Shown: positions 1 through 57,573 of the stretch, one piece after another
Layout: each line of letters opens with the position of its first letter
Position numbering within the stretch: position 1 is the first letter of the stretch
Assembly (NCBI GenBank): GCA_029846755.1
Contig: JARWBI010000014.1
Location: forward strand, 1-57,573
DNA: 57,573 nt
Reading direction: 5' to 3'
Source: Falsirhodobacter flavus
GTDB taxonomy: Bacteria > Pseudomonadota > Alphaproteobacteria > Rhodobacterales > Rhodobacteraceae
The notes under the pieces: model-generated
Databases searched by the model: none
What the model saw: the letters and a program-made list of their open reading frames with translations, nothing else
What the model was told of the DNA's origin: nothing
Position numbers and translations under genes: made by a program

Positions 1-46
1 CGCGGTCGGCGTTCCGGCCCGCGTCGTGGGCCAGCGCCAGGTCTGA
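1..46 (+). CDS. 3' end of the hexapeptide acyltransferase gene (duplicate of 57497-57542)
   Basis: These bases encode the last 14 residues and the TGA stop of the acyltransferase that starts at 56985. They appear here only because the circular sequence was opened inside that gene with an overlap. It is not a separate gene. Confidence 0.95.
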   Translation, partial: AVGVPARVVGQRQV

Positions 47-48
47 AT

Positions 49-64
49 GTTTCGCGCGCGAAAC
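49..64. promoter_or_regulatory. parS-like centromere site 1 (same as 57545-57560)
   Basis: GTTTCGCGCGCGAAAC is a perfect 16-bp palindrome, found again at 54110-54125 and 56911-56926. It resembles the chromosomal ParB site TGTTTCACGTGAAACA with a changed core. All sites lie within about 3.5 kb around parA and repA, so they are the likely ParB binding sites. Confidence 0.85.
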
Positions 65-104
65 GCATGGGGCGCGCAGGTATCCCTGCGCGCCCCGTTC
101 GTTC

Positions 105-2345
105 TTACACCAGCGAGGCCTGGATCGCCCCGTCATGGATGTCCTGCAGCTGCTCCGGGGTCAGGACGCTGTCATAGAATTCGACATCGCTGATGGTCCC
201 GTTGAAGAAGTACTGCGGTTTTTCCGTCCCGCCCGAGGCCGAGAAGTTCACCGCACCGATAGCGATGTCTTCCTTGTTCTGCGCCAGATCGAAGTCGAAG
301 TCCCGCTCGCCGATCTTCTTTCCGTCCAGCCAGACCTGAACCTGATCGCCATCGAAGGTGGCCAGAACGTCGTGATCCTCGCCTGCCTTGATGCCGGACT
401 TGGTGAGCTGGATCGTGTCCTTCTCGTTCTGGAACTGGACGATCAGCTTCCCGTTCGAGATCCAGGACGAGAAGTCGTCCTTCTGCTCGATCGAGGCCTT
501 GGAGACGAGGCCGTGGTTATAGGATACCGTGTCGGCATCGAAGCTGAACGCGATCGAACCTTCGTCGGTCTGCATCGTGCCTTTGTGGTCCTTGAACACC
601 ACATCGCCCTTGGTGCCGTTCAGGTCGGCATTGTCCAGATCGAACAGCTTGCGGATGACGGCATTGGCGTCGTCATCATTCACAGGTTGTTCGGCCTGTT
701 TGCCTCCCGTGCTCGAAATTTTCACATCGGTGATGCGGCCATCGAAGAAGTAGTGTTGGGCATCGGTCGTCCCGGAAGTGGATCGTCCGTTGTATCCACC
801 CAAAAGCAGTTTTTCGGTGTTTCCTTCAAGCGTGAAATCAAGTGCTTTTTCACCCTTGAGTTCCCCATCGAGCCAGACTCCGACCTTGCCGTCGCCAAAG
901 GTCAGCTTCAGGTCATAGTCGGTTTTTGTCTTGATGCCCGAAATGCCGAAATCGACTTTACCCTTGTCGTTGTCAAAGGTGACGATCAGTTTGCCGTTAT
1001 CGATCCAAGCCGAGAAACCATCCTCTTTCGAGTCCTTAGAGATGATACCCCGACGCCAGCCTACGGTGTCAGCGTTGAACGTCAGTTCAACGGTTCCCGA
1101 ATCGATTTCCATCGCTGCCTTGTGCTCGACGGTGATCATGCGATGCGCTTGGCCCGTCACTTCCCGACGGCCGGCCAATTCGAAGACAACATCTGCGGCA
1201 CCATTGTCATTTTCAATCGGCTGGGGGGTCGGCTGCGGTGCTGGGGTCGGTTCCGGAACTGGCGACGGCTTGACTGGCGTGACCACTGTGCCATCGTCTT
1301 TGTCGCCGCCCAGCAGTTGACTTAGTCGATCGAGCGCACCCATGTTGCTGCCGAAATCGACAGCCGTGCCTTTCAATGGCAGAAAGTCCTGCCAGAGAGA
1401 ACCGGCTTTGTTGCCGAATGCAAACAGGTTGTCGACGTTACCGGCGCCATAGATGTGGTTGTCACCGATCGTCGAGCGTGTCTCGTTGACCAGTTGCTTG
1501 AACACGTTTGCCTCAACGACCACGCCCGAGTTGTCGTAGCCGTTACGCGATGCAAGACGGATGATTCCGCCTTCATCGTTCTTGTTTGGCAGCAGGGTGT
1601 TGTTTCTGATGACCACATTCTCTTCGCCGCCGGCGATGAAGATGGAGTTCACATGACCCGTGGCGATCATGTTGTCTTCGATCAGAATGTTCTTGTATCC
1701 CTCGCCGGCAGGGTTGTTCAAGAAGATGCCTTGCGGCGTCCGGGTTCCGGTCGACGGATCATCGTAGAAAAGGTTCCCGCGGATGGTGATGTCGCGCGGC
1801 ATGATTCCGTTTACCGGAAGCATTTGCAAAAGGTCGCAGTGCAGATCTCCGCGGCCTTGAATGTCGCGCACGACGTTGTTTCCGAAAACGCCATTGTGGC
1901 TGTTGCCGGTAATGCGAACCATGTCCTCCACAGCATCATGAATGACATTGCTCTCGACCGTGAAGTTGCGGACACTATTCAGCAATAGCGCCATATTTTC
2001 GCCGTTGCTGCTGATGTCATTGCCTTCCAGGACCAGGCCGTCAACGTCGCGGAAGTTCACGGTTCCCTTGATTTCGGAGTTGGTAATTTTCAGGTCTTCG
2101 ATCCAGCCGCCGAACAAGCCGCCGTTGACCTTCAGGCCATCGAGCGAGACGTGGTCGCCGTTGACCGAGATTTTGCCGAAGACGGCTTTGCCTTCGTTTT
2201 CAGCCTTGATCGAAACATTCGTCGGCATGTCGCGAAGTGTGGTCGCGCCATAATTTCCGTCGCCCAGCAGGATCGTATCGCCGGATTTGACGTTCTTCAG
2301 CGCGGTCTGGAATTCGCCCGCGTTGGTGACCTTGATCGTTGGCAT
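105..2345 (-). CDS. Secreted right-handed beta-helix protein with two LamG-like domains
   Basis: This 746-residue protein resembles chondroitinase B/alginate lyase-type or epimerase-type parallel beta-helix proteins. Residues 1 to about 330 contain many short helix coils with runs such as NNVVRD, IRGNLFYDD and VIRNNTLLP. A Pro-Thr-rich linker (PEPTPAPQPTPQP) follows near residue 365. Two concanavalin A/LamG-like modules then occupy roughly 385-550 and 560-735; each contains the repeated signature W-I-x-N-G-K-L-I-V. There is no N-terminal signal peptide, which fits type I secretion, and a type I ABC transporter and adaptor lie at 47.8-50.9 kb. RTX nonapeptides are absent. The start is supported by AAGGAAAT upstream of ATG at 2345. 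The beta-helix part is a clear paralogue of the protein at 15577-16698. It probably cuts, modifies or binds the plasmid-encoded polysaccharide; the exact activity is inferred. Confidence 0.8.
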   Translation of the reverse strand: MPTIKVTNAGEFQTALKNVKSGDTILLGDGNYGATTLRDMPTNVSIKAENEGKAVFGKISVNGDHVSLDGLKVNGGLFGGWIEDLKITNSEIKGTVNFRDVDGLVLEGNDISSNGENMALLLNSVRNFTVESNVIHDAVEDMVRITGNSHNGVFGNNVVRDIQGRGDLHCDLLQMLPVNGIMPRDITIRGNLFYDDPSTGTRTPQGIFLNNPAGEGYKNILIEDNMIATGHVNSIFIAGGEENVVIRNNTLLPNKNDEGGIIRLASRNGYDNSGVVVEANVFKQLVNETRSTIGDNHIYGAGNVDNLFAFGNKAGSLWQDFLPLKGTAVDFGSNMGALDRLSQLLGGDKDDGTVVTPVKPSPVPEPTPAPQPTPQPIENDNGAADVVFELAGRREVTGQAHRMITVEHKAAMEIDSGTVELTFNADTVGWRRGIISKDSKEDGFSAWIDNGKLIVTFDNDKGKVDFGISGIKTKTDYDLKLTFGDGKVGVWLDGELKGEKALDFTLEGNTEKLLLGGYNGRSTSGTTDAQHYFFDGRITDVKISSTGGKQAEQPVNDDDANAVIRKLFDLDNADLNGTKGDVVFKDHKGTMQTDEGSIAFSFDADTVSYNHGLVSKASIEQKDDFSSWISNGKLIVQFQNEKDTIQLTKSGIKAGEDHDVLATFDGDQVQVWLDGKKIGERDFDFDLAQNKEDIAIGAVNFSASGGTEKPQYFFNGTISDVEFYDSVLTPEQLQDIHDGAIQASLV

Positions 2346-2696
2346 GTGATTTCCTTGCCTTCAGGTTGGGGGGAGACTCGAAGTGGAAAAACCCTGAGCC
2401 AAAGCGGATCAGGCTCGTCATACAAAAGTTACGCCGCAATGCGGTACAGGTCGGACGAGCATGACCCGGCCTGAAAGGTCGTAACCTTTTGGCCCTCGGG
2501 TTTGCAAACGGGGATATACAACCAGAAGTTGAAATTGGAAGAGGGTGCGGCAGAAATACGCCCGCTCTGTGGCAAAAAAGCGCCATGTGGTTTTTCACCC
2601 CATTGACCGGGGCATGTGGTCTGACGGCTTGCCATGCCCGCCCGGTGGCGCTAGCAATTTGAAAACCCTTTGACCGACAAGCGGATCTCGACCGGA
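2346..2696. other. Divergent intergenic region
   Basis: This gap of about 350 bases lies between the divergently transcribed beta-helix gene and the acetyltransferase gene. It must hold promoters for both. I see no convincing open frame, hairpin terminator or operator in it. Confidence 0.5.
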
Positions 2697-3176
2697 ATGA
2701 GCCTCAACCGTCTGCGACGCATCAGGGAATCCGTTGTGCGGGTCCGCCGTATCTCGCCGCGAAAGGTCTGGGGATTGGACATCCACCCGACCGCGCAACT
2801 GTCGCTTTCGGCCAAGTTCGATGTCACCCATCCGCAGGGAATCCACGTCGGCGCCTATTCCTATATCGCGTTCGAGGCCCGTTTGCTGAGCCATGACACG
2901 ACACGGCGGCTGAAGGCGCATACGAGAATCGGCCAGAATTGCTTCATCGGGGGGCGGTCACTGATTCTTCCCGGCGTGACGATCGGGGACAGCTGCATCG
3001 TCGGGGCGGGGTCGGTCGTGACCAAGGACGTGCCGCCCAACTGTATCGTGGCGGGCAATCCCGCCAAAATCATCTATCGCGACGTGCATCTGAACCATTA
3101 CGGGCGCATGGACCCGGCCAAGATGCACGAACGGACCAAGGTGGGGGCCGAGGAACTTCCGGACCTCTCCGGGTGA
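2697..3176 (+). CDS. Hexapeptide-repeat acyltransferase (colanic acid acetyltransferase type)
   Basis: A protein of about 159 residues of the left-handed beta-helix acyltransferase family, which usually transfers acetyl groups from acetyl-CoA to sugars. Hexapeptide turns are visible in [18 protein letters not shown] and [20 protein letters not shown], followed by the typical [15 protein letters not shown] end. The His in the LLSHDT segment is a candidate catalytic base. I chose ATG 2697, with GCGGA upstream; an upstream TTG at 2670 would add nine residues. Its stop overlaps the start of the SGNH hydrolase (GTGA), so the two are translationally coupled. The likely role is O-acetylation of the exopolysaccharide repeat unit or a precursor. 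Confidence 0.82.
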
Positions 3177-3862
3177 AGGGCGCCCTCGGTGCGCTGGCCC
3201 TGGGCGTTCTGGCCCTGGGCGCATTCGTGCTATGGCCTTCTGCGCCGGGGCCGGCGGATCCCGCGCACCGGATGCCCGCGGCGACGCTGCCTGCGAACGG
3301 GCCTTTGCGGATCGTGACGCTTGGCACCAGTCTGACGCTTGGCGGCGACTGGCGCGAGCGGCTTGCGGCGGACCTGTCAGCCTGTGCGGCGCGCCCGGTC
3401 GAAGTAGTGCCGGTGGCCGAAGCGGGCGAGGATTCCGACTGGGGCGCGGCGCAGATGGACCGGGTGATCGCGCTTCAGCCTTCGCTGGTGCTGATCGAAT
3501 TCGCGATCAACGATGCCGACATGCTGGACGGGGTCACGCTGGGCACCGCGCGCAAGAACCACGAGGCGATCCTTGGCGCGCTGAAACAGGCGGTGCCGGT
3601 GCTGGTCACCATGAGCCCGGCCTTCGGCCCGCGCGGCTGGATCCGCCCGAACCTTCCCGATTACGAGGCGCAGTATCGCGCCATGGCCGATGAGCGGAAG
3701 ATCGGCCTGATCGACATCGCCCCGGTTTGGCGCAAGGCCCTGGAAGGCAATCGCCGCCATTTGATGCCCGACGGGCTGCACCCGACCGATGCCGCGATGG
3801 TCGAAGTGGCCCTGCCGGTGATCCGGGCCGAGCTTGGTCGCGTGATCCAGAACTGCGGCTGA
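3173..3862 (+). CDS. SGNH/GDSL-type hydrolase with N-terminal membrane anchor
   Basis: A 229-residue protein starting at GTG 3173, inside the stop codon of the preceding acetyltransferase. Residues 4-22 form a hydrophobic signal anchor. The SGNH blocks are present: GTSLT with Ser53, AIND with Asn113, and DGLHP with Asp200 and His203, giving a Ser-Asp-His catalytic set. Such enzymes are esterases or acyl transferases acting in the periplasm. Pairing with an acetyltransferase suggests that it removes or relocates acyl groups on the polysaccharide, for example to tune its acetylation. The exact substrate cannot be read from the sequence. Confidence 0.82.
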
Positions 3863-3990
3863 TCCGCATTTTTCCACGCTCAACCTGTGGTTGCCACTGC
3901 AAGCCATTGCTGCGACGCGGCAAATTGCGCTGGCCTGACGGGGCGGCATCGGATAGCCCTTTGTGAACGATCGGTAACCAGCAGGGGATC

Positions 3991-5151
3991 ATGGCGGACA
4001 AAAGGACGGACCCTCGCCCGACCGTCTGGATCGTGACCCGCGATCTGGGCAAGTTTTCCGAAGTCTGGCTTTTGCGTCAGATCCTGAACCTGCGGCGGTT
4101 GCGCCCGGTGGTGATCACCTGGGCTGACCATCGCAAGGAAAAGGACGACACCCCCGTCCATGTGCTGCCCTTCGGCCCGGATCTGGGGGTCGGGCCTGCG
4201 CGTTGGACCAACCGGCTGGCGCGGATGGCGGCGGGCAATTACTTCGCCAGTGGCGGGGCGGAGCTTCGGGCGCTCAAGGATCTGGCGCGGCGCGATCCGC
4301 CCGATGTGATCCTTGGCCATTTCGGCCATACCGCGCTGCGCGTGCTGCCGCTGGCCCGCGCGCTGGACGTGCCGATGGTGTGCCATTTCCACGGACTGGA
4401 CCTGTCTTCGTCGCTGAACAACAAATGGTATCGCTGGAGCCTTGCGCGCCACGCCCCCCATTTCGCCGCCGCCATCACCGTCGGCACCCGCCAGCGCGAG
4501 ATGCTGGCACCCTTCTATCCGCCCGAACGCACGGCGCTGATCCCCTGCGGTGTGCCGGTGGCCGAGTTCACCCGCGACACCGCCAAGGGGGAGGGGGTGC
4601 GCTTTGTGACCGTCTCGCGCCTCGTGCCGCAGAAAGGGGTGGATCACTGTCTGCGCGCGCTGGCCGAATTGCCGCGCGGGATGGCGCATCTGGACGTGAT
4701 CGGCGACGGGCCGGAACGGCCGGGGCTGGAGGGGTTGGTGTCTTCGCTGGGCCTTTCGGACGACGTGACCTTCCATGGCGCGCAGCCGCCTTCGGGTGTG
4801 CGCGCGGCATTGTCGGGGGCAACGGCGCTGTTGCAACATTCGTTGGATACGCCCGACGGCTGGTTCGAAGGGTTCGGGGTGACGGTGGCCGAAGCCTCGG
4901 CCATGGAAGTGCCGACGATTGCTTCGCGTTGCGGCGGCTTGCTGGATCAGGTCTTGGATGGTGAGACGGGGTTCCTGGTGCCGCAGCGCGACCACCGCGC
5001 CATGGCCGATGCGATGCGGAAACTGGCGGGCGAGCCGGGGTTGGCGGACCGCATGGGCCGCGCGGCGCGGCAAAGGGCGGAAGCGATGTTCGACATGAAG
5101 GATCAGGTGGCCAAGCTGGAAGACCTGCTGCTGGCACAGGTGCGCGGATGA
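3991..5151 (+). CDS. Glycosyltransferase family 4
   Basis: A 386-residue GT-B fold glycosyltransferase similar in style to AmsK/WcaL colanic or amylovoran enzymes. The N-terminal half carries the acceptor side (HFHGLDLS near residue 130). The C-terminal half has VSRLVPQKGVDH, VIGDGPERP and the donor-binding E-x7-E motif EGFGVTVAE. AGGGGATC precedes ATG 3991. The gene ends with an ATGA overlap into the following GT2, so the two are coupled. It probably adds a sugar to the lipid-linked repeat unit on the cytoplasmic face. Confidence 0.88.
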   Translation: MADKRTDPRPTVWIVTRDLGKFSEVWLLRQILNLRRLRPVVITWADHRKEKDDTPVHVLPFGPDLGVGPARWTNRLARMAAGNYFASGGAELRALKDLARRDPPDVILGHFGHTALRVLPLARALDVPMVCHFHGLDLSSSLNNKWYRWSLARHAPHFAAAITVGTRQREMLAPFYPPERTALIPCGVPVAEFTRDTAKGEGVRFVTVSRLVPQKGVDHCLRALAELPRGMAHLDVIGDGPERPGLEGLVSSLGLSDDVTFHGAQPPSGVRAALSGATALLQHSLDTPDGWFEGFGVTVAEASAMEVPTIASRCGGLLDQVLDGETGFLVPQRDHRAMADAMRKLAGEPGLADRMGRAARQRAEAMFDMKDQVAKLEDLLLAQVRG

Positions 5152-6083
5152 TCGACGTCTCGGTGATCCTGCCCGCATACAACGCTGCGCGGTTCATCCG
5201 CCGGGCCGTGGACAGCGCCTTGGCGCAGGACGGCGTCAGCGTCGAGGTGATCGCGGTCAACGACGCGTCCAAGGACGACACACTGGCGGTGCTGCGGGAA
5301 CTGGCGCAGACGCGGCCCGGTCTGCGGGTGCTGGACAATGCCGCGAACCTTGGGCCGGGCGGGACGCGCAATGCCGGGATCGCGGCGGCGCAGGGGCGCT
5401 GGATCGCGATCCTGGATGCCGACGACGCCTTTGCGCCGGGGCGGCTGGCACGGCTGGTTTCGGTAGCCGAAGGGCAGGGGGCGGGCATCGTGGCCGACCT
5501 TCCGGTCTTCTATGACATGGCGGCAGGGCAGGCGGCGCGGACGCAGCTTCCCGCATCCGGCGCGGTGCAGGAGGTGCGTCAGGCCGACTTCCTTGAACCC
5601 GACAGCGCGACGGGGCTGGATTTCGGCCTGCTCAAACCGATGTTCCGGGCTGATCTTCGGGACCGTTGGCACTATGCCGAAGGCGTGCGCCACGGCGAGG
5701 ATTTCGAGCTGTATTTCGACCTGACAGGGCAGGGGGAACGGTTCCTGCTGCTGCACGAGGCGCTTTACGTCTTTTCGACCCGGATCGGAGAGATCAGCGG
5801 CAGCTTTTCCCCCGGCAGCGTCACGGATGTGGATTATCGCGGCATTGCGGCCCAGTCGCGCCGTCTGGCGGCTCGGGCCGATCTGGATGCGGGGATGCGC
5901 GAATTGCTGGCGGTGCGCGAGGCGAACGCCCTGCGCGCCAACCGCCGTTACGGCTGGACCGCGCTGCGCAAGCGCGACAAGGCGCGGCTGTTTGCATGGC
6001 TGAAGCGCGATCCGGCCAACCGCCGCGACATGCTGGCCATGGTCATGGCCAAGCTGCGCGGGCATCGCGGTCTGCCGGATTAG
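5148..6083 (+). CDS. Glycosyltransferase family 2
   Basis: A 311-residue GT-A enzyme. The nucleotide-binding start VSVILPAYNAARFIRRAVDSAL, the VNDASKDDT loop and the metal-binding DADDAF (DXD) motif are visible. It begins inside the stop of the upstream GT4 (ATGA) and its stop codon overlaps that of the convergent pyruvyltransferase gene by four bases. The C-terminal third (about 200-311) is variable and may bind the acceptor. Donor and acceptor sugars are unknown. Confidence 0.88.
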   Translation: MIDVSVILPAYNAARFIRRAVDSALAQDGVSVEVIAVNDASKDDTLAVLRELAQTRPGLRVLDNAANLGPGGTRNAGIAAAQGRWIAILDADDAFAPGRLARLVSVAEGQGAGIVADLPVFYDMAAGQAARTQLPASGAVQEVRQADFLEPDSATGLDFGLLKPMFRADLRDRWHYAEGVRHGEDFELYFDLTGQGERFLLLHEALYVFSTRIGEISGSFSPGSVTDVDYRGIAAQSRRLAARADLDAGMRELLAVREANALRANRRYGWTALRKRDKARLFAWLKRDPANRRDMLAMVMAKLRGHRGLPD

Positions 6084-6991
6084 GCGACGGCCTTTTCCCG
6101 AAGTTCGGCCAGCATGGCGCGGTAGCGGGTCTTGGCCTCGTTCAGCGCCTTGCGGTCGCTGAGCAGGCCGGGCTGGGTCGCAAGGCTGCGCAGCCGCCCT
6201 TCGGCCTGCATGGATTCCAGCGCCAGACGCAGCTTGTGCCGGGTGGAGGGCGTATGCGGTTTCGCCGGGGCAGAGGACCGCGCCGCCGTCGGCAGGGCGG
6301 GCTTCCTCTGCTGGCGCGGCAGCAGCCGGGCAAGGCGTTGCGTCAGCGGGAACAGGCTGGGAATGTCGAGCGTCATCCCGAGGCTTCCCGCCCAGTCCTG
6401 CCATTTCCAGTCGTTGAAACGATGTGATATGATGACGGGTAGCCAAGGCGTTCCGAAAGCATCGGCCAGGATCGCGCCATGCATGGATTCGGTGATGACC
6501 AGCGGAGCGGCGGCGATGCGACGGATGACCTCGCGCGCCTCGCCCTCGGGCGAGACATAGGCGATGCCGGCCTTGGCGCAAAGCCGAGCCCAATCGGCGC
6601 GATGAGTGCTGTCATGATGCGGGATGAAGATGGCGGGGCCGGATTTCGCAATGCCGCGAAAGGCGGGGATGTCCGCGATCAGCATGGCCGGATCGATGAT
6701 GCCGCGGCTTTCGGGCAGGCCCAGCGCCTTGGCCGACCGGGGGCCGCGCACCGACAGAAACTCGCATTCCGCCATCAGCGCCGGGTCGGGTAGGTCGCCA
6801 TAGCCGACGCCGGACCCCAGAACCAGCTTGCGCCGCCCGCGCGGCAGCTTATTGTTCAGCAGCGTTCCGACCCCGACAAGCACCGTGCCGGGCCGCATCT
6901 CGCGCCAGCCGGGCAGGATCTCGTCCCAGAGCCAGAGGTTCAGGTCGTCGCCGAAGTTGCCCGACTGGATTTCGTAATGAAAAAGGTCCAT
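6080..6991 (-). CDS. Polysaccharide pyruvyltransferase family protein (ExoV-like)
   Basis: A 303-residue protein of the WcaK/CsaB/ExoV family, which moves a pyruvyl group from phosphoenolpyruvate onto a sugar to form a ketal. The N-terminus carries the family's GNFGDDLN motif. Further family segments are LGSGVGYGD, SVRGPRSAKALG, PHHDS and ITESMHGAILADAFGTPW. The last 80 residues are charged and low in conservation. It is the last gene of a minus-strand operon (GT2, Wzx flippase, this gene; gap of 46 bases to the flippase). Pyruvylation would make the polymer more acidic. Confidence 0.85.
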   Translation of the reverse strand: MDLFHYEIQSGNFGDDLNLWLWDEILPGWREMRPGTVLVGVGTLLNNKLPRGRRKLVLGSGVGYGDLPDPALMAECEFLSVRGPRSAKALGLPESRGIIDPAMLIADIPAFRGIAKSGPAIFIPHHDSTHRADWARLCAKAGIAYVSPEGEAREVIRRIAAAPLVITESMHGAILADAFGTPWLPVIISHRFNDWKWQDWAGSLGMTLDIPSLFPLTQRLARLLPRQQRKPALPTAARSSAPAKPHTPSTRHKLRLALESMQAEGRLRSLATQPGLLSDRKALNEAKTRYRAMLAELREKAVA

Positions 6992-7037
6992 TGCGCGTCC
7001 TTTGCTTTGGTCAGGCTAACATCCGCAAGGCGATGCG

Positions 7038-8489
7038 TCACCCTGCGGTTTTCGCTCTGCGGTTGATTGCCGCATGGGCAAGATCCATGCTGCGGCCCCG
7101 GTCCAGCAGGAACTGCATCGCCATATAGACCACCGCCCCCAGAAGAATGGCCAGCAGCAGACCCGGCAGGCCGGGCAGGGGGTGCCATTGTTCGAACATA
7201 TAGACGACGACGCACATCACCGCGCCCGACAGGATCGGCGGCGCCACCGTGCGGATCAGCGCCCCGTTCAGAAGGCCCAGCCGTTTCAGCACCGGGAAGG
7301 CATAAAGCGGCGACATCACCATCGTCAGGCCAAGGCGGGCCCAGATCGCCACCTCCAGCCCGTAAGGGGCGGCCAGCCAGATCACGGTGAAGGCCATGGT
7401 GGTCGAGAACATGACCCACCAGAACTGGAACCGCATCTTTCCCCAGCTGGTCAGGATCGAGCCGTTGATGTCCGACAGCGTGGTGATGAGGGCGCGAGCC
7501 GACAGGATCACGATCAGCGGGGCCACGGCCTCTTTCCCGGCGCCGAGGAACAGGCGGGTGAAATCGTTCGCGACCGCGATCAGGCCGAAGCAGATGGGCG
7601 ACATCACCACCATCAGCGCGTGGCAAACGTTCAGATAGGCGCGGCGCGCGCGTTCGTCGTCATCCTGCATCCGGGCGAAGACGGGCATGGTCAGCTTGCG
7701 GACAACCTGCACGATGGTGCGGATCGGCGTCTGCACGATCTGCTGGGCCAGCGTGAAATAGCCAAGTGCGGCGGTGGACAGCGTGGTCGCAAGGATCGGG
7801 CGTTCGGCATTGATGCCGATGAAGCCGACCAGCCCGGCAAGCGAGGCCCATACACCGAAATTCAGCATGGGTTTTATTGCTTGCAGACTGAACCTGAATC
7901 TGGGGCGCCACCCCGCCATGATATTGATCGCGATCGTTGTAACGATGCAGATGACGATCAACTGGCTGATAAGCGCGCCCAAGCGATAACCCAGAAGGGC
8001 CAGAACAACAGCCGCCACAGCGCCGGATAAGGTTCCGATCGTTTCTGCTATTGCAAGCTTGTCAAATTTCAGACGCCTTTCCAGCAGCGATGCTGGAACC
8101 CCTTGAAGACTGGTCATGATGAAGATGGAGGCAGCCCAGAAAAGGGGGTCTTCCATTCCTGGCGCATTGAACAATGCTGAAATCTCGGTCGAGAAGATTA
8201 CTGTGACGGCCGCAAGCCCGGTCCCGATCAAAAGATTGAACCAGAATATGCTGTCGATCTCTATCGGGGTGATGTCTTGTTTCTGGACAAGTGACAGTCT
8301 TGTGCCGAAATCGCCTATGACCTGAGCAAGTCCTGTGATGAAAATGACCAACCCTGCAAGGCCAAACTCTTCCGCAGTCAGAAATCTGGACAGTATCGAG
8401 AGAGTGAAGAGGCTTGCTACAATCCGTATGAGGCGCGCACCGGTGACCCACCAGGCCCCCTTGATAGTTGCCGATCTGAAACCACTCAT
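7038..8489 (-). CDS. Wzx-type polysaccharide flippase (MOP superfamily)
   Basis: A 483-residue integral membrane protein with about 12-14 hydrophobic segments. It has the N-terminal pattern of the PST/WzxC/AmsL group (GAWWVTGARLIRIVASLFTLSILSRFLT shortened: GAWWVTGARL, then SRFLTAEEFGLAGL). These proteins flip undecaprenyl-linked repeat units from the cytoplasm to the periplasm for Wzy polymerisation. It sits between a GT2 and the pyruvyltransferase on the minus strand with short gaps, as expected in an operon. It is the only flippase in the window, so it is probably the one used for the plasmid-encoded polymer. Confidence 0.88.
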   Translation of the reverse strand: MSGFRSATIKGAWWVTGARLIRIVASLFTLSILSRFLTAEEFGLAGLVIFITGLAQVIGDFGTRLSLVQKQDITPIEIDSIFWFNLLIGTGLAAVTVIFSTEISALFNAPGMEDPLFWAASIFIMTSLQGVPASLLERRLKFDKLAIAETIGTLSGAVAAVVLALLGYRLGALISQLIVICIVTTIAINIMAGWRPRFRFSLQAIKPMLNFGVWASLAGLVGFIGINAERPILATTLSTAALGYFTLAQQIVQTPIRTIVQVVRKLTMPVFARMQDDDERARRAYLNVCHALMVVMSPICFGLIAVANDFTRLFLGAGKEAVAPLIVILSARALITTLSDINGSILTSWGKMRFQFWWVMFSTTMAFTVIWLAAPYGLEVAIWARLGLTMVMSPLYAFPVLKRLGLLNGALIRTVAPPILSGAVMCVVVYMFEQWHPLPGLPGLLLAILLGAVVYMAMQFLLDRGRSMDLAHAAINRRAKTAG

Positions 8490-8552
8490 TGAAAAAATCC
8501 GCTACGAGGTCTGCGCGTGTTGTCGCATCATTCTGCGCCGCCGCAAAGGAAA

Positions 8553-9557
8553 TCAGGAGACAAGGCGCGGGCCCCAGCCGAATTTGTAATTCGCAGGCCG
8601 GATCAGGCTGAGCGCGGGGTGAAGCAGCAGCTTTGCCACCGCCGAATACCGCCCCTCGGCCAGAAGGACGCCAAGCCCGCCCTGCGCCAGAAGCGTGAAG
8701 GCGGTGCGCCCGTATCCTTCGTTGCACAGGCTGCGCAGCCAGAATTGCAGCGCATCAGCCAGGGCGGGGCGGGCGGCGGGGCTGGGATAGCTGCCCGCGC
8801 GCTGACGCTTCAGCAGAAGGGCCAGCCCTTGGGCCACCGCCTTCATGGATTTCGTCAGGCTGTCGGCATTGTCCTCGCGCGCGGCGACCATGACGGGTTC
8901 GTGGATCGCAACGACCTTGCCCTGACCGTCGAGGCGATAGAACAGGTCCGTATCCTCGCCCCCCAGGATCTTGGGAAGAAAGCCCCCCAGCCGGTCGAAG
9001 GTGGCGCGGCGGATCGCGAAATAGCCCGAGCCGATCAGTCCGTTCATCTGGTCCCGCATCGGAAAGAAGCCGGGATGGCTGCTGGTGCGGGGGGCGGTGC
9101 GGATCCAGCCCGGAACGGTGCCGGAAAAGCCGCGGGTCGAAAAGAAGACCGCAACCGCATCGCCTGCGGCGGCCAGCGTATCGCCCAATGTCTCCGCGCT
9201 CCACGGCAGCCACAGATCGTCACTGTCGACGAAGACGATCCAGTCGCGGGTGGAGGATGCAACGCCCGTGTTGCGCGCCGCCCCCGGTCCGCCGTTTTCC
9301 TGCGCGACAAGCTGCATGCGCGCAGCAAGGTTCGGGGCCAGCCCATCGCGGAAACGGGCAGCGGCCTCGCGGCTGCCATCGGTGGATCCGTCATCGACCA
9401 CGATCACCTCGGCCCCCGCCATCAAAGCAGGCTGCAGGCTGTTCAGACAGTCCGCCAGCATCCTTTCGCGGTTATAGACGGGGATCACGATGGACGCCCG
9501 TGCCAGCGCGGGTTCCGGCGTGTTGTCCGTAAAAGGCCGCAAGGGCTGGCTTTGCAT
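8553..9557 (-). CDS. Glycosyltransferase family 2
   Basis: A GT-A enzyme of about 334 residues when started at ATG 9557, which has GGAAG upstream; longer frames into the promoter region have no family similarity. Visible motifs are ASIVIPVYNRERMLADCL, VVDDGSTDGS, the metal-binding DSDDLW and the later GGEDTDLFYRL, which resembles the ED catalytic-base region. It is the first gene of the minus-strand operon with the flippase and pyruvyltransferase, and is transcribed divergently from the GT2 at 9768. Confidence 0.86.
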   Translation of the reverse strand: MQSQPLRPFTDNTPEPALARASIVIPVYNRERMLADCLNSLQPALMAGAEVIVVDDGSTDGSREAAARFRDGLAPNLAARMQLVAQENGGPGAARNTGVASSTRDWIVFVDSDDLWLPWSAETLGDTLAAAGDAVAVFFSTRGFSGTVPGWIRTAPRTSSHPGFFPMRDQMNGLIGSGYFAIRRATFDRLGGFLPKILGGEDTDLFYRLDGQGKVVAIHEPVMVAAREDNADSLTKSMKAVAQGLALLLKRQRAGSYPSPAARPALADALQFWLRSLCNEGYGRTAFTLLAQGGLGVLLAEGRYSAVAKLLLHPALSLIRPANYKFGWGPRLVS

Positions 9558-9582
9558 TCCAAATCTTCCGGGTCGTCGGGGC

Positions 9583-9677
9583 ATGCTGCAGTTGCAAACT
9601 AGCATGAACCGGGAAAGTGGAAACCCCGCATAGCCCGCCTGCGGCATCTTTCCACCTATCGGCAGGCTTATGCTGCA
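9583..9677. promoter_or_regulatory. Candidate operator repeats in a divergent promoter region
   Basis: ATGCTGCAGTTGCAAA at 9583 and ATGCTGCAACTGCGAAA at 9670 are direct repeats that share the 8-mer ATGCTGCA and most of the following bases. They lie between two divergent glycosyltransferase operons. The same 8-mer and its inverse occur in the other large divergent promoter (24455-24485). The binding protein is unknown. Confidence 0.3.
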
Positions 9678-9767
9678 ACTGCGAAAAGATCGGCGCTTGG
9701 CAATTGCGTCGCGCAGCGATCCGGGGAATAGTCGCGAAGGTTCGTTCATTTATTCGAGTTTCAAGGC

Positions 9768-10745
9768 ATGGCTTCCACCGATCCCCGCCTGTCGATCATC
9801 GTCGTCAGCTATAACACCCGCGAGATGACGCTGGAGGCGCTGCGTTCGGTCAAGGCGCAGACGAAGACGTCCTACGAGCTGATCGTGGTGGACAACGCCT
9901 CGGCGGACGGATCGGCCGAGGCGATCGCGGCGGAGTTTCCCGATATCCACCTGATGGCGGAAACCGCGAACCATGGCTTTGCCAAGGCCAACAACATCGC
10001 TGCCGAACATGCGCGCGGGGAATATGTGCTGCTGCTGAACCCCGACACGGTGGTTCTGGACGGCGCGATCGACAAGCTGATGGCCTTTGCCGAACGCACG
10101 CCCAAGGCGCTGATCTGGGGCGGGCGCACGGTGTTCGGCGATGGCAGCCTGAACATCGCGTCCTGCTGGCGGCGCATGACGCTGTGGAACGTGTTCTGCC
10201 GTAGCACGGGTTTGACCGGGATGTTCCCAAAGTCCGAGATATTCAATTCAGAAGCCTATGGCGGATGGCAGCGCGACACGGAACGCGCGGTCGATGTGGT
10301 CGTGGGTGCGTTCATGCTGATGCCGCTGTCCTTGTGGCACAAGTTGGGCGGGTTCGACCTGCAATTTGTTATGTATGGCGAGGAGGCCGACCTGTGCCTG
10401 CGCGCCCGTGCCTTCGGGGCCGATCCGCGCGTGACGCCCGAGGCCGAGATCATCCACTATGTTGGCGCGTCGAACGCCTTGCGGGTCAACAAAGAGATCA
10501 TGCTGCTAAAGGCTAAGGCCTTGTTGATTCGGCGGCATTTCCCCGAATGGCAGCGGCCTCTTGCTCTGTGGCTGTTCAGGATGTGGCCGTTAAGCCGGTA
10601 TGCTGCGTTGTCACTGCTGGCGTCTCTGCCGGGGCAGGGCAAGCGTCGTGCTTCAGCCGGGGATTGGGGGCAAATCTGGAAGCGCCGCGGCGAATGGCAG
10701 GAGGGTTACGCCCCGCTGCCCAAGTTGCAGGAGAGCCGCGCATGA
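9768..10745 (+). CDS. Glycosyltransferase family 2 (rhamnosyltransferase-like)
   Basis: A 325-residue GT2 of the type often annotated as rhamnosyltransferase. It has LSIIVVSYNTREMTLEAL, VVDNASADGS, HGFAKANNIAAEHA, the NPDT metal-binding motif and GEEADLCLRARAFG. The C-terminal 80 residues contain a hydrophobic stretch (ALWLFRMWPLSRYAALSLLASL) that may associate with the membrane. It starts a plus-strand operon and overlaps the next GT2 by ATGA. The sugar transferred is not determined. Confidence 0.87.
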   Translation: MASTDPRLSIIVVSYNTREMTLEALRSVKAQTKTSYELIVVDNASADGSAEAIAAEFPDIHLMAETANHGFAKANNIAAEHARGEYVLLLNPDTVVLDGAIDKLMAFAERTPKALIWGGRTVFGDGSLNIASCWRRMTLWNVFCRSTGLTGMFPKSEIFNSEAYGGWQRDTERAVDVVVGAFMLMPLSLWHKLGGFDLQFVMYGEEADLCLRARAFGADPRVTPEAEIIHYVGASNALRVNKEIMLLKAKALLIRRHFPEWQRPLALWLFRMWPLSRYAALSLLASLPGQGKRRASAGDWGQIWKRRGEWQEGYAPLPKLQESRA

Positions 10746-11617
10746 GCCCGCGCGTTTCCATCATCCTGCCCGCCTATAACCGCGAAACGCTGGTGGCCCG
10801 CGCCATCGACAGCGTTCTGGCCCAGACCTTCACCGATTTCGAATTGATCGTGGTGGATGATGCGTCCAAGGACGGCACCCGCGCCGTGCTGGAACGCTAT
10901 CGCGACGTGCCGCGGGTGAAGCTGATCCTGTCGGATGTGAACCGGGGCGGATCGGGCGCGCGCAATCTTGGCATTGAGGCAGCGGCGGGCGAGCTGATCG
11001 CCTTTCAGGACAGCGACGATGTCTGGCTGCCGGGGAAGCTGGCCGCGCAGGTCGCGGCGCTGGATGCGAACCCCGAGGCGGGGCTGTGCTATTGCGGATC
11101 GCTGTTTTCCGAAGGGGCGCGCAGCTATTACATCCCCGAACAGGTGTTCGATCGCTATGACGGCGACATGAGCCGCGAGATCCTGCGCCGCAACACCACC
11201 AGCACGCAGGTTCTGGTCGTCCGGCGCGAGGTGCTGGACCGCGCGGGGCATTTCGACGCCACGCTGAAACGGTTCCAGGATTGGGACCTGATGATCCGCG
11301 TCGCGCAGGAAGCACCCTTCGTGTTCCTGCCCGAGCCGATGGCGGTGATCTATGCCACGCCCGGCAACATCTCGTCCTTCGTGGCGAACGATGCGATCTG
11401 CCGCGCGGCGATCCTGTCGAAATACGAGGCTCTTTTCGCCCGCGCGCCGGAACACCGCGCCCGCAACCATTACATTACTGGGCGGATCTGGCAAAAACTG
11501 GGCGAGCGCGAAAAGGCCCGCCCCCACCTGCGCGCCGCCCTTGCTGCGCAGCCGGGATTGAAGCCCGCGATTTCATGGGCGCAAAGCCTGCTGCCTAGGC
11601 GCTCTCCCGCTGCCTAG
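10742..11617 (+). CDS. Glycosyltransferase family 2
   Basis: A 291-residue GT2 that starts at ATG 10742 within the stop of the preceding GT2. It shows VSIILPAYNRETLVARAIDSVL, VVDDASKDGT, GARNLGIEAA and the DSDDVW metal motif, and a later DWDLMIRVAQ segment at the catalytic-base position. The last 50 residues look like a short alpha-helical repeat (ARNHYITGRIWQKLGEREKA). It probably acts right after the upstream GT2 on the same repeat unit. Confidence 0.87.
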   Translation: MSPRVSIILPAYNRETLVARAIDSVLAQTFTDFELIVVDDASKDGTRAVLERYRDVPRVKLILSDVNRGGSGARNLGIEAAAGELIAFQDSDDVWLPGKLAAQVAALDANPEAGLCYCGSLFSEGARSYYIPEQVFDRYDGDMSREILRRNTTSTQVLVVRREVLDRAGHFDATLKRFQDWDLMIRVAQEAPFVFLPEPMAVIYATPGNISSFVANDAICRAAILSKYEALFARAPEHRARNHYITGRIWQKLGEREKARPHLRAALAAQPGLKPAISWAQSLLPRRSPAA

Positions 11618-11687
11618 CGACGGCCTTCATTGCCGATATTACCTTATCGGCCTACCATCTCTGCGCTGCAGTATTTTATGGTAGGGA

Positions 11688-12758
11688 TTGCTTATTCGCC
11701 ACAAAACCCAAGTAGTCCCATATCCCCTAGAAGAACTTCTAAGTCGTGAGACTTCGGAGGCGATCCAAATCGCGCGTGTGTTGTGCATCATATTCATGAT
11801 CTCGGTCCATTTCTGGCCGGGGGCAAAGCAAGTGCTTCATGCCGATGTGCCAGCGGTGCTGCATGTCTTCTATGACATCGTGATCGATTATCTGGGGCGC
11901 GGGTCGGTGCCGCTGCTCAGCACGGTGTCAGGGATATTGCTGACGATCTCGGCCGCACGGCATCCGGTGCCGTTGCGCCTGCTGCCGGGCAAGGCGCGCA
12001 GCCTGCTTGTGCCGATGTTGACGTGGTCGGCGGTGATGGTGGCCCTGGCGGTGCTGAATGCCGTGTTGCTGCATGACCGGACCGAATTGCCGTTGGGCGC
12101 GATGGGCTGGGTCAACGCCTTCTTTGCGCTGACGGCACCGCCCGCGAACCTGCCGCTGGCCTTTCTGCGCGATGTCTTCGTGGCGGCGGCGATCGGGCTT
12201 CTGGCGATCGGCGTCCACCGCCGCCTGCCGGTGGCAGGGGTGCTGCTTTTGCTGACGGCGGCGGCGATGGAGGGGGGCACGGGCGGCATCCTGCTGCTGC
12301 GCCCGCAGATCCTGACCTTCTTCGCCCTTGGCATCCTGCTCAGCTGGGCGGGGGCTGCGAATTTCGTGCCGCGCTGGTGGCTTGTGCTGGGGATGCTGGT
12401 GCTGGACGTGACGCTTCAGATATTTCCGGTCACGGGCGTGGCCGGAGAGTTCTTGCACGCCTATCTGAACCGGATCGCGATGATGCTTCTGATGTGGCGC
12501 GTGGCGATTGCCATCGTCCGGGCGGGCGGTCCTGCACATCGGACGATCCGTCGGCTGGAGCCTTATGTCTTCACCATCTTCTGCACCCATATGATCATGG
12601 TTTCCGCCGTCGCGGTGCTTGCGGGCAAGGCAGGAATAGAAGTGGAAGATGCAGCCTATCCGCTGCTGTTCCTGGCGCAGTTTCCGCTTGCGGTGATGCT
12701 TGCCGTGGCCATTGCAACCGCAAGGCGGCGCGTGCTGTCGAAAGCTCCGATCCAGTGA
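11688..12758 (+). CDS. Acyltransferase family 3 membrane protein
   Basis: A 356-residue polytopic membrane protein resembling the acyltransferase-3 family (OafA/ExoZ-like, about 10 membrane segments). The first membrane helix contains the family-like IARVLCIIFMISVHFWPG with the conserved His. A late EPYVFTIFCTHMIMV segment is typical of the C-terminal half. Such proteins move acetyl or other acyl groups across the membrane onto surface sugars. The start is uncertain: TTG 11688 is the only in-frame start that keeps the first helix intact. It follows two GT2 genes after a gap of 70 bases. Confidence 0.72.
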   Translation: MLIRHKTQVVPYPLEELLSRETSEAIQIARVLCIIFMISVHFWPGAKQVLHADVPAVLHVFYDIVIDYLGRGSVPLLSTVSGILLTISAARHPVPLRLLPGKARSLLVPMLTWSAVMVALAVLNAVLLHDRTELPLGAMGWVNAFFALTAPPANLPLAFLRDVFVAAAIGLLAIGVHRRLPVAGVLLLLTAAAMEGGTGGILLLRPQILTFFALGILLSWAGAANFVPRWWLVLGMLVLDVTLQIFPVTGVAGEFLHAYLNRIAMMLLMWRVAIAIVRAGGPAHRTIRRLEPYVFTIFCTHMIMVSAVAVLAGKAGIEVEDAAYPLLFLAQFPLAVMLAVAIATARRRVLSKAPIQ

Positions 12759-12920
12759 TGAAAAGACGCGCAATCCCGGCAGAAAATCGCCGGATTTCGG
12801 GCTGATATCTTGCCTTTGGAGGGTCGCGCGCCACGATCCCGTCGGATTTGAGGTTTCTTCTTCGCGGGGATGTGTGCAATCCTCGCCGCAGCGCGGCAAT
12901 GGGAACGGAGTGCTGACGGC

Positions 12921-12991
12921 GAGAGCGGATTTCACGACCTTCCCCGGCCCCGGCCGGATGCGGAACCTTCCATATTGTGAGAGCGGATTTC
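12921..12991. repeat. 13-bp direct repeat in the leader of the GDP-mannose dehydrogenase gene
   Basis: GAGAGCGGATTTC occurs at 12921-12933 and again at 12979-12991, in the 297-base gap before the dehydrogenase gene. It may be a regulator site or a leftover duplication. Nothing else recognisable was seen in this gap. Confidence 0.35.
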
Positions 12992-13055
12992 GCCGGGCCC
13001 GACCAGCCCGGCTACAACGAATTGCCCGGCCGGATGGCGGCAAAAGGAGCTTGAG

Positions 13056-14318
13056 ATGAAGATCGCGGTTTTTGGCCTTGGCTATGTTGGCTTTACCGGC
13101 ATGTGCTGCATGGCGAAGCAGGGGCATGAGGTGATCGGCTTCGACGTCAGCGCCCCCAAGGTCGAGGCGATCAACGCGGGCCGCTCGCCCATCACCGAAC
13201 CGGGCGTAGACGAGCTTCTGACCGAAGGGCTGGCGAAGGGGCTGATCTCGGCCCATACCTCGATCGGGGATCGGCTGGCGGGCTGCGACATGGCTATCGT
13301 CTGCGTCGGGACGCCCTCGGCGCCGGACGGGTCGCACAACATGACCTATATCGCCGAAGTGTCGCGCCAGATCGCGCAGGCCCTGCCGGAAGGTGGGTCG
13401 ATCACCGTCGTCTACCGCTCGACCATCCGCCCCGGCTCGATGGAGCATCTGATCTCGCCCATCTTCGAGGGCGTGATGGGCGCGCGGTTCGATGCCGAGG
13501 TCGAGCTGGTCTATAACCCCGAATTCCTGCGCGAAGGGTCCGCCATCAAGGATTACTTCCAGCCGCCCAAGATCGTGGTCGGCACCAAGGACGGCAGCCC
13601 GTCGGCACGGATGAACGCGCTGAACGAAGGGCTGGACGCGCCGATCTTCAACATCCCCTTCGCGGAATCGCAGTTGACCAAGTTCGTGGACAACACCTGG
13701 CACGCGGTGAAGGTCGCCTTCGCCAACGAGGTGGGCCGCATCTGTCTGCAACTGGGCCTGTCGGCGCAGACGGTGCACGAGATCTTCATCTCGGACACCA
13801 AGCTGAACATCTCGCCCTATTACCTGCGTCCGGGTGGGGCGTTTGGGGGGTCGTGCCTGCCGAAGGACGTGCGCGCACTGCAGTTCATCGCCAATGACAG
13901 CGGCGCGAACACGCAGCTCATCAACTCGCTGCTGAATTCGAACGAGGCGCATAAGTATCGGCTGTTCCAGCACGCGGTGAAGGGGCTGAAGCCGGGCGCG
14001 AAGGTGCTGCTGGCGGGTCTGGCCTTCAAGGCCGACACGGACGATCTGCGCGAAAGCCCGAATATCGACCTGGCCCGCAACCTGCTGCGCGAAGGATACG
14101 AGCTGTCGGTCTTCGATCCGGCGGTGGAGCCGCGCAATCTGGTCGGCGCGAACCTTGGTTATGCCTTCACCACCCTGCCGGAGCTGTCGAAGATCTTCGT
14201 CTCGCGCGAGAAGGCGGAGTCGATGCAGTTTGACCGCGTCATCGTGACCAATGCCACCGGCAAGAAGATCACGCTGCCCAAGGGGCAGGACGTCGTAAAC
14301 CTTGGCTCCCTGGCCTGA
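13056..14318 (+). CDS. GDP-mannose 6-dehydrogenase (AlgD-like) of the UDP-glucose/GDP-mannose dehydrogenase family
   Basis: A 420-residue NAD-dependent enzyme that oxidises a nucleotide sugar at C6 to the uronic acid. The NAD-binding GLGYVG is at residue 7, followed by CVGTPS, NPEFLREGSAIKDY, FANEVG, the catalytic-Cys motif GGSCLPKDVRAL and FKADTDDLRESP. The combination GGSCLPKDVRAL and TDDLRESP matches AlgD-type GDP-mannose dehydrogenases more closely than UDP-glucose enzymes, and the plasmid also carries a GDP-mannose synthesis gene (33784-35220). AGGAGCTTGAG precedes ATG 13056. It is followed after 10 bases by a GT4. A UDP-sugar substrate cannot be excluded from motifs alone. Confidence 0.8.
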   Translation: MKIAVFGLGYVGFTGMCCMAKQGHEVIGFDVSAPKVEAINAGRSPITEPGVDELLTEGLAKGLISAHTSIGDRLAGCDMAIVCVGTPSAPDGSHNMTYIAEVSRQIAQALPEGGSITVVYRSTIRPGSMEHLISPIFEGVMGARFDAEVELVYNPEFLREGSAIKDYFQPPKIVVGTKDGSPSARMNALNEGLDAPIFNIPFAESQLTKFVDNTWHAVKVAFANEVGRICLQLGLSAQTVHEIFISDTKLNISPYYLRPGGAFGGSCLPKDVRALQFIANDSGANTQLINSLLNSNEAHKYRLFQHAVKGLKPGAKVLLAGLAFKADTDDLRESPNIDLARNLLREGYELSVFDPAVEPRNLVGANLGYAFTTLPELSKIFVSREKAESMQFDRVIVTNATGKKITLPKGQDVVNLGSLA

Positions 14319-14328
14319 GGAGGCGGAG

Positions 14329-15573
14329 ATGAACGCATTCACCCCCGCGGCGACGGAAGGTTACGGCACCCGTTTCGGCATCGACCCCAAGGCGATGGCG
14401 GGGCGCAAGGTGCTTATTATCGTCGAAAACCTGCCGCTGCCCTTCGACCGCCGCGTTTGGCAGGAAGCGCAGACGCTGAAGGCCGCAGGCGCCGTGGTGT
14501 CGATCATCTGCCCCACCGGCAAGGGATACGAGGCCCCCTACGAGGAGCTGAACGGCATCCACATCTATCGCCATCCGCTGGCCGAAGGGCAGGGCGCGGC
14601 GGGGTATCTGAAGGAATATTCGGTCGCCCTGTGGCACGAGACGCGGTTGGCGTGGAAGATCCTGTTCAAGCACGGCTTCGACACGATCCACGGCTGCAAC
14701 CCGCCCGATCTGATCTTCCTTGTCGCCGCGCCCTTCAAGCTTTTGGGCAAGCGGTATCTGTTCGACCATCACGACATCAACCCCGAGCTGTGGGAAGCCA
14801 AGTTCAACAAGCGCGGCTTCTTCTGGAAGATGCTGCTCTGGGCGGAATGGCTGAACTTCAAGACTGCCAAGGTCGTGATCTCGACCAACGAAAGCTATCG
14901 CAAGATCGCGATCGAACGGGGCGGCAAGCGGCCCGAGGATGTGTTCGTCGTGCGGTCGGGGCCGGACCTGAGCCGCATCCGCGCCGTGCCGCATAACGAG
15001 GCGCTGAAGAACGGACGCCAATATCTGGTCGGCTATGTCGGCGTGATGGGCGAGCAGGAAGGGATCGACCTGCTGCTGGAATCCGTCCGCCATCTGGTGG
15101 ACCGGGGCCGCAACGACATCCAGTTCGTGCTGGTCGGCGGCGGTCCCGCGCTGGAGGATCTGAAGGCGATGTCAGCGCGGCTGGGCCTGTCGGATCACGT
15201 GACCTTCACGGGACGCGCACCGGACCAGCTTCTGCTGGAGGCGCTGTCGACCGCCGATGTCTGCGTGAACCCGGACCGGGTGAACCCGATGAACGACAAG
15301 TCCACCATGAACAAGATCCTCGAATACATGGCGCTGGAAAAGCCAATCGTGCAGTTCGAGGTGACCGAGGGCCGCGTATCCGCCGCCGAGGCATCGCTTT
15401 ACGCCGCCCCGAACGACACGGTGGATTTCGCCGACAAGATCGAGCTGTTGCTGAACGACCCCGAAATGCGCGCGCGCATGGGCGCCTTCGGCAAGGCGCG
15501 GGTGTCGAACGACCTGCACTGGGGCACGTCGATCCCGCCGCTGCTGGCGGCGTATGAAAAAGTTAAAAGCTAA
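14329..15573 (+). CDS. Glycosyltransferase family 4
   Basis: A 414-residue GT-B enzyme of the WbuB/WcaI-like subgroup. It shows VENLPLPFDRRVWQEAQTLK near the start, IHGCNPPD, FDHHDINPELW, YVGVMGEQEGID, LVGGGPALEDL and STMNKILEYMALEKPIVQF in the donor-binding part. The ATG at 14329 has a strong GAGGAGGCGGAG ribosome site, so the in-frame upstream extension is not needed. It lies 10 bases after the nucleotide-sugar dehydrogenase and likely transfers the uronic acid or a related sugar. Its 3' end marks a sharp change to the AT-rich insert. Confidence 0.88.
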   Translation: MNAFTPAATEGYGTRFGIDPKAMAGRKVLIIVENLPLPFDRRVWQEAQTLKAAGAVVSIICPTGKGYEAPYEELNGIHIYRHPLAEGQGAAGYLKEYSVALWHETRLAWKILFKHGFDTIHGCNPPDLIFLVAAPFKLLGKRYLFDHHDINPELWEAKFNKRGFFWKMLLWAEWLNFKTAKVVISTNESYRKIAIERGGKRPEDVFVVRSGPDLSRIRAVPHNEALKNGRQYLVGYVGVMGEQEGIDLLLESVRHLVDRGRNDIQFVLVGGGPALEDLKAMSARLGLSDHVTFTGRAPDQLLLEALSTADVCVNPDRVNPMNDKSTMNKILEYMALEKPIVQFEVTEGRVSAAEASLYAAPNDTVDFADKIELLLNDPEMRARMGAFGKARVSNDLHWGTSIPPLLAAYEKVKS

Positions 15574-15576
15574 GGA

Positions 15577-16698
15577 TCATCGCTCGACTGGATGCTTTAG
15601 TTTTAATAGGTCGCTTAAAAAAGAATGAGCGCCATAACCAGAGTCGAGATCGATATCTGAGCCAATTACTGGAACATAGTCCTGCCAACGGGCGCCTGTT
15701 CCGGAGAAAAGCGCACCAAGCCGCGCGTTTCTGCCATAGAGATAGTTACTTCCTATGGATGAGTCGCGAGTCTCATCCATAATCGTCTTGGCCACATTGC
15801 CTTCAACCACCACCCCAGAATTCCCCAAAGGTGATTTATCTGATAGACGAATAACCGCGCCGCTGTCGTTAGAGGATGGGATAAGAGTATTGTTCCTTAT
15901 CAATACGCTCTCAACCCCACCCGTGATGAAAATAGAGTTCGGAGATGAGACTGAGATCAGGTTCTCTTCGACACGAATGTTTCTATAGCCATCATCACCT
16001 GCATCAGAGATGTAAATACCTTGGGGCGATCTATTGGGACCAGTCTTAGGGTCATCGTAAAATACGTTCCGCCGAATTATTATGTCGTGTGGCGTAACAC
16101 CCTCAGCTGCAAATATTTGAAGAAAATCCGGATGCTTCGGCGGCTCCGATACGACGTCATGTAGAACATTGTACTCAAGTAGTCCACTATGACTTTTACC
16201 GGTGATGCGAATTAGATCTTCTGATGCGCCACCAAATAGATTCCTTAGGACTTGAAATTGAGCTACGTTGTTAAGAACTAAAGCAAAGGTTCCAGCTTTG
16301 ACTTCGCTATCAACGACCGAAAATGTCTCGACATCTCGTGCATAGATCATACCGCTTATAATCGTGTGGGATATCGATAAATTACTTGCGTTGACCGCTC
16401 GAATATCATCATCAACTGAGAGATTTTCTAGGTTGACGTTGGAAGCGTTCTTAGAAAATTCCAGCCTTTCGAATCGCGCGCCGCCATCATTCTTTGAGCG
16501 AAGGGTTACGACTTCCGAGTATGACTCCGTAAAGTTCACTGATCCGTAGTTTCCGTCATCGACAATAATTACATCTCCACCAGATGTATTCTGCAGCGCA
16601 TCCATTAACGCATCACGATCTGAAACGATTATTTCTTCTGCAGTCAGCAATGTTGGCGAGAAGATTATAGTAGTAACGAGAAGCTTATATTTAACCAT
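15577..16698 (-). CDS. Exported right-handed beta-helix protein (paralogue of the one at 105-2345)
   Basis: A 373-residue protein starting at ATG 16698 with AGGA upstream. A Sec signal peptide is visible (MVKYKLLVTTIIFSPTLLTA). The mature part is a parallel beta-helix with segments matching the larger protein at 105-2345: IRRNVFYDDPKTG, SPQGIYI, GYRNIRVEENLI, NSIFITGG and VLIRNNTLIPSSND. It lacks the LamG modules. The family includes alginate and chondroitin lyases and mannuronan epimerases; the catalytic type is not clear. It is the last gene of an AT-rich minus-strand operon with a Wzy-like polymerase and an acyltransferase, so it probably acts on that polymer in the periplasm. Confidence 0.8.
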   Translation of the reverse strand: MVKYKLLVTTIIFSPTLLTAEEIIVSDRDALMDALQNTSGGDVIIVDDGNYGSVNFTESYSEVVTLRSKNDGGARFERLEFSKNASNVNLENLSVDDDIRAVNASNLSISHTIISGMIYARDVETFSVVDSEVKAGTFALVLNNVAQFQVLRNLFGGASEDLIRITGKSHSGLLEYNVLHDVVSEPPKHPDFLQIFAAEGVTPHDIIIRRNVFYDDPKTGPNRSPQGIYISDAGDDGYRNIRVEENLISVSSPNSIFITGGVESVLIRNNTLIPSSNDSGAVIRLSDKSPLGNSGVVVEGNVAKTIMDETRDSSIGSNYLYGRNARLGALFSGTGARWQDYVPVIGSDIDLDSGYGAHSFLSDLLKLKHPVER

Positions 16699-16729
16699 TT
16701 TTATCCTGCTTCGTTTGGCCTGGCCAGGC

Positions 16730-17812
16730 TCATTGCGTTTTCCTTTTTGAATAGGAGTTTGCTTTGCGGATGGCGGGGGCTTCAACAATATACCAAGAAG
16801 CGGCAGAAATTAGGATAGTTATCGGAAGTGACCATGCTATATTTAACATGGGCGATCCATCTCCGAACCAATATACGACCAAACCTTGCACCGGAAAGGC
16901 ATAAATATAAATTCCATATGAGTAATCGCCGATGCCGTTAAATTTGAGCAAAGTTCTGCTTCTTGGGACATAAGCAAGGAAAAAGGTGCCGTATGCAATT
17001 GCAATGACTAACGCGGGAAATCCAATAGATGTACCAACAGATACATATGCAAGCGTTACAAGAAGTAATGCAAAGACAAGGCTTATTTTAATGGCAAATC
17101 TGAATGTGTACATGACCATGCCAACAACAAAAGGAAAGGAGAGTTTGTGTAAATTTTGAAACTTGGTATCTAGGTTCGGAACGAAGAAACTCGTCGTTAT
17201 CCAAAAAGCAAAAAAGAGTATGAAAAATATCAACATCAATCGATGTCGTTTAATTATACCCAGAACGCCAAGCAAAAGAACTAGGCAATAACACAACACC
17301 TCGTAGAGCAGTGTCCATATCGAGCCCTCTACCGTAGGGTACGGGTTCGTGCCGAATACACCAGGCAAAGTGTATTGAACGTCGAAAAGAGCTATATTTC
17401 GAAAAACAAAAAAATACACATCACGGTGCGATAGGTAATCTTGCACGGGGAGCGTCGTCACAGCCGGCCCCAGAAGAAACGCAACGATGAACATAGATAT
17501 GATAAGTCCGGGGAAAAGCCTGTAACTCCGAGATACTATAAACTGCCAAGCTGAGTTTGTTCGATCAAAGCTCGATGAAATGAAATACCCTGAAACCGAG
17601 AAGAATAAGAATACTGCGAGAGAGCCAAGAGAATAGCCCGTTATGGAAACCATGGGCTCTTGGGCGCTGGATCCTATTGCAATCGGCCAAGCGTGTGAGA
17701 CCAACACGGCGGTTGCTGCTAAGGCCCTGATCAAGTTGAAGTTGTTATCCCGACCTACTGCCACATTACCAAGTTTGACAGCACCGCCAAAGTTCATGCT
17801 GGCAATCGTCAT
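16730..17812 (-). CDS. Acyltransferase family 3 (OafA/ExoZ-like)
   Basis: A 360-residue polytopic membrane protein of the acyltransferase-3 family. The diagnostic start NFNLIRALAATAVLVSHAWP has the conserved Arg and His; SGYFISSSF and SRSYRLFPGLIISM follow. About ten hydrophobic helices run to the C-terminus. Its start overlaps the stop of the upstream Wzy-like gene (ATGA). It would acetylate or otherwise acylate the surface polysaccharide. The gene is AT-rich relative to the plasmid: bases 17161-17220 contain 23 G or C of 60, compared with 42 of 60 at 5041-5100. Confidence 0.88.
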   Translation of the reverse strand: MTIASMNFGGAVKLGNVAVGRDNNFNLIRALAATAVLVSHAWPIAIGSSAQEPMVSITGYSLGSLAVFLFFSVSGYFISSSFDRTNSAWQFIVSRSYRLFPGLIISMFIVAFLLGPAVTTLPVQDYLSHRDVYFFVFRNIALFDVQYTLPGVFGTNPYPTVEGSIWTLLYEVLCYCLVLLLGVLGIIKRHRLMLIFFILFFAFWITTSFFVPNLDTKFQNLHKLSFPFVVGMVMYTFRFAIKISLVFALLLVTLAYVSVGTSIGFPALVIAIAYGTFFLAYVPRSRTLLKFNGIGDYSYGIYIYAFPVQGLVVYWFGDGSPMLNIAWSLPITILISAASWYIVEAPAIRKANSYSKRKTQ

Positions 17813-19236
17813 TTAGGCACCTTGGATAGAGAACGGCGGTAAGTAGGTTGTTTTATGTCTTTTGATACGAAATCTGTCCCACGATTAATCTTCGATTCAA
17901 CCGTCACTACAAATTTCGTTTGGCGTTCTGGAGAAGGTGACCGTCCATGATCGAAGCGAGAATAGTTATAAGCAACCCTGCTTCTATCGGGCTTCACAGA
18001 TGACGTCGTAGATGACATGGCACAATTTGCAAGCGCTGCACCAAGTCCCATATAGAATGAGAAGAGGGGCTGAAGCTTCCCAAAATAGGCTACTGTTGCA
18101 CCGCCAATCAAAAGAGCGAGCATCGTCAGTCCCCAACCAGTCTTTAAGTTCTCGTATAAGACTTCACCGTTACTGCGGCGCGATAGAGCTACCCAGATAA
18201 GTAAAATAGAAGCAAAAATAAAGATGAGAGACGGAATGCCAGATCTCATTGAAATCAGAAGCCAATAGTTATCGACGCTTGCGCCAAGCCAATAAGGGCG
18301 AGTCCATTGAGACGGATCAAACCCGAATATTGGGTTTGCCATCACGTCATCTATTGCAAAATTCCAAATGTTGCGTCGCGCATAAGCGGTACTCGGCTTA
18401 AGCGTAATAGTCGCTATCAGGCCAACGATGCCACGGTTGCTTGCGAAGTTCATAAACAATGCGAGAGCTAAGACCATAAACCCAATAATCTGAAGTCTAT
18501 TCTTCAGAGGACGGGAAACTCTTTCAATAAGGAGTAACCATATCTGCATGATTAGCATCATTAACGGCGCTGAAGATGCTGATAAGAATGTAGCAAATCC
18601 TATAACCGGAATTTTCCATAGCAACTGAAGAGGAGAGGATATGAACCATATCAGACTTAGCAATGAAGCGCAGAACGCGCCGTAAAGAATAGGGTGCTCA
18701 AAGAATGATGCAGCTCGCAGAATTCCCATCCGAGTTTCATTACTAAAAAAATAGCTTATCCCAGTAAGAGACTTCGCGAAATCATGAATAAATCTCTCTT
18801 TAAGAAAAGCTTCTGGAATTGCAACCATCCCAGAGATAAAGGCCATTGCGAAAAGAAACAGTATGGTCGCCTTTATCTGTGAAATATTAACCAGATATAC
18901 GCGCGCCATCAGATAGACTATCAAAAACTCAAGTATATAAGTTCCACTTTGCTCGATTGATCGTGCTGGATCGTAGATCAGGGAAAATGCTATACATGAC
19001 CAGACCACATGCATAAGAAATAGCCAGTCATAAGCCTGCCAGCGCATCACCAAGGCGCGGGGCAAAACCATGAATGTTGTGACAATTAGGGATAGCTTTG
19101 ATAAAGTTATGAACAGCGGTCCGACATTGAAGCTGAGCTCGATCGGAACCAAGATGACCAAAACCAACAAAAGCTTAATAGCTATCGGGCATCTGTGACT
19201 GGAATTTACGCCTGAACTAGATAGAGAAATTGTCAA
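17809..19236 (-). CDS. O-antigen polymerase/ligase-like protein (Wzy candidate)
   Basis: A protein of about 475 residues with roughly 10-12 membrane helices and a large periplasmic loop. That is the architecture of Wzy polymerases and WaaL ligases, with the family-like AYARRNIWNFAIDDVMANPIFGF shortened here to ARRNIWNFAIDDV and NPIFGFDPSQW. These join repeat units in the periplasm. TTG 19236 is the probable start, with AGGAT upstream. The last 75 residues are hydrophilic and unusual. It heads the AT-rich operon and is the only Wzy-like gene in the window, so the plasmid's polymer may depend on this acquired polymerase. Confidence 0.75.
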   Translation of the reverse strand: MTISLSSSGVNSSHRCPIAIKLLLVLVILVPIELSFNVGPLFITLSKLSLIVTTFMVLPRALVMRWQAYDWLFLMHVVWSCIAFSLIYDPARSIEQSGTYILEFLIVYLMARVYLVNISQIKATILFLFAMAFISGMVAIPEAFLKERFIHDFAKSLTGISYFFSNETRMGILRAASFFEHPILYGAFCASLLSLIWFISSPLQLLWKIPVIGFATFLSASSAPLMMLIMQIWLLLIERVSRPLKNRLQIIGFMVLALALFMNFASNRGIVGLIATITLKPSTAYARRNIWNFAIDDVMANPIFGFDPSQWTRPYWLGASVDNYWLLISMRSGIPSLIFIFASILLIWVALSRRSNGEVLYENLKTGWGLTMLALLIGGATVAYFGKLQPLFSFYMGLGAALANCAMSSTTSSVKPDRSRVAYNYSRFDHGRSPSPERQTKFVVTVESKINRGTDFVSKDIKQPTYRRSLSKVPK

Positions 19237-19328
19237 CTCTGATAATCCTACCTTTGGAAGCTATCGCTCAGGCGATGCCTTGAACAGGTTTGGTCATTTA
19301 TACCTTGTTCATACCGTTCTGCCCACCC

Positions 19329-19430
19329 TTAGATGCTCGCGCCCGCGGTCCCATAGGCTACATTATGGTTTCCAGAAGATGAAAATGTTTGCGGCTTACC
19401 AGCATAGGTTGTAGCCTCTGCCTGTCCTAC
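19329..19430 (-). pseudogene. Possible 3' fragment of a lost gene
   Basis: On the minus strand this stretch reads about 30 codons ending in TAA, with the plausible protein tail YAGKPQTFSSSGNHNVAYG then TAGASI. No start or upstream gene fits. It lies just beyond the edge of the AT-rich insert and could be the tail of a gene cut by that acquisition. I do not recognise the family. Confidence 0.2.
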
Positions 19431-19520
19431 TACGTGGTACGTAAGTAGGCGCTTTTCTGAAGTTTTTGCGACAAACACGATGCCCAGTCGCGGGCACTCA
19501 TTCAGAAGTGAGGACACGAA

Positions 19521-20009
19521 ATGATTAGAGCTCTTGCTTGTGCTGCGGCTCTCGCTGCCGCGCCGCTTGCTGTATCCGCTGCTACCGTCAACCCTGGCGA
19601 TGTGGGCAGCGAAACCAAACTGCTGCTGCCGGGCGTCACCGCGTTCGAATTCACCCCGACCGCCGAGACGAACTTCTCGTTCACCATCACCGCCAGCGGG
19701 CTTACCTCGGACCTGTCCAAGGTTTCGTTCGGCTACTCCTCCACCGCGGGTGAATACACGTTCGATCAGATCCTGCCGATCGCGCCGGGCCTGAGCTTCG
19801 GCGTCAGCATGCTGGAAGGGCTGACTGCCGACGCGCCCTTCACGCTGTATTTCTTTGCCAACGGCACGCTGGCTGCGCCGGTCGTGACGGTTGCCTATTC
19901 CACCGACGAAGCAATCCCGGCGCCGATCCCGGTTCCGGCTGCGGGCGGAATGCTGATGCTGGCTCTGGCCGGTCTTGGCGGTGCCGCCGCCGTGCGTCGC
20001 CGCAAGTAA
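19521..20009 (+). CDS. VPLPA-CTERM-type sorting-domain protein (putative XrtD substrate)
   Basis: A 162-residue secreted protein. Residues 1-21 are a Sec signal peptide (MIRALACAAALAAAPLAVSA). The central part is a small beta-rich domain of unknown function. The C-terminus has the tripartite exosortase signal: PVPAAGG, a hydrophobic helix (MLMLALAGLGG) and RRRK. The motif is PIPVPAAGG, a variant of the canonical VPLPAAG seen at 32395-32961. GTGAGGACACG lies before ATG 19521. The gene stands alone and is followed by a strong hairpin terminator. It is likely cut by the exosortase at 30327-31913 and delivered to the surface or matrix. Confidence 0.85.
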   Translation: MIRALACAAALAAAPLAVSAATVNPGDVGSETKLLLPGVTAFEFTPTAETNFSFTITASGLTSDLSKVSFGYSSTAGEYTFDQILPIAPGLSFGVSMLEGLTADAPFTLYFFANGTLAAPVVTVAYSTDEAIPAPIPVPAAGGMLMLALAGLGGAAAVRRRK

Positions 20010-20029
20010 GGCGCGTCGCAAGCAAAACG

Positions 20030-20058
20030 AAAGGGGCGCGGGAAGCCGCGCCCCTTTT
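20030..20058. terminator. Hairpin terminator between convergent genes
   Basis: AAAGGGGCGCGG, a four-base loop GAAG, then CCGCGCCCCTTTT. The 12-bp stem with A and T runs on its two sides would stop transcription from both directions. Confidence 0.9.
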
Positions 20059-20927
20059 CAGATCGTGCCGCCCGCCGCCTGGCGCAGCATCCAGGCCATC
20101 CTCAGGCAGCGCAGGCGGAACAGCGTGGCGATGCCTCGCAGCTTCTCCTGCCCGTCCAGACGGTTGTTCATCAGCACCTTCGGCAGATGCGCCACGGCGC
20201 TTGCAGGCATGGCTAGCGCGCGGATCGCCCATTTCAGCCGCGCCTTCGCGCCCGCCAGTTCGAACCCTTCGCGGGTCATGCGGTGCCATTTCTTGCGCAG
20301 CGCCGCCCAGTCGGACCGCGAGGGGTGGCCGACCCGCAGATCCGGCGCGGGGGCCAGCACGAACCCCTTGGAGCGGGCGCGGTGGCACCATTCCAGATCC
20401 TCGGACACGCCGTTTATCAGCGGGCCGACCGCCATGAACACGTCGCGCCGCGTCACCAGATTGGCAGTGACGGTGAAACCCTTGCGTTCGATGTAATCGC
20501 GCCAGTCGAAGGCGAAGACGGTCTCGAATGCCTCGGCCCCCGAACGGGGACGGGGGGTTTCGTCGAAGACGTCGATGCGCCCGCCGAACAGATCGCCCGG
20601 AAGCGTCGCCGCGTGCCGCGCCTGCGCCACCCAATCAGGTTCGGGCAGGCAGTCGGCATCGAGGAAGGCGAGGATCGGGGCCGCCGTCTCCTCGACCCCG
20701 CGGTTGCGGGCCAGCGCCGCGCCCTTGCCGGGTTCATGCACGAAACGCACGCCGGGAAAGGCGGCGCGCACCGCCTCCATCGGTTGGGTCGATCCGTTGT
20801 CCACGACCACGACCTCGGCCCCCGACAGGTCCTGCGCCGTCAGCGCCGCAAGACAGCGTTCCAGCCGCACCACGTCGTTGTAGTGCGGGATGATGATGGC
20901 AAGATCAGTAGTTGTATTCGTAGCCAT
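20058..20927 (-). CDS. Glycosyltransferase family 2
   Basis: A GT2 of up to 289 residues. It has LAIIIPHYNDVVRLERCL, VVDNGSTQPM, ARNRGVEETAA, the DADCLP metal motif and GVSEDLEWCHRARSKG at the catalytic-base position. The first codons overlap the 3' end of the tyrosine-kinase gene by 23 bases, so translation is probably coupled. It is the last gene of the ATPase-Wzz-kinase-GT2 operon. PEP-CTERM-type EPS loci commonly carry such transferases. Confidence 0.85.
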   Translation of the reverse strand: MATNTTTDLAIIIPHYNDVVRLERCLAALTAQDLSGAEVVVVDNGSTQPMEAVRAAFPGVRFVHEPGKGAALARNRGVEETAAPILAFLDADCLPEPDWVAQARHAATLPGDLFGGRIDVFDETPRPRSGAEAFETVFAFDWRDYIERKGFTVTANLVTRRDVFMAVGPLINGVSEDLEWCHRARSKGFVLAPAPDLRVGHPSRSDWAALRKKWHRMTREGFELAGAKARLKWAIRALAMPASAVAHLPKVLMNNRLDGQEKLRGIATLFRLRCLRMAWMLRQAAGGTI

Positions 20928-21762
20928 AGGCGCTGCCCATCAGCCGGCACTTGTTCAGCACCACGCCCATCACCTGCGTCAATTCCGCGATCTGCCGTTC
21001 GGCCACGTCGATCTGGCTCATCGGCGTTTCCTCGGCCGCGACGATCAGCAGCGCGCAATCCACGTTCTTGAGGAAGGCGAGGCTGTCATCGGTCGCCATC
21101 AGCGGCGGCATGTCGAACAGCACGATGTCCGGCTGATAGGTCGCGTCGATCTCGTCCAGCATGGCGGCGGTGCGGTTCGATTGCAGCAGTTCCGACGAAT
21201 TCTGCACCGGGCCCGCGTTCAGGCCGAAGGCGACCGAATTGCCATAGCGCAGCCCGTGATCGGCGAAGGGCACGCGCCCCTCGATCACGTCGGCCATGGT
21301 GTGGGCGGGTTTCTGGTTCAGCATCCGGGCCAGCGTGGCGCGGCGCAGGTCGAAGTCGATCGCCAGCGTGCGCATGTCGCTGTTGCGACCCAGCGAGAAG
21401 GCGAGGTTCGTCACCGTCGTCGTCTTGCCGCAGCTGGAATGCGGCGACACTACCGCGATGCGGCGCCAGTTGTTGCTGCGTGCCTGCTGGATGACGCGGG
21501 TGCGCAGCATGTCGAAGGCGGCGGCTTCGGCACCCCCGGCAAAGGCCGCGATCTTCTTGTCGCGGAAAGCAGGAACGGTGGTGTCGATCTGGCGGAAGGA
21601 CTGCCAGTTGGCATCCAGCGAAACCGTGTCGGCATAGGTGTCGGTGACCAGAGCTGCCGCGCCGTTCGTGCGGGGGGCGGGGGCGGGGCGCCCACCTTCG
21701 GTCCGCCCGCCTTCGTTCCGCTGGGCGCGGGCCTTTTCGATCGCTGCCTGCAGACGTTCCAT
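20905..21762 (-). CDS. Bacterial tyrosine autokinase of an exosortase/EPS locus (CpsD/CapB type)
   Basis: A 285-residue P-loop kinase that controls chain length and export through the Wzz partner. Walker A is SPHSSCGKTTT near residue 106, Walker A' is AIDFDLRRA and Walker B is IVLFDMPPL. The C-terminus is a Tyr cluster (AYGYEYNY), the usual site of autophosphorylation. The start overlaps the stop of the Wzz-like gene by one base (TGATG). The kinase is separate from its membrane activator, as in CpsC/CpsD and the PEP-CTERM-locus pairs. Confidence 0.9.
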   Translation of the reverse strand: MERLQAAIEKARAQRNEGGRTEGGRPAPAPRTNGAAALVTDTYADTVSLDANWQSFRQIDTTVPAFRDKKIAAFAGGAEAAAFDMLRTRVIQQARSNNWRRIAVVSPHSSCGKTTTVTNLAFSLGRNSDMRTLAIDFDLRRATLARMLNQKPAHTMADVIEGRVPFADHGLRYGNSVAFGLNAGPVQNSSELLQSNRTAAMLDEIDATYQPDIVLFDMPPLMATDDSLAFLKNVDCALLIVAAEETPMSQIDVAERQIAELTQVMGVVLNKCRLMGSAYGYEYNY

Positions 21763-23285
21763 CAGAATGCCTCCTGCGCCAGCCGCTCATGGCCGGTCTG
21801 GGTGTAGATTGCCGCTGCGGTGCCCGAAAGGCCGATCATCAGCGCAAGGATCATCGCGGTCTTCAGCGCCTGCGGGGTGCGGGCGCGTTCGGACTTCACC
21901 GGCTTCATGTAGGGGATGGTGGCCAGCGGCATGATGCCCAGCTTCTTCACCAGATCCTCGGGCTTGCGCGGCGAGCGGTTCAGCAGTTCCATCAGCACGA
22001 CGACGGCAAGGCCCAGCAGGATACCGAAGCCGGTGCCGCCGCCTGCGATCAGCACGCGGTTCGGCTTGCTGGGCGAGGATGGCGCGACCGGCTGTTCGAT
22101 CACCGAGATGCGGCGTCCGCGCGACAGCAGTTCGACCCGCTCGCCGGTGGACGCGGCGGCAAGGCGCTGCGTCGCGGTGTTGTATTGGGTCTGCAGGTTC
22201 TGGAAGTCACGCTCCAGCGCGGAAAGGGCGATGCCGTTGGCGGCGGTGCGGTCGATCGCATCCGTCACCTGAGCAAGCTGTGCTTCGGTCTGGGTGCGCT
22301 GTTCCTGAAGCAGTTCGGCGCGGGTGTCCATCTCGGCCAGTTGCAGGTCCAGCGGCGATGCGCCGGGGCGGGCCGACGGATCGTTGGCGGCCTGCGCGCT
22401 CACCACGCCTTCCATTTGCGCGATACGGGCCTGAAGCACGCGGATGCGCGGGTTGCCGGGGGCATAGACCACCAGCGCGCGGTTCAGTTCGGACCGCAGT
22501 TCGTCCAGTTCGCGCTGTTCGGCGCTGCGGTTGTCGCCGCCCATCGTGCTGATCTGGCCAGTGGCGTTATAGATGTCGACCATGCGCTGGCGCTGCTGGC
22601 CCAGGGTCGCGATGTCGCGGTCGGTCTGGGCAAGGCGTTCCTGAAGCATGGTCTGCTGGTTCAGACGGAAGGTCTGGCCTTCGGGCAGGGCGTCGGCATT
22701 CTCGTTCTTGAAAGCCAGCACGCGGGCGCTCTGCTCGCTCATGGCCGAACCGAGGCTTTCGACTTCCTGCTGGAAGAAGTCCATCGTCTGACCGGCCTGA
22801 CCGACGCGGGAATCCACGTCGGCGCGCTGCACCTGCGTCAGGTATTCGTTGACGACGGCTGCGGCCTTGTCGGCATTGGCCGCCTGAAAGGCGATGGTCA
22901 TCTGAAGCGCGCCGCCGGTGCGGCCGCCACCCTGCATCTTGATGTCGGTGGCCGAGTTCATGGCCGCGACGATCTGGTCGGGCGACATGCCGGCCTGTTC
23001 GGGGAACGGCTCGTGCCGGCGGGCGATGTCCAGAAGGTTGCCGCGCGCCAGAAGGCGCTGCTGGATGATCTGGAGCTGTTCGAGCCCGCCGCCCGCCGCC
23101 GTGGGCGGTGCAAGCTCGTTCGGGATCTGCGAGGCTTCGACCACGAAGCGTGCCTGAGATACATAGGCCGGCGGCAGCGTCGCGGCGACGCCGATCGCCA
23201 GCGCGGCAATCACGATGGCAACCGCCAGAAACCAGTGCAGGCGGCGCAGGAAAACGGAAAAATAGTATTTCAGGTTGGCTTTCAT
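21762..23285 (-). CDS. Polysaccharide chain-length determinant (Wzz/GNVR family, exosortase-locus type)
   Basis: A 507-residue inner-membrane co-polymerase. Residues about 15-37 form the first membrane helix. A long periplasmic alpha-helical and coiled-coil region follows, with many Gln, Glu and Arg heptads. The family's Pro-rich exit segment (VIEQPVAPSSPSKPNRVL) leads into a second helix, and a further hydrophobic segment (AMILALMIGLSGTAAAIY) lies near the C-terminus. It starts inside the stop of the ATPase gene (ATGA) and ends overlapping the kinase start. It sets polymer length together with Wzy and the kinase. Confidence 0.9.
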   Translation of the reverse strand: MKANLKYYFSVFLRRLHWFLAVAIVIAALAIGVAATLPPAYVSQARFVVEASQIPNELAPPTAAGGGLEQLQIIQQRLLARGNLLDIARRHEPFPEQAGMSPDQIVAAMNSATDIKMQGGGRTGGALQMTIAFQAANADKAAAVVNEYLTQVQRADVDSRVGQAGQTMDFFQQEVESLGSAMSEQSARVLAFKNENADALPEGQTFRLNQQTMLQERLAQTDRDIATLGQQRQRMVDIYNATGQISTMGGDNRSAEQRELDELRSELNRALVVYAPGNPRIRVLQARIAQMEGVVSAQAANDPSARPGASPLDLQLAEMDTRAELLQEQRTQTEAQLAQVTDAIDRTAANGIALSALERDFQNLQTQYNTATQRLAAASTGERVELLSRGRRISVIEQPVAPSSPSKPNRVLIAGGGTGFGILLGLAVVVLMELLNRSPRKPEDLVKKLGIMPLATIPYMKPVKSERARTPQALKTAMILALMIGLSGTAAAIYTQTGHERLAQEAF

Positions 23286-24136
23286 GCCGTGGTTTCCTCT
23301 GTCAGGGCATTGGCGCCGAAGAACACGTTATCATCCAGTACACTTGTTACAATCTTGTCGGTCACCACGGGGCTTTCGCTGCTCCAGGCATAGAGCATGC
23401 AGAAGTCGCAGAGCTGATTGACCAGACGTGGCACGCCTCGGGTGGCCTTGTGAACCATCCTTACGGCCTCGGGGGTAAATTCTTCGCCATTCCCGCCGGC
23501 TTTGCGCAACCTGTGGCTGATGTAGCCGGCGATCGCTTCCTCATCCATGGCATTCAGGTGGAAACTGGCCGCCACACGCTGGGCAAGCTGGCGCATGTTG
23601 GGGTGCAGGACCATGTCCCGCAATTCGGGCTGACCGACGAGAATCAGCTGGATCAGCTCGTCCTGGCCCGAGTTGATGTTGGTCAGCAGCCGCAGCTCCT
23701 CCAGCCCCTCGATCGACAGGTTCTGCGCCTCGTCGAAGATCAGGATCACGCGGCGGCCCGCGGCGTATTCGGTGACGAGAAATTCCTGCAGCTTCTGGAA
23801 CAGCTGCACATAGGTGTCGCCCGGACCCATCGGGACGGACAGCGCGTTCAGCACCCATTGCAGCAACTCGCCCCGCCCGCCCTGCGCGTTCGACACGAGG
23901 CCGACCGTCACATCCTCGTCGATGCGGTTCAGAAGCTCGCGCAGCAGCGTCGTCTTGCCGGACCCGATTTCTCCGGTGATGAGCGTGATGGGGGCGTGCG
24001 ACAGAATACCGTAGTCGAGCACCGAGAAGGCCCGCTTGTGCTGCGGCGACCAGAACAGGAAGCTCGGATCGGGAAGCAGCGTGAACGGGCGCTCCGTCAT
24101 TCCGAAGAAGCCTGCGTACAATTCCTTTGGGGCCAT
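23282..24136 (-). CDS. Secretion-type AAA ATPase of the exosortase/EPS locus (ExeA-like)
   Basis: A 284-residue ATPase like those found in PEP-CTERM loci and the GspA/ExeA family. The start at ATG 24136 has GGAAAG upstream and gives the family's opening LYAGFFGMTERPFTLLPDP. Walker A is GEIGSGKTTLLR, Walker B is VILIFDEAQNL, and sensor-type residues lie in LVGQPELRD. The C-terminal part contains the winged region TRGVPRLVNQLCDFCMLYA. It leads the operon with Wzz, kinase and GT2, and its promoter faces that of the sugar transferase. Its job in export is not well defined for the family. Confidence 0.88.
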   Translation of the reverse strand: MAPKELYAGFFGMTERPFTLLPDPSFLFWSPQHKRAFSVLDYGILSHAPITLITGEIGSGKTTLLRELLNRIDEDVTVGLVSNAQGGRGELLQWVLNALSVPMGPGDTYVQLFQKLQEFLVTEYAAGRRVILIFDEAQNLSIEGLEELRLLTNINSGQDELIQLILVGQPELRDMVLHPNMRQLAQRVAASFHLNAMDEEAIAGYISHRLRKAGGNGEEFTPEAVRMVHKATRGVPRLVNQLCDFCMLYAWSSESPVVTDKIVTSVLDDNVFFGANALTEETTA

Positions 24137-24687
24137 TCCTGCGTCTTTCCGTAATGCTTTCGGTCTCAATGCGATTGCGGCCCCGGCCGGGGTCCGGCCA
24201 CCCGTGGCGATCCTGCCCGGATATGGAAACGCATCCCGCACCCCATGTGCCCTGCGCCCGCCACTTCCATCGGCCCTGCCATGCACTGCTTAATATAAAG
24301 GCGATCTGAGCGGATAGCAGATAATTTCAGGCTCCCTCTGAACAAGGTCGGGCGAATGGCGCCGCCCGATTCATGCAACCCTTCGGCCCAAGGGCAACCC
24401 GCGCGTTCAACCGCCCGGTCCGCGGAACAATGCGTCATCATTTTCCGTTAAGCAATGCTGCAAGCGCACAATGCTTATGCAGCATCTGAAAAAAGCGCGT
24501 TTTCATTTACTTGATGGCAAAGAATTGCCGGGGCGGGTGTGAGTTTGTTTGCGGGTGCATCCCTAAAATGCTATCTACTTCCGTGCAGAGAGCCGACTAC
24601 GTGGGTGAATTTCAACATCTGGAACATGCCCGTCCAACCATGGTCAACGCCGGCAGTCATTCGGTCCGGCAAAGCAGGGACGACACC
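24137..24687. promoter_or_regulatory. Large divergent promoter region of the EPS export locus
   Basis: About 550 bases separate the ATPase operon (minus) from the sugar-transferase operon (plus). The segment 24430-24530 is AT-rich and contains an inverted repeat, ATGCTGCA at 24455-24462 and TGCAGCAT at 24478-24485, separated by 15 bases. This is a good candidate operator controlling both operons. No protein-coding gene is evident. Confidence 0.5.
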
Positions 24688-25362
24688 ATGACCACGCATT
24701 TCAACTCGCTTGCACATGCCGACGACGTCGGCGATGTGCCCGTTGCCCGGCAGGGCGGCGTCTACCGTCAATTCTTCAAGCGGGTCTTCGACGTTCTGGT
24801 CGTTCTGGCCTCGCTGCCCTTTACCCTGCCCGTTCTGGTGCTGATGGGCCTTGCCGTGATGCTGGACGGGGGATCGCCCTTTTATCGTCAGGAACGCATC
24901 GGCAAGGATGGCCGCATCTTCAGCCTGCTGAAGATCCGCACCATGGTGCCGGACGCCAAGAAGAAGCTGGACGATTATCTGGCGACGAACCCGGCGGCCA
25001 AGGCCGAATGGGACGCGACGCAGAAACTCAAGAGCGACCCGCGCATCACGCGCGTCGGGGCCGTGCTGCGCAAGACCTCGCTGGACGAGCTGCCGCAGCT
25101 TCTGAACGTGCTGAAGGGCGACATGTCGCTGGTCGGCCCGCGTCCGATGATGACCGAACAGCGACACCTGTATCCCGGCTCGGCCTATTACCTGATGCGC
25201 CCCGGAATCACCGGCGCGTGGCAGGTGTCGGACCGCAACCATGGCACCTTCGCGGGGCGTGCCAAATTCGATGCGGACTATTGCAACGAAATCTCTCTTG
25301 TCACAGACTTGACCATTATGCTGCGTACGGTCGCAGTCGTGGTGCGCGGAACGGGCTACTGA
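24688..25362 (+). CDS. Initiating sugar transferase (ExoY/WcaJ C-terminal type)
   Basis: A 224-residue polyprenyl-phosphate sugar-1-phosphate transferase, which starts repeat-unit synthesis on undecaprenyl phosphate. It has one membrane anchor near residues 30-55 (DVLVVLASLPFTLPVLVLMG) and the family blocks SPFYRQERIGKDGRIFSLLKIRTM shortened to FYRQERIGKDG, KTSLDELPQLLNVLKGDMSLVGPRP shortened to LDELPQLLNVLKGDM, and RPGITGAWQVSDRN. ATG 24688 has AGGGA upstream and gives the standard length of ExoY-like proteins. It leads the operon that continues with the TPR lipoprotein, exporter, barrel and exosortase. Confidence 0.92.
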   Translation: MTTHFNSLAHADDVGDVPVARQGGVYRQFFKRVFDVLVVLASLPFTLPVLVLMGLAVMLDGGSPFYRQERIGKDGRIFSLLKIRTMVPDAKKKLDDYLATNPAAKAEWDATQKLKSDPRITRVGAVLRKTSLDELPQLLNVLKGDMSLVGPRPMMTEQRHLYPGSAYYLMRPGITGAWQVSDRNHGTFAGRAKFDADYCNEISLVTDLTIMLRTVAVVVRGTGY

Positions 25363-25413
25363 CAGCCCGTTCGCGTCACGGCGCGCCGGAAGTCAGAAGC
25401 AAGGGTTTTGATT

Positions 25414-27879
25414 GTGACGATTAACAAGGTTGCCCTGGGGCTGATTTTGGCCCTCGGTGTCGGTGCCCTCTCGGCCTGCAAGTCGGACGAGGAGAAGGCA
25501 CAGGAACATTACCAGTCGGGGGTCGAGCTTCTCCAGTCCGGGGACGTGGACCGGGCACTGGTCGAATTCCGCAACGTTTTCCAGCTGGACAGCACACATC
25601 GCGATGCGCGCATCGCCTATGCTCAGGCCGTGCGCGAGCGCGGCGATCTGCGCGAGGCCTACAGCCAGTATCTGCGCTTGGTGGAACAGTATCCCGAAGA
25701 CCTGGAGGGCAACCGCGCCCTGACCGAGATCTCGATGGAGACCGGGAACTGGGAATCGGTCGAACGCTACGGCACCAAGGCGGCCCAGCTTGCCCCGGAC
25801 GATGTGCCGCTTCAGGCGATCGCGACGATGATCGCCTATCGCAAGGCGCTTCAGGACCGGAACGATGTCGCCAAGGGCGAGGCCATCGCCAATGCGCGCC
25901 GTCTGGTCGAATCCGACCCGTCGCTGGTCACCGCGCGCCGCGTGGTGCTGGACGATCTGATGCGGCGGCAGGAGCTGTCCTCGGCGCTGGAAGTGCTGGA
26001 TGCCGGCATCGCAGCCACCCCCGACACGCGCGACTTCTATCAGATGCGCGCCGCGATCCTTTACCAGCTTGGCGATGGCGAGGCGCTTGAGGCGCAGCTG
26101 CTGGATCTGGTGAAGATGAACCCGGCCGATCAGGATGTGCAGAACTCGCTGATCTCTTGGTATGTCTCGCAGAACCGCAACGACGCGGCGGAGGAATTCC
26201 TGCGCCAGCGCATTGCGGATGCGCCGGATCGCGCCGGGGCGCAGACGCGCCTTGTCGCCTTCATCGCCCAGACCCGCGGGAACGAGGCCGCGCGGGCCGA
26301 GCTTGATGCGATCATCGACGCTGCCCCTGCCGATGCCGCGCCCTTCCGCGCCATGCGGGCAGGGCTGGACTTCGACGCGGGCCGCGCCGACGAGGCGATG
26401 GCCGAATTGCGCGCCGTCATCGACGCCGCCCCCGAGGGAGAGACCTCGGACCCGATCCGCGTGACGCTGGCCCGGATGATGGCCAGCACCGGCAATCAGG
26501 TCGGCGCCCGCCAACTGGTCGAGGAGGTGCTGGCCCGCAACGCGTCCCAGCCCGAGGCGATGAAGCTGCGCGCAGGCTGGCTGATCGACGACGACAAGAC
26601 GGGCGATGCGCTGATCGCGCTGCGCGCCGCGCTGGACCGCAACCCGCGCGACCCCGAGATCATGACCCTGATGGCCCGCGCGCATGAGCGCGACGGCTCG
26701 CGTGACCTGATGGGCGAGATGCTGTCGCTGGCCGTGGCCGCGTCGGAACAGGCGCCGGCGGAATCGCTGCGCTATGCCGCGTGGCTGGAATCGGATGGCA
26801 AGTATCTTCCGGCCGAGGACGCGCTGATCAACGCGCTGCGCAAGCAGCCGCAGAACCCGGACCTGCTGGCCGCGCTTGGCCGCGTCTATGTCGGGATGCG
26901 CGACTGGGCCCGGACCGAGCAGGTGGTGAACACCCTGCGCGAGGTCGGAAGCGACGCCACCAATACGGCGGCGAACGAGTTGACCGCCAGCCGCCTTGCC
27001 GCCCAGAACCAGGATCAGGAGCTTGTGGGCTTCCTTCAGGGGCTGGCCGCCGAAGGGCAGGGCAACATGGGGGCGGAACTTGCGCTGATCCGCACCAGCC
27101 TTCTGCGCGGTGACGTGAACGGGGCGCTGACCCAGTCCACCGCGCTGCTGGAGCGCAACCCGGAAGATCCGACCGCGCGATTCCTGAACGCTTCGGTTCT
27201 GCTGTCAGCGGGGCAGCCGGCCGAGGCGGAAGCCTCGCTTCGCAAGCTGACCGAGGATGCGCCGCAGTTCGAACCGGCATGGACGGGGCTTTACGGCCTT
27301 CTGCGCCAACAGGATCGCGGCGACGAGGCGATGGCGGTGCTGGATGCTGGCATCAAGGCACTGCCAGAAAGCGTGACCCTGCCCTGGACCCGTGCCGGTG
27401 CGCTGGAACAGGCGGGCGACATCGACGGCGCCATCGCGGTCTATGAGGAGCTTTACGCCCGCGACAGCAATGCGGCCGTGATCGCGAACAACCTCGCCAG
27501 CCTTCTGTCCAGCTATCGCGACGATCCCGAAAGCCTTGAACGGGCCTTCACCGTGGCCCGTCGTCTGCGCGGCGCGCAGCTTCCGGCCTTCAAGGACACC
27601 TATGGCTGGATCGCCTTCCGCCGCGGCAACTATGACGAGGCGCTGGCCCATCTGGAACCGGCGGCGCAGGCACTGCCGCAGGACCCGGCCGTCCGTTATC
27701 ACCTTGCCATGACCTATGGCGCGGTGGGCCGGACCGAGGATGCGCTGAACCTTCTGCGCCCGCTGGAAACCGAAGGCGCAGCAGCAAACGAAGCGCCCCG
27801 CTGGCTGGAGCCGGTGCGGGCCGAGATCGCGCGCCTGACCGCCGCCCCCGCACCTGCGGACGCGACCGGCAGCAACTGA
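25414..27879 (+). CDS. TPR-repeat lipoprotein of the exosortase system (PEP-CTERM TPR type)
   Basis: An 821-residue lipoprotein. GTG 25414 with AAGGG upstream gives a signal peptide ending in the lipobox ALSAC, so the Cys becomes the lipidated N-terminus. Most of the protein is tetratricopeptide repeats, for example EHYQSGVELLQSGDVDRALV at the start and PAVRYHLAMTYGAVGRTEDA near the end. Proteins of this length and layout are a regular partner of exosortase EPS loci. It may scaffold the export complex in the periplasm or outer membrane. It sits 51 bases after the sugar transferase. Confidence 0.88.
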   Translation: MTINKVALGLILALGVGALSACKSDEEKAQEHYQSGVELLQSGDVDRALVEFRNVFQLDSTHRDARIAYAQAVRERGDLREAYSQYLRLVEQYPEDLEGNRALTEISMETGNWESVERYGTKAAQLAPDDVPLQAIATMIAYRKALQDRNDVAKGEAIANARRLVESDPSLVTARRVVLDDLMRRQELSSALEVLDAGIAATPDTRDFYQMRAAILYQLGDGEALEAQLLDLVKMNPADQDVQNSLISWYVSQNRNDAAEEFLRQRIADAPDRAGAQTRLVAFIAQTRGNEAARAELDAIIDAAPADAAPFRAMRAGLDFDAGRADEAMAELRAVIDAAPEGETSDPIRVTLARMMASTGNQVGARQLVEEVLARNASQPEAMKLRAGWLIDDDKTGDALIALRAALDRNPRDPEIMTLMARAHERDGSRDLMGEMLSLAVAASEQAPAESLRYAAWLESDGKYLPAEDALINALRKQPQNPDLLAALGRVYVGMRDWARTEQVVNTLREVGSDATNTAANELTASRLAAQNQDQELVGFLQGLAAEGQGNMGAELALIRTSLLRGDVNGALTQSTALLERNPEDPTARFLNASVLLSAGQPAEAEASLRKLTEDAPQFEPAWTGLYGLLRQQDRGDEAMAVLDAGIKALPESVTLPWTRAGALEQAGDIDGAIAVYEELYARDSNAAVIANNLASLLSSYRDDPESLERAFTVARRLRGAQLPAFKDTYGWIAFRRGNYDEALAHLEPAAQALPQDPAVRYHLAMTYGAVGRTEDALNLLRPLETEGAAANEAPRWLEPVRAEIARLTAAPAPADATGSN

Positions 27880-28060
27880 TGCCGTCCCGCCTTGCCTTTT
27901 TCTGGCGAAATAATGCCGGAAAGGGGCGGGCGGGGCTGTCATCCTTGTCGGATTTGCGACCATTCTGCCGCACATCGCTGATTTTGCACCCGAACCGGCT
28001 TTGCCGATTCGTCAAACCCACCTAATGATTGAAACCGTAGCGTTCAGACAGGCCCCAAAA

Positions 28061-28729
28061 ATGTTCAAAACATTCGCGTTCCTGGCCAGCACCCTCTCCC
28101 CGGCCAAATTCCTTTCGGCGGGCCTTGCCGCCGCCCTGCTGGCATCGCCCGCGCTTGCGCAATCGGGCTATCAGCTTCAGCCGGGCGACGTCGTCCGCGT
28201 GGAAGTGCTGGAAGATCCCGCGCTGAACCGTTCCACGCTGGTCCTGCCCGATGGCAGCATCAACTTCCCGCAAGCCGGCGCGATCCGCGCGGCGGGCCTG
28301 TCGGTCGAACAGGTGCAATCGGCCTTGTCCAACGCGCTGTCGGCCAACTTCGCCACGCCGCCGACGGTCTATGCCTCGGTCGCCAGCCTTGCGCCGCCGC
28401 CGCTGCCTTCGATGGGCGGTGCCGCGGCATCGGAAGAAATCGTCAACGGCATCAAGGTCTATGTCATGGGCGAAGTGTCCGAGCCCGGCCTGAAAGAGGT
28501 CGAGGCCGGAACCAACCTGCTGCAATTCATGGCGCAGGCGGGCAATGTCGGCAACTTCGCCGCCCGCAAGCGGATCGAGCTTCACCGCATGGATGCCGCC
28601 ACCGGCACCGGCCGCATCTATGTCTTCGATCTGAACAAGGTCGGCGGCGGTGCGAACCGGATCAGCGGCATGACCCAGCTTGTCGAAGGCGACGTCGTCG
28701 TCGTGCCGCAGCGCCGCCTGTTCGAATAA
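28061..28729 (+). CDS. Polysaccharide export protein (Wza/GumB family, exosortase-locus type)
   Basis: A 222-residue periplasmic or outer-membrane export protein. A signal peptide (about 1-34, ending ASPALAQ) is followed by the Poly_export domain (YQLQPGDVVRVEVLEDPALN, VLPDGSINFP) and a SLBB-like domain (VYVMGEVSEPGLKEVEAG). No lipobox is seen, unlike Wza, so it may work with the beta-barrel protein encoded next. I chose ATG 28061 because it gives a clean signal peptide; ATG 28025 would add 12 residues. It lies 10 bases upstream of the barrel gene. Confidence 0.9.
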   Translation: MFKTFAFLASTLSPAKFLSAGLAAALLASPALAQSGYQLQPGDVVRVEVLEDPALNRSTLVLPDGSINFPQAGAIRAAGLSVEQVQSALSNALSANFATPPTVYASVASLAPPPLPSMGGAAASEEIVNGIKVYVMGEVSEPGLKEVEAGTNLLQFMAQAGNVGNFAARKRIELHRMDAATGTGRIYVFDLNKVGGGANRISGMTQLVEGDVVVVPQRRLFE

Positions 28730-28738
28730 GGGGACTTC

Positions 28739-30151
28739 ATGACGCGGACCTTCCGTAAGATGCGGGCGGGGCGGGCTGGCCTTCTGGCTGGCACCGCCTT
28801 CGTGTTCCTTGCCGGCCCCCTTGCCGCGCAAGAGGAGCCGAACCCGTCTCTGACCTTCGATTTCTCCTCCACGCTCCGTGCTTCGGACAATTACGGGCTG
28901 GACGAGGATTCGCCGGGCGACAGCTATTTCCTCGATAACCGTTTCGGCTTCGGCTACCGCAACGAAACGGAGGTCCAGTCCCTTTTCTTCGGCGGCAGCA
29001 CGATCCTGCGCTTTGCCGACCTGCCCGACCGCGACTACGACCCGGATTTCGACGATATCGACCTGCGCTTCGGCTATGGCCGCAAGGGCGTGAATTCGCG
29101 CATCGATACCGAGGCGAGCTACAACCGTTCGGACGTTGCCTTCTTCGACCCGCTCAGCAACCTCGACGATCCGCTGGACCCGATCGAGGACGAAGACCTG
29201 ATCGAGGACAATTCGGGCACACGCGAGACGCTGGGCGCAAGCATCGGTTTCGAGACGGGGCTGGCCGGGCCGCTAGGCTTCAACTTCGGGATCGAGCATC
29301 GCGACCGCAAGTTCACCGACACGACCGATCCCGATTACTATGACAGCCGCAGCACCACCTATACGGCGGGCACGCGGTTCACCCTGTCGCCGGTTGCGCA
29401 GGCGACATTCTCGCTCAGCCAGGAAAACTATACCAACGAGGATACCGAGGAGCAGGACCGCGTCTCGCGCACCGCGAATGTCGGGCTCGGCTATCAGATC
29501 TCGCCCATCCTGACCCTGGATACGAGCCTCGGCGTTCGCAAGATCGACAACGAGGAAACCAACCTGCTGGGCATCCGCGACACCGAAACGACCGACGGCA
29601 TCGTCGGATCGGTCGGGCTGACGCGGCTTTTGCCGAACGGGTCGGTGGGCGTGTCCTTCGGCCATGACGTGACCGAGGATGGCGACCGTTCCACGCTGAG
29701 CGTGAACCGTCAGATGGAGCTGAAGACGGGCGAGCTTGGCTTTTCCGTCGGGGCGACCAAGGGCGATTACGGCGGCACGAACTTCATCGGCGATCTGAGC
29801 TATCGCCAAGACCTGCCGACCGGCAGCTTCTGGGCAGAGTTGGGTCAATCCGTGACCAGCGACGACGAGAGCGAGGATATCCGCACGCGCGCTTCGCTGG
29901 GTCTGACGCATGACCTTTCGGCCCTGTCGGCGGTGGATTTCAGCGTCGATTACATCGACATCACCCATGACAACGACGAGGCCGACCGCCAGCGCGGACG
30001 GTTCCGTGCAGCCTACAGCTATGACCTGACCTCGGCTTGGGAGCTTTCGGGCGGATATACCTATACCCGCAGCAAGAAAGAAGGCGAGGATGCGGCGACC
30101 GAGAATGCCGTCTTCCTGACCATGCAGCGGCAGTTCCGGACCCGCCCTTGA
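28739..30151 (+). CDS. Outer-membrane beta-barrel protein of the EPS export locus
   Basis: A 470-residue protein. A signal peptide of about 30 residues ends in GPLAAQ. The rest alternates short aromatic and polar strands rich in Asp and Glu turns (DNRFGFGYRNETEVQSLFFG and SWAELG-like repeats), ending in a strand with a near-terminal aromatic (TMQRQFRTRP). This matches the large outer-membrane barrels that accompany exosortase EPS loci. AAGGGGACTTC precedes the ATG. It probably forms the channel or anchor for polymer passing the outer membrane, working with the short Wza-like protein. Confidence 0.82.
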   Translation: MTRTFRKMRAGRAGLLAGTAFVFLAGPLAAQEEPNPSLTFDFSSTLRASDNYGLDEDSPGDSYFLDNRFGFGYRNETEVQSLFFGGSTILRFADLPDRDYDPDFDDIDLRFGYGRKGVNSRIDTEASYNRSDVAFFDPLSNLDDPLDPIEDEDLIEDNSGTRETLGASIGFETGLAGPLGFNFGIEHRDRKFTDTTDPDYYDSRSTTYTAGTRFTLSPVAQATFSLSQENYTNEDTEEQDRVSRTANVGLGYQISPILTLDTSLGVRKIDNEETNLLGIRDTETTDGIVGSVGLTRLLPNGSVGVSFGHDVTEDGDRSTLSVNRQMELKTGELGFSVGATKGDYGGTNFIGDLSYRQDLPTGSFWAELGQSVTSDDESEDIRTRASLGLTHDLSALSAVDFSVDYIDITHDNDEADRQRGRFRAAYSYDLTSAWELSGGYTYTRSKKEGEDAATENAVFLTMQRQFRTRP

Positions 30152-30326
30152 AGTGAAGGACTTTCGCGCGACGCAACCCATGCGCGAAAGTCCCGCTCAC
30201 AACCGCGTCAGCTTTCAGACAATCCTGTAAAACCTGCGGATTCCGTTTCGCGGAAGGCCATTTGAGCCTTATTCTCCGCCGCGCTGCCGCATGGCGGCCC
30301 CAGCTATTTTGAGTAATGGATATTTC

Positions 30327-31913
30327 ATGCCGACAAGCGACGCCGGAGCGAAAACCCTGACCGCCAACCCGATCGGCCTTGGCTGGTTCGCCCTGCTGCT
30401 TGCAGGGTCCCTGCCGATCTTCTGGATCGGGATCGTCGCGCTTGGTGCGGCATGGTCCACGCCGGAATACAGCCACGGGCCGCTGATCCCGGTGATCTCG
30501 CTGTATCTGTTCCTGCGCGAACTGCGCCAGGCGCCGCCCTTTCCGGAACAGGTGACGGATCGCTGGCCGGGGGTGCTGGTCATCGGGTTTGCGCTGCTGG
30601 TGGCGGTGTTCGGCAACCTGACGCGGATTCCGGACATCGTGACCTATGCGATGATCATCTGGACCGGGGGCGTCGTTCTGACCGTCTTCGGCTGGAACCG
30701 GGGCAAGCAGCACCAGCTTCCGGTGCTGCATCTGGTGTTCATGCTGCCGCTGCCGCAGTTCATCTATTGGCAGCTGACGATCTTCCTTCAGGGGATCTCG
30801 TCGGAACTGGGCGTGTGGTTCGTGTCGCTGGCCGGGGTGCCGGTATTCCTCGAAGGGAACATCATCGACCTTGGCGTTTATAAGCTGCAGGTGGCCGAGG
30901 CCTGTTCGGGGCTGCGTTACCTGTTCCCGATCCTGAGCTTCACCTATCTGTTCGCGATCCTGTATCGCGGGCCGTTCTGGCACAAGGCGGCGCTGATGCT
31001 GTCGGCGGTGCCGCTGACGGTGCTGATGAACTCGTTCCGCATCGGGGTGATCGGGATCCTCGTCAACTCCTACGGGATCGAGCAGGCGGAAGGCTTCCTG
31101 CACTTCTTCGAAGGCTGGGTGATCTTCATTTCCTGCATCGGCATCCTGTTCCTGATGGCGATGGGCCTGCAACGGCTGACGCGCAACCCGCTGCCGCTGG
31201 CCGAGGCGATCGACCTAGACACGCGCGGCCTTGGCGGCATTCTGGGCCGCATCACCGCGATCCGCCCGTCAAAGGCAATGGCGGCGGGGGCGCTGCTGAC
31301 GCTGGCTGTTTCGGCCGGCTGGGCGGTCAAGGGCGGCGGCGAGGCGGTCCCCGTCGCGCGCGAGCCCTTTGCGCTGTTCCCGCGCCAGTTCGGCGAATGG
31401 TCCGGCTCGGCCTCGATGCTGGAGCCGGAGATCGAGCGGGTTCTGGGCGCGTCCGACTATATGAACGCAGGCTTCGTCGCACCGGGTGAGGGGCAGTATG
31501 TGCACTTCTTCTCGGCCTTCTATGACAAGCAGACCGAAGGGACGGGGATCCACTCGCCCGAGGTCTGCCTGCCCGTCGGCGGGTGGGAGATCTTCTCGAT
31601 GGAGCAGCACAGCGTATCGCTGCCGGGCACGCCCTATGGCACGTTCGAGGTGAACCGGGCGGTGATCCAGAAAGGGCTGTCCAAGCAGCTGGTTTATTAC
31701 TGGTTCGAGCAGCGCGGCAAGCGGATGACCAACGACTATCTGGCCAAGGCCAGCGTGGTCATGGACAGCCTGACGATGGGGCGCACGGACGGAGCGCTGG
31801 TGCGCTATGTCACGCCCATCGGGCAGAACGAAAGCGAGGCGGAAGCCGATGCTCGCATCCAGCGCTTCATGACCGAGAGCCTGAAGTCGTTGCCGCGGTT
31901 CGTCCCGCTCTGA
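30327..31913 (+). CDS. xrtD: VPLPA-CTERM-specific exosortase (XrtD) fused to an EpsI domain
   Basis: A 528-residue membrane transpeptidase-like enzyme of the exosortase family. The N-terminal 300 residues hold about eight membrane helices and the catalytic set Cys193 ([12 protein letters not shown]), Arg238 ([10 protein letters not shown]) and His259 (LHFFEGW). The C-terminal 210 residues are an EpsI domain with the signature [16 protein letters not shown]. Exosortases cut C-terminal sorting signals after Sec export; XrtD is the type linked to VPLPA-CTERM motifs. Two such substrates lie on either side (19521-20009 and 32395-32961). I chose ATG 30327; ATG 30291 is possible. A strong terminator follows. 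Confidence 0.92.
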
Positions 31914-31937
31914 TCTACAGAACAATCTAGGGTTTAT

Positions 31938-31973
31938 CCCCTGAATTGCTTGTCAATTCAGGGGTTTTTATTT
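31938..31973 (+). terminator. Rho-independent terminator of the exosortase operon
   Basis: CCCCTGAATTG, a five-base loop, then CAATTCAGGGG and TTTTTATTT. The 11-bp perfect stem and the T run directly follow the XrtD stop. Confidence 0.95.
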
Positions 31974-32394
31974 CTGCCCAATAAAACAACCATAGCGAGA
32001 AGTAGTTCATTAATTATTCGTTAAGGTTTAATTCAGGTGCAGAAAAATGGTTAATGAAATGCCATTTTTAATTGTTTATCGGCGCTGGATACATCTCAGG
32101 GTTTAAACCCGGCCCCGAATCACGTGCCATGGCTATCTTGTTGAATCCATGTCGTTTTACACGCTTATGGCGAGCGTGTTCTGGCCATGCTCCGCAAAGG
32201 ATATGTCGTTGTATCCCGTTAACCTCAATAGCCGATCCATTAGGGTTAATTGTGTGTGCAGGTGCAAAATTTTCGTCGATTTTTTGCTTAATTAGGTTCA
32301 ACGGACTTGGCCGGTTCACGGTGATTGGCTAGTTTTCAATTATTCGAAAGCCGCCCTCCCCGACGAGCTGGCGAACCTTTATCAGGAGAGACTC
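31974..32394. promoter_or_regulatory. Long AT-rich leader upstream of a VPLPA-CTERM gene
   Basis: About 420 bases without a convincing gene lie between the exosortase terminator and the VPLPA-CTERM gene. The region is AT-rich for this plasmid. A direct repeat CAGGTGCA occurs at 32034-32041 and 32259-32266, each preceded by TTAATT within about 10 bases. A long 5' leader or regulator sites for the surface protein are likely; I see no known riboswitch. Confidence 0.45.
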
Positions 32395-32961
32395 ATGATC
32401 AAGAAGATCGCACTCGCCGCCGTGCTGGCAGCAGGTAGCGCTGCAGCTGCAAACGCCGCGACCGTCTACGCCTCGCAAGTCGTTTCGGTGAACGCACCGC
32501 AAACGAACGTGGCACCCGATCGCGCCATCCCCGCAAACGCGCTGGGCGCGCCGGACGGGAAATTCTACTCGCTCGGTTTCGGTGGATCGATCGTTCTGGC
32601 CTTCGACAAGCTGGTTGCCGGTCTGGGTTCCATCACCGAAGTGACCTACAACACCACCAACTACCTTGAATATGCCAAGGTCTCGACCAGCCTCGACGGC
32701 ATCACCTGGTCGACCGAGATCCAGGCGTTCAACGCAGAAGCACAGAACGGCGAGCCGCTCGACTTCGGCCCGAACCCGTTCAAGTACATCAAGATCACCG
32801 ACGTCAGCCCCGTGGTCAAAGGCCGTGACGGCTTCGACCTGGAATCCGTCGGCTTCGAAGAATACGTCCCGGCTCCCGTTCCGCTTCCGGCCGCTGGCCT
32901 GATGCTGCTCGGTGGTCTGGCCGGTATGGGCGGTCTGGCGCTGCGTCGCAAGAAAGCCTGA
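32395..32961 (+). CDS. VPLPA-CTERM sorting-domain protein with discoidin-like domain
   Basis: A 188-residue exported protein with a 22-residue signal peptide (MIKKIALAAVLAAGSAAAAN then A-A). The middle domain has a galactose-binding/F5-8 type C pattern: ALGAPDGKFYSLGFGG, a Y-x-K-V-S-T-S-L-D-G-ITW segment and FKYIKITDVSP. It may bind sugar or the matrix. The C-terminus is a canonical XrtD signal: APVPLPAAG, a hydrophobic helix (LMLLGGLAGMGGLAL) and RRKKA. CAGGAGAGACTC precedes ATG 32395. It stands alone between terminators and downstream of a long leader, so it is probably regulated on its own and made in quantity. Confidence 0.9.
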   Translation: MIKKIALAAVLAAGSAAAANAATVYASQVVSVNAPQTNVAPDRAIPANALGAPDGKFYSLGFGGSIVLAFDKLVAGLGSITEVTYNTTNYLEYAKVSTSLDGITWSTEIQAFNAEAQNGEPLDFGPNPFKYIKITDVSPVVKGRDGFDLESVGFEEYVPAPVPLPAAGLMLLGGLAGMGGLALRRKKA

Positions 32962-32968
32962 TCCTACG

Positions 32969-32999
32969 GACGGCTCCGGTGTTTGGGGCCGTCTTTCCT
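32969..32999 (+). terminator. Hairpin terminator after the VPLPA-CTERM gene
   Basis: GACGGCTCC, a seven-base loop, GGGGCCGTC and TTTCCTT. The nine-pair stem contains one G-T pair. Confidence 0.7.
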
Positions 33000-33062
33000 T
33001 CCGTGTGACGAGTGAGCGAGTATCGGTTTTTAAGGTACGAGTTGAATTTCTAGTGTGTTTTC

Positions 33063-33097
33063 GCCTGCGACGCCTGCCCGCGTCGCAGGCTTTTTTT
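33063..33097 (+). terminator. Second, strong terminator
   Basis: GCCTGCGACGC, a six-base loop, GCGTCGCAGGC and seven Ts. The perfect 11-bp stem makes this a classic rho-independent terminator that isolates the VPLPA gene from the rhomboid gene. Confidence 0.93.
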
Positions 33098-33145
33098 CAT
33101 CCGGTTTTCCTTGCATCCGGGCCAAGGCTGTCGCACCTCATGTGA

Positions 33146-33787
33146 ATGAGCCTCGTGCCCTTTTCCCTTTCCGCCGACCGCGTGCCTTCACGGCCGGTGT
33201 TGCTTCTTTTCCTGCTGTGCCTCTTGCCCGAGGTTGTGCTGTTCGGGGCCGATCTGGGGCTTTGGGGCAATGCCCACTGGCGGCAGATCGCGTGGCAGGA
33301 TGGTGGCTTCTGGATCGGGCTGCTGGGCAACTGGCGCGCGAACTATCCGGCGCAACCCTGGCTCATGTTTCTGACCTATGGATTCCTGCATGGCGGGATC
33401 ATGCATTTCGCGGTGAACATGCTGACGCTGTTCTCGCTTGGAACGCCCTTGTCGGAACGGTTCGGAGCAGGGCGGTTCCTGCTGATCTATATCGCGTCGA
33501 TGTTCGGAGGGGCGGCCTGTTTCGCGCTGCTATCTTCGTCGCCGCAGCCGATGGTCGGGGCTTCGGGCGCGCTGTTCGGGTTGGCAGGGGCGCATGTGGC
33601 GCTGGCTTACCGCATCCGGCGCGAGGTTCACGCCGGGCTGTGGCCCGTGGCGCGCGCGGTGCTGCTGCTGATCGGGCTGAACGTGGTGATGTGGTGGGCC
33701 ATGTCCGGCCAGCTTGCGTGGGAGACGCATCTGGGCGGCTTCCTTGTCGGTGCCGCCCTTGCCTTCGTTCTGCGCGAGCGGGACTAG
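33146..33787 (+). CDS. Rhomboid family intramembrane serine protease
   Basis: A 213-residue membrane protease with about six helices. The family signatures are present: HGGIMHFAVNML in the second helix, the nucleophile Ser140 in GASGALFGLAGA, and His195 in ETHLGGFLVGA. Rhomboids cut membrane-spanning segments, which is also where exosortase substrates are held. Its place directly after a VPLPA-CTERM gene raises the idea that it trims or removes the same anchors, but many bacteria carry unlinked rhomboids. It converges on the mannose enzyme with four overlapping bases. Confidence 0.9.
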   Translation: MSLVPFSLSADRVPSRPVLLLFLLCLLPEVVLFGADLGLWGNAHWRQIAWQDGGFWIGLLGNWRANYPAQPWLMFLTYGFLHGGIMHFAVNMLTLFSLGTPLSERFGAGRFLLIYIASMFGGAACFALLSSSPQPMVGASGALFGLAGAHVALAYRIRREVHAGLWPVARAVLLLIGLNVVMWWAMSGQLAWETHLGGFLVGAALAFVLRERD

Positions 33788-35220
33788 CCCTTGGCGCCTT
33801 CGCCGCGGGAATAGACGTCCTCGTAACGGATGATGTCGTCTTCGCCCAAGTAGCTGCCGGTCTGCACTTCGATCAGGACCATCGGCACCTTGCCGGGGTT
33901 CTCCATCCGGTGGATCGAGCCGAGCGGGACATAGATCGACTGGTTTTCCGTCACCAGCTTCACCGTTTCATCCACTGTGACCTTGGCGGTGCCCGACACG
34001 ACGATCCAGTGCTCGGCCCGGTGGACATGGCTTTGCAGGCTGAGTGCCGCGCCGGGGTGGACGACGATGCGTTTGACCTGAAAGCGGCTGTCCAGCGCCA
34101 GCGTTTCGAACCAGCCCCAGGGGCGGTGGTCGCGCGGGAACTCCTCGGCCTGTTTCGCGCCTTTCGTCTTCAGCGCGGCAACCGCCAGCTTGGCATCCTG
34201 CGCGCGCGAACGGTCGGCGATCAGAACCGCGTCGGGCGTCGCCACGGCGATGATGTCGCGCAGGCCGATGCCTACCAGTTCCAGCCCGTCGTTTTCCGAC
34301 CGCAGCAGCGTATCCTCGCAATCGATGCTGGTGACGGGCCCCGAGGTCGCGACCCCGGTCGCATCCGGTCCCATTTCCAGCCAGACCGCGTTCCAGCCCC
34401 CAAGATCCGACCAACCTTCCGAGAAAGGCACGACCGACAGGTTCGGTGCGCGTTCCATCACGGCGTAATCGACCGACACCTCGCGCGCGCGGCCCCATGC
34501 GGCGGGGTCCAGACGCAGGAAGCCGAGGTCGGCCTTGGCCTGCGTCAGCGATTGGGTCACCGGCTCGATCAGTTCGGGGGAATAGGCGCGGAAAGCCTCG
34601 ATGATGATGTCGGCGCGGAACAGGAAAATCCCGGCGTTCCAGAGGAAGTCGCCCGCCGCCAGCATGGCCTTGGCCTTTTCCTCGTCCGGCTTTTCGACGA
34701 AGCGTTGCAGCGGCACCGGGTCGCCCTCGGGCGTAACGCCGGCGCCGAGTTCCAGCCAGCCATAGCCGGTTTCCGCGCGATCGGGCGTGATGCCGAAGGT
34801 AACGATCTGCCCCGCCTCGGCCGCGGGGATGCCGCGCGCGACGGCGGTGCGGAAGGCGGCGGCATCGGGCACCGCGTGGTCAGAAGGCGCAACCAGGATC
34901 AGCGCCGCCGGATCGGTGGCGGCAAGGTGCAGGGCGGCGGCCAGAACGGCGGGCGCGGTGTTGCGGGGCGCGGGTTCGATCAGGATGGCGCCCGGGTCGA
35001 TCCCCACGGCGGCCAGCTGTTCGGTCACGATGAAGCGGAAATCCGATCCGGTGACGATGACAGGGGCGGCATATCCGGTCCCGCACAGCCGCCGCGCCGA
35101 GGCCTGGAACAGGCTTTCATCGCCGACGATCTGGGCGAACTGCTTGGGAAAGCTGCGGCGGGACAGCGGCCAGAGCCGAGTCCCCGATCCGCCACACAGA
35201 AGAACGGGAGTGATGGTCAT
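33784..35220 (-). CDS. manC: Mannose-1-phosphate guanylyltransferase/mannose-6-phosphate isomerase (ManC/AlgA type)
   Basis: A 478-residue bifunctional enzyme that makes GDP-mannose. The N-terminal nucleotidyltransferase has LLCGGSGTRLWPLSRRSFPKQF and FVEKPDEEKA. The C-terminal cupin isomerase has PWGWFETLALD and QSHVHRAEHWIVVSG with the metal-binding His residues. The length is normal for the fused family. It would supply GDP-mannose for mannosyl units and for the dehydrogenase at 13056. The next gene upstream on the same strand is the membrane glycosyltransferase 36 bases away. Confidence 0.94.
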   Translation of the reverse strand: MTITPVLLCGGSGTRLWPLSRRSFPKQFAQIVGDESLFQASARRLCGTGYAAPVIVTGSDFRFIVTEQLAAVGIDPGAILIEPAPRNTAPAVLAAALHLAATDPAALILVAPSDHAVPDAAAFRTAVARGIPAAEAGQIVTFGITPDRAETGYGWLELGAGVTPEGDPVPLQRFVEKPDEEKAKAMLAAGDFLWNAGIFLFRADIIIEAFRAYSPELIEPVTQSLTQAKADLGFLRLDPAAWGRAREVSVDYAVMERAPNLSVVPFSEGWSDLGGWNAVWLEMGPDATGVATSGPVTSIDCEDTLLRSENDGLELVGIGLRDIIAVATPDAVLIADRSRAQDAKLAVAALKTKGAKQAEEFPRDHRPWGWFETLALDSRFQVKRIVVHPGAALSLQSHVHRAEHWIVVSGTAKVTVDETVKLVTENQSIYVPLGSIHRMENPGKVPMVLIEVQTGSYLGEDDIIRYEDVYSRGEGAKG

Positions 35221-35256
35221 GATATCCTGCGCCTTGAACTCGGTCTGTCGAATAAT

Positions 35257-36858
35257 TCACGGTCGGGGGGCAAAGGCCAGCGTCTCCTTGTCCAACCGTG
35301 TGAAATAATTAAGATTTGGGTGATAATCCGCCGTTCCGACAGCAATATGACGATCGTAGCCCGCAGCCTCTATCATGGCCATCACCTGGGCGTGGTTCTT
35401 CATCCCGTTGCCCAGCATCACCCAGAAGGACGGCGTCCCTGACAGCGATGCAAGCAGATCGGCCATTTCCGCCTCGGTCGGGTCATGCGTGGTGGTGGCG
35501 GGAACGCGGGTGAAATCGGGCGCTCCGCGCGGAAAGGCACGCACGTCCGCCTTGCCGGAATAATAGGTAACGGGCAGGATGAAATGGCCGGGCATGACCA
35601 GAACCGGCGCATCCGCATCCGGGCTTTCGGCAATGGCCGCCGCCATCTGCCGGTAATCGGCATAATTGTTCAGCCGCACCGTATGCAGCAGGAATCCTGC
35701 ACCCAGATAGCCGAGGAAGGCCAGCCCCGCCACGGCGTGCATCCGCCGGGGCAGGCACCACGGCAACCCCGCCAGCAGCAGCAGCAGCGGCGGCTGCGCA
35801 AAGATCAGCGTGCGCGGCAGCAGCACCGGCTGCACCAGATAGGTCAGCGCGACCATTGCCAGCCAATGCCCCGCCATAAGCGCGACGATCAGCCCAAGGA
35901 TCGCCCCCGACCGCGTCGCCCGCCAGAAACCGACCGCACCGCCGATGACCAGCAGCACCATGAGGACCGCCTCGGCCTTCAGGGGCAGGGCCATCACCTT
36001 CTGGGAATAGACCTGCACGGTGATCTGCAAAAGCTGCCACGCCTTTGGGGCCTGAAGCCAAAAATCCGCCATGTCCCGCCCGCCAAGGCCAAGCACGAAA
36101 CGGAAGTTCGGAAGGTAAAGCAGAAGCGCCAGCGCCGCCGTCGCCATCAGCTTGGCAAAGGCCGCGCCGCTGCGGTCGCGGATGGCCCACCAGCCCAGAA
36201 GATAAAGACCCGCGATCAGCGTCGGGATCGCCCCGGTCACATGCATCCACGGGGCAAGCGCCATTCCGAAGGCGATTGCGACAAGGCCCAGCAGCGTGGG
36301 GCGTTCGCCGGTCGCGAAATCTCGCCATGGGCGGCGCAGCGCATCCGGATTGCGCAGCACCTGCACGGCCCCCGCCAGCATCAGCGCAACGGCAAGTGCG
36401 GCGAAGCTATAGGGCCGCGCTTCCATCGCGTAATGGATCTGGAACTGCCACAGCGCGCAGATGCCCCCCGCCATGACGCCAAGGGCAGGGCTGCGTGCCA
36501 GGCGCCCCGCAATGGCCAGCAGCAGGATGGACGCGATCCCCACCAGCGCCGAGGGCAGGCGCAGCGCCACCTCGCTCGTGCCGGCAACCTGCGTCCAGAC
36601 CTTCATCAGCGAATAATAGAGCGGGGGGAACGTCTCGACCCCGGCCATGCTGCGCCACAGGAATTCCCAGCTCTGTTCCGTGAACCAGAGGGTATAAGCC
36701 TCGTCCAGCCAGATCGGATCCTGCCCGATGGTGACCAGCCGGAACAATGCCCCCGCCGCCAATACCCCCGCCAAGGCCAGACCCCAGATACCGGGAAACA
36801 ACGCGCGGCCTTTCGAGGCGGCAGGGGAGGACGTCGGCAGAATGGAATAAGGCGTCAA
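35257..36858 (-). CDS. GT39/ArnT-like membrane glycosyltransferase
   Basis: A protein of about 533 residues with 10-12 membrane helices and a soluble C-terminal domain. This is the layout of polyprenyl-phosphate-dependent GT-C transferases (PMT/ArnT/GT39 type). The first periplasmic loop has the acidic motif DPIWLDEAYTLWF, followed by FPPLYYSLMKVW and LRLPSALVGI. TTG 36858 with CGGAG upstream is the likely start, because no ATG is nearby. It adds a lipid-carried sugar on the periplasmic side. The GT2-GtrA protein at 37245, transcribed divergently, could make or flip that lipid-sugar. Confidence 0.82.
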   Translation of the reverse strand: MTPYSILPTSSPAASKGRALFPGIWGLALAGVLAAGALFRLVTIGQDPIWLDEAYTLWFTEQSWEFLWRSMAGVETFPPLYYSLMKVWTQVAGTSEVALRLPSALVGIASILLLAIAGRLARSPALGVMAGGICALWQFQIHYAMEARPYSFAALAVALMLAGAVQVLRNPDALRRPWRDFATGERPTLLGLVAIAFGMALAPWMHVTGAIPTLIAGLYLLGWWAIRDRSGAAFAKLMATAALALLLYLPNFRFVLGLGGRDMADFWLQAPKAWQLLQITVQVYSQKVMALPLKAEAVLMVLLVIGGAVGFWRATRSGAILGLIVALMAGHWLAMVALTYLVQPVLLPRTLIFAQPPLLLLLAGLPWCLPRRMHAVAGLAFLGYLGAGFLLHTVRLNNYADYRQMAAAIAESPDADAPVLVMPGHFILPVTYYSGKADVRAFPRGAPDFTRVPATTTHDPTEAEMADLLASLSGTPSFWVMLGNGMKNHAQVMAMIEAAGYDRHIAVGTADYHPNLNYFTRLDKETLAFAPRP

Positions 36859-37244
36859 CGGGATGACTCCGACAGGAAACGGATTTGACCTATAATCTGC
36901 ATCCTTGGGGCGGCATTTTTGTGCAACCGCAGAGATAAATTTTCTGCCCGTGCAGCCCTGATGCGTGAAACTACATGCCGGCGATCCTGCCACCGACTTT
37001 TTTGCGATGCAAAGGGTTTTGGCATGCCGCCATTGGAGTCGATAAATCCTAACGCGCAAAAGTGTTTATGTTGACAACTCCGCCTAGCTTTCAACATCAT
37101 CGGCCCCGTAAGACGTTTTCATACCGTAACAAGTTACCTGATCCGGAAATTTAGCTGCGATGCGGCATGGATACACGGATTGCGTGCTATTTAAGTGTCG
37201 TTTTCGCGTGATTCGTCGCGTGAATCCTTTGAACCGGAGGCCTG
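36859..37244. promoter_or_regulatory. Divergent intergenic region
   Basis: About 385 bases of mixed composition separate the GT39-like gene from the GT2-GtrA gene. TTGACA occurs at 37071-37076 as a possible -35 box, but I see no matching -10 box. CGGAGG before 37245 is the ribosome site of the downstream gene. No gene is evident. Confidence 0.35.
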
Positions 37245-38426
37245 ATGAACGATTCGCGCCCGATTCCGACCGAATATATGCAAGTATCCGTTGTCGTTCC
37301 TACCTATAACGAGCGGAATAATATCGCAATTCTACTTAAGCGTGTGTCCGATGCTTTGGTCGGAATGAATTGGGAAATCATTTTCGTCGATGACGCCTCG
37401 CCCGATGGCACGGCAGATATCGTGCGGGCGCTGGCCCGTCAGGATCAAAGGGTTCGCCTCATTTCACGGCATAACCGCCGGGGGCTTTCCTCGGCCGTGG
37501 TCGAAGGGGCGCTGGCTGCATCCGCCGATATCGTCGCCGTCATGGATGGCGATCTGCAACATGACGAAGGCGTCCTGCCCGAAATGTATCGCACCGTGGC
37601 AAGCGGAAAGGCCGAAATCGCCTCGGCCAGCCGCTTCCTGCAAGAGGATGGGGCGGCGGGCCTGTCTTCGGCCACACGGCTGAAGATGTCCAATGGCGGG
37701 ATCAGGCTGGCCAATGCCGCCTTCGGGCTGGATTTGACCGATCCGCTGACTGGGTTTTTCGTGATCCGCCGCGACGTTCTTGTTCGCGCGTTGCCTGATC
37801 TTTCCGAGCAAGGCTTCAAAATCCTGCTTGATCTCATCACCTCGGCCAAGCCGCGACCGCGCGTTGCCGAACTTCCTTTTCGGTTTCGCGAACGCGAGCA
37901 TGGGGAATCCAAGCTCGACAACAAGGTGATGTATGACTTCTTCCTCTTTTTCCTTGAGAAGAAGATCGGTCATTTCTTGCGGCTGCCTGCAAGATTCCTG
38001 TCATTCGGGATCATCAATACCATCGGCATCCTTCTGCACCTGCTGATATTGGAAGCGGGATTGGCATGGTTCGGGCTCAGCTTTGCCGTCGCGCAACTTT
38101 TGGCTACGATGCTGGCCATGGCTTTCAACTACTCCGTGAATAATCTTGTTACCTATAACGACCGACAGCTGAAGGGCGCGGATTTTTACACAGGCTTCGT
38201 CATCTTCGCGCTTCTTTGTTCCGTCGGGGTGGTCGCCAATGTCGGAATCGCAACTGTGCTGCATGTGCAATATGCCGATATCGCACATGAATTGCCGGCG
38301 CTGGCCGGGGCCATGATTACCGCGGTGTGGAATTACGCCGCCACCAAACTTTTCGTCTGGGGCAAGCGTCGCCGCCCCGTGCCGCAGCCGGTCCCGGAAG
38401 GGGCATCGCAAGGCGGGCATGTCTGA
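37245..38426 (+). CDS. GT2 polyprenyl-phosphate mannosyl/glucosyltransferase fused to a GtrA domain
   Basis: A 393-residue protein. Residues 10-240 are a dolichol-phosphate mannose synthase-like GT2 (VSVVVPTYNERNNIAILL, VDDASPDGT, VMDGDLQHDE, DPLTGFFVIRRDV, REREHGESKL). Residues about 250-380 form a GtrA-like four-helix membrane domain with FNYSVNNLVTYN and AAWNY-type turns. It would make a polyprenyl-phosphate sugar and help flip it to the periplasm. The GT39-like transferase next door is a likely user. CGGAGG precedes the ATG. Confidence 0.9.
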   Translation: MNDSRPIPTEYMQVSVVVPTYNERNNIAILLKRVSDALVGMNWEIIFVDDASPDGTADIVRALARQDQRVRLISRHNRRGLSSAVVEGALAASADIVAVMDGDLQHDEGVLPEMYRTVASGKAEIASASRFLQEDGAAGLSSATRLKMSNGGIRLANAAFGLDLTDPLTGFFVIRRDVLVRALPDLSEQGFKILLDLITSAKPRPRVAELPFRFREREHGESKLDNKVMYDFFLFFLEKKIGHFLRLPARFLSFGIINTIGILLHLLILEAGLAWFGLSFAVAQLLATMLAMAFNYSVNNLVTYNDRQLKGADFYTGFVIFALLCSVGVVANVGIATVLHVQYADIAHELPALAGAMITAVWNYAATKLFVWGKRRRPVPQPVPEGASQGGHV

Positions 38427-38446
38427 TTTTTCATGAGGGATTCAGT

Positions 38447-38863
38447 ATGAGCAATATCGACACCCCCGCTGCGGGTCTTCCGCCGCGCTATCACCACCTG
38501 CTGCGCTATCTGCTGATCGGGGGCATGGCGAGCGCGATCGACGTGCTGCTGTTCATGCTGCTGTTCAACGTCTTCGGCACATCGACCCTGCTGGCGCATT
38601 CGGTCTCGGTCCCGGTGTCCGTTCTGGTCAGCTTCTTTGTGAACGCGCGGCACAACTTCCGCACCGACGACCACATGGCGCTGCGGCTGCTGTCCTTCGT
38701 CACGGTCTGCGCGCTGGGCTATCTGGTGGGCTTCGGCGTCATCAATGCCGCAACGCAGATGGGCCTTGGTGCGAATGTCGGCAAGATCCTGTCGCTGCCC
38801 GCCGTCTTCGTCGTGCAGTTCGTCCTCAATTCCCGCATCACGTTCCGGAAGGCCGCCGCATGA
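38447..38863 (+). CDS. GtrA family membrane protein
   Basis: A 138-residue protein with four membrane helices. ATG 38447 with GAGGGA upstream gives the standard length. The family pattern is LLRYLLIGGMASAIDVLLFM, then FFVNARHNFRT, and VQFVLNSRITFR near the end. GtrA proteins move lipid-linked sugars across the inner membrane. Here it stands between a GT2 that already has a GtrA domain and an FAD oxidoreductase, with which it overlaps by ATGA. Having both a fused and a free GtrA suggests two lipid-sugar carriers or a hetero-complex. Confidence 0.88.
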   Translation: MSNIDTPAAGLPPRYHHLLRYLLIGGMASAIDVLLFMLLFNVFGTSTLLAHSVSVPVSVLVSFFVNARHNFRTDDHMALRLLSFVTVCALGYLVGFGVINAATQMGLGANVGKILSLPAVFVVQFVLNSRITFRKAAA

Positions 38864-40227
38864 CCCATGTTGCCATCATCGGGGGCGGCCTGACCGGGCT
38901 GACCACCGCCTATCGTCTGGTTCAAGCTGGGGTGAAGGTCACGATCTTCGAAGGGTCGGACCGTCTGGGGGGCCTGGCCGCGGGCTGCGATCTGGCGGGC
39001 CACCATGTCGAACAGGCCTACCACTTCCTTTACAAGACCGACGAATACATCCTCGCGCTGGCGGACGAGCTGAAGTTCCGCGACAAGCTGACCTATCACA
39101 AATCGTCCGTCTCGACCTATTACGGCGACAAGCTTTACCCGATGGAGACGCCGCTGGACCTGATCCGGTTCACGCCGCTGTCCTTCGTCAACCGCATCCG
39201 CGCCGGGCTGTCGGTGCTGTATCTGCAAAAGGTCAAGGACTGGCGCCCGCTGAGCCGCACCACCGCGCTGGACTGGCTGCGCAAGAATGCAGGCAAGCAG
39301 GTCACGGACGTCATCTGGGAGCCGCTTCTGCGCGGCAAGTTCGATCGTTACTATGACAAGATCACCATGTCCTGGCTGTGGGGCCGCGTGCTGCAACGCG
39401 TGGACAGCCGCGACAAGGAACTGGGCGGCGAAGCCTTGGGCTATTTCGAGGGCGGCTTCCGTGTCGTGATCGACAGCCTTGTGGAGCCGGTCCGCGCGGC
39501 GGGCACCGACATCCGCCTGAACGCGCGCGTGACGAAGCTGCGCCATGACGGCGCGCGCGTGGTCGTGACCACCGACGCGGGCGAGGAGCGGTTCGACCGC
39601 GTGCTGGCCACCGTGCCCAGCCATGTGCTGGCCAGGATGATCCCGGATTACCGGGCCGCTGCACCGGACTATTTCCGCAAGATCGAAAGCATCGACTATC
39701 TGGATGCCGCAGTTCTGGCCTTTGCGACGCCGCAGAAGTTCACGCCCTATTACTGGCACAACGTGAACACGCCCAAAGCGCCCTTCGTGGTGTTCCTCAG
39801 CCTGACGAACCTTGTGGGATCGGAACGGTTCGGCGGCAAGAACATCTACTACATCGGCGACTACATCCCGGCGGAGCATGAATACATGCACATGCCCGAA
39901 GCCGATCTGAAGGCGCGCTGGTATGCCGAACTCAAGAAGATGTTCCCCGACTTCGACCCCTCGCTGGTAATGGATGACGAGCTGACGCGGATGAAGAACG
40001 CCCAGCACATCGTCGATATCGGCTTCGAGGAGGAGAAGTTGGTCCCCCACCAGACCCCGTGCCCGGGTGTGATGATGTGCAACTTCTCGCAGATCTATCC
40101 GATGGACCGCGGCACGAACTATGCCATTCGCGACGGCAACCGGATGGCGGAAATGCTGCTGAAGGATCTGGAGACCGGGACCGCGAAGGAAGGGGCGCAC
40201 CTGCGCCTTGTCCAGCCCGCAGCCTGA
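38860..40227 (+). CDS. FAD-dependent amine-oxidase-like oxidoreductase
   Basis: A 455-residue flavoprotein. The FAD-binding Rossmann motif VAIIGGGLTGLTTAYRLVQAG is at residue 4. GSDRLGGLAAG follows, and the C-terminal MDRGTNYAIRDGNRMAEMLL completes the dinucleotide fold. It resembles protoporphyrinogen-oxidase or phytoene-desaturase-like enzymes and the UDP-galactopyranose-mutase superfamily, often seen in polysaccharide clusters. It starts in the stop of the GtrA gene. It may oxidise or isomerise a lipid-linked sugar, but the substrate cannot be told from the sequence. Confidence 0.78.
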   Translation: MTHVAIIGGGLTGLTTAYRLVQAGVKVTIFEGSDRLGGLAAGCDLAGHHVEQAYHFLYKTDEYILALADELKFRDKLTYHKSSVSTYYGDKLYPMETPLDLIRFTPLSFVNRIRAGLSVLYLQKVKDWRPLSRTTALDWLRKNAGKQVTDVIWEPLLRGKFDRYYDKITMSWLWGRVLQRVDSRDKELGGEALGYFEGGFRVVIDSLVEPVRAAGTDIRLNARVTKLRHDGARVVVTTDAGEERFDRVLATVPSHVLARMIPDYRAAAPDYFRKIESIDYLDAAVLAFATPQKFTPYYWHNVNTPKAPFVVFLSLTNLVGSERFGGKNIYYIGDYIPAEHEYMHMPEADLKARWYAELKKMFPDFDPSLVMDDELTRMKNAQHIVDIGFEEEKLVPHQTPCPGVMMCNFSQIYPMDRGTNYAIRDGNRMAEMLLKDLETGTAKEGAHLRLVQPAA

Positions 40228-40490
40228 CCGCCCTGCGATTCCGGGGCGGGGTCCTGCCATCCGGTTTCAGCAGGGGCGACAGGGCGAAAAGCGCATTCCG
40301 GCTGCCTCGGTGGCCGGAAATGTTCTATGTAATTGATAATCCAGAAAGATACAATTCCATCGCCTTTTTACAGGGCAAAGGAGATGCGTTTCAATTTTGC
40401 AGAATGAAAAGAAAATCCTGCATTATCCGCATTTCAAAGTTAATCGTGGACAGGATTTAGGATTCGCCTGACACTACCAGAAGTTTTGTA
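40228..40490. other. AT-rich intergenic gap
   Basis: About 260 bases separate the FAD oxidoreductase from the next GT2. A weak CCGCCC/GGGCGG hairpin follows the upstream stop. The second half is AT-rich and probably contains the GT2 promoter. No gene was seen. Confidence 0.4.
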
Positions 40491-41549
40491 GTGAGTGCGC
40501 TTGTAGCCATGTATGTTCCGCTTGATATTTCTGGCGCCGTCGATGCCAATTCGGCAACGGAAAACAATCCAAAGTTTCACCTCAATAATAAAATCAACCA
40601 AAGCGATAGTCGCACTATTTCCGTGACCGTCGTTTTCGCCACGCATAACGGGGGATGGAAACTCCGCCGGATGCTGGAGGCGTTGACAGCCTCGACCCTG
40701 AACCGCAAGTTTTGGAAAATCGTCGCGGTCGACAACAACAGCACCGACGACACCCCCGCCATCCTGCGCGAATACCAGTCCCGCCTGCCGCTGGAGGTCC
40801 TGTCGGAGCCGCGCCCGGGCAAGGGCCACGCCCTGAACACCGCCTTCCGCCACATCGAGGGCGATCTGGTCGTCATCACCGATGACGATGTCATCCCCGA
40901 ACCCGACTGGCTGGAGCAATATCTGAAGCTGGCCGAGCAAAATCCCGATTACGACATGTTCAGCGGCCTGATCGAGCCGGAATGGGAAAAGCAGCCCGAA
41001 AGCTGGATTCTGGACTGGGTCGATCTTGCCCCGATCTATGCGCTGAACGGCAACATGGCGCCCGGGCCCATCTCGGCGCGGCATATCTTCGGGCCGAATT
41101 CGGCCTTCCGCACGCGCATCCTGCCCGCGACCTATACGGTCGAAACGCTGGATGTCGGGCCGGACGCAAAACGCCGTCAATACGCGATGGGCGGCGATAC
41201 GGCTTTTGCGATGAACCTTGAAACGCAGGGACACAAGGCGCTCCATTCCCGCGCGCCTGCCGTAAGGCACATCATTCCCAAGGCCTATGTCGACAAAGGC
41301 TGGATCCTGAAAAGGGCAGAGCGTTTCGGGAAAGGCGCGGTCCATTTCTATCCCCGCCGATATGCGTCGAAACCGCAAATCCTCGGGATTCCGGCATCTC
41401 TCATCCTGCGCCTGTCCGCATCTTTCATCGCCGCGTCCGGCGCATCCATATTGCCCAAAAGCCGAAAGGCATGGGACATCCTGTGGACCTACCGGATGCG
41501 AAAAGGTGCGGTCGAGGAGCTTTATCGAAAGGCGCGGGCTGTCCGGTAA
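40491..41549 (+). CDS. Glycosyltransferase family 2
   Basis: A 352-residue GT2. After a 40-residue N-terminal stretch come VTVVFATHNGGWKLRRMLEA, VDNNSTDDTP, GKGHALNTAF and the metal-binding TDDDVIPE. The middle includes FGPNSAFRTRIL and MGGDTAFAMNLE. The start is uncertain: GTG 40491 or ATG 40509. Neither has a strong ribosome site. It converges on the GT2 of the NOS operon with only seven bases between the stops. Donor unknown. Confidence 0.85.
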   Translation: MSALVAMYVPLDISGAVDANSATENNPKFHLNNKINQSDSRTISVTVVFATHNGGWKLRRMLEALTASTLNRKFWKIVAVDNNSTDDTPAILREYQSRLPLEVLSEPRPGKGHALNTAFRHIEGDLVVITDDDVIPEPDWLEQYLKLAEQNPDYDMFSGLIEPEWEKQPESWILDWVDLAPIYALNGNMAPGPISARHIFGPNSAFRTRILPATYTVETLDVGPDAKRRQYAMGGDTAFAMNLETQGHKALHSRAPAVRHIIPKAYVDKGWILKRAERFGKGAVHFYPRRYASKPQILGIPASLILRLSASFIAASGASILPKSRKAWDILWTYRMRKGAVEELYRKARAVR

Positions 41550-41556
41550 AGCGGTA

Positions 41557-42381
41557 TCAGCGGAAAGATCTGTCCGTAAACCAGCCTTGCTGTGCCCGCC
41601 GGCTCAGCGGTTCGGCCAAGAGACGCACCAGCACGAAAGCCGCCGCGCCCCAGACCGAACGGGGCGAGGCGAGCATCGCCAGAAGGCGCGCTTTTTGCCC
41701 GCCCTGACGCGGAACGGCTAACCCCATCCTCGCAAGCTCGCGCTCCCCCCTACGCCAGCGGCTCCGAACGCGAACCCATCCGAAGAACGTCCGGGGTATC
41801 GCGGTCTCGATGCTTGTCTCGTGAACGATGCGGCGGCGATTGGCGGGGGTCTTGGCCTCCATGAAGATATCGTCACCCAGGATATCGGGGAACGATTGCC
41901 AGCGTGACCGCCCCGTGCGGCTCAACCCGACAAGATGGTGAAAGGCGGCCTCTTGCGCATGGGGAAGGGCAAGCCAGACCCGCGCGATCGCTTGGGAACA
42001 CCCCGTGGCCCGCGCCATGTCGAAACGGATGCGCGGCGCCACAAGATCCGCATCGCCCAGCGCCGCCGCCAGAACCTCGAAACAGCCGGCAGGCACGCGC
42101 ACATCCGCATCGAGGTAGAACCGGGGAAAAACCGAACAAAGCCCATCGCCAAGATTGAGCGCCGCCGTCTTGGACGCCGCCGCCACCTCCTCCACCCGCG
42201 CGACCCTGCCGCGGCCAGCCAATGCCGTACGCAGGATCTCCGCGCTCGCATCGCGGCAGCCATTGCATATGAAGACAAGCTCCGCATCGCCATCCGCCGC
42301 ATCCAGAAGCGAAGGCAGCGTCTGCGGCAGAACCCCGGCTTCGTTATGCACGGGCACGACGATGCTGTAAGGCGCTACCAT
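41557..42381 (-). CDS. Glycosyltransferase family 2, last gene of the NOS operon
   Basis: A 274-residue GT2 that starts at ATG 42381, seven bases inside the end of the nitric oxide synthase gene. Motifs are YSIVVPVHNEAGVLPQTLPS, the DADVRVP metal site, DILGDDIFMEA and a basic C-terminal half (WVRVRSRWRRGERELARMG). The overlap with NOS means the two are translated together. A glycosyltransferase coupled to NOS suggests that the product of the operon is a glycosylated small molecule or a modified sugar, but that is inference. Confidence 0.85.
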   Translation of the reverse strand: MVAPYSIVVPVHNEAGVLPQTLPSLLDAADGDAELVFICNGCRDASAEILRTALAGRGRVARVEEVAAASKTAALNLGDGLCSVFPRFYLDADVRVPAGCFEVLAAALGDADLVAPRIRFDMARATGCSQAIARVWLALPHAQEAAFHHLVGLSRTGRSRWQSFPDILGDDIFMEAKTPANRRRIVHETSIETAIPRTFFGWVRVRSRWRRGERELARMGLAVPRQGGQKARLLAMLASPRSVWGAAAFVLVRLLAEPLSRRAQQGWFTDRSFR

Positions 42382-43661
42382 GCCATGCGTTTCCACAGCT
42401 TCCAGCGGCGCTGGATGCGGTCCAGTCCCGATTGCACCCTGTTCTGCTGCTGGTCGCCATAGAAGGGCATCAACTGCCGCCCATCCGACGCGCGCGCGGT
42501 ATAATAGTTCGGAACGGGGTGGAAATTCCGCATCCGAAGGTGGAACACGTCGCAGACCCCCGATGCCTGAGGCGGGACGATCCAGCGCCAATCGGCAGCG
42601 ACGCGGCGGCCTTGGGCCTGCTCTCGTTGATGGAAATCCATGAACTGATCGCTGGCGGCGTGGTGGTCGACCATGGTGACCCCCGCAGCCTTGAACGAAT
42701 GCATGACCGCGCGGTTCAGCTCCGTCAGGGCGGTGTCCTTCCAGAACGGCGTCCCCGAGGCCTGCGGGTCCAGCGCCAGCGCCCTTGCCACATCGGGCAG
42801 CAGGTCATACCGCTTGCGATCCGCGAAATTGCGCGATCCAATTTCTGTGCACATATAGAATCCATTAAAGGGCGCGCAGGGGTAATCGATGCCGCCGATC
42901 GTCAGGATCATCCCGCTGACACAAGGCACCGAATACCAGCGCAGCCCCATGGCGGTGATCGCGTCTGCGGTCGGATGCACGATTTCAACCTCGCGCAGCG
43001 CATCCTTGGGAACGGCATGGATCGAACGGCGGTCGTTCCGGTCGCGAATGACATAGGGCAGGATGTCGAAACGGCCCGGCTCCCCCTCGGGCTGCCAGCC
43101 AAGCGAACGGGCGATGCGCGTCGCCTCGACATTCTGCCGGTCGCCAATCACGCTGCCATCTTCCATCAGATGGCCGGCATATTGCGTGGTCTGCGCGCTT
43201 TCGATGTAGGACGGCAGCCCATCCGGCGCGACCGGAGCAAAGACCGAGATGAGCGAGCGGATACGCCCATCCCCCAGGGCACCGCGCATGTGGCGCGTCA
43301 CCTGCGCCGCCATCGCCTCGGGGTCGGTCAGGTGGCGGCAGTCGAAAACCTCCAGGCTTTCCCAGAACAGCCGCCCGATGCAGCGACCGTGATTGCGCCA
43401 CGCCAAACGCGCCCCGAAGGCAAGCTCCTCGGGGGTGTGCACATATGTTCCCCGGCGGCGCAAATCGCGGCCCACTTCGGCCTTTCGCGCCCGAAGAGAT
43501 TTTTCCGGCAGCCGCGCCTCGCGATAAAAGGTATCCAGAAACGCATATGCTTCCTCGCGCCTTTCAGCAGCCGAGATCGTGCGCAACCGGCGGGCAAGGG
43601 GACTGGCCCCGCCGGTATAGTTCATGCGGGCCCCGATAATCCGACGTTTCAGAAAATTCAT
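42375..43661 (-). CDS. nos: Nitric oxide synthase oxygenase domain protein
   Basis: A 428-residue bacterial NOS oxygenase, which turns arginine into citrulline and nitric oxide using haem and a pterin or folate. The haem-thiolate Cys94 lies in LAWRNHGRCIGRLFW. Glu273 in CTEIGSRNF is the arginine-binding residue. VDHHAASDQFMDF, and Trp358 and Trp360 in ADWRWIVPP, complete the pterin site. Known NOS has PFNGWYMGTEIG; here it reads PFNGFYMCTEIG. The N-terminus aligns with the Bacillus type over RRGTYVHTPEELAFG. No reductase domain is attached, so a host reductase must provide electrons. The gene starts at ATG 43661, sharing one base with the stop of the radical SAM gene, and overlaps the GT2 start. 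Confidence 0.93.
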   Translation of the reverse strand: MNFLKRRIIGARMNYTGGASPLARRLRTISAAERREEAYAFLDTFYREARLPEKSLRARKAEVGRDLRRRGTYVHTPEELAFGARLAWRNHGRCIGRLFWESLEVFDCRHLTDPEAMAAQVTRHMRGALGDGRIRSLISVFAPVAPDGLPSYIESAQTTQYAGHLMEDGSVIGDRQNVEATRIARSLGWQPEGEPGRFDILPYVIRDRNDRRSIHAVPKDALREVEIVHPTADAITAMGLRWYSVPCVSGMILTIGGIDYPCAPFNGFYMCTEIGSRNFADRKRYDLLPDVARALALDPQASGTPFWKDTALTELNRAVMHSFKAAGVTMVDHHAASDQFMDFHQREQAQGRRVAADWRWIVPPQASGVCDVFHLRMRNFHPVPNYYTARASDGRQLMPFYGDQQQNRVQSGLDRIQRRWKLWKRMAW

Positions 43662-45226
43662 CACATCAGTCCGTCAAACTGCCGCGCGCCCATCCGAAGC
43701 GGACGGCGGTTGATCTCATAGACGGACCGCAGCGCACGGGCCTTGGCCCGGCGATAGGCGATGTTTCCACCCTCGCGGTTGATGTATTCGGCGCGCCCCT
43801 TGCGGTGCCTAAGCTGGCGGATCGAAAACGGCCCATCGCCGGAATGCTGCACGATCTCGTCATAGATGGGGGTGTCTTCCAGCAGTGAGAACTCGTTGAA
43901 CCGCACCCGGTCCAGATAGGGTGCATGCGCCTCCAGGAATTCGGCGGTCTGCACCATGTCTTCCGTCGTCTCGCCCGGAAAGCCCTTGAACATCGTGCAG
44001 CGCACGCTCAGACCGGCCTCATGCGCATGGCGGATGAACTCGGAATTGCGCTCGACCGACGATCCCTTGCGCATCAGGTCCAAAAGTCGCTGGCTGCCGG
44101 TTTCCAACCCGAAACTGATCCGGCGCATCCCGCCCGCAACGGCGGCCCGCAGATCGGCGCGCGACAGGCCGTTATCCTTGCGCGTATCGACATGGACGCT
44201 GCCGATCCATTCCGCGCCCTGAACATAGCTTTGCACTCGTTCCGCAATGCCGCGGATCATGTCGGGATAGGAGTTCAATTTGAGGTCGAGAAACAGGAAG
44301 CTGGTCGTATCGTGCCGCCGCGACTGTTCCTGCATTTCCAGCAGCACACTGTCGATGGACCGCGTGCGAAAGGTCCGACCGCTGACCGAAACGACATCGC
44401 TGCAGAAAAGGCATTTGTCCCATTGGCAGCCGCGGCCGGTCATCATCGGTACGATCCGCACCGGATACCTGTCCCACGGGAAATCCGTAAAATCGGGGAC
44501 CGGGCTGCGGTCCAGCTGGCGCAGCGGGGGCGCCTTGCGCGAGGATCGGCCATCGGGCAGCACGACCCCCGCAAAGTTCAAAAGGTCGCGCCCCTCGCAA
44601 ACCGCATCGACCATCGCGCTGATGTCATGTTCAGCCTCGGCCCCCACCACGGCGACAATGCCCGGAATCGCCCTCCACGCCTCCGCCACCCCCGAGACAT
44701 TGAACATCGGCCCGCCCAAAAGCACTGGAACGCCCGCCGCTTGCGCCATTAGGCCGATTTCGCGCACAGATTCGAAATGCTGCAAATAAGCCGAAAGGAG
44801 GATGATATCCCCACCCTCGGCAATCGCACGGCCAACCTCGCGCAGAACGGTCGGATGCGGTTTTTCATTCCAGTTGGTCCGCAGATCGCGCAGCGAATCC
44901 CGTAGAACCCGAAAGCCCGGCGCAGTGGAAAGATGGATGCGGCGCTTCACGTGATCCAGGGTCGTTTCTGCCCATTCTCGTTCCCGAGCAGGCACGTCAT
45001 GCGACAGCGGGCAGATGACCCGAACCTGATGCCCATCATTCCGCAACGCCGAAACAAGGATGCCGATGGCCAAAGTCGGAAAGGTCGAGAAGTTATTCAG
45101 ATCGACCATCAAGACGCGCCGTTTGCTCGCCAAAACATTCGAAACCGCCGGATCGTCTTCAATATCAACAGCACGCGCCGCCCGCACAGATCGAGGGGCG
45201 CGGGGTGCCCTGAGGTTACTGGTCAT
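43661..45226 (-). CDS. Cobalamin-binding radical SAM protein
   Basis: A 521-residue protein. Residues about 35-200 form a B12-binding Rossmann-like domain (VLMVDLNNFSTFPTLAIGIL, then VLLGGPMFN). The radical SAM barrel starts near 240, with the iron-sulfur cluster motif GRGCQWDKCLFC (C-x4-C-x2-C) and the later RRISFGLETGSQRLL and FKGFPGETTEDM. Such enzymes methylate or rearrange unreactive carbons. ATG 45226 is the likely start; the upstream frame lacks a ribosome site. It is the first gene of a three-gene operon with NOS and a GT2. The substrate is unknown. Confidence 0.9.
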   Translation of the reverse strand: MTSNLRAPRAPRSVRAARAVDIEDDPAVSNVLASKRRVLMVDLNNFSTFPTLAIGILVSALRNDGHQVRVICPLSHDVPAREREWAETTLDHVKRRIHLSTAPGFRVLRDSLRDLRTNWNEKPHPTVLREVGRAIAEGGDIILLSAYLQHFESVREIGLMAQAAGVPVLLGGPMFNVSGVAEAWRAIPGIVAVVGAEAEHDISAMVDAVCEGRDLLNFAGVVLPDGRSSRKAPPLRQLDRSPVPDFTDFPWDRYPVRIVPMMTGRGCQWDKCLFCSDVVSVSGRTFRTRSIDSVLLEMQEQSRRHDTTSFLFLDLKLNSYPDMIRGIAERVQSYVQGAEWIGSVHVDTRKDNGLSRADLRAAVAGGMRRISFGLETGSQRLLDLMRKGSSVERNSEFIRHAHEAGLSVRCTMFKGFPGETTEDMVQTAEFLEAHAPYLDRVRFNEFSLLEDTPIYDEIVQHSGDGPFSIRQLRHRKGRAEYINREGGNIAYRRAKARALRSVYEINRRPLRMGARQFDGLM

Positions 45227-45595
45227 CTCAACATCCAAAATACATACACAACGGCAATGGTTAATCCTGCTGCATGGCAGCAAGTCATTTCCCTACGCCC
45301 AACCCGCAATTCCACAAGTGAAAAGTCAAGTGACGAAAGCAGGATGCACCAAGGTGCCGGACTTTGTCAGGTTGAAGATGCTGATAATTCCCGCACTGGT
45401 ATTTGAGTGACATTTACAACATTCAAATCAACTTCAGGTCTAAACCCAAGTAATTTCACCACTCACCAAAAGGAACAGGTTACATAATCATGACTACGTT
45501 TCAAAGCGAGATACTTGGGGGACGTGCTATTTCTGAATGCGACTTGGGCCATGAAAGGATCATGGAATGAAGGTTTGGTTTTCTCACCCTACCCT
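45227..45595. other. Promoter region of the NOS operon and edge of the IS graveyard
   Basis: About 370 bases without a convincing gene. The part next to 45226 must hold the promoter of the radical SAM-NOS operon. AT-rich sequence at 45400-45500 marks the boundary with degraded insertion sequences. No clear operator was found. Confidence 0.35.
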
Positions 45596-45969
45596 TGCCT
45601 GATCGAACGCTGGCGACAGGTGAGGATGGTGCCACACCAAGATCGCCCGACGGCTCGGATGTCACCGCTCGATGATCTTCCGCGAACTATGCCGCAACCA
45701 TTTTCATGATGCCAAATTGCCGCAGCTGAATGGCTATTGGTGCATGGTGGCGCAGCGGATCGCCCTCGGCCGCCGGTTCCAGCACCGCAAGATCGTGCGC
45801 CACCCTGATTTGCGCGCCCGGATCACAAGCTGCCTGCACGCTGGCTGGAGCCCCAAGCAGATTGCAGGCCGGATGCGCCAGAAGTAGCCCCGCTGCGTGT
45901 CAGCCAGGAAACGATCTACCAGTTCGTCTATTCCGAAGGTGGCCACACCGCGGAACTCTGGCGCCATGG
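45596..45969 (+). pseudogene. IS30-family transposase remnant
   Basis: In shifting frames this stretch encodes recognisable IS30 transposase pieces: IFRELCRNHFHDAKLPQLNG, then HAGWSPKQIAGRMRQ, then after a frameshift VSQETIYQFVYSEG and AELWRHG. The order and spacing match the N-terminal half of IS30 transposases, but stop codons and frameshifts break it. It is not functional. Confidence 0.8.
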
Positions 45970-46005
45970 TAATCCTCCCGCTTTAACGGGGTGCAGAAGT
46001 AGAGC

Positions 46006-46053
46006 TCACGCAGCCATCTTCAGTTTCTGCGGGGGTGTGATACCGCCGATACC
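46006..46053 (-). pseudogene. Short transposase C-terminal scrap
   Basis: On the minus strand this reads GIGGITPPQKLKMAA and a TGA stop, which looks like a transposase C-terminus (possibly IS3 type). Upstream of it the frame is closed. It is a relic at most. Confidence 0.35.
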
Positions 46054-46080
46054 TCATCTCGTCTCGCCACCCGCAACGAG

Positions 46081-46518
46081 GTGATGATGCTCGATCAGAT
46101 CGTGCGCGAGTTGCACGTCTTCCGGCAGATCCTCATCGTCGCGTCGGCCGCCAGCAATGGAGAGGCGGAACGGCTCATGGACAAGGCCCTGCCGATCATC
46201 ATGGAGCTTCGCGGCACCCTCATTTCGTGGCGGGCCAGGGAAGGGATCGAGGTGCCTGAATACGACCACAGCAAGGAGGCGGAAATGCTCGAACGCCTCA
46301 TCCACAACCACAGCGGCCAGAGGCACACCGAGAAAGATCCGAGAAGGAAAAATCGAACCGGCCCTCAACCGCGAAACCGAAAAAGCGAGGTAAGGATCAT
46401 GGGACAGATGACAGAAAACACCCTCATAGCGCCCCCGAAGGACGTGGCACGGCGTGGCACGCCGTGCCACGTCCCTTACAATGCACTGTTTTCGCTACGT
46501 TTTCGCTCCGGTAGATAA
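46081..46518 (+). CDS. Hypothetical protein, possibly a remnant
   Basis: A frame of up to 145 codons. The first 80 residues form a plausible alpha-helical segment (MLDQIVRELHVFRQILIVAS, EAEMLERLIHNHSGQ); the rest is basic and low in complexity and runs through a 35-base palindrome at 46440. I do not recognise a family. It lies inside a zone of decayed mobile elements and may be a leftover gene or spurious. Confidence 0.3.
   Translation: MMMLDQIVRELHVFRQILIVASAASNGEAERLMDKALPIIMELRGTLISWRAREGIEVPEYDHSKEAEMLERLIHNHSGQRHTEKDPRRKNRTGPQPRNRKSEVRIMGQMTENTLIAPPKDVARRGTPCHVPYNALFSLRFRSGR
46440..46474. repeat. Perfect 35-base palindrome
   Basis: Sixteen-base arms (46440-46455 and 46459-46474) are exact reverse complements around a three-base GGC centre. 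TGGCACG is repeated within the structure. No T run follows, so it is not a standard terminator. It could be a REP-like element, a recombination or attachment site, or a regulator site. Confidence 0.85.
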
Positions 46519-46642
46519 AACACCCCCTTCAAGGGCCGAAAAAGCATTTTTTACAATGCTTTAGAAGGCGTTTGCAGCGAGCTGCGTCAGGTGTGTTTGA
46601 AAATCAGGAAGGTCCACCTTCAGACCGACCCCCAAGGGGCTT

Positions 46643-46674
46643 GGCTTCGTCCCCTCGCAGACGGGGGCGAAGCC
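46643..46674. repeat. Stem-loop in the IS remnant zone
   Basis: GGCTTCG at 46643-46649 pairs with CGAAGCC at 46668-46674, with additional C/G pairs inside. A CTCCTTTTCCC run follows on the plus strand. It may be an old terminator of one of the degraded elements. Confidence 0.45.
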
Positions 46675-46739
46675 TCCTTTTCCCTCGCCGCTGCCCGGCA
46701 TCCGCCGCACCTGTCCCGCTTCGTGGAGCTTTGCCGGTG

Positions 46740-47079
46740 GGCGCACGATCGGATCAAGGCGGCGCGGGCCAATCTGATTGGACCGACAGAACCGATGACG
46801 ATCCGCCGAGGCACCGGCGACCACCCCTTCGGCACTATCAAGGCCTAGATGGGCACGACCCACTGATCCGCAGGCTGAGGAGCGTGAGAGCTGAGATCGC
46901 GCTGAACGTCCTTACCGTAAGACCGCATGTCTTTTCACCGGCACGGGCCTGACAGATCAGCCTGTATTCTGATCGCGAGGCGGCAGGTGCCGTCCGTTTG
47001 CGATGGAGAAAGACATGCGGTCTTACTCCTTACCTACAACATCAAGCGGATGGTGGCGCTAATCGCATCTGCGGCTTAA
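46740..47079 (+). pseudogene. IS1182-family transposase C-terminal remnant, interrupted by a MITE
   Basis: Pieces of an IS1182-type transposase are clear: MTIRRGTGDHPFGTIKA followed by an in-frame TAG where Trp is expected, then VRAEIALNVLT. A 110-bp insert follows (46917-47026), and the protein resumes with YNIKRMVALIASAA and TAA. Removing the insert and one copy of the 8-base duplication rejoins LNVLTYNIKR in frame. The gene was already or later decayed by the stop codon and a deletion near 46860. Confidence 0.85.
46909..47034. mobile_element. 110-bp MITE (46917-47026) with 18-bp inverted ends and 8-bp target duplication
   Basis: The element begins GTAAGACCGCATGTCTTT and ends with its exact reverse complement AAAGACATGCGGTCTTAC. 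It is flanked by TCCTTACC at 46909-46916 and 47027-47034. GTAA ends and an 8-bp duplication are typical of the IS66 family, so this is probably a non-autonomous IS66-like element moved by a transposase elsewhere in the genome. Confidence 0.9.
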
Positions 47080-47205
47080 TGGCCGCGGTGAGGCCTGAAA
47101 CGCGACGCAAGCGCGCCGGCCCCGCGCGTTGTTCTGTCCTGCGATGATACGGCCGCTGTTCGATAGGATTGCGCATCGGGCCGAACGAGCCCGTGCTCCT
47201 ATCTC

Positions 47206-47690
47206 ATGGAGAGTGACCATGAGATAGTTGCCGGCCTCGATGTCTCCTTCAAGGATACCTTTGTCTCGGTCCGGTAGGACGGCTGCCGGATCTAACGCTG
47301 TAAAAGCCCGTCCAATCTGCAGGCTATTGCGCGGATCCTTGCGCCTTCATGCGCCTGAACCGACGAAAGTTGTGTCAAGAACGGCCCGCTCGCCATCTGG
47401 TTTTCCATGCACTGACGGGGGAGGGGCTGCCTGGAAGCTACATCAAAATCTAGCACGCCCAGAAGATCCTCGGCAAGACGCCGAACAAGACCGATGCCAA
47501 TGATGCCGATTGTCTCGCCCGGTTGGCCAAGGCCGGCTTCTATAAGGCCGTGCGCGTCAACTCCTACGATGCAATGCACGTGCGCACGCTTGTGGCGACA
47601 CGCAGACAGCTTTTCGATATCTCCGCTCAGCTGACCAAGCAAGCAGGTAAACCGCCACGGTCATCATCACCGCCGTCGTCAGAAAGCTAG
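47206..47690 (+). pseudogene. IS110-family transposase N-terminal remnant
   Basis: It opens with ATG 47206 and EIVAGLDVSFKDTFVSVR, then a stop and frameshifts. It regains the IS110 frame at GKTPNKTDANDADCLARLAK, followed by GFYKAVRVNSYDAMHVRTLV and ATRRQLFDISAQLTKQ, and ends soon after. The DEDD-type N-terminal domain is recognisable, but the C-terminal serine domain is missing. Confidence 0.85.
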
Positions 47691-47799
47691 TTCCCATCGC
47701 AAATGCATTGTACAAACCGTAGAAATGGGTGGACCATCCAACCTGACAAATACAGTCGTTAAAGGACTACGCTGTTTAAACCTAAATCGTAATGATTTA

Positions 47800-49119
47800 T
47801 CACTTCTCGCGGAAGGCCCGGTTCAGCTGGGCCGTCAGCGGGTGCAGCAGATAGCTGAGCGCGGAACGATCGCCCGTTTCAAGGAAGGCTTCCACCGGCA
47901 TGCCGGGCAGGAATTCCACCTCGCCCAGACGCGCGATCTCCTCGGGGGTGATCGACAGCTCCAGCCGATAGAAGCTCTGCCCCGTTGCCTGATCCACCAC
48001 CGAGGTGGGCGAGATCGCGGTCACATGCCCGTCCACGCGCGGCGTCGTGCGCGGATCGAAGGAGGGGAACACCACCTGCGCCTTCTGCCCCACATGCACC
48101 TGGTCGATGTAGCGTGGTTCCAGCTTCAGCTCGAACTCCACGCCCTCGTCGGATGGGATCACCTGCATGATCGTCCCGCCGGGCGACACGACGCCGCCCA
48201 CGGTCGTCACCTGCATCTCGTGCACGATGCCGGAGGCAGGAGCGCGGATGTCGATGCGGCCAAGCTGCTTGGTGGTGGTCACGATCTCCAGCACCAGCTC
48301 CTCGGCCTCGCGGGTGGCGGTGCCCAGATCGGTCACGACCTTTTCCTTGAACTGGCGTTCGGCCTGCACGACCTCCAACTCGGCATCGCGGATGGCGTTC
48401 TCGATGCGGGCGATCTCGGCGCGGTTCTCGGCAATCTCGCCCATCAGGCCGGCGCGGGCGCGTTGCAGCTCCAGCATCTGGCTTTCGCGGGTCAGACCTT
48501 CGGCGAACAGCTTCTGGATATTGCCAAGCTCGCGCTCCAGCAGGCCAAGCTGTTCCTCTTGTGCGGCGATCATGCCTTCGACGCCGGCGATCTGGTGGCG
48601 GAACTGCTGCACCTTTTCGCCCAGCTGTTCGCGCTGGCCGGTCAGAAGCGCGTGGCGGGCCTGAAAGATCTGGCGCTGCACGGCTTCGGGAACCGCCGTA
48701 TCGGGCTTTTCGAACGGCAGCGCGGGCCAGCTGAAGCCTTCGTTGTCGAATTGCGGCACCGGCTCGTCCAGCTGTTCGGCGGTCAGGCGGGCCTTCAGGG
48801 CCAGCGACTCGGCCAGACGAGTGCGGGCGATATCGAGGTTCACCTGAAGCAGCGTCGGGTCCAGCCGCATCAGCAGATCGCCTTCGGTCACGAAATCGCC
48901 GTTCGCCACGTCGATCCGTTCCACGATGCCGCCGTCGAGGCTCTGCACCATCTTGGGCTTGCCGCGCACCACTGCCTGACCGGGCGAGATCACCGCCCCG
49001 CCGATCAGCGTGAACTGTGCCCATGCCACCAGCAGCGCCAGCAGCACCGCACTGCCGACCCCGCCCAGAAGGCCGGTCATCTTCAGCCCCGTGCGAAGCT
49101 GGGGAACGGTCGCGGTCAT
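47800..49119 (-). CDS. HlyD-family type I secretion adaptor (PrsE-like)
   Basis: A 439-residue periplasmic adaptor. One membrane helix lies near residues 14-38. A biotinyl-lipoyl-like half (VVRGKPKMVQSLDGGIVERI) is followed by a long coiled coil of about 200 residues (LAESLALKARLTAEQ through VVQAERQFKEKV). The second lipoyl half (RIDIRAPASGIVHEMQV) and a beta-barrel domain (EFELKLEPRYIDQVHVGQKA) end the protein. It bridges the ABC transporter to an outer-membrane TolC protein, which is not in the window. Its start overlaps the ABC gene's stop (ATGA). PrsDE systems in rhizobia export EPS-modifying enzymes, a good model for this pair. Confidence 0.92.
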   Translation of the reverse strand: MTATVPQLRTGLKMTGLLGGVGSAVLLALLVAWAQFTLIGGAVISPGQAVVRGKPKMVQSLDGGIVERIDVANGDFVTEGDLLMRLDPTLLQVNLDIARTRLAESLALKARLTAEQLDEPVPQFDNEGFSWPALPFEKPDTAVPEAVQRQIFQARHALLTGQREQLGEKVQQFRHQIAGVEGMIAAQEEQLGLLERELGNIQKLFAEGLTRESQMLELQRARAGLMGEIAENRAEIARIENAIRDAELEVVQAERQFKEKVVTDLGTATREAEELVLEIVTTTKQLGRIDIRAPASGIVHEMQVTTVGGVVSPGGTIMQVIPSDEGVEFELKLEPRYIDQVHVGQKAQVVFPSFDPRTTPRVDGHVTAISPTSVVDQATGQSFYRLELSITPEEIARLGEVEFLPGMPVEAFLETGDRSALSYLLHPLTAQLNRAFREK

Positions 49120-50915
49120 GCCTTGTCCTCGTTGCTGGCGCGCAGGCGCACGGGTTCGTTTGCAGGGGGGGCCGTCGTGGCCGGGGCTGTGGGAACGGGC
49201 CGGGGCGGCATGGCGGCGCGCAGGACTTCTTCCTTGTCGCCAAATTTCAGGACCATACCGTTCTGAAGCACCAGGATCTTGTTCACCGCCGCCAGCGCGC
49301 TGGGCCGGTGGGCCATGACGATCACGGTGGACCCGCGTTCGCGCATGGCGCGGATGGTCTGGGCCAGCGCCTGCTCGCCCCCGGCATCGAGGTTCGAGTT
49401 CGGCTCGTCCAGCACGATGATCTTGGGATCGCCATAGACGGCGCGCACAAGGCCCAGCCGCTGTATCTGCCCGCCCGACAAGGGCTGCTCGCCCGCGCCG
49501 ATCCGGGTCTCGTATCCCATGGGCAGGCCAAGGATCATGTCATGCACGCCCGAGATCTTCGCCGCCTCGATCATCTTGGCATCCGAGGCTTCGGGATCGA
49601 AGCGGGTGATGTTGTCGCGGATCGTGCCGGGCAGCATCTCGACCGCCTGCGGCAAATATCCGATCGACCGGCCCAGCGCCTCGGGCGCCCATTGGTCGGG
49701 GGTCGCGCCGTCCAGGCGGATCTCGCCGCCATCGGGGGCCCATGCGCCGACCAGCAGCCGCGCCAGCGTCGATTTTCCCGCCGCGCTGTTGCCGATCACG
49801 CCCAGACCGTCGCCGGGGGACAGCTCGAACCCGACCTGATGCAGCATCCGGGCCCGGTCCGACCCCGGCGCCGCGTTCGGCGAAAGCTTGGTCAGCCCCC
49901 GCACGGAAATCCGGCCGGTGGGCGCGGGCAGATCGACAGGGGCGCGGGGGGTCGCCGCGCTGTCGAAAAACCCGCTCAGGCGGCGATGCGCCACCCCTGC
50001 CCGGCCGATTGCGCGCCATTGGCCGATCACCTGATCGACCGGCGCCAATGCCCGACCCGAAAGGATCGAGGTCGCAATGATCATCCCTGCCGTGATCTCG
50101 TGCCGCAGCACCAGAAACGCGCCCAGCGTCAGCATCGCCGACTGCAGAAGCATCCGGAAGGATTTGGAGAAAGCCGAGGTCACCTCGTTCACGTCGCTGC
50201 CGCGTTGTCCGGCGGCCAGCGCGTCCTCGTGCATGCCCTGCCAGCGGGTGGCGACGCGGCCTTCCATGCCCAGCGCCTGCACCGTTTCGGCACTGCGCAG
50301 GCTCTGGTCGGCAAAGGCGCGGGCGGTGGCATCCATCGCCATCGAACGCCCGAGCCCGCCCTGCGTCATCAGCCGGTTCACCCACGCCGCGATCGCCACG
50401 ACCGCCGCGCCGCCGACGGTCAGCCAGCCAAGCCACGGGTGGATCAGGAACAGCACCGCCAGATAGATCGGGATCCACGGCAGGTCGAACAGCCCGTGAA
50501 TGGCCGGGCCGGACATGAAGCCGCGCATGATCTCCAGATCGCGCAGGGGCAGCGCATTCTCGCCCTTCTGCCCGGACCGGAGCCATTGGCGAAACGCGAC
50601 GGGGCCAAGCGCATTGTCCAGCCGCACCGCCGCCCGCGCAAGGATGCGCGCCCGCAGGAAGTCATAAAAGCCAAGGAATGCGTAAAGCAGGATGACGATC
50701 AGGAACAGGCCCTGAAGCGTCGGCACCGATCCCGAAGGCAGCACCCGGTCATAGACCTGCAGCATATAGATCGAGCCTGTCAGCATCAGCACGTTGATGA
50801 TCGCGCTGAGCGCGCCCGCACCCAGGAACAGTCCCCGCAGCGCACGCAGCGCCTGGCGATAGGAATTGCCATGCCGGGCAGAGGGCGCTGCCGCCCCGCT
50901 TTTCTTTCCGTTCAT
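49116..50915 (-). CDS. Type I secretion ABC transporter, permease and ATPase (PrsD-like)
   Basis: A protein of about 600 residues. The N-terminal half has the six-helix exporter domain, starting ALRGLFLGAGALSAIINVLM. The ATPase half contains Walker A GNSAAGKST, the signature LSGGQIQRLGLVRA, Walker B IIVLDEPNSNLD and the His switch MAHRP. There is no N-terminal peptidase domain, as in PrtD/PrsD-type exporters. ATG 50915 has GGGA six bases upstream; ATG 50948 is a possible alternative. It forms an operon with the HlyD adaptor. The beta-helix/LamG protein at 105-2345 is a likely cargo. Confidence 0.93.
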   Translation of the reverse strand: MNGKKSGAAAPSARHGNSYRQALRALRGLFLGAGALSAIINVLMLTGSIYMLQVYDRVLPSGSVPTLQGLFLIVILLYAFLGFYDFLRARILARAAVRLDNALGPVAFRQWLRSGQKGENALPLRDLEIMRGFMSGPAIHGLFDLPWIPIYLAVLFLIHPWLGWLTVGGAAVVAIAAWVNRLMTQGGLGRSMAMDATARAFADQSLRSAETVQALGMEGRVATRWQGMHEDALAAGQRGSDVNEVTSAFSKSFRMLLQSAMLTLGAFLVLRHEITAGMIIATSILSGRALAPVDQVIGQWRAIGRAGVAHRRLSGFFDSAATPRAPVDLPAPTGRISVRGLTKLSPNAAPGSDRARMLHQVGFELSPGDGLGVIGNSAAGKSTLARLLVGAWAPDGGEIRLDGATPDQWAPEALGRSIGYLPQAVEMLPGTIRDNITRFDPEASDAKMIEAAKISGVHDMILGLPMGYETRIGAGEQPLSGGQIQRLGLVRAVYGDPKIIVLDEPNSNLDAGGEQALAQTIRAMRERGSTVIVMAHRPSALAAVNKILVLQNGMVLKFGDKEEVLRAAMPPRPVPTAPATTAPPANEPVRLRASNEDKA

Positions 50916-50994
50916 TGAAGATCCCATTCGCATCTTGCCGAAGTTCATTCCGGCGGCCTTGTCCCATTCCGCGCTTGGACGCCACGGTAGGATC

Positions 50995-51045
50995 TACTAC
51001 CGAGTAGTATATAGTTGCTTCACTCAACCTAAGGTAGAGTGAAGC
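50995..51045. promoter_or_regulatory. Palindromes in the promoter of the type I secretion operon
   Basis: A 29-base palindrome at 51017-51045 has 14-base arms around one A, with a single mismatch (left arm GCTTCACTCAACCT). Next to it is TACTAC-CGA-GTAGTA at 50995-51009. They lie between the start of the ABC gene and the divergent membrane-protein gene. A dimeric regulator binding here is the simplest reading. A T run at 51050-51056 could also let the larger hairpin stop plus-strand transcription. Confidence 0.6.
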
Positions 51046-51056
51046 GTCATTTTTTT

Positions 51057-51343
51057 GCCCGATTTCTGCCAATTTCCCTCGGTGGCAGCGAGCAGCCCCA
51101 TAAATCCTGCTTTGATGACAGTGTCGCCCAAAGAATGTGACAGACGCAGCGTCATTTCTGCACCTGCGCGATGACTCGCCCAGTGAATCCTCGGCTTTGG
51201 GCAAAAATCGGCAAGAAAGGGCGGAATAGACGCAGGTGTTGCGCGTCATCCCTGCGGCAGTTCGCCTCGGAAGACGTTCCGATCTTCCCCGCTGCCATAT
51301 TTGCGTTACGATTCTGTCATGTTTTTGTTGGGTGGGTGTCATC
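51057..51343. other. Upstream region of the membrane-protein gene
   Basis: The rest of the divergent gap between the type I secretion operon and the gene at 51344. It contains no clear gene. Partial repeats such as CGCCCAAAG and CTTTGGGC are present but not convincing as operators. Confidence 0.3.
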
Positions 51344-52075
51344 ATGCGGCGCATCGTCGATCTGTTTCGTTTTCCCGATGCCCCCCGGCTGGTCTCTCGC
51401 TGGTTCTGGACGCTGGCTTTAATCGATCTCGCGCTGGTCGCCCTGTTCCTTGCGCTGCGTCTGATGCAGGGCTTCGACATGATCCCCCGGATACCGCCCC
51501 GGCTGGACATCTTCAGCGATACCGGCCTGCCGGAACGGTTCAACCACGCCAAATGGGCCGGGATCGCGTTCCTTCTGCTCCTGACCTTTCATCGCCTGCG
51601 GGTGCCGGCGCTTTTGGCGATGTCGGTGCTGTTCCTGCTGATCCTTGCGGACGACTCGATGCGGCTGCATGAACGCGGAAGCGAGGCGCTCGCGATCCTC
51701 TGGCCCAACATGCCCACCTTTGGCATGACGCGGGCCGAGGCGGGAGAGGTCACGACATGGTCGCTTCTGGGCGCGGTGGTGGTGCCGATACTCGCCTGGG
51801 GTTTCCTCTCGACCCCGCGCGATTGGTGGCCGCGCATCCGCTGGCCGATGCTGGGCTTCGCGGGCATCCTGTTCTTTGCCATCGGCATGGATGTGGCCCA
51901 GCAGCCGCTTTGGTTCATCGACAATCAGGCGATCTTCTATTGGGGCAAGCTCGGCCTTGGGTTGATCGAGGATACGGGCGAAGCGGTGTTCGGATCCCTG
52001 ACGCTCGCCTATTGCATCGGCCTTTGGCACCTTCATGCGCGAGCGTCCGAACCTGTCCACGCCCCTGCCGAGTAA
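51344..52075 (+). CDS. Hypothetical six-helix membrane protein
   Basis: A 243-residue protein from ATG 51344 (GGTGGGTG upstream), with six or so hydrophobic helices separated by short loops (WFWTLALIDLALVALFLALR, IAFLLLLTF, LLAMSVLFLLILADD). Two acidic motifs are notable: ADDSMRLHE and GLIEDTGEA. I do not recognise the family. Its position before an acyltransferase and beside the secretion genes suggests an envelope role. Confidence 0.65.
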   Translation: MRRIVDLFRFPDAPRLVSRWFWTLALIDLALVALFLALRLMQGFDMIPRIPPRLDIFSDTGLPERFNHAKWAGIAFLLLLTFHRLRVPALLAMSVLFLLILADDSMRLHERGSEALAILWPNMPTFGMTRAEAGEVTTWSLLGAVVVPILAWGFLSTPRDWWPRIRWPMLGFAGILFFAIGMDVAQQPLWFIDNQAIFYWGKLGLGLIEDTGEAVFGSLTLAYCIGLWHLHARASEPVHAPAE

Positions 52076-52221
52076 CGTCTTCACCCTTGGGCAAGGAATG
52101 GCCCAAGATCGCGCCATCCCCGCGCGGCTTTCGGCGCATGCGATGCTGCGCCTGCATCTTTAACCTTTCGGTGATATTTAAAAATGTATCTTTCCCCGTC
52201 ATCGGGGCAAAGGATCGCAGC

Positions 52222-53145
52222 ATGGACCGCATAGAATGGATAGATGTCGCCAAGGGCGTCTCGATCGTTCTGGTCGTCTTCTATCACGCGCTGATGTTCG
52301 CCGAATTGCAGGGGATCCCCGTCTCGGGCCTCTATGCCGAACTGAACGCGCCGCTGCGTTATATCCGGATGCCGCTGTTCTTCACGGTCTCGGCGCTGCT
52401 GCTTGGGTCCGCGTCGGGGATGTCGTTTCCGGCCTTCGTGACGAAATGGATCCTGCCCAGCCTTTGGGTGCTTGCGGTCTGGAACCTCGTCTATGCTGCC
52501 ATCGGCGATGCCGATTTCGGTTTTGACGAGTTGGTCACCCCCTATGGCCATCTGTGGTTCCTGTGCGCGCTGATCCTGTTTCGGCTGGCATGGCTGGGCC
52601 TTGACCGGATGCGCCTGCCCGCGCTGGCCGGGGCTGCGGGCCTGTCCTTCTGGATGCTGTGGGAGCCGATCGCCGGGATGAACCTGCTGGCCCGGAATGT
52701 GCTGGCCTATCTGTTCTTCTTCCTTGCCGCCGCCTGGTATGGCCGCCCCATCGCCGCATGGATCACGCGGAACCAGTGGACCGCCTTCATCCTTGGCGCG
52801 CTGGCAACGGCAATCTCGTGGAAATTGACCTTCCGCTTCGGTGTCTCGGTCGCGGGGGTCGGAATGCTCTGGGCGGCGTCTTCGCTGATTGCGCGGATGC
52901 GTCTGCCCTGCGACGCGCTGCGCTGGCTGGGCCGCCATTCGCTGGAAGTGTTCCTGATCCATTATGCGCTGCTTCTGCCGCTGGTGCTGGCGGCAGCGCA
53001 TCTGCCCGGCGCGGCATGGCTTCTACCGCCCACCGTGACGGCGGCGGCGATCCTGATCCCCATCGGCTTGCGCCGCCTGACCGATCCGGTTGCACCTTGG
53101 CTTTATCGCGTGCCCAAGCTGGAGCGGCGACGCCTAGCGGCGTAA
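52222..53145 (+). CDS. Acyltransferase family 3 (OafA/GumF-like)
   Basis: A 307-residue membrane acyltransferase. ATG 52222 has AAAGGATCGC upstream. The family start is clear: RIEWIDVAKGVSIVLVVFYH with the conserved His, then RMPLFFTVSALLLG, HLWFLCALILFRLAW, and GRHSLEVFLIHY near the end. It would acylate the polysaccharide in the periplasm and is the third such gene on the plasmid. Its stop overlaps the convergent parB stop by 12 bases. Confidence 0.88.
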   Translation: MDRIEWIDVAKGVSIVLVVFYHALMFAELQGIPVSGLYAELNAPLRYIRMPLFFTVSALLLGSASGMSFPAFVTKWILPSLWVLAVWNLVYAAIGDADFGFDELVTPYGHLWFLCALILFRLAWLGLDRMRLPALAGAAGLSFWMLWEPIAGMNLLARNVLAYLFFFLAAAWYGRPIAAWITRNQWTAFILGALATAISWKLTFRFGVSVAGVGMLWAASSLIARMRLPCDALRWLGRHSLEVFLIHYALLLPLVLAAAHLPGAAWLLPPTVTAAAILIPIGLRRLTDPVAPWLYRVPKLERRRLAA

Positions 53146-54096
53146 CCACTCCTCCAGTCGCGCGCGGAAGGCGGCATCAACACCAGGGCCGTCCAAGCGC
53201 AGCGCGGCGGGTTTGCCGGTCAGACGGATGCCGGGGGCGATCTCGGCTGCTTTAGGCTTTTCGGCTTTCGGCGGGGCGATCAGGCGGGTCAGAACGGCAG
53301 CCTCCGCCTCGGCCGTGTCCTGCCCCAAGGCGGCGGCAGCGCGGGCGGCAAAGCCCGGCTCCTCCTCCAGCCGTTTGACCAGCGACAGGCCCAGCCGTTC
53401 CGGAATCGCCGCCGGGAACCGCAGCGCTTCGCCAAGCCCGCGATGCAGCGTGACGAAGGATCCAATCTTGGACCGCTTCGCTCGGCTGGCATTGGCATAG
53501 AGCCGTTGCAGCGCCTCGCGCTCCGATCCGAAGACCCCCGCCTCCACCGCCTTGGCCGCGATCCGGGCGCGTTCGTAATAGGACAGGCCCGCGCGGATTT
53601 CGTTCTCCTCGACCATCGCGACATAGGCATCGGCGGCGGCGGCAGGTTTGCGCAGCATCGCCAGCACGCGGGGAAAACTGCCCGTCTCCTGCTGCAACGC
53701 CTTCAGCGCCGCCAGGCGCCGCCAGCCGGAGATGAGGCCGAAGCGCCCCTGCCCCAGATCCGTCACCTCGATCGGGATGCGCTGGCCATTCGCGCGGATG
53801 CTCTCGATCAGGCCCGACATCTCCTCGGGGTCGGCGGCGATCCGGTCGCGGACCAGATGGTCGACCTCCACCGCCTCCAGCGGCAAGGCCTGCACGAAGC
53901 GCCCCTCGGCGCGGGCGCGGGAAATTTCGGCCGCCATTTCCTGAAGCGCGGCAATCTCGGCGGATTCGGCCGCGACCGAGGCGATGGGTGCGGGCCTCGA
54001 TTGAACAGGCCGGCCGAAGGGCATGGCCTTCGTCTCCAGCGGGGCATCGGGGGCCGCATCCTCGAACGGCCCGGCAAGGCGTCTGCGTTTTGCCAT
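53134..54096 (-). CDS. parB: Plasmid partition protein ParB
   Basis: A 320-residue ParB/Spo0J-family protein. The ParB nuclease-like domain contains DRIAADPEEMSGLIESIRANGQRIPIEV (shortened: GLIESIRANGQRIPIEV) and GLISGWRRLAALKAL; a helix-turn-helix-like region follows (SKIGSFVTLHRGLGEALRF). The start at ATG 54096 shares one base with the parA stop. It should bind the three GTTTCGCGCGCGAAAC sites nearby and, with ParA, spread plasmid copies to daughter cells. Confidence 0.92.
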   Translation of the reverse strand: MAKRRRLAGPFEDAAPDAPLETKAMPFGRPVQSRPAPIASVAAESAEIAALQEMAAEISRARAEGRFVQALPLEAVEVDHLVRDRIAADPEEMSGLIESIRANGQRIPIEVTDLGQGRFGLISGWRRLAALKALQQETGSFPRVLAMLRKPAAAADAYVAMVEENEIRAGLSYYERARIAAKAVEAGVFGSEREALQRLYANASRAKRSKIGSFVTLHRGLGEALRFPAAIPERLGLSLVKRLEEEPGFAARAAAALGQDTAEAEAAVLTRLIAPPKAEKPKAAEIAPGIRLTGKPAALRLDGPGVDAAFRARLEEWLRR

Positions 54097-55505
54097 CACA
54101 TCTCCTCCCGTTTCGCGCGCGAAACATCCAGCTCGTCCCGCCGCCAGATCCCGACCAGCAGGCGCTTGAACGCGGCATAGGTGGCGTCGAACGTCTCGCG
54201 CCCGCGGATATAGGTGTCGCGGTTGAAGTCGCGGTAATCGGCCTCGTAGATGCCGGCCACCTGCTCGCCCGCCTGCCCGATCAGCGCCGTGAAGCCCTGG
54301 CGCGAGGGCGACAGCGTGCGCCCCAGATAGGCCTGCATCAGCCCCGCCAGTTCCGCCTGCTGGCTGCCGTCGAACCGCGTGACGACTGCCCGCACCGCAT
54401 CCCATTCGAAGGACAGCTCCTCGCGGCCAAGGGCGCGGGCGGCGATGTTCTCGCCCTCCTCGATGGAACTGAACGTCGAATGTAGCATATCGAAGAACCG
54501 GCCCGTGCTGTCGAACTCCAGAAAGGATGCGCCCAGCGGCACCAGCAGGATATCCGCCGCCGCCAGCCCGTTGATCGTCAGATAGCCAAGCGCCGGGGGC
54601 GTATCGAGGAAGACGATGTCGTATTCGTCCAAGACCCCATCCTCGGCCAGCACATCGGTCAGCGCATCCCACAGCTTCCAGCCGCGCGCAGCCATGCGCC
54701 AGACGGGGATCTGGAACTCCGCCCAGTAGAGGTTCAACTGCGCACCGATCAGGTCGATATTCGGCCAGTGGGTCTTCTTGACCAGATCCTGCGCCCGGAC
54801 CTTCAGCGCGTCCGAAAGCGTGTCGTCGATCGGGATCGGCGCCTCGCCCCGCTCGATCCGGCCCTGGTTCGTCGCCCGCAGATGCCGCGCGTAATGGCGG
54901 GCCAGAAGCGGAAAGGACGTCTCCCATTCATCCGCGACCTTGCCGCCGAAGATGGATGTCATCGACCCCTGGCTGTCCAGATCGATCACCAGCACGCGAT
55001 ACCCGTCCAGCGCCGCCGACATGGCCAGATGCGCCGCAGTGGATGTCTTGCCCACCCCGCCCTTGAAGTTGGCGACAGCGACGATCTTGGCCGGGACATC
55101 CTTGGGACGGTAGGGTTTGTATTCCTTCGCCTTGGACCCTTCGGCAGCGAAATGGGCGCGCAGGCGCAAGACCTCGTCCAGCGTGAACCACTTGGCCCCG
55201 CCCTCGGTCTCGGACGCGCCTTGGGGCAGCGCGGGGTTGTCGCGCAGCACGCGGCGGAAATGGGCGGCGGCGACCGGGATCAGATAGCGGGTGATTTCCC
55301 ATGTCGAGAACAGACGCAGGGTCTTCCGCCCCTCGGCATTCAGCCCCCGCCCGACCAGATCGTCCCGCCCCTTGGCGCAGGCTTCGGCGATGCGGGCAAA
55401 GCCCTCTGTCGTCGTCGCCTCGCCCAATTCGGCCAGCGCGGCATCAGGCGAGATGTTGAAATAGGGAGGAAGCGGCGCTTCGTCCTCCTTGACCTTCCTG
55501 ACCAT
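54096..55505 (-). CDS. parA: Plasmid partition ATPase ParA
   Basis: A 469-residue ParA of the long plasmid type, with an N-terminal DNA-binding extension of about 110 residues. The deviant Walker A is NFKGGVGKTSTAAHLA and Walker B is YDIVFLDTPPALGYLT. ATG 55505 has GGGGCAG upstream. The 3' end contains a parS-like palindrome (54110-54125) that codes for the VSRAKR part of the C-terminus, so the centromere sits inside the gene. It is divergent from repA across the origin region. Confidence 0.93.
   Translation of the reverse strand: MVRKVKEDEAPLPPYFNISPDAALAELGEATTTEGFARIAEACAKGRDDLVGRGLNAEGRKTLRLFSTWEITRYLIPVAAAHFRRVLRDNPALPQGASETEGGAKWFTLDEVLRLRAHFAAEGSKAKEYKPYRPKDVPAKIVAVANFKGGVGKTSTAAHLAMSAALDGYRVLVIDLDSQGSMTSIFGGKVADEWETSFPLLARHYARHLRATNQGRIERGEAPIPIDDTLSDALKVRAQDLVKKTHWPNIDLIGAQLNLYWAEFQIPVWRMAARGWKLWDALTDVLAEDGVLDEYDIVFLDTPPALGYLTINGLAAADILLVPLGASFLEFDSTGRFFDMLHSTFSSIEEGENIAARALGREELSFEWDAVRAVVTRFDGSQQAELAGLMQAYLGRTLSPSRQGFTALIGQAGEQVAGIYEADYRDFNRDTYIRGRETFDATYAAFKRLLVGIWRRDELDVSRAKREEM
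54110..54125. promoter_or_regulatory. parS-like centromere site 2, inside parA
   Basis: GTTTCGCGCGCGAAAC lies 14 bases upstream of the parB start and within the last codons of parA. ParB binding here could also repress its own operon. Confidence 0.85.
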
Positions 55506-55600
55506 AAAACTGCCCCATATGCCGTCTTTTGGACAAAGTAACATGATTCGCAGCATATGGAATGAAAATCGGCATCAACAGTGATTTTCCCAAGCAATTC

Positions 55601-55699
55601 CGGCATTTCCCTTGGTGCGCCCGATGCTTTTCCGAAAAAATCTCTGTTATATTCCGGTTATTAAGTAGTTACGCCCCTGCACTACCCTTGGAAATGCCG
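55601..55699. promoter_or_regulatory. Inverted repeat flanking the AT-rich part of the origin region
   Basis: CGGCATTTCC at 55601-55610 and GGAAATGCCG at 55690-55699 are exact reverse complements. The sequence between them is AT-rich and includes TATATT at 55648-55653. It probably holds promoters for repA or parA, or a melting region for the origin. Confidence 0.6.
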
Positions 55700-55736
55700 T
55701 GTCTACAAGGGGTTGAGACGATCCTAACAGCCTCAG

Positions 55737-55802
55737 GCGATTCCGGAACCACGTTTGTGCGACTCCGGAACCACGTCCGGGCGAATCCGATCCCACGTTT
55801 CC
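55737..55802. promoter_or_regulatory. Origin iterons: three tandem 22-bp repeats
   Basis: Three adjacent units of exactly 22 bases start with GCGA and share the core TCCGGAACCACGT (third copy TCCGATCCCACGT): 55737-55758, 55759-55780 and 55781-55802. They lie just upstream of repA and are the expected RepA binding sites of the replication origin and the basis of copy-number and incompatibility control. Confidence 0.92.
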
Positions 55803-55819
55803 GGTGCTGGACAGCGGCC

Positions 55820-55828
55820 TGTGGATAA
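55820..55828 (-). promoter_or_regulatory. DnaA box
   Basis: TGTGGATAA is the reverse complement of the consensus DnaA box TTATCCACA. It lies 17 bases after the last iteron, consistent with a host-DnaA-assisted plasmid origin. Confidence 0.85.
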
Positions 55829-55895
55829 CCTTAGGGTGGGCGTCAACGAAACCACGATAAGAGCCTGCCCCAAGGCAGGCCGTCCGAGGGCAGAC

Positions 55896-56909
55896 ATGGC
55901 AGGACTTTCCCGGCAGATCCGGGCGCGCGGAGAGCCTCCGCCGCCGGTCGCCCATGCAGACTTCTTCGTCTGCGATATCTTCGATGCCCTGCCCAAGGAC
56001 GATCTGGGCAGCATGGAACATCCGATGTTCTCGCTGTCCACCCGGCCCGATACGCGCATCCTGACCTATCTGCACAACGGGGCCGAGATCACGGTCACGC
56101 CTTCGGTGAAGGGCCTCGCCACGATCCATGACAAGGACATCCTGATCTTCTGCATCAGCCAGCTGATGGCGGCGATCAACATGGGCCGTCCCGTTTCGCG
56201 CGAGCTGCATCTGAAGGCGGCGGACCTGATGGCCGCCACCCATCGCGAGGCCTCGGGCGACGGCTATGCCCGCCTGCGCGAGGCGTTCGAGCGGCTGGCC
56301 GGCACCCGTATCACCACCAATATCGTGACCGGCGATATCGAGACCACCACCGGCTTCGGAATGATCGAGGGCTGGCAGATCGTGCGCCACACCCGCGGCG
56401 GGCGGATGGTCAGCGTGCGTGTGACGCTGTCGGACTGGCTGTTCCGGGCGGTCACCTCGCGTTCGGTCCTGACGCTGTCGCGCGACTATTTCCGTCTGCG
56501 CAAACCGCTGGAGCGCCGGGTCTATGAACTGGCGCGCAAGCATTGCGGACGGCAGCCCGACTGGCGTGTTTCGGTCGAAACCCTGCAGAAGAAATCCGGC
56601 AGCGCCTCGCCCCGCCGCGTGTTCCGCAAGATGATCCGCGACATGATCGCCGCAGACCCCCTGCCCGATTACCAGATGGAGGAGGAGCCGGGCGATCTGA
56701 TCCGCGTCTTCCCCCGCCGGCTGGTGCTCGATGCCGGAGAAGGCCCGCTGCTGACCCCCGAGGTGCTGGACGCCGCCCGCGCCCTTGCCCCCGGCTGGGA
56801 CGTCCACGCGCTGGAGGCCGATTGGCGCAGCTTCTGGGCGGCTTCCGGGCGCCCTCGCCTGCGGTCGGTGGAAAAGGCTTTCCTTGGATATGTCCGCAGC
56901 CGGATCTGA
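55896..56909 (+). CDS. repA: Plasmid replication initiator RepA (RPA family)
   Basis: A protein of about 337 residues of the RPA/RepA initiator family found on many roseobacter plasmids. Conserved stretches include FFVCDIFDALPKDDLGSMEH, then PMFSLSTRPDTRIL, TPSVKGLATIHDKDILIFC, ISQLMAAINMG, LSRDYFRLRKPLERRVYELA and WRSFWAASGRP. The frame is open further upstream, but that part would be encoded by the iterons, so ATG 55896 is the more likely start; GTG 55836 is another option. It binds the adjacent iterons and starts replication. Confidence 0.92.
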   Translation: MAGLSRQIRARGEPPPPVAHADFFVCDIFDALPKDDLGSMEHPMFSLSTRPDTRILTYLHNGAEITVTPSVKGLATIHDKDILIFCISQLMAAINMGRPVSRELHLKAADLMAATHREASGDGYARLREAFERLAGTRITTNIVTGDIETTTGFGMIEGWQIVRHTRGGRMVSVRVTLSDWLFRAVTSRSVLTLSRDYFRLRKPLERRVYELARKHCGRQPDWRVSVETLQKKSGSASPRRVFRKMIRDMIAADPLPDYQMEEEPGDLIRVFPRRLVLDAGEGPLLTPEVLDAARALAPGWDVHALEADWRSFWAASGRPRLRSVEKAFLGYVRSRI

Positions 56910-56910
56910 T

Positions 56911-56926
56911 GTTTCGCGCGCGAAAC
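56911..56926. promoter_or_regulatory. parS-like centromere site 3
   Basis: GTTTCGCGCGCGAAAC here extends to the perfect 20-bp palindrome ATGTTTCGCGCGCGAAACAT (56909-56928), immediately after the repA stop. Confidence 0.88.
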
Positions 56927-56984
56927 ATTTACAGCCTTCATGCTACGCCCTAGCCTCTCGCAGCCGCAGCAGAGGAAGCCGCAT

Positions 56985-57542
56985 ATGTCCGAACCCGCCC
57001 GCAAAAAACGGATGTCCAAGCCGCAGCGCCTCTTGCGCCTTCTGGGATCGACCCTCGATCCCCGTGCATGGGCGCATCTGTTCAAGCTGGTGAACTACTA
57101 CAACTACAGCCATGTTGCGCCGCTTCGGGCGATGAAGATCGGCCCCGGCGCGGCAATCAGCCCGAACGTCTATTTCTCGAACCCCGAAAGGATTACGGCG
57201 GGGCGCAACCTTCGGCTGGGCGCGCATTGCAAGATATGGGCCGGGCCAGGAACGGGGCGGATCGTGATGGGCGACGATGTGCTGTTCGGGCCGGAGGTGA
57301 TGATCACCGCCGCCAATTACCGTTACAACGATGGCCATCCCGTGAACGATCAGGCGATGGACGAAGGCGATGTGGTCATCGGCAACGATGTCTGGCTGGG
57401 AACGCGGGTGATGGTGCTGCCGGGGGTCACGATCGGCGATGGGGCCATCGTGGGGGCAGGGTCGGTGGTCACGAAGGACATCCCCGCCATGTCGGTCGCG
57501 GTCGGCGTTCCGGCCCGCGTCGTGGGCCAGCGCCAGGTCTGA
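56985..57542 (+). CDS. Hexapeptide-repeat acyltransferase (WcaF/maltose O-acetyltransferase type)
   Basis: A 185-residue left-handed beta-helix acyltransferase. ATG 56985 has AGAGGAAG upstream. The repeats run from MKIGPGAAISPNVYFSN to [20 protein letters not shown] and end with VAVGVPARVVGQRQV. ITAANYRYNDGHPVNDQ fits the catalytic loop of sugar O-acetyltransferases (His in GHPVND). It is the second such enzyme on the plasmid. The gene is complete here; its end is duplicated at 1-46 because of the circular overlap. Confidence 0.9.
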   Translation: MSEPARKKRMSKPQRLLRLLGSTLDPRAWAHLFKLVNYYNYSHVAPLRAMKIGPGAAISPNVYFSNPERITAGRNLRLGAHCKIWAGPGTGRIVMGDDVLFGPEVMITAANYRYNDGHPVNDQAMDEGDVVIGNDVWLGTRVMVLPGVTIGDGAIVGAGSVVTKDIPAMSVAVGVPARVVGQRQV

Positions 57543-57573
57543 ATGTTTCGCGCGCGAAACGCATGGGGCGCGC
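57497..57573. repeat. Terminal direct repeat (right copy)
   Basis: Identical to bases 1-77, including parS-like site 1 (57545-57560). Trimming one copy gives the 57,496-bp circle. Confidence 0.95.

Follow-up and report, generated by a model that had tools for sequence, protein, structure and literature searches.

Linkage of a nitric oxide synthase gene to a putative class B radical SAM gene in one NOS clade of Pseudomonadota

The operon and its plasmid

The window analyzed here, 57,573 nucleotides of Falsirhodobacter flavus DNA, is the whole of contig C5 of the assembly. Three adjoining genes on its minus strand encode a radical SAM enzyme, a nitric oxide synthase (NOS) oxygenase and a family 2 glycosyltransferase (GT2); they are listed below together with the surrounding features.

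43661..45226, minus strand: radical SAM enzyme gene, 521 aa, with a B12-binding-type N-terminal domain (PF04055, E 1.1e-15)
45238 (ATG) and 45283 (TTG), minus strand: alternative starts of the radical SAM gene
44402..44428, minus strand: Fe-S cysteine motif C267-X4-C272-X2-C275 of the radical SAM enzyme
42375..43664, minus strand: NOS oxygenase gene, 429 aa, no reductase domain (PF02898, E 1.2e-128)
43664 (GTG) or 43661 (ATG), minus strand: NOS start codons
43380..43382, minus strand: codon of NOS Cys95, the expected haem ligand
43661..43664, minus strand: radical SAM/NOS stop/start overlap, ATGTGATG, read from sequence
41557..42381, minus strand: GT2 gene, 274 aa (PF00535, 39.2 bits)
42396 (ATG), minus strand: alternative start of the operon GT2 gene
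42375..42381, minus strand: NOS/GT2 overlap of seven bases, read from sequence, with the GT2 ATG at 42381
40491..41549, plus strand: convergent GT2 gene beside the operon, given as context (PF00535, 83.6 bits)
47800..50948, minus strand: type I secretion adaptor (HlyD) and ABC ATPase (PrtD type) (TIGR01843 and TIGR01842, above cut-off)
53134..56909: plasmid maintenance genes, ParB-like (minus strand; PF02195, below cut-off), ParA (minus strand; PF13614) and RPA replication initiator (plus strand; PF10134)

The original prediction of three coupled minus-strand open reading frames is borne out at every coordinate. The radical SAM stop codon occupies 43663-43661 and has one base in common with the NOS gene when the latter begins at its ATG, as had been claimed, while the GTG start at 43664 yields a four-base overlap; the seven-base overlap described for the last gene pair is likewise found between NOS and GT2. 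The secretion genes of the HlyD/PrtD type are the next large genes upstream of the operon.

The first 77 bases of the contig are identical to the last 77, as in a circular assembly, and the contig is probably a circular plasmid. A profile scan located on it an RPA replication initiator, ParA, a weak ParB_N match and an exosortase, and 8 of the genome's 23 GT2 matches sit here; with the terminal repeat, these features uphold the earlier description of an exopolysaccharide (EPS) plasmid. The window copy is the only NOS match in the whole genome, which also has one H-NOX gene and one FIST-domain gene, both on other contigs. No P450 match was obtained among 20 scanned genes of the at least 45 in the window, and none of the scanned genes looked like a dedicated NOS reductase. 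One gene caller left 15574-19601 of the window empty, though long minus-strand frames are present there.

Linkage of the NOS and radical SAM genes

NOS loci were collected from whole genomes (labels up to G1346), a peptide-pattern scan of genome contigs and 72,556 plasmid records. Gene presence was counted by tblastn because ORF callers drew wrong frames at some loci: at L008, L014 and L019 the first caller placed genes on the strand opposite the pair, and a codon-based caller was right at L008 and L014 and drew the gene beside NOS at L019 as running into NOS.

The survey of NOS neighbors that the original prediction had proposed as a possible refutation came out positive. Of the 26 loci examined, 17 have a gene of the radical SAM family directly upstream of NOS and in the same orientation, a small sample in which all 17 linked loci were found via NOS and none via the radical SAM gene. 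It was absent from the other nine, the control loci, where no radical SAM partner was detected at E ≤ 1e-3 in flanks of ~4 kb (just 1.2 kb upstream of the match for G360/L022, the ninth control). Fourteen plasmid records contained NOS; two belong to the linked group, and 8 of the 12 others were taken as controls (H5, H7, H8 and H12 were not). G1213/L037 and L007 are one contig and entered the count a single time. The radical SAM family of the linked loci shows 56-71% identity, and a start codon overlapping the radical SAM stop is available in 14 of the 17.

The 17 linked loci comprise every locus of one NOS clade, which was delimited after the neighbors had been seen and which the tree recovers as a single group with support of 100/99 against the nine controls. 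Its 16 clade rows derive from 15 loci (two from L014); L021, whose NOS is frameshifted, was left out of both the NOS alignment and the tree, and L038 is absent from the tree. The NOS of G275 is frameshifted. Pairwise NOS and radical SAM distances are correlated over 15 of the 17 pairs (Mantel r 0.91), with none of 9999 permutations as high. The linkage spans NOS down to ~44% identity and three classes of Pseudomonadota. In the plasmid collection, a radical SAM match covering at least 80% of the query occurs in just 2 of 102 records, which are the two with clade NOS; two proteobacterial NOS, one from G360 and one from a Rhizobium rhizoryzae plasmid, are without a radical SAM partner. The NOS/radical SAM pair has a patchy distribution among unrelated bacteria, partly on plasmids; its carriers include Rubellimicrobium, Jannaschia and Methylorubrum suomiense. 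No description of it was found in the literature searched, and we regard it as an undescribed, horizontally moving two-gene cassette.

GT2 had been proposed as a third member of the system. A glycosyltransferase detected by a search panel, whose members came in part from the loci under study and which other families could escape, lies within 2.2 kb of the pair in 14 of the 17 loci and in none of the nine control loci, and to that extent the proposal stands. It is weaker for the window's own GT2 family, which occurs in just 5 of the 17 (the window, L006, L008, L009 and L014). Other GT2 types are present in five more loci and GT4 alone in four; the panel found no glycosyltransferase in L007, L010 and L019. 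Some flanks are short; L009, for example, has 294 bases upstream and L011 has 767 downstream. Relatives of the window GT2 beside the pair are 30-45% identical in L006, L009 and L014, and the relative in L008, 51-53% identical, is in two pieces in different frames. Because the families differ between loci, the glycosyltransferase is a frequent accessory rather than a core component. The operon GT2 itself exceeds the PF00535 cut-off of 23.3 bits; its predicted structure was poor (pLDDT 48.1) and was set aside.

Features of the two proteins

The window NOS scores 429.5 bits against PF02898 (cut-off 22.7) and keeps the catalytic residues, confirming its identification as a NOS oxygenase. Its best solved-structure match is 2flq (E 4.3e-90), and homology with this and other bacterial NOS of known structure extends across residues 38-389 and includes the residues of the haem, arginine and pterin sites. 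Cys95, which we take to be the haem ligand on the basis of characterized NOS, is invariant in the alignment in all 16 clade and all nine control sequences. Within the clade, Q158, Y244, Y270, E274 and R285 are also invariant, as are W359/W361 (16 of 16); E274 is presumably the arginine-binding Glu and W359/W361 the Trp residues of the pterin site. Besides having an operon partner, the clade differs from usual NOS at position 269, which is F or H rather than the W of seven of nine controls, and at position 366, which is Q where controls usually have L, I, V or M. The control L033 likewise carries F at the first of these positions and Q at the second. At position 161, R is replaced by Q in 10 of 16 clade sequences. 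Position 249, Val in all 16, is assumed to be the gate position, where Val is also present in the NO-releasing mammalian enzymes.

The radical SAM protein had been described as cobalamin-binding. PF04055 (58.6 bits, cut-off 29.5) supports the radical SAM assignment, while cobalamin binding is suggested by the fold, the B12-binding model PF02310 scoring 27.4 bits, below its cut-off of 32.1. The best folds among the matches listed for the predicted structure (pLDDT 80.1) are TsrM, OxsB, CysS, MgmA and AprD4, at 14-20% identity. TsrM, CysS and MgmA are reportedly C-methyltransferases and OxsB a rearranging B12 enzyme; TsrM and OxsB are cobalamin enzymes, and AprD4 is said to keep the B12-type fold without cobalamin. 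The cluster motif is CX4CX2C rather than the usual CX3CX2C in all 17 homologues of the alignment (the solo homologue L026 and 16 clade loci, the window among them but not L038), and the same spacing is seen in the aligned OxsB. The family differs from these five enzymes in its linkage to NOS and in the conserved sequence F[DN]G[LI]M at the C-terminus, and it forms a putative class B (B12-fold) subfamily of its own. That the terminal Met is kept only through the gene overlap was considered and rejected. Since an LM or IM ending is found as well in L026 and in L006, L010 and L014, whose genes do not overlap, the constraint looks to act on the protein.

The closest NCBIfam model, TIGR03975 (RiPP maturation radical SAM C-methyltransferase), gave 105.2 bits against a cut-off of 281.85, and kinship to RiPP and protein C-methyltransferase models is weak and below cut-off throughout. 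No relatives of the protein were detected in the viral contigs searched, and the sole matches in phage records were two records of phage SF3, at ~28% identity over half of the protein. L026, the homologue in G087 (44-46% identity), comes from a genome for which the 394-genome sample reports no NOS; either it shows that the enzyme can work without NOS, or it is a remnant.

Candidate pathway and competing readings

A NOS is encoded beside an NO-using P450 in the actinomycete TxtD/TxtE, RufN/RufO and lajollamycin laj genes (PMC10831120), and the cassette resembles these nitration pairs in that a dedicated NOS adjoins a partner enzyme. Unlike those pairs, the partner in the window is a predicted B12-fold radical SAM enzyme, with radical SAM and GT2 genes as the neighbors. 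No P450 is named in the annotated neighborhoods of L015 and L016. TxtD and RufN are not among the rows of the NOS tree, which holds the clade and the nine controls. NOS and a radical SAM protein also occur together in the 8-azaguanine cluster (PMC7674941), which includes the NOS PtnF/8-AzgA, the radical SAM protein 8-AzgG, and GCH I-like and purine-related genes. Unlike the window enzyme, 8-AzgG is HemN-like, and no GCH I-like or purine-related genes were seen among the scanned neighbors of the NOS/radical SAM pair.

Our preferred reading, held tentatively and falling just short of probable, is that NOS and the radical SAM enzyme serve one biosynthetic pathway whose product is often glycosylated. 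In the chemistry that we infer, NOS would oxidize L-arginine first to N-hydroxyarginine and from there to NO. The radical SAM enzyme would generate a carbon radical on a second, partner substrate in the shared pathway; the N-oxidized nitrogen or NO would enter the radical SAM product or be acted on by it, and the glycosyltransferase would link the product to a sugar or set it on an envelope polysaccharide. By analogy, the cassette may work like the actinomycete NOS/P450 pairs, the radical SAM enzyme taking the place of the P450. The data leave room for a product that is nitrated, nitrosated or N-N bonded, which is a guess. A more specific and rather improbable version has NO passed directly to the radical SAM enzyme, where a carbon radical generated by 5'-deoxyadenosyl would react with NO, so that a sugar or small molecule acquires a C-N bond and is placed on a surface glycan by the glycosyltransferase; a C-nitroso compound would be formed, followed by an oxime or nitro group. 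If true, this would mean that radical SAM chemistry can bring about C-H nitrosation, in contrast to the P450 route. Since NO should attack [4Fe-4S] clusters and bind cobalamin, free NO beside a radical SAM enzyme is a risk.

The iron-sulfur cluster would be spared such damage if NOS stopped at N-hydroxyarginine or acted on an arginine-containing molecule first methylated or rearranged by the radical SAM enzyme, so that no free NO arises and one guanidine compound is modified in series and then glycosylated. We consider this unlikely. In its favor are the C-methyltransferases and rearranging enzyme among the closest folds, the weak NCBIfam kinship, and the clade marks at 269 and 366 (shared by L033) and at 161. 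It is opposed by the retention of the expected arginine- and haem-binding residues and by the invariant Val249.

A role in which NOS makes NO as a signal for EPS or biofilm formation via NO sensors, the radical SAM enzyme having a separate job in the same polysaccharide program, is less likely and, in our estimate, improbable. It draws on the wealth of polysaccharide genes on the plasmid, the H-NOX and FIST-domain genes elsewhere in the genome, the RTX-repeat proteins near the pair in L007, L008 and L019, and the glycosyltransferases of some relatives that resemble EPS types at scores below cut-off. However, the invariant neighbor in all 17 clade loci is the radical SAM gene rather than a sensor or cyclase, and the correlated NOS and radical SAM distances argue against signaling as the whole story. 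Nor do all loci resemble polysaccharide clusters: L010 lies beside an M48 peptidase gene, and among the 21 annotated features of L016 one GT2 and an LPS-assembly protein are present, with no further polysaccharide gene named. An FNR/NnrR-like box (TTG-N8-CAA) occurs in just 1 of 17 loci within 350 bases upstream of the pair (288 and 339 available in L009 and L038).

Maturation of a ribosomal peptide, in which the radical SAM enzyme would C-methylate and NOS would N-oxidize peptide residues, is very improbable. TIGR03975 is the best NCBIfam relative, and two GT2 types weakly resemble MftF of mycofactocin (57 and 81 bits; cut-off 280), but the TIGR03975 score is far under its cut-off, and of 996 small frames (20-160 residues) compared within 1.5 kb of the pair, where flanks reach, none is shared by more than 3 of the 17 loci. 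Frames recurring in three loci appear to be pieces or antisense of neighboring GT2 and membrane-like protein genes, and the gap upstream of the pair is just ~150-215 bases in L005 and L008. That unrelated genes have traveled together by chance is scarcely credible, since the existence of L026 without NOS is set against strict order and strand, frequent overlap, correlated distances, and a reach to ~44% NOS identity over three classes.

To our knowledge, bacterial NOS beyond Bacillus-like organisms and actinomycete clusters have few known purposes. A NOS clade with a dedicated radical SAM partner offers a genetic handle on such a purpose, and it poses a chemical puzzle, an NO maker alongside an enzyme with an NO-sensitive iron-sulfur cluster. 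If NO or N-oxidized arginine does enter the product, the cassette would represent a new class of nitrogen-oxidizing biosynthesis in Pseudomonadota.

The operon and its replicon

Three consecutive minus-strand genes of the window encode a radical SAM protein, the oxygenase of a nitric oxide synthase (NOS) and a family 2 glycosyltransferase (GT2). The gene overlaps claimed in the original prediction, between the radical SAM and NOS genes and between the NOS and GT2 genes, are exact in the sequence. The B12-binding Pfam match in the radical SAM protein scores 27.4 bits, below the cut-off of 32.1. The window copy is the sole NOS match of the 4.02 Mb genome. Features of the operon and its surroundings are:

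43661-45226, minus strand, radical SAM protein, 521 residues (Pfam radical SAM 58.6 bits, cut-off 29.5)
42375-43664, minus strand, NOS oxygenase, 429 residues (Pfam 429.5 bits, cut-off 22.7)
41557-42381, minus strand, GT2, 274 residues (Pfam 39.2 bits, cut-off 23.3)
30291-31913, exosortase EpsH fused to DUF3485
47800-50948, type I secretion pair near the radical SAM-NOS pair

The window is the entire contig C5, and its terminal 77 bases are identical at both ends. Domain matches include an RPA replication initiator, ParA, a weak ParB-like match and the exosortase, and the contig accounts for 8 of the 23 GT2 matches in the genome. Because of the identical ends, the replication and partition genes, the exosortase and the GT2 share, the window is most probably a circular plasmid with an abundance of polysaccharide genes. 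The EpsH-DUF3485 fusion points to an exosortase-linked exopolysaccharide system.

Conservation of the radical SAM-NOS pair

Relatives were collected with NOS, rather than the radical SAM protein, as query. A single scan of genome contigs gave 10 loci, the plasmid collection gave 14 NOS records of which two fall in the clade, and whole-genome NOS searches added four (G275, G916, G1059 and G1244); with the window, the clade comprises 17 loci. Its carriers include Rubellimicrobium arenae, Rubellimicrobium aerolatum, Jannaschia seosinensis, Methylorubrum suomiense, Hydrogenophaga sp. A37 (Betaproteobacteria), Rhodobacter, Limnohabitans, betaproteobacterial and Granulosicoccaceae (Gammaproteobacteria) MAGs, a MAG labelled Kiritimatiellae (bin assignment as deposited), and plasmids of Jannaschia sp. 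W003 (21 kb) and Novosphingobium sp. ES2-1 (conjugative). At all 17 loci the gene immediately upstream of NOS, and co-directional with it, belongs to the same radical SAM family. A NOS start overlapping the radical SAM stop is available at 14; short gaps without overlap separate the genes at L006, L010 and L014. Pairwise distances of the two proteins correlate with r of 0.91 across 15 loci, a value reached in 0 of 9999 permutations.

Nine other NOS loci served as controls, namely 8 of the 12 non-clade plasmid NOS records (about 4 kb searched per side) and genome G360 (searched from 1.2 kb upstream to 9 kb downstream of the match). None of the nine has a radical SAM relative (E<=1e-3) in these stretches. 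Since the clade bounds had been drawn after the neighbours were seen, a tree provided an independent test; 16 clade NOS form one group with support of 100/99 in the 25-row tree. Of 102 plasmid records matching the radical SAM query, only two cover at least 80% of it, exactly those with a clade NOS.

Several observations count against the pairing. In a 394-genome sample of the window's family, three genomes carry NOS, three carry the radical SAM family (E<=1e-30) and two carry both. G360 has a different NOS, within a long open frame, and the plasmid NOS of Rhizobium rhizoryzae is without a radical SAM partner. Genome G087 (locus L026) has a radical SAM gene 44-46% identical, with no NOS reported. 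This solo gene is divergent from an adjoining GNAT acyltransferase gene, which has a second acyltransferase gene next to it (L026:2096-5481); the arrangement resembles that of the ornithine-lipid genes olsBA.

Two loci carry altered copies. In the Limnohabitans MAG (L014:5772-8283) an additional NOS, whose sequence contains a gap of N, lies immediately upstream of the full pair, preceded by a frame similar to a portion of the radical SAM domain but without the cysteine motif. The G275 NOS is split by a frameshift (L021:9309-10602), and its adjoining radical SAM gene is intact.

NOS distribution is rare and patchy. With the own genome counted each time, NOS turned up in 3 of 394 family genomes, 1 of 385 sampled from the class and 3 of 398 sampled from the phylum. 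Two genera that carry it yielded 2 of 111 and 2 of 121, and the window's genus 1 of 7. The pair is plasmid-borne in the window, L015 and L016; at L020 the next called gene upstream is a phage-integrase gene on the opposite strand.

Glycosyltransferases and other neighbours

A search with a glycosyltransferase panel drawn partly from these same loci placed a match within 2.2 kb of the pair at 14 of 17 loci and at 0 of 9 controls; beyond 2.2 kb in the flanks searched, a further match occurs only in the window. GT2 enzymes occur at 10 loci and GT4 alone at four (L011, L012, L013 and L015), the L011 call being by similarity with a Pfam match under cut-off. Five loci, the window included, have a member of the GT2 family to which the window's enzyme belongs. 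The panel search found no glycosyltransferase at L007, L010 and L019; L007 has an Acyl_transf_3/SGNH acyltransferase in its place.

On the 3' side of NOS, four loci code for a stretch of about 145 residues that looks membrane-like in its sequence; three copies have a CHHGVRT motif, and the L005 and L006 copies searched have no Pfam match:

L005:11366-11899 (strand opposite to NOS)
L006:11308-11748
L009:3173-3613
L014, from 11368

RTX calcium-binding-repeat proteins are encoded near or adjoining the pair at L007, L008 and L019. On the 21 kb Jannaschia plasmid (L015:5795-15352) the pair is preceded by genes for a Crp/Fnr regulator, a 211-residue unknown protein, a nitroreductase-family protein and a GT4, and two genes without assigned function follow NOS.

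Proposed function

The literature search (titles, abstract openings and passages, with few subscription papers covered) found no description of a NOS paired with a radical SAM enzyme of B12 fold, which falls short of proof of novelty. The nearest works are a NOS-guided mining paper (PMC10831120), in whose text the term 'radical SAM' occurs 0 times, and a paper on the 8-azaguanine cluster (PMC7674941), where NOS is accompanied by a radical SAM protein that is HemN-like. A term search for NOS and radical SAM also covered passages of an N-N bond review (PMC11705231).

The main functional rival is a role for NOS in biofilm signaling, as the original prediction had also proposed. The genome has one H-NOX and one FIST-domain gene, as this would favor, both on contigs other than the window; none of the 20 window genes scanned encodes an NO-sensor domain. 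The two enzymes are coupled, co-evolving and mobile, with conserved catalytic residues. In the likeliest reading, a shared biosynthetic pathway, NOS would oxidise arginine, the radical SAM enzyme would work in the same pathway, and a glycosyltransferase would often complete the product. NO itself may enter the product, or the pathway may stop at N-hydroxyarginine; the sequence fits either.
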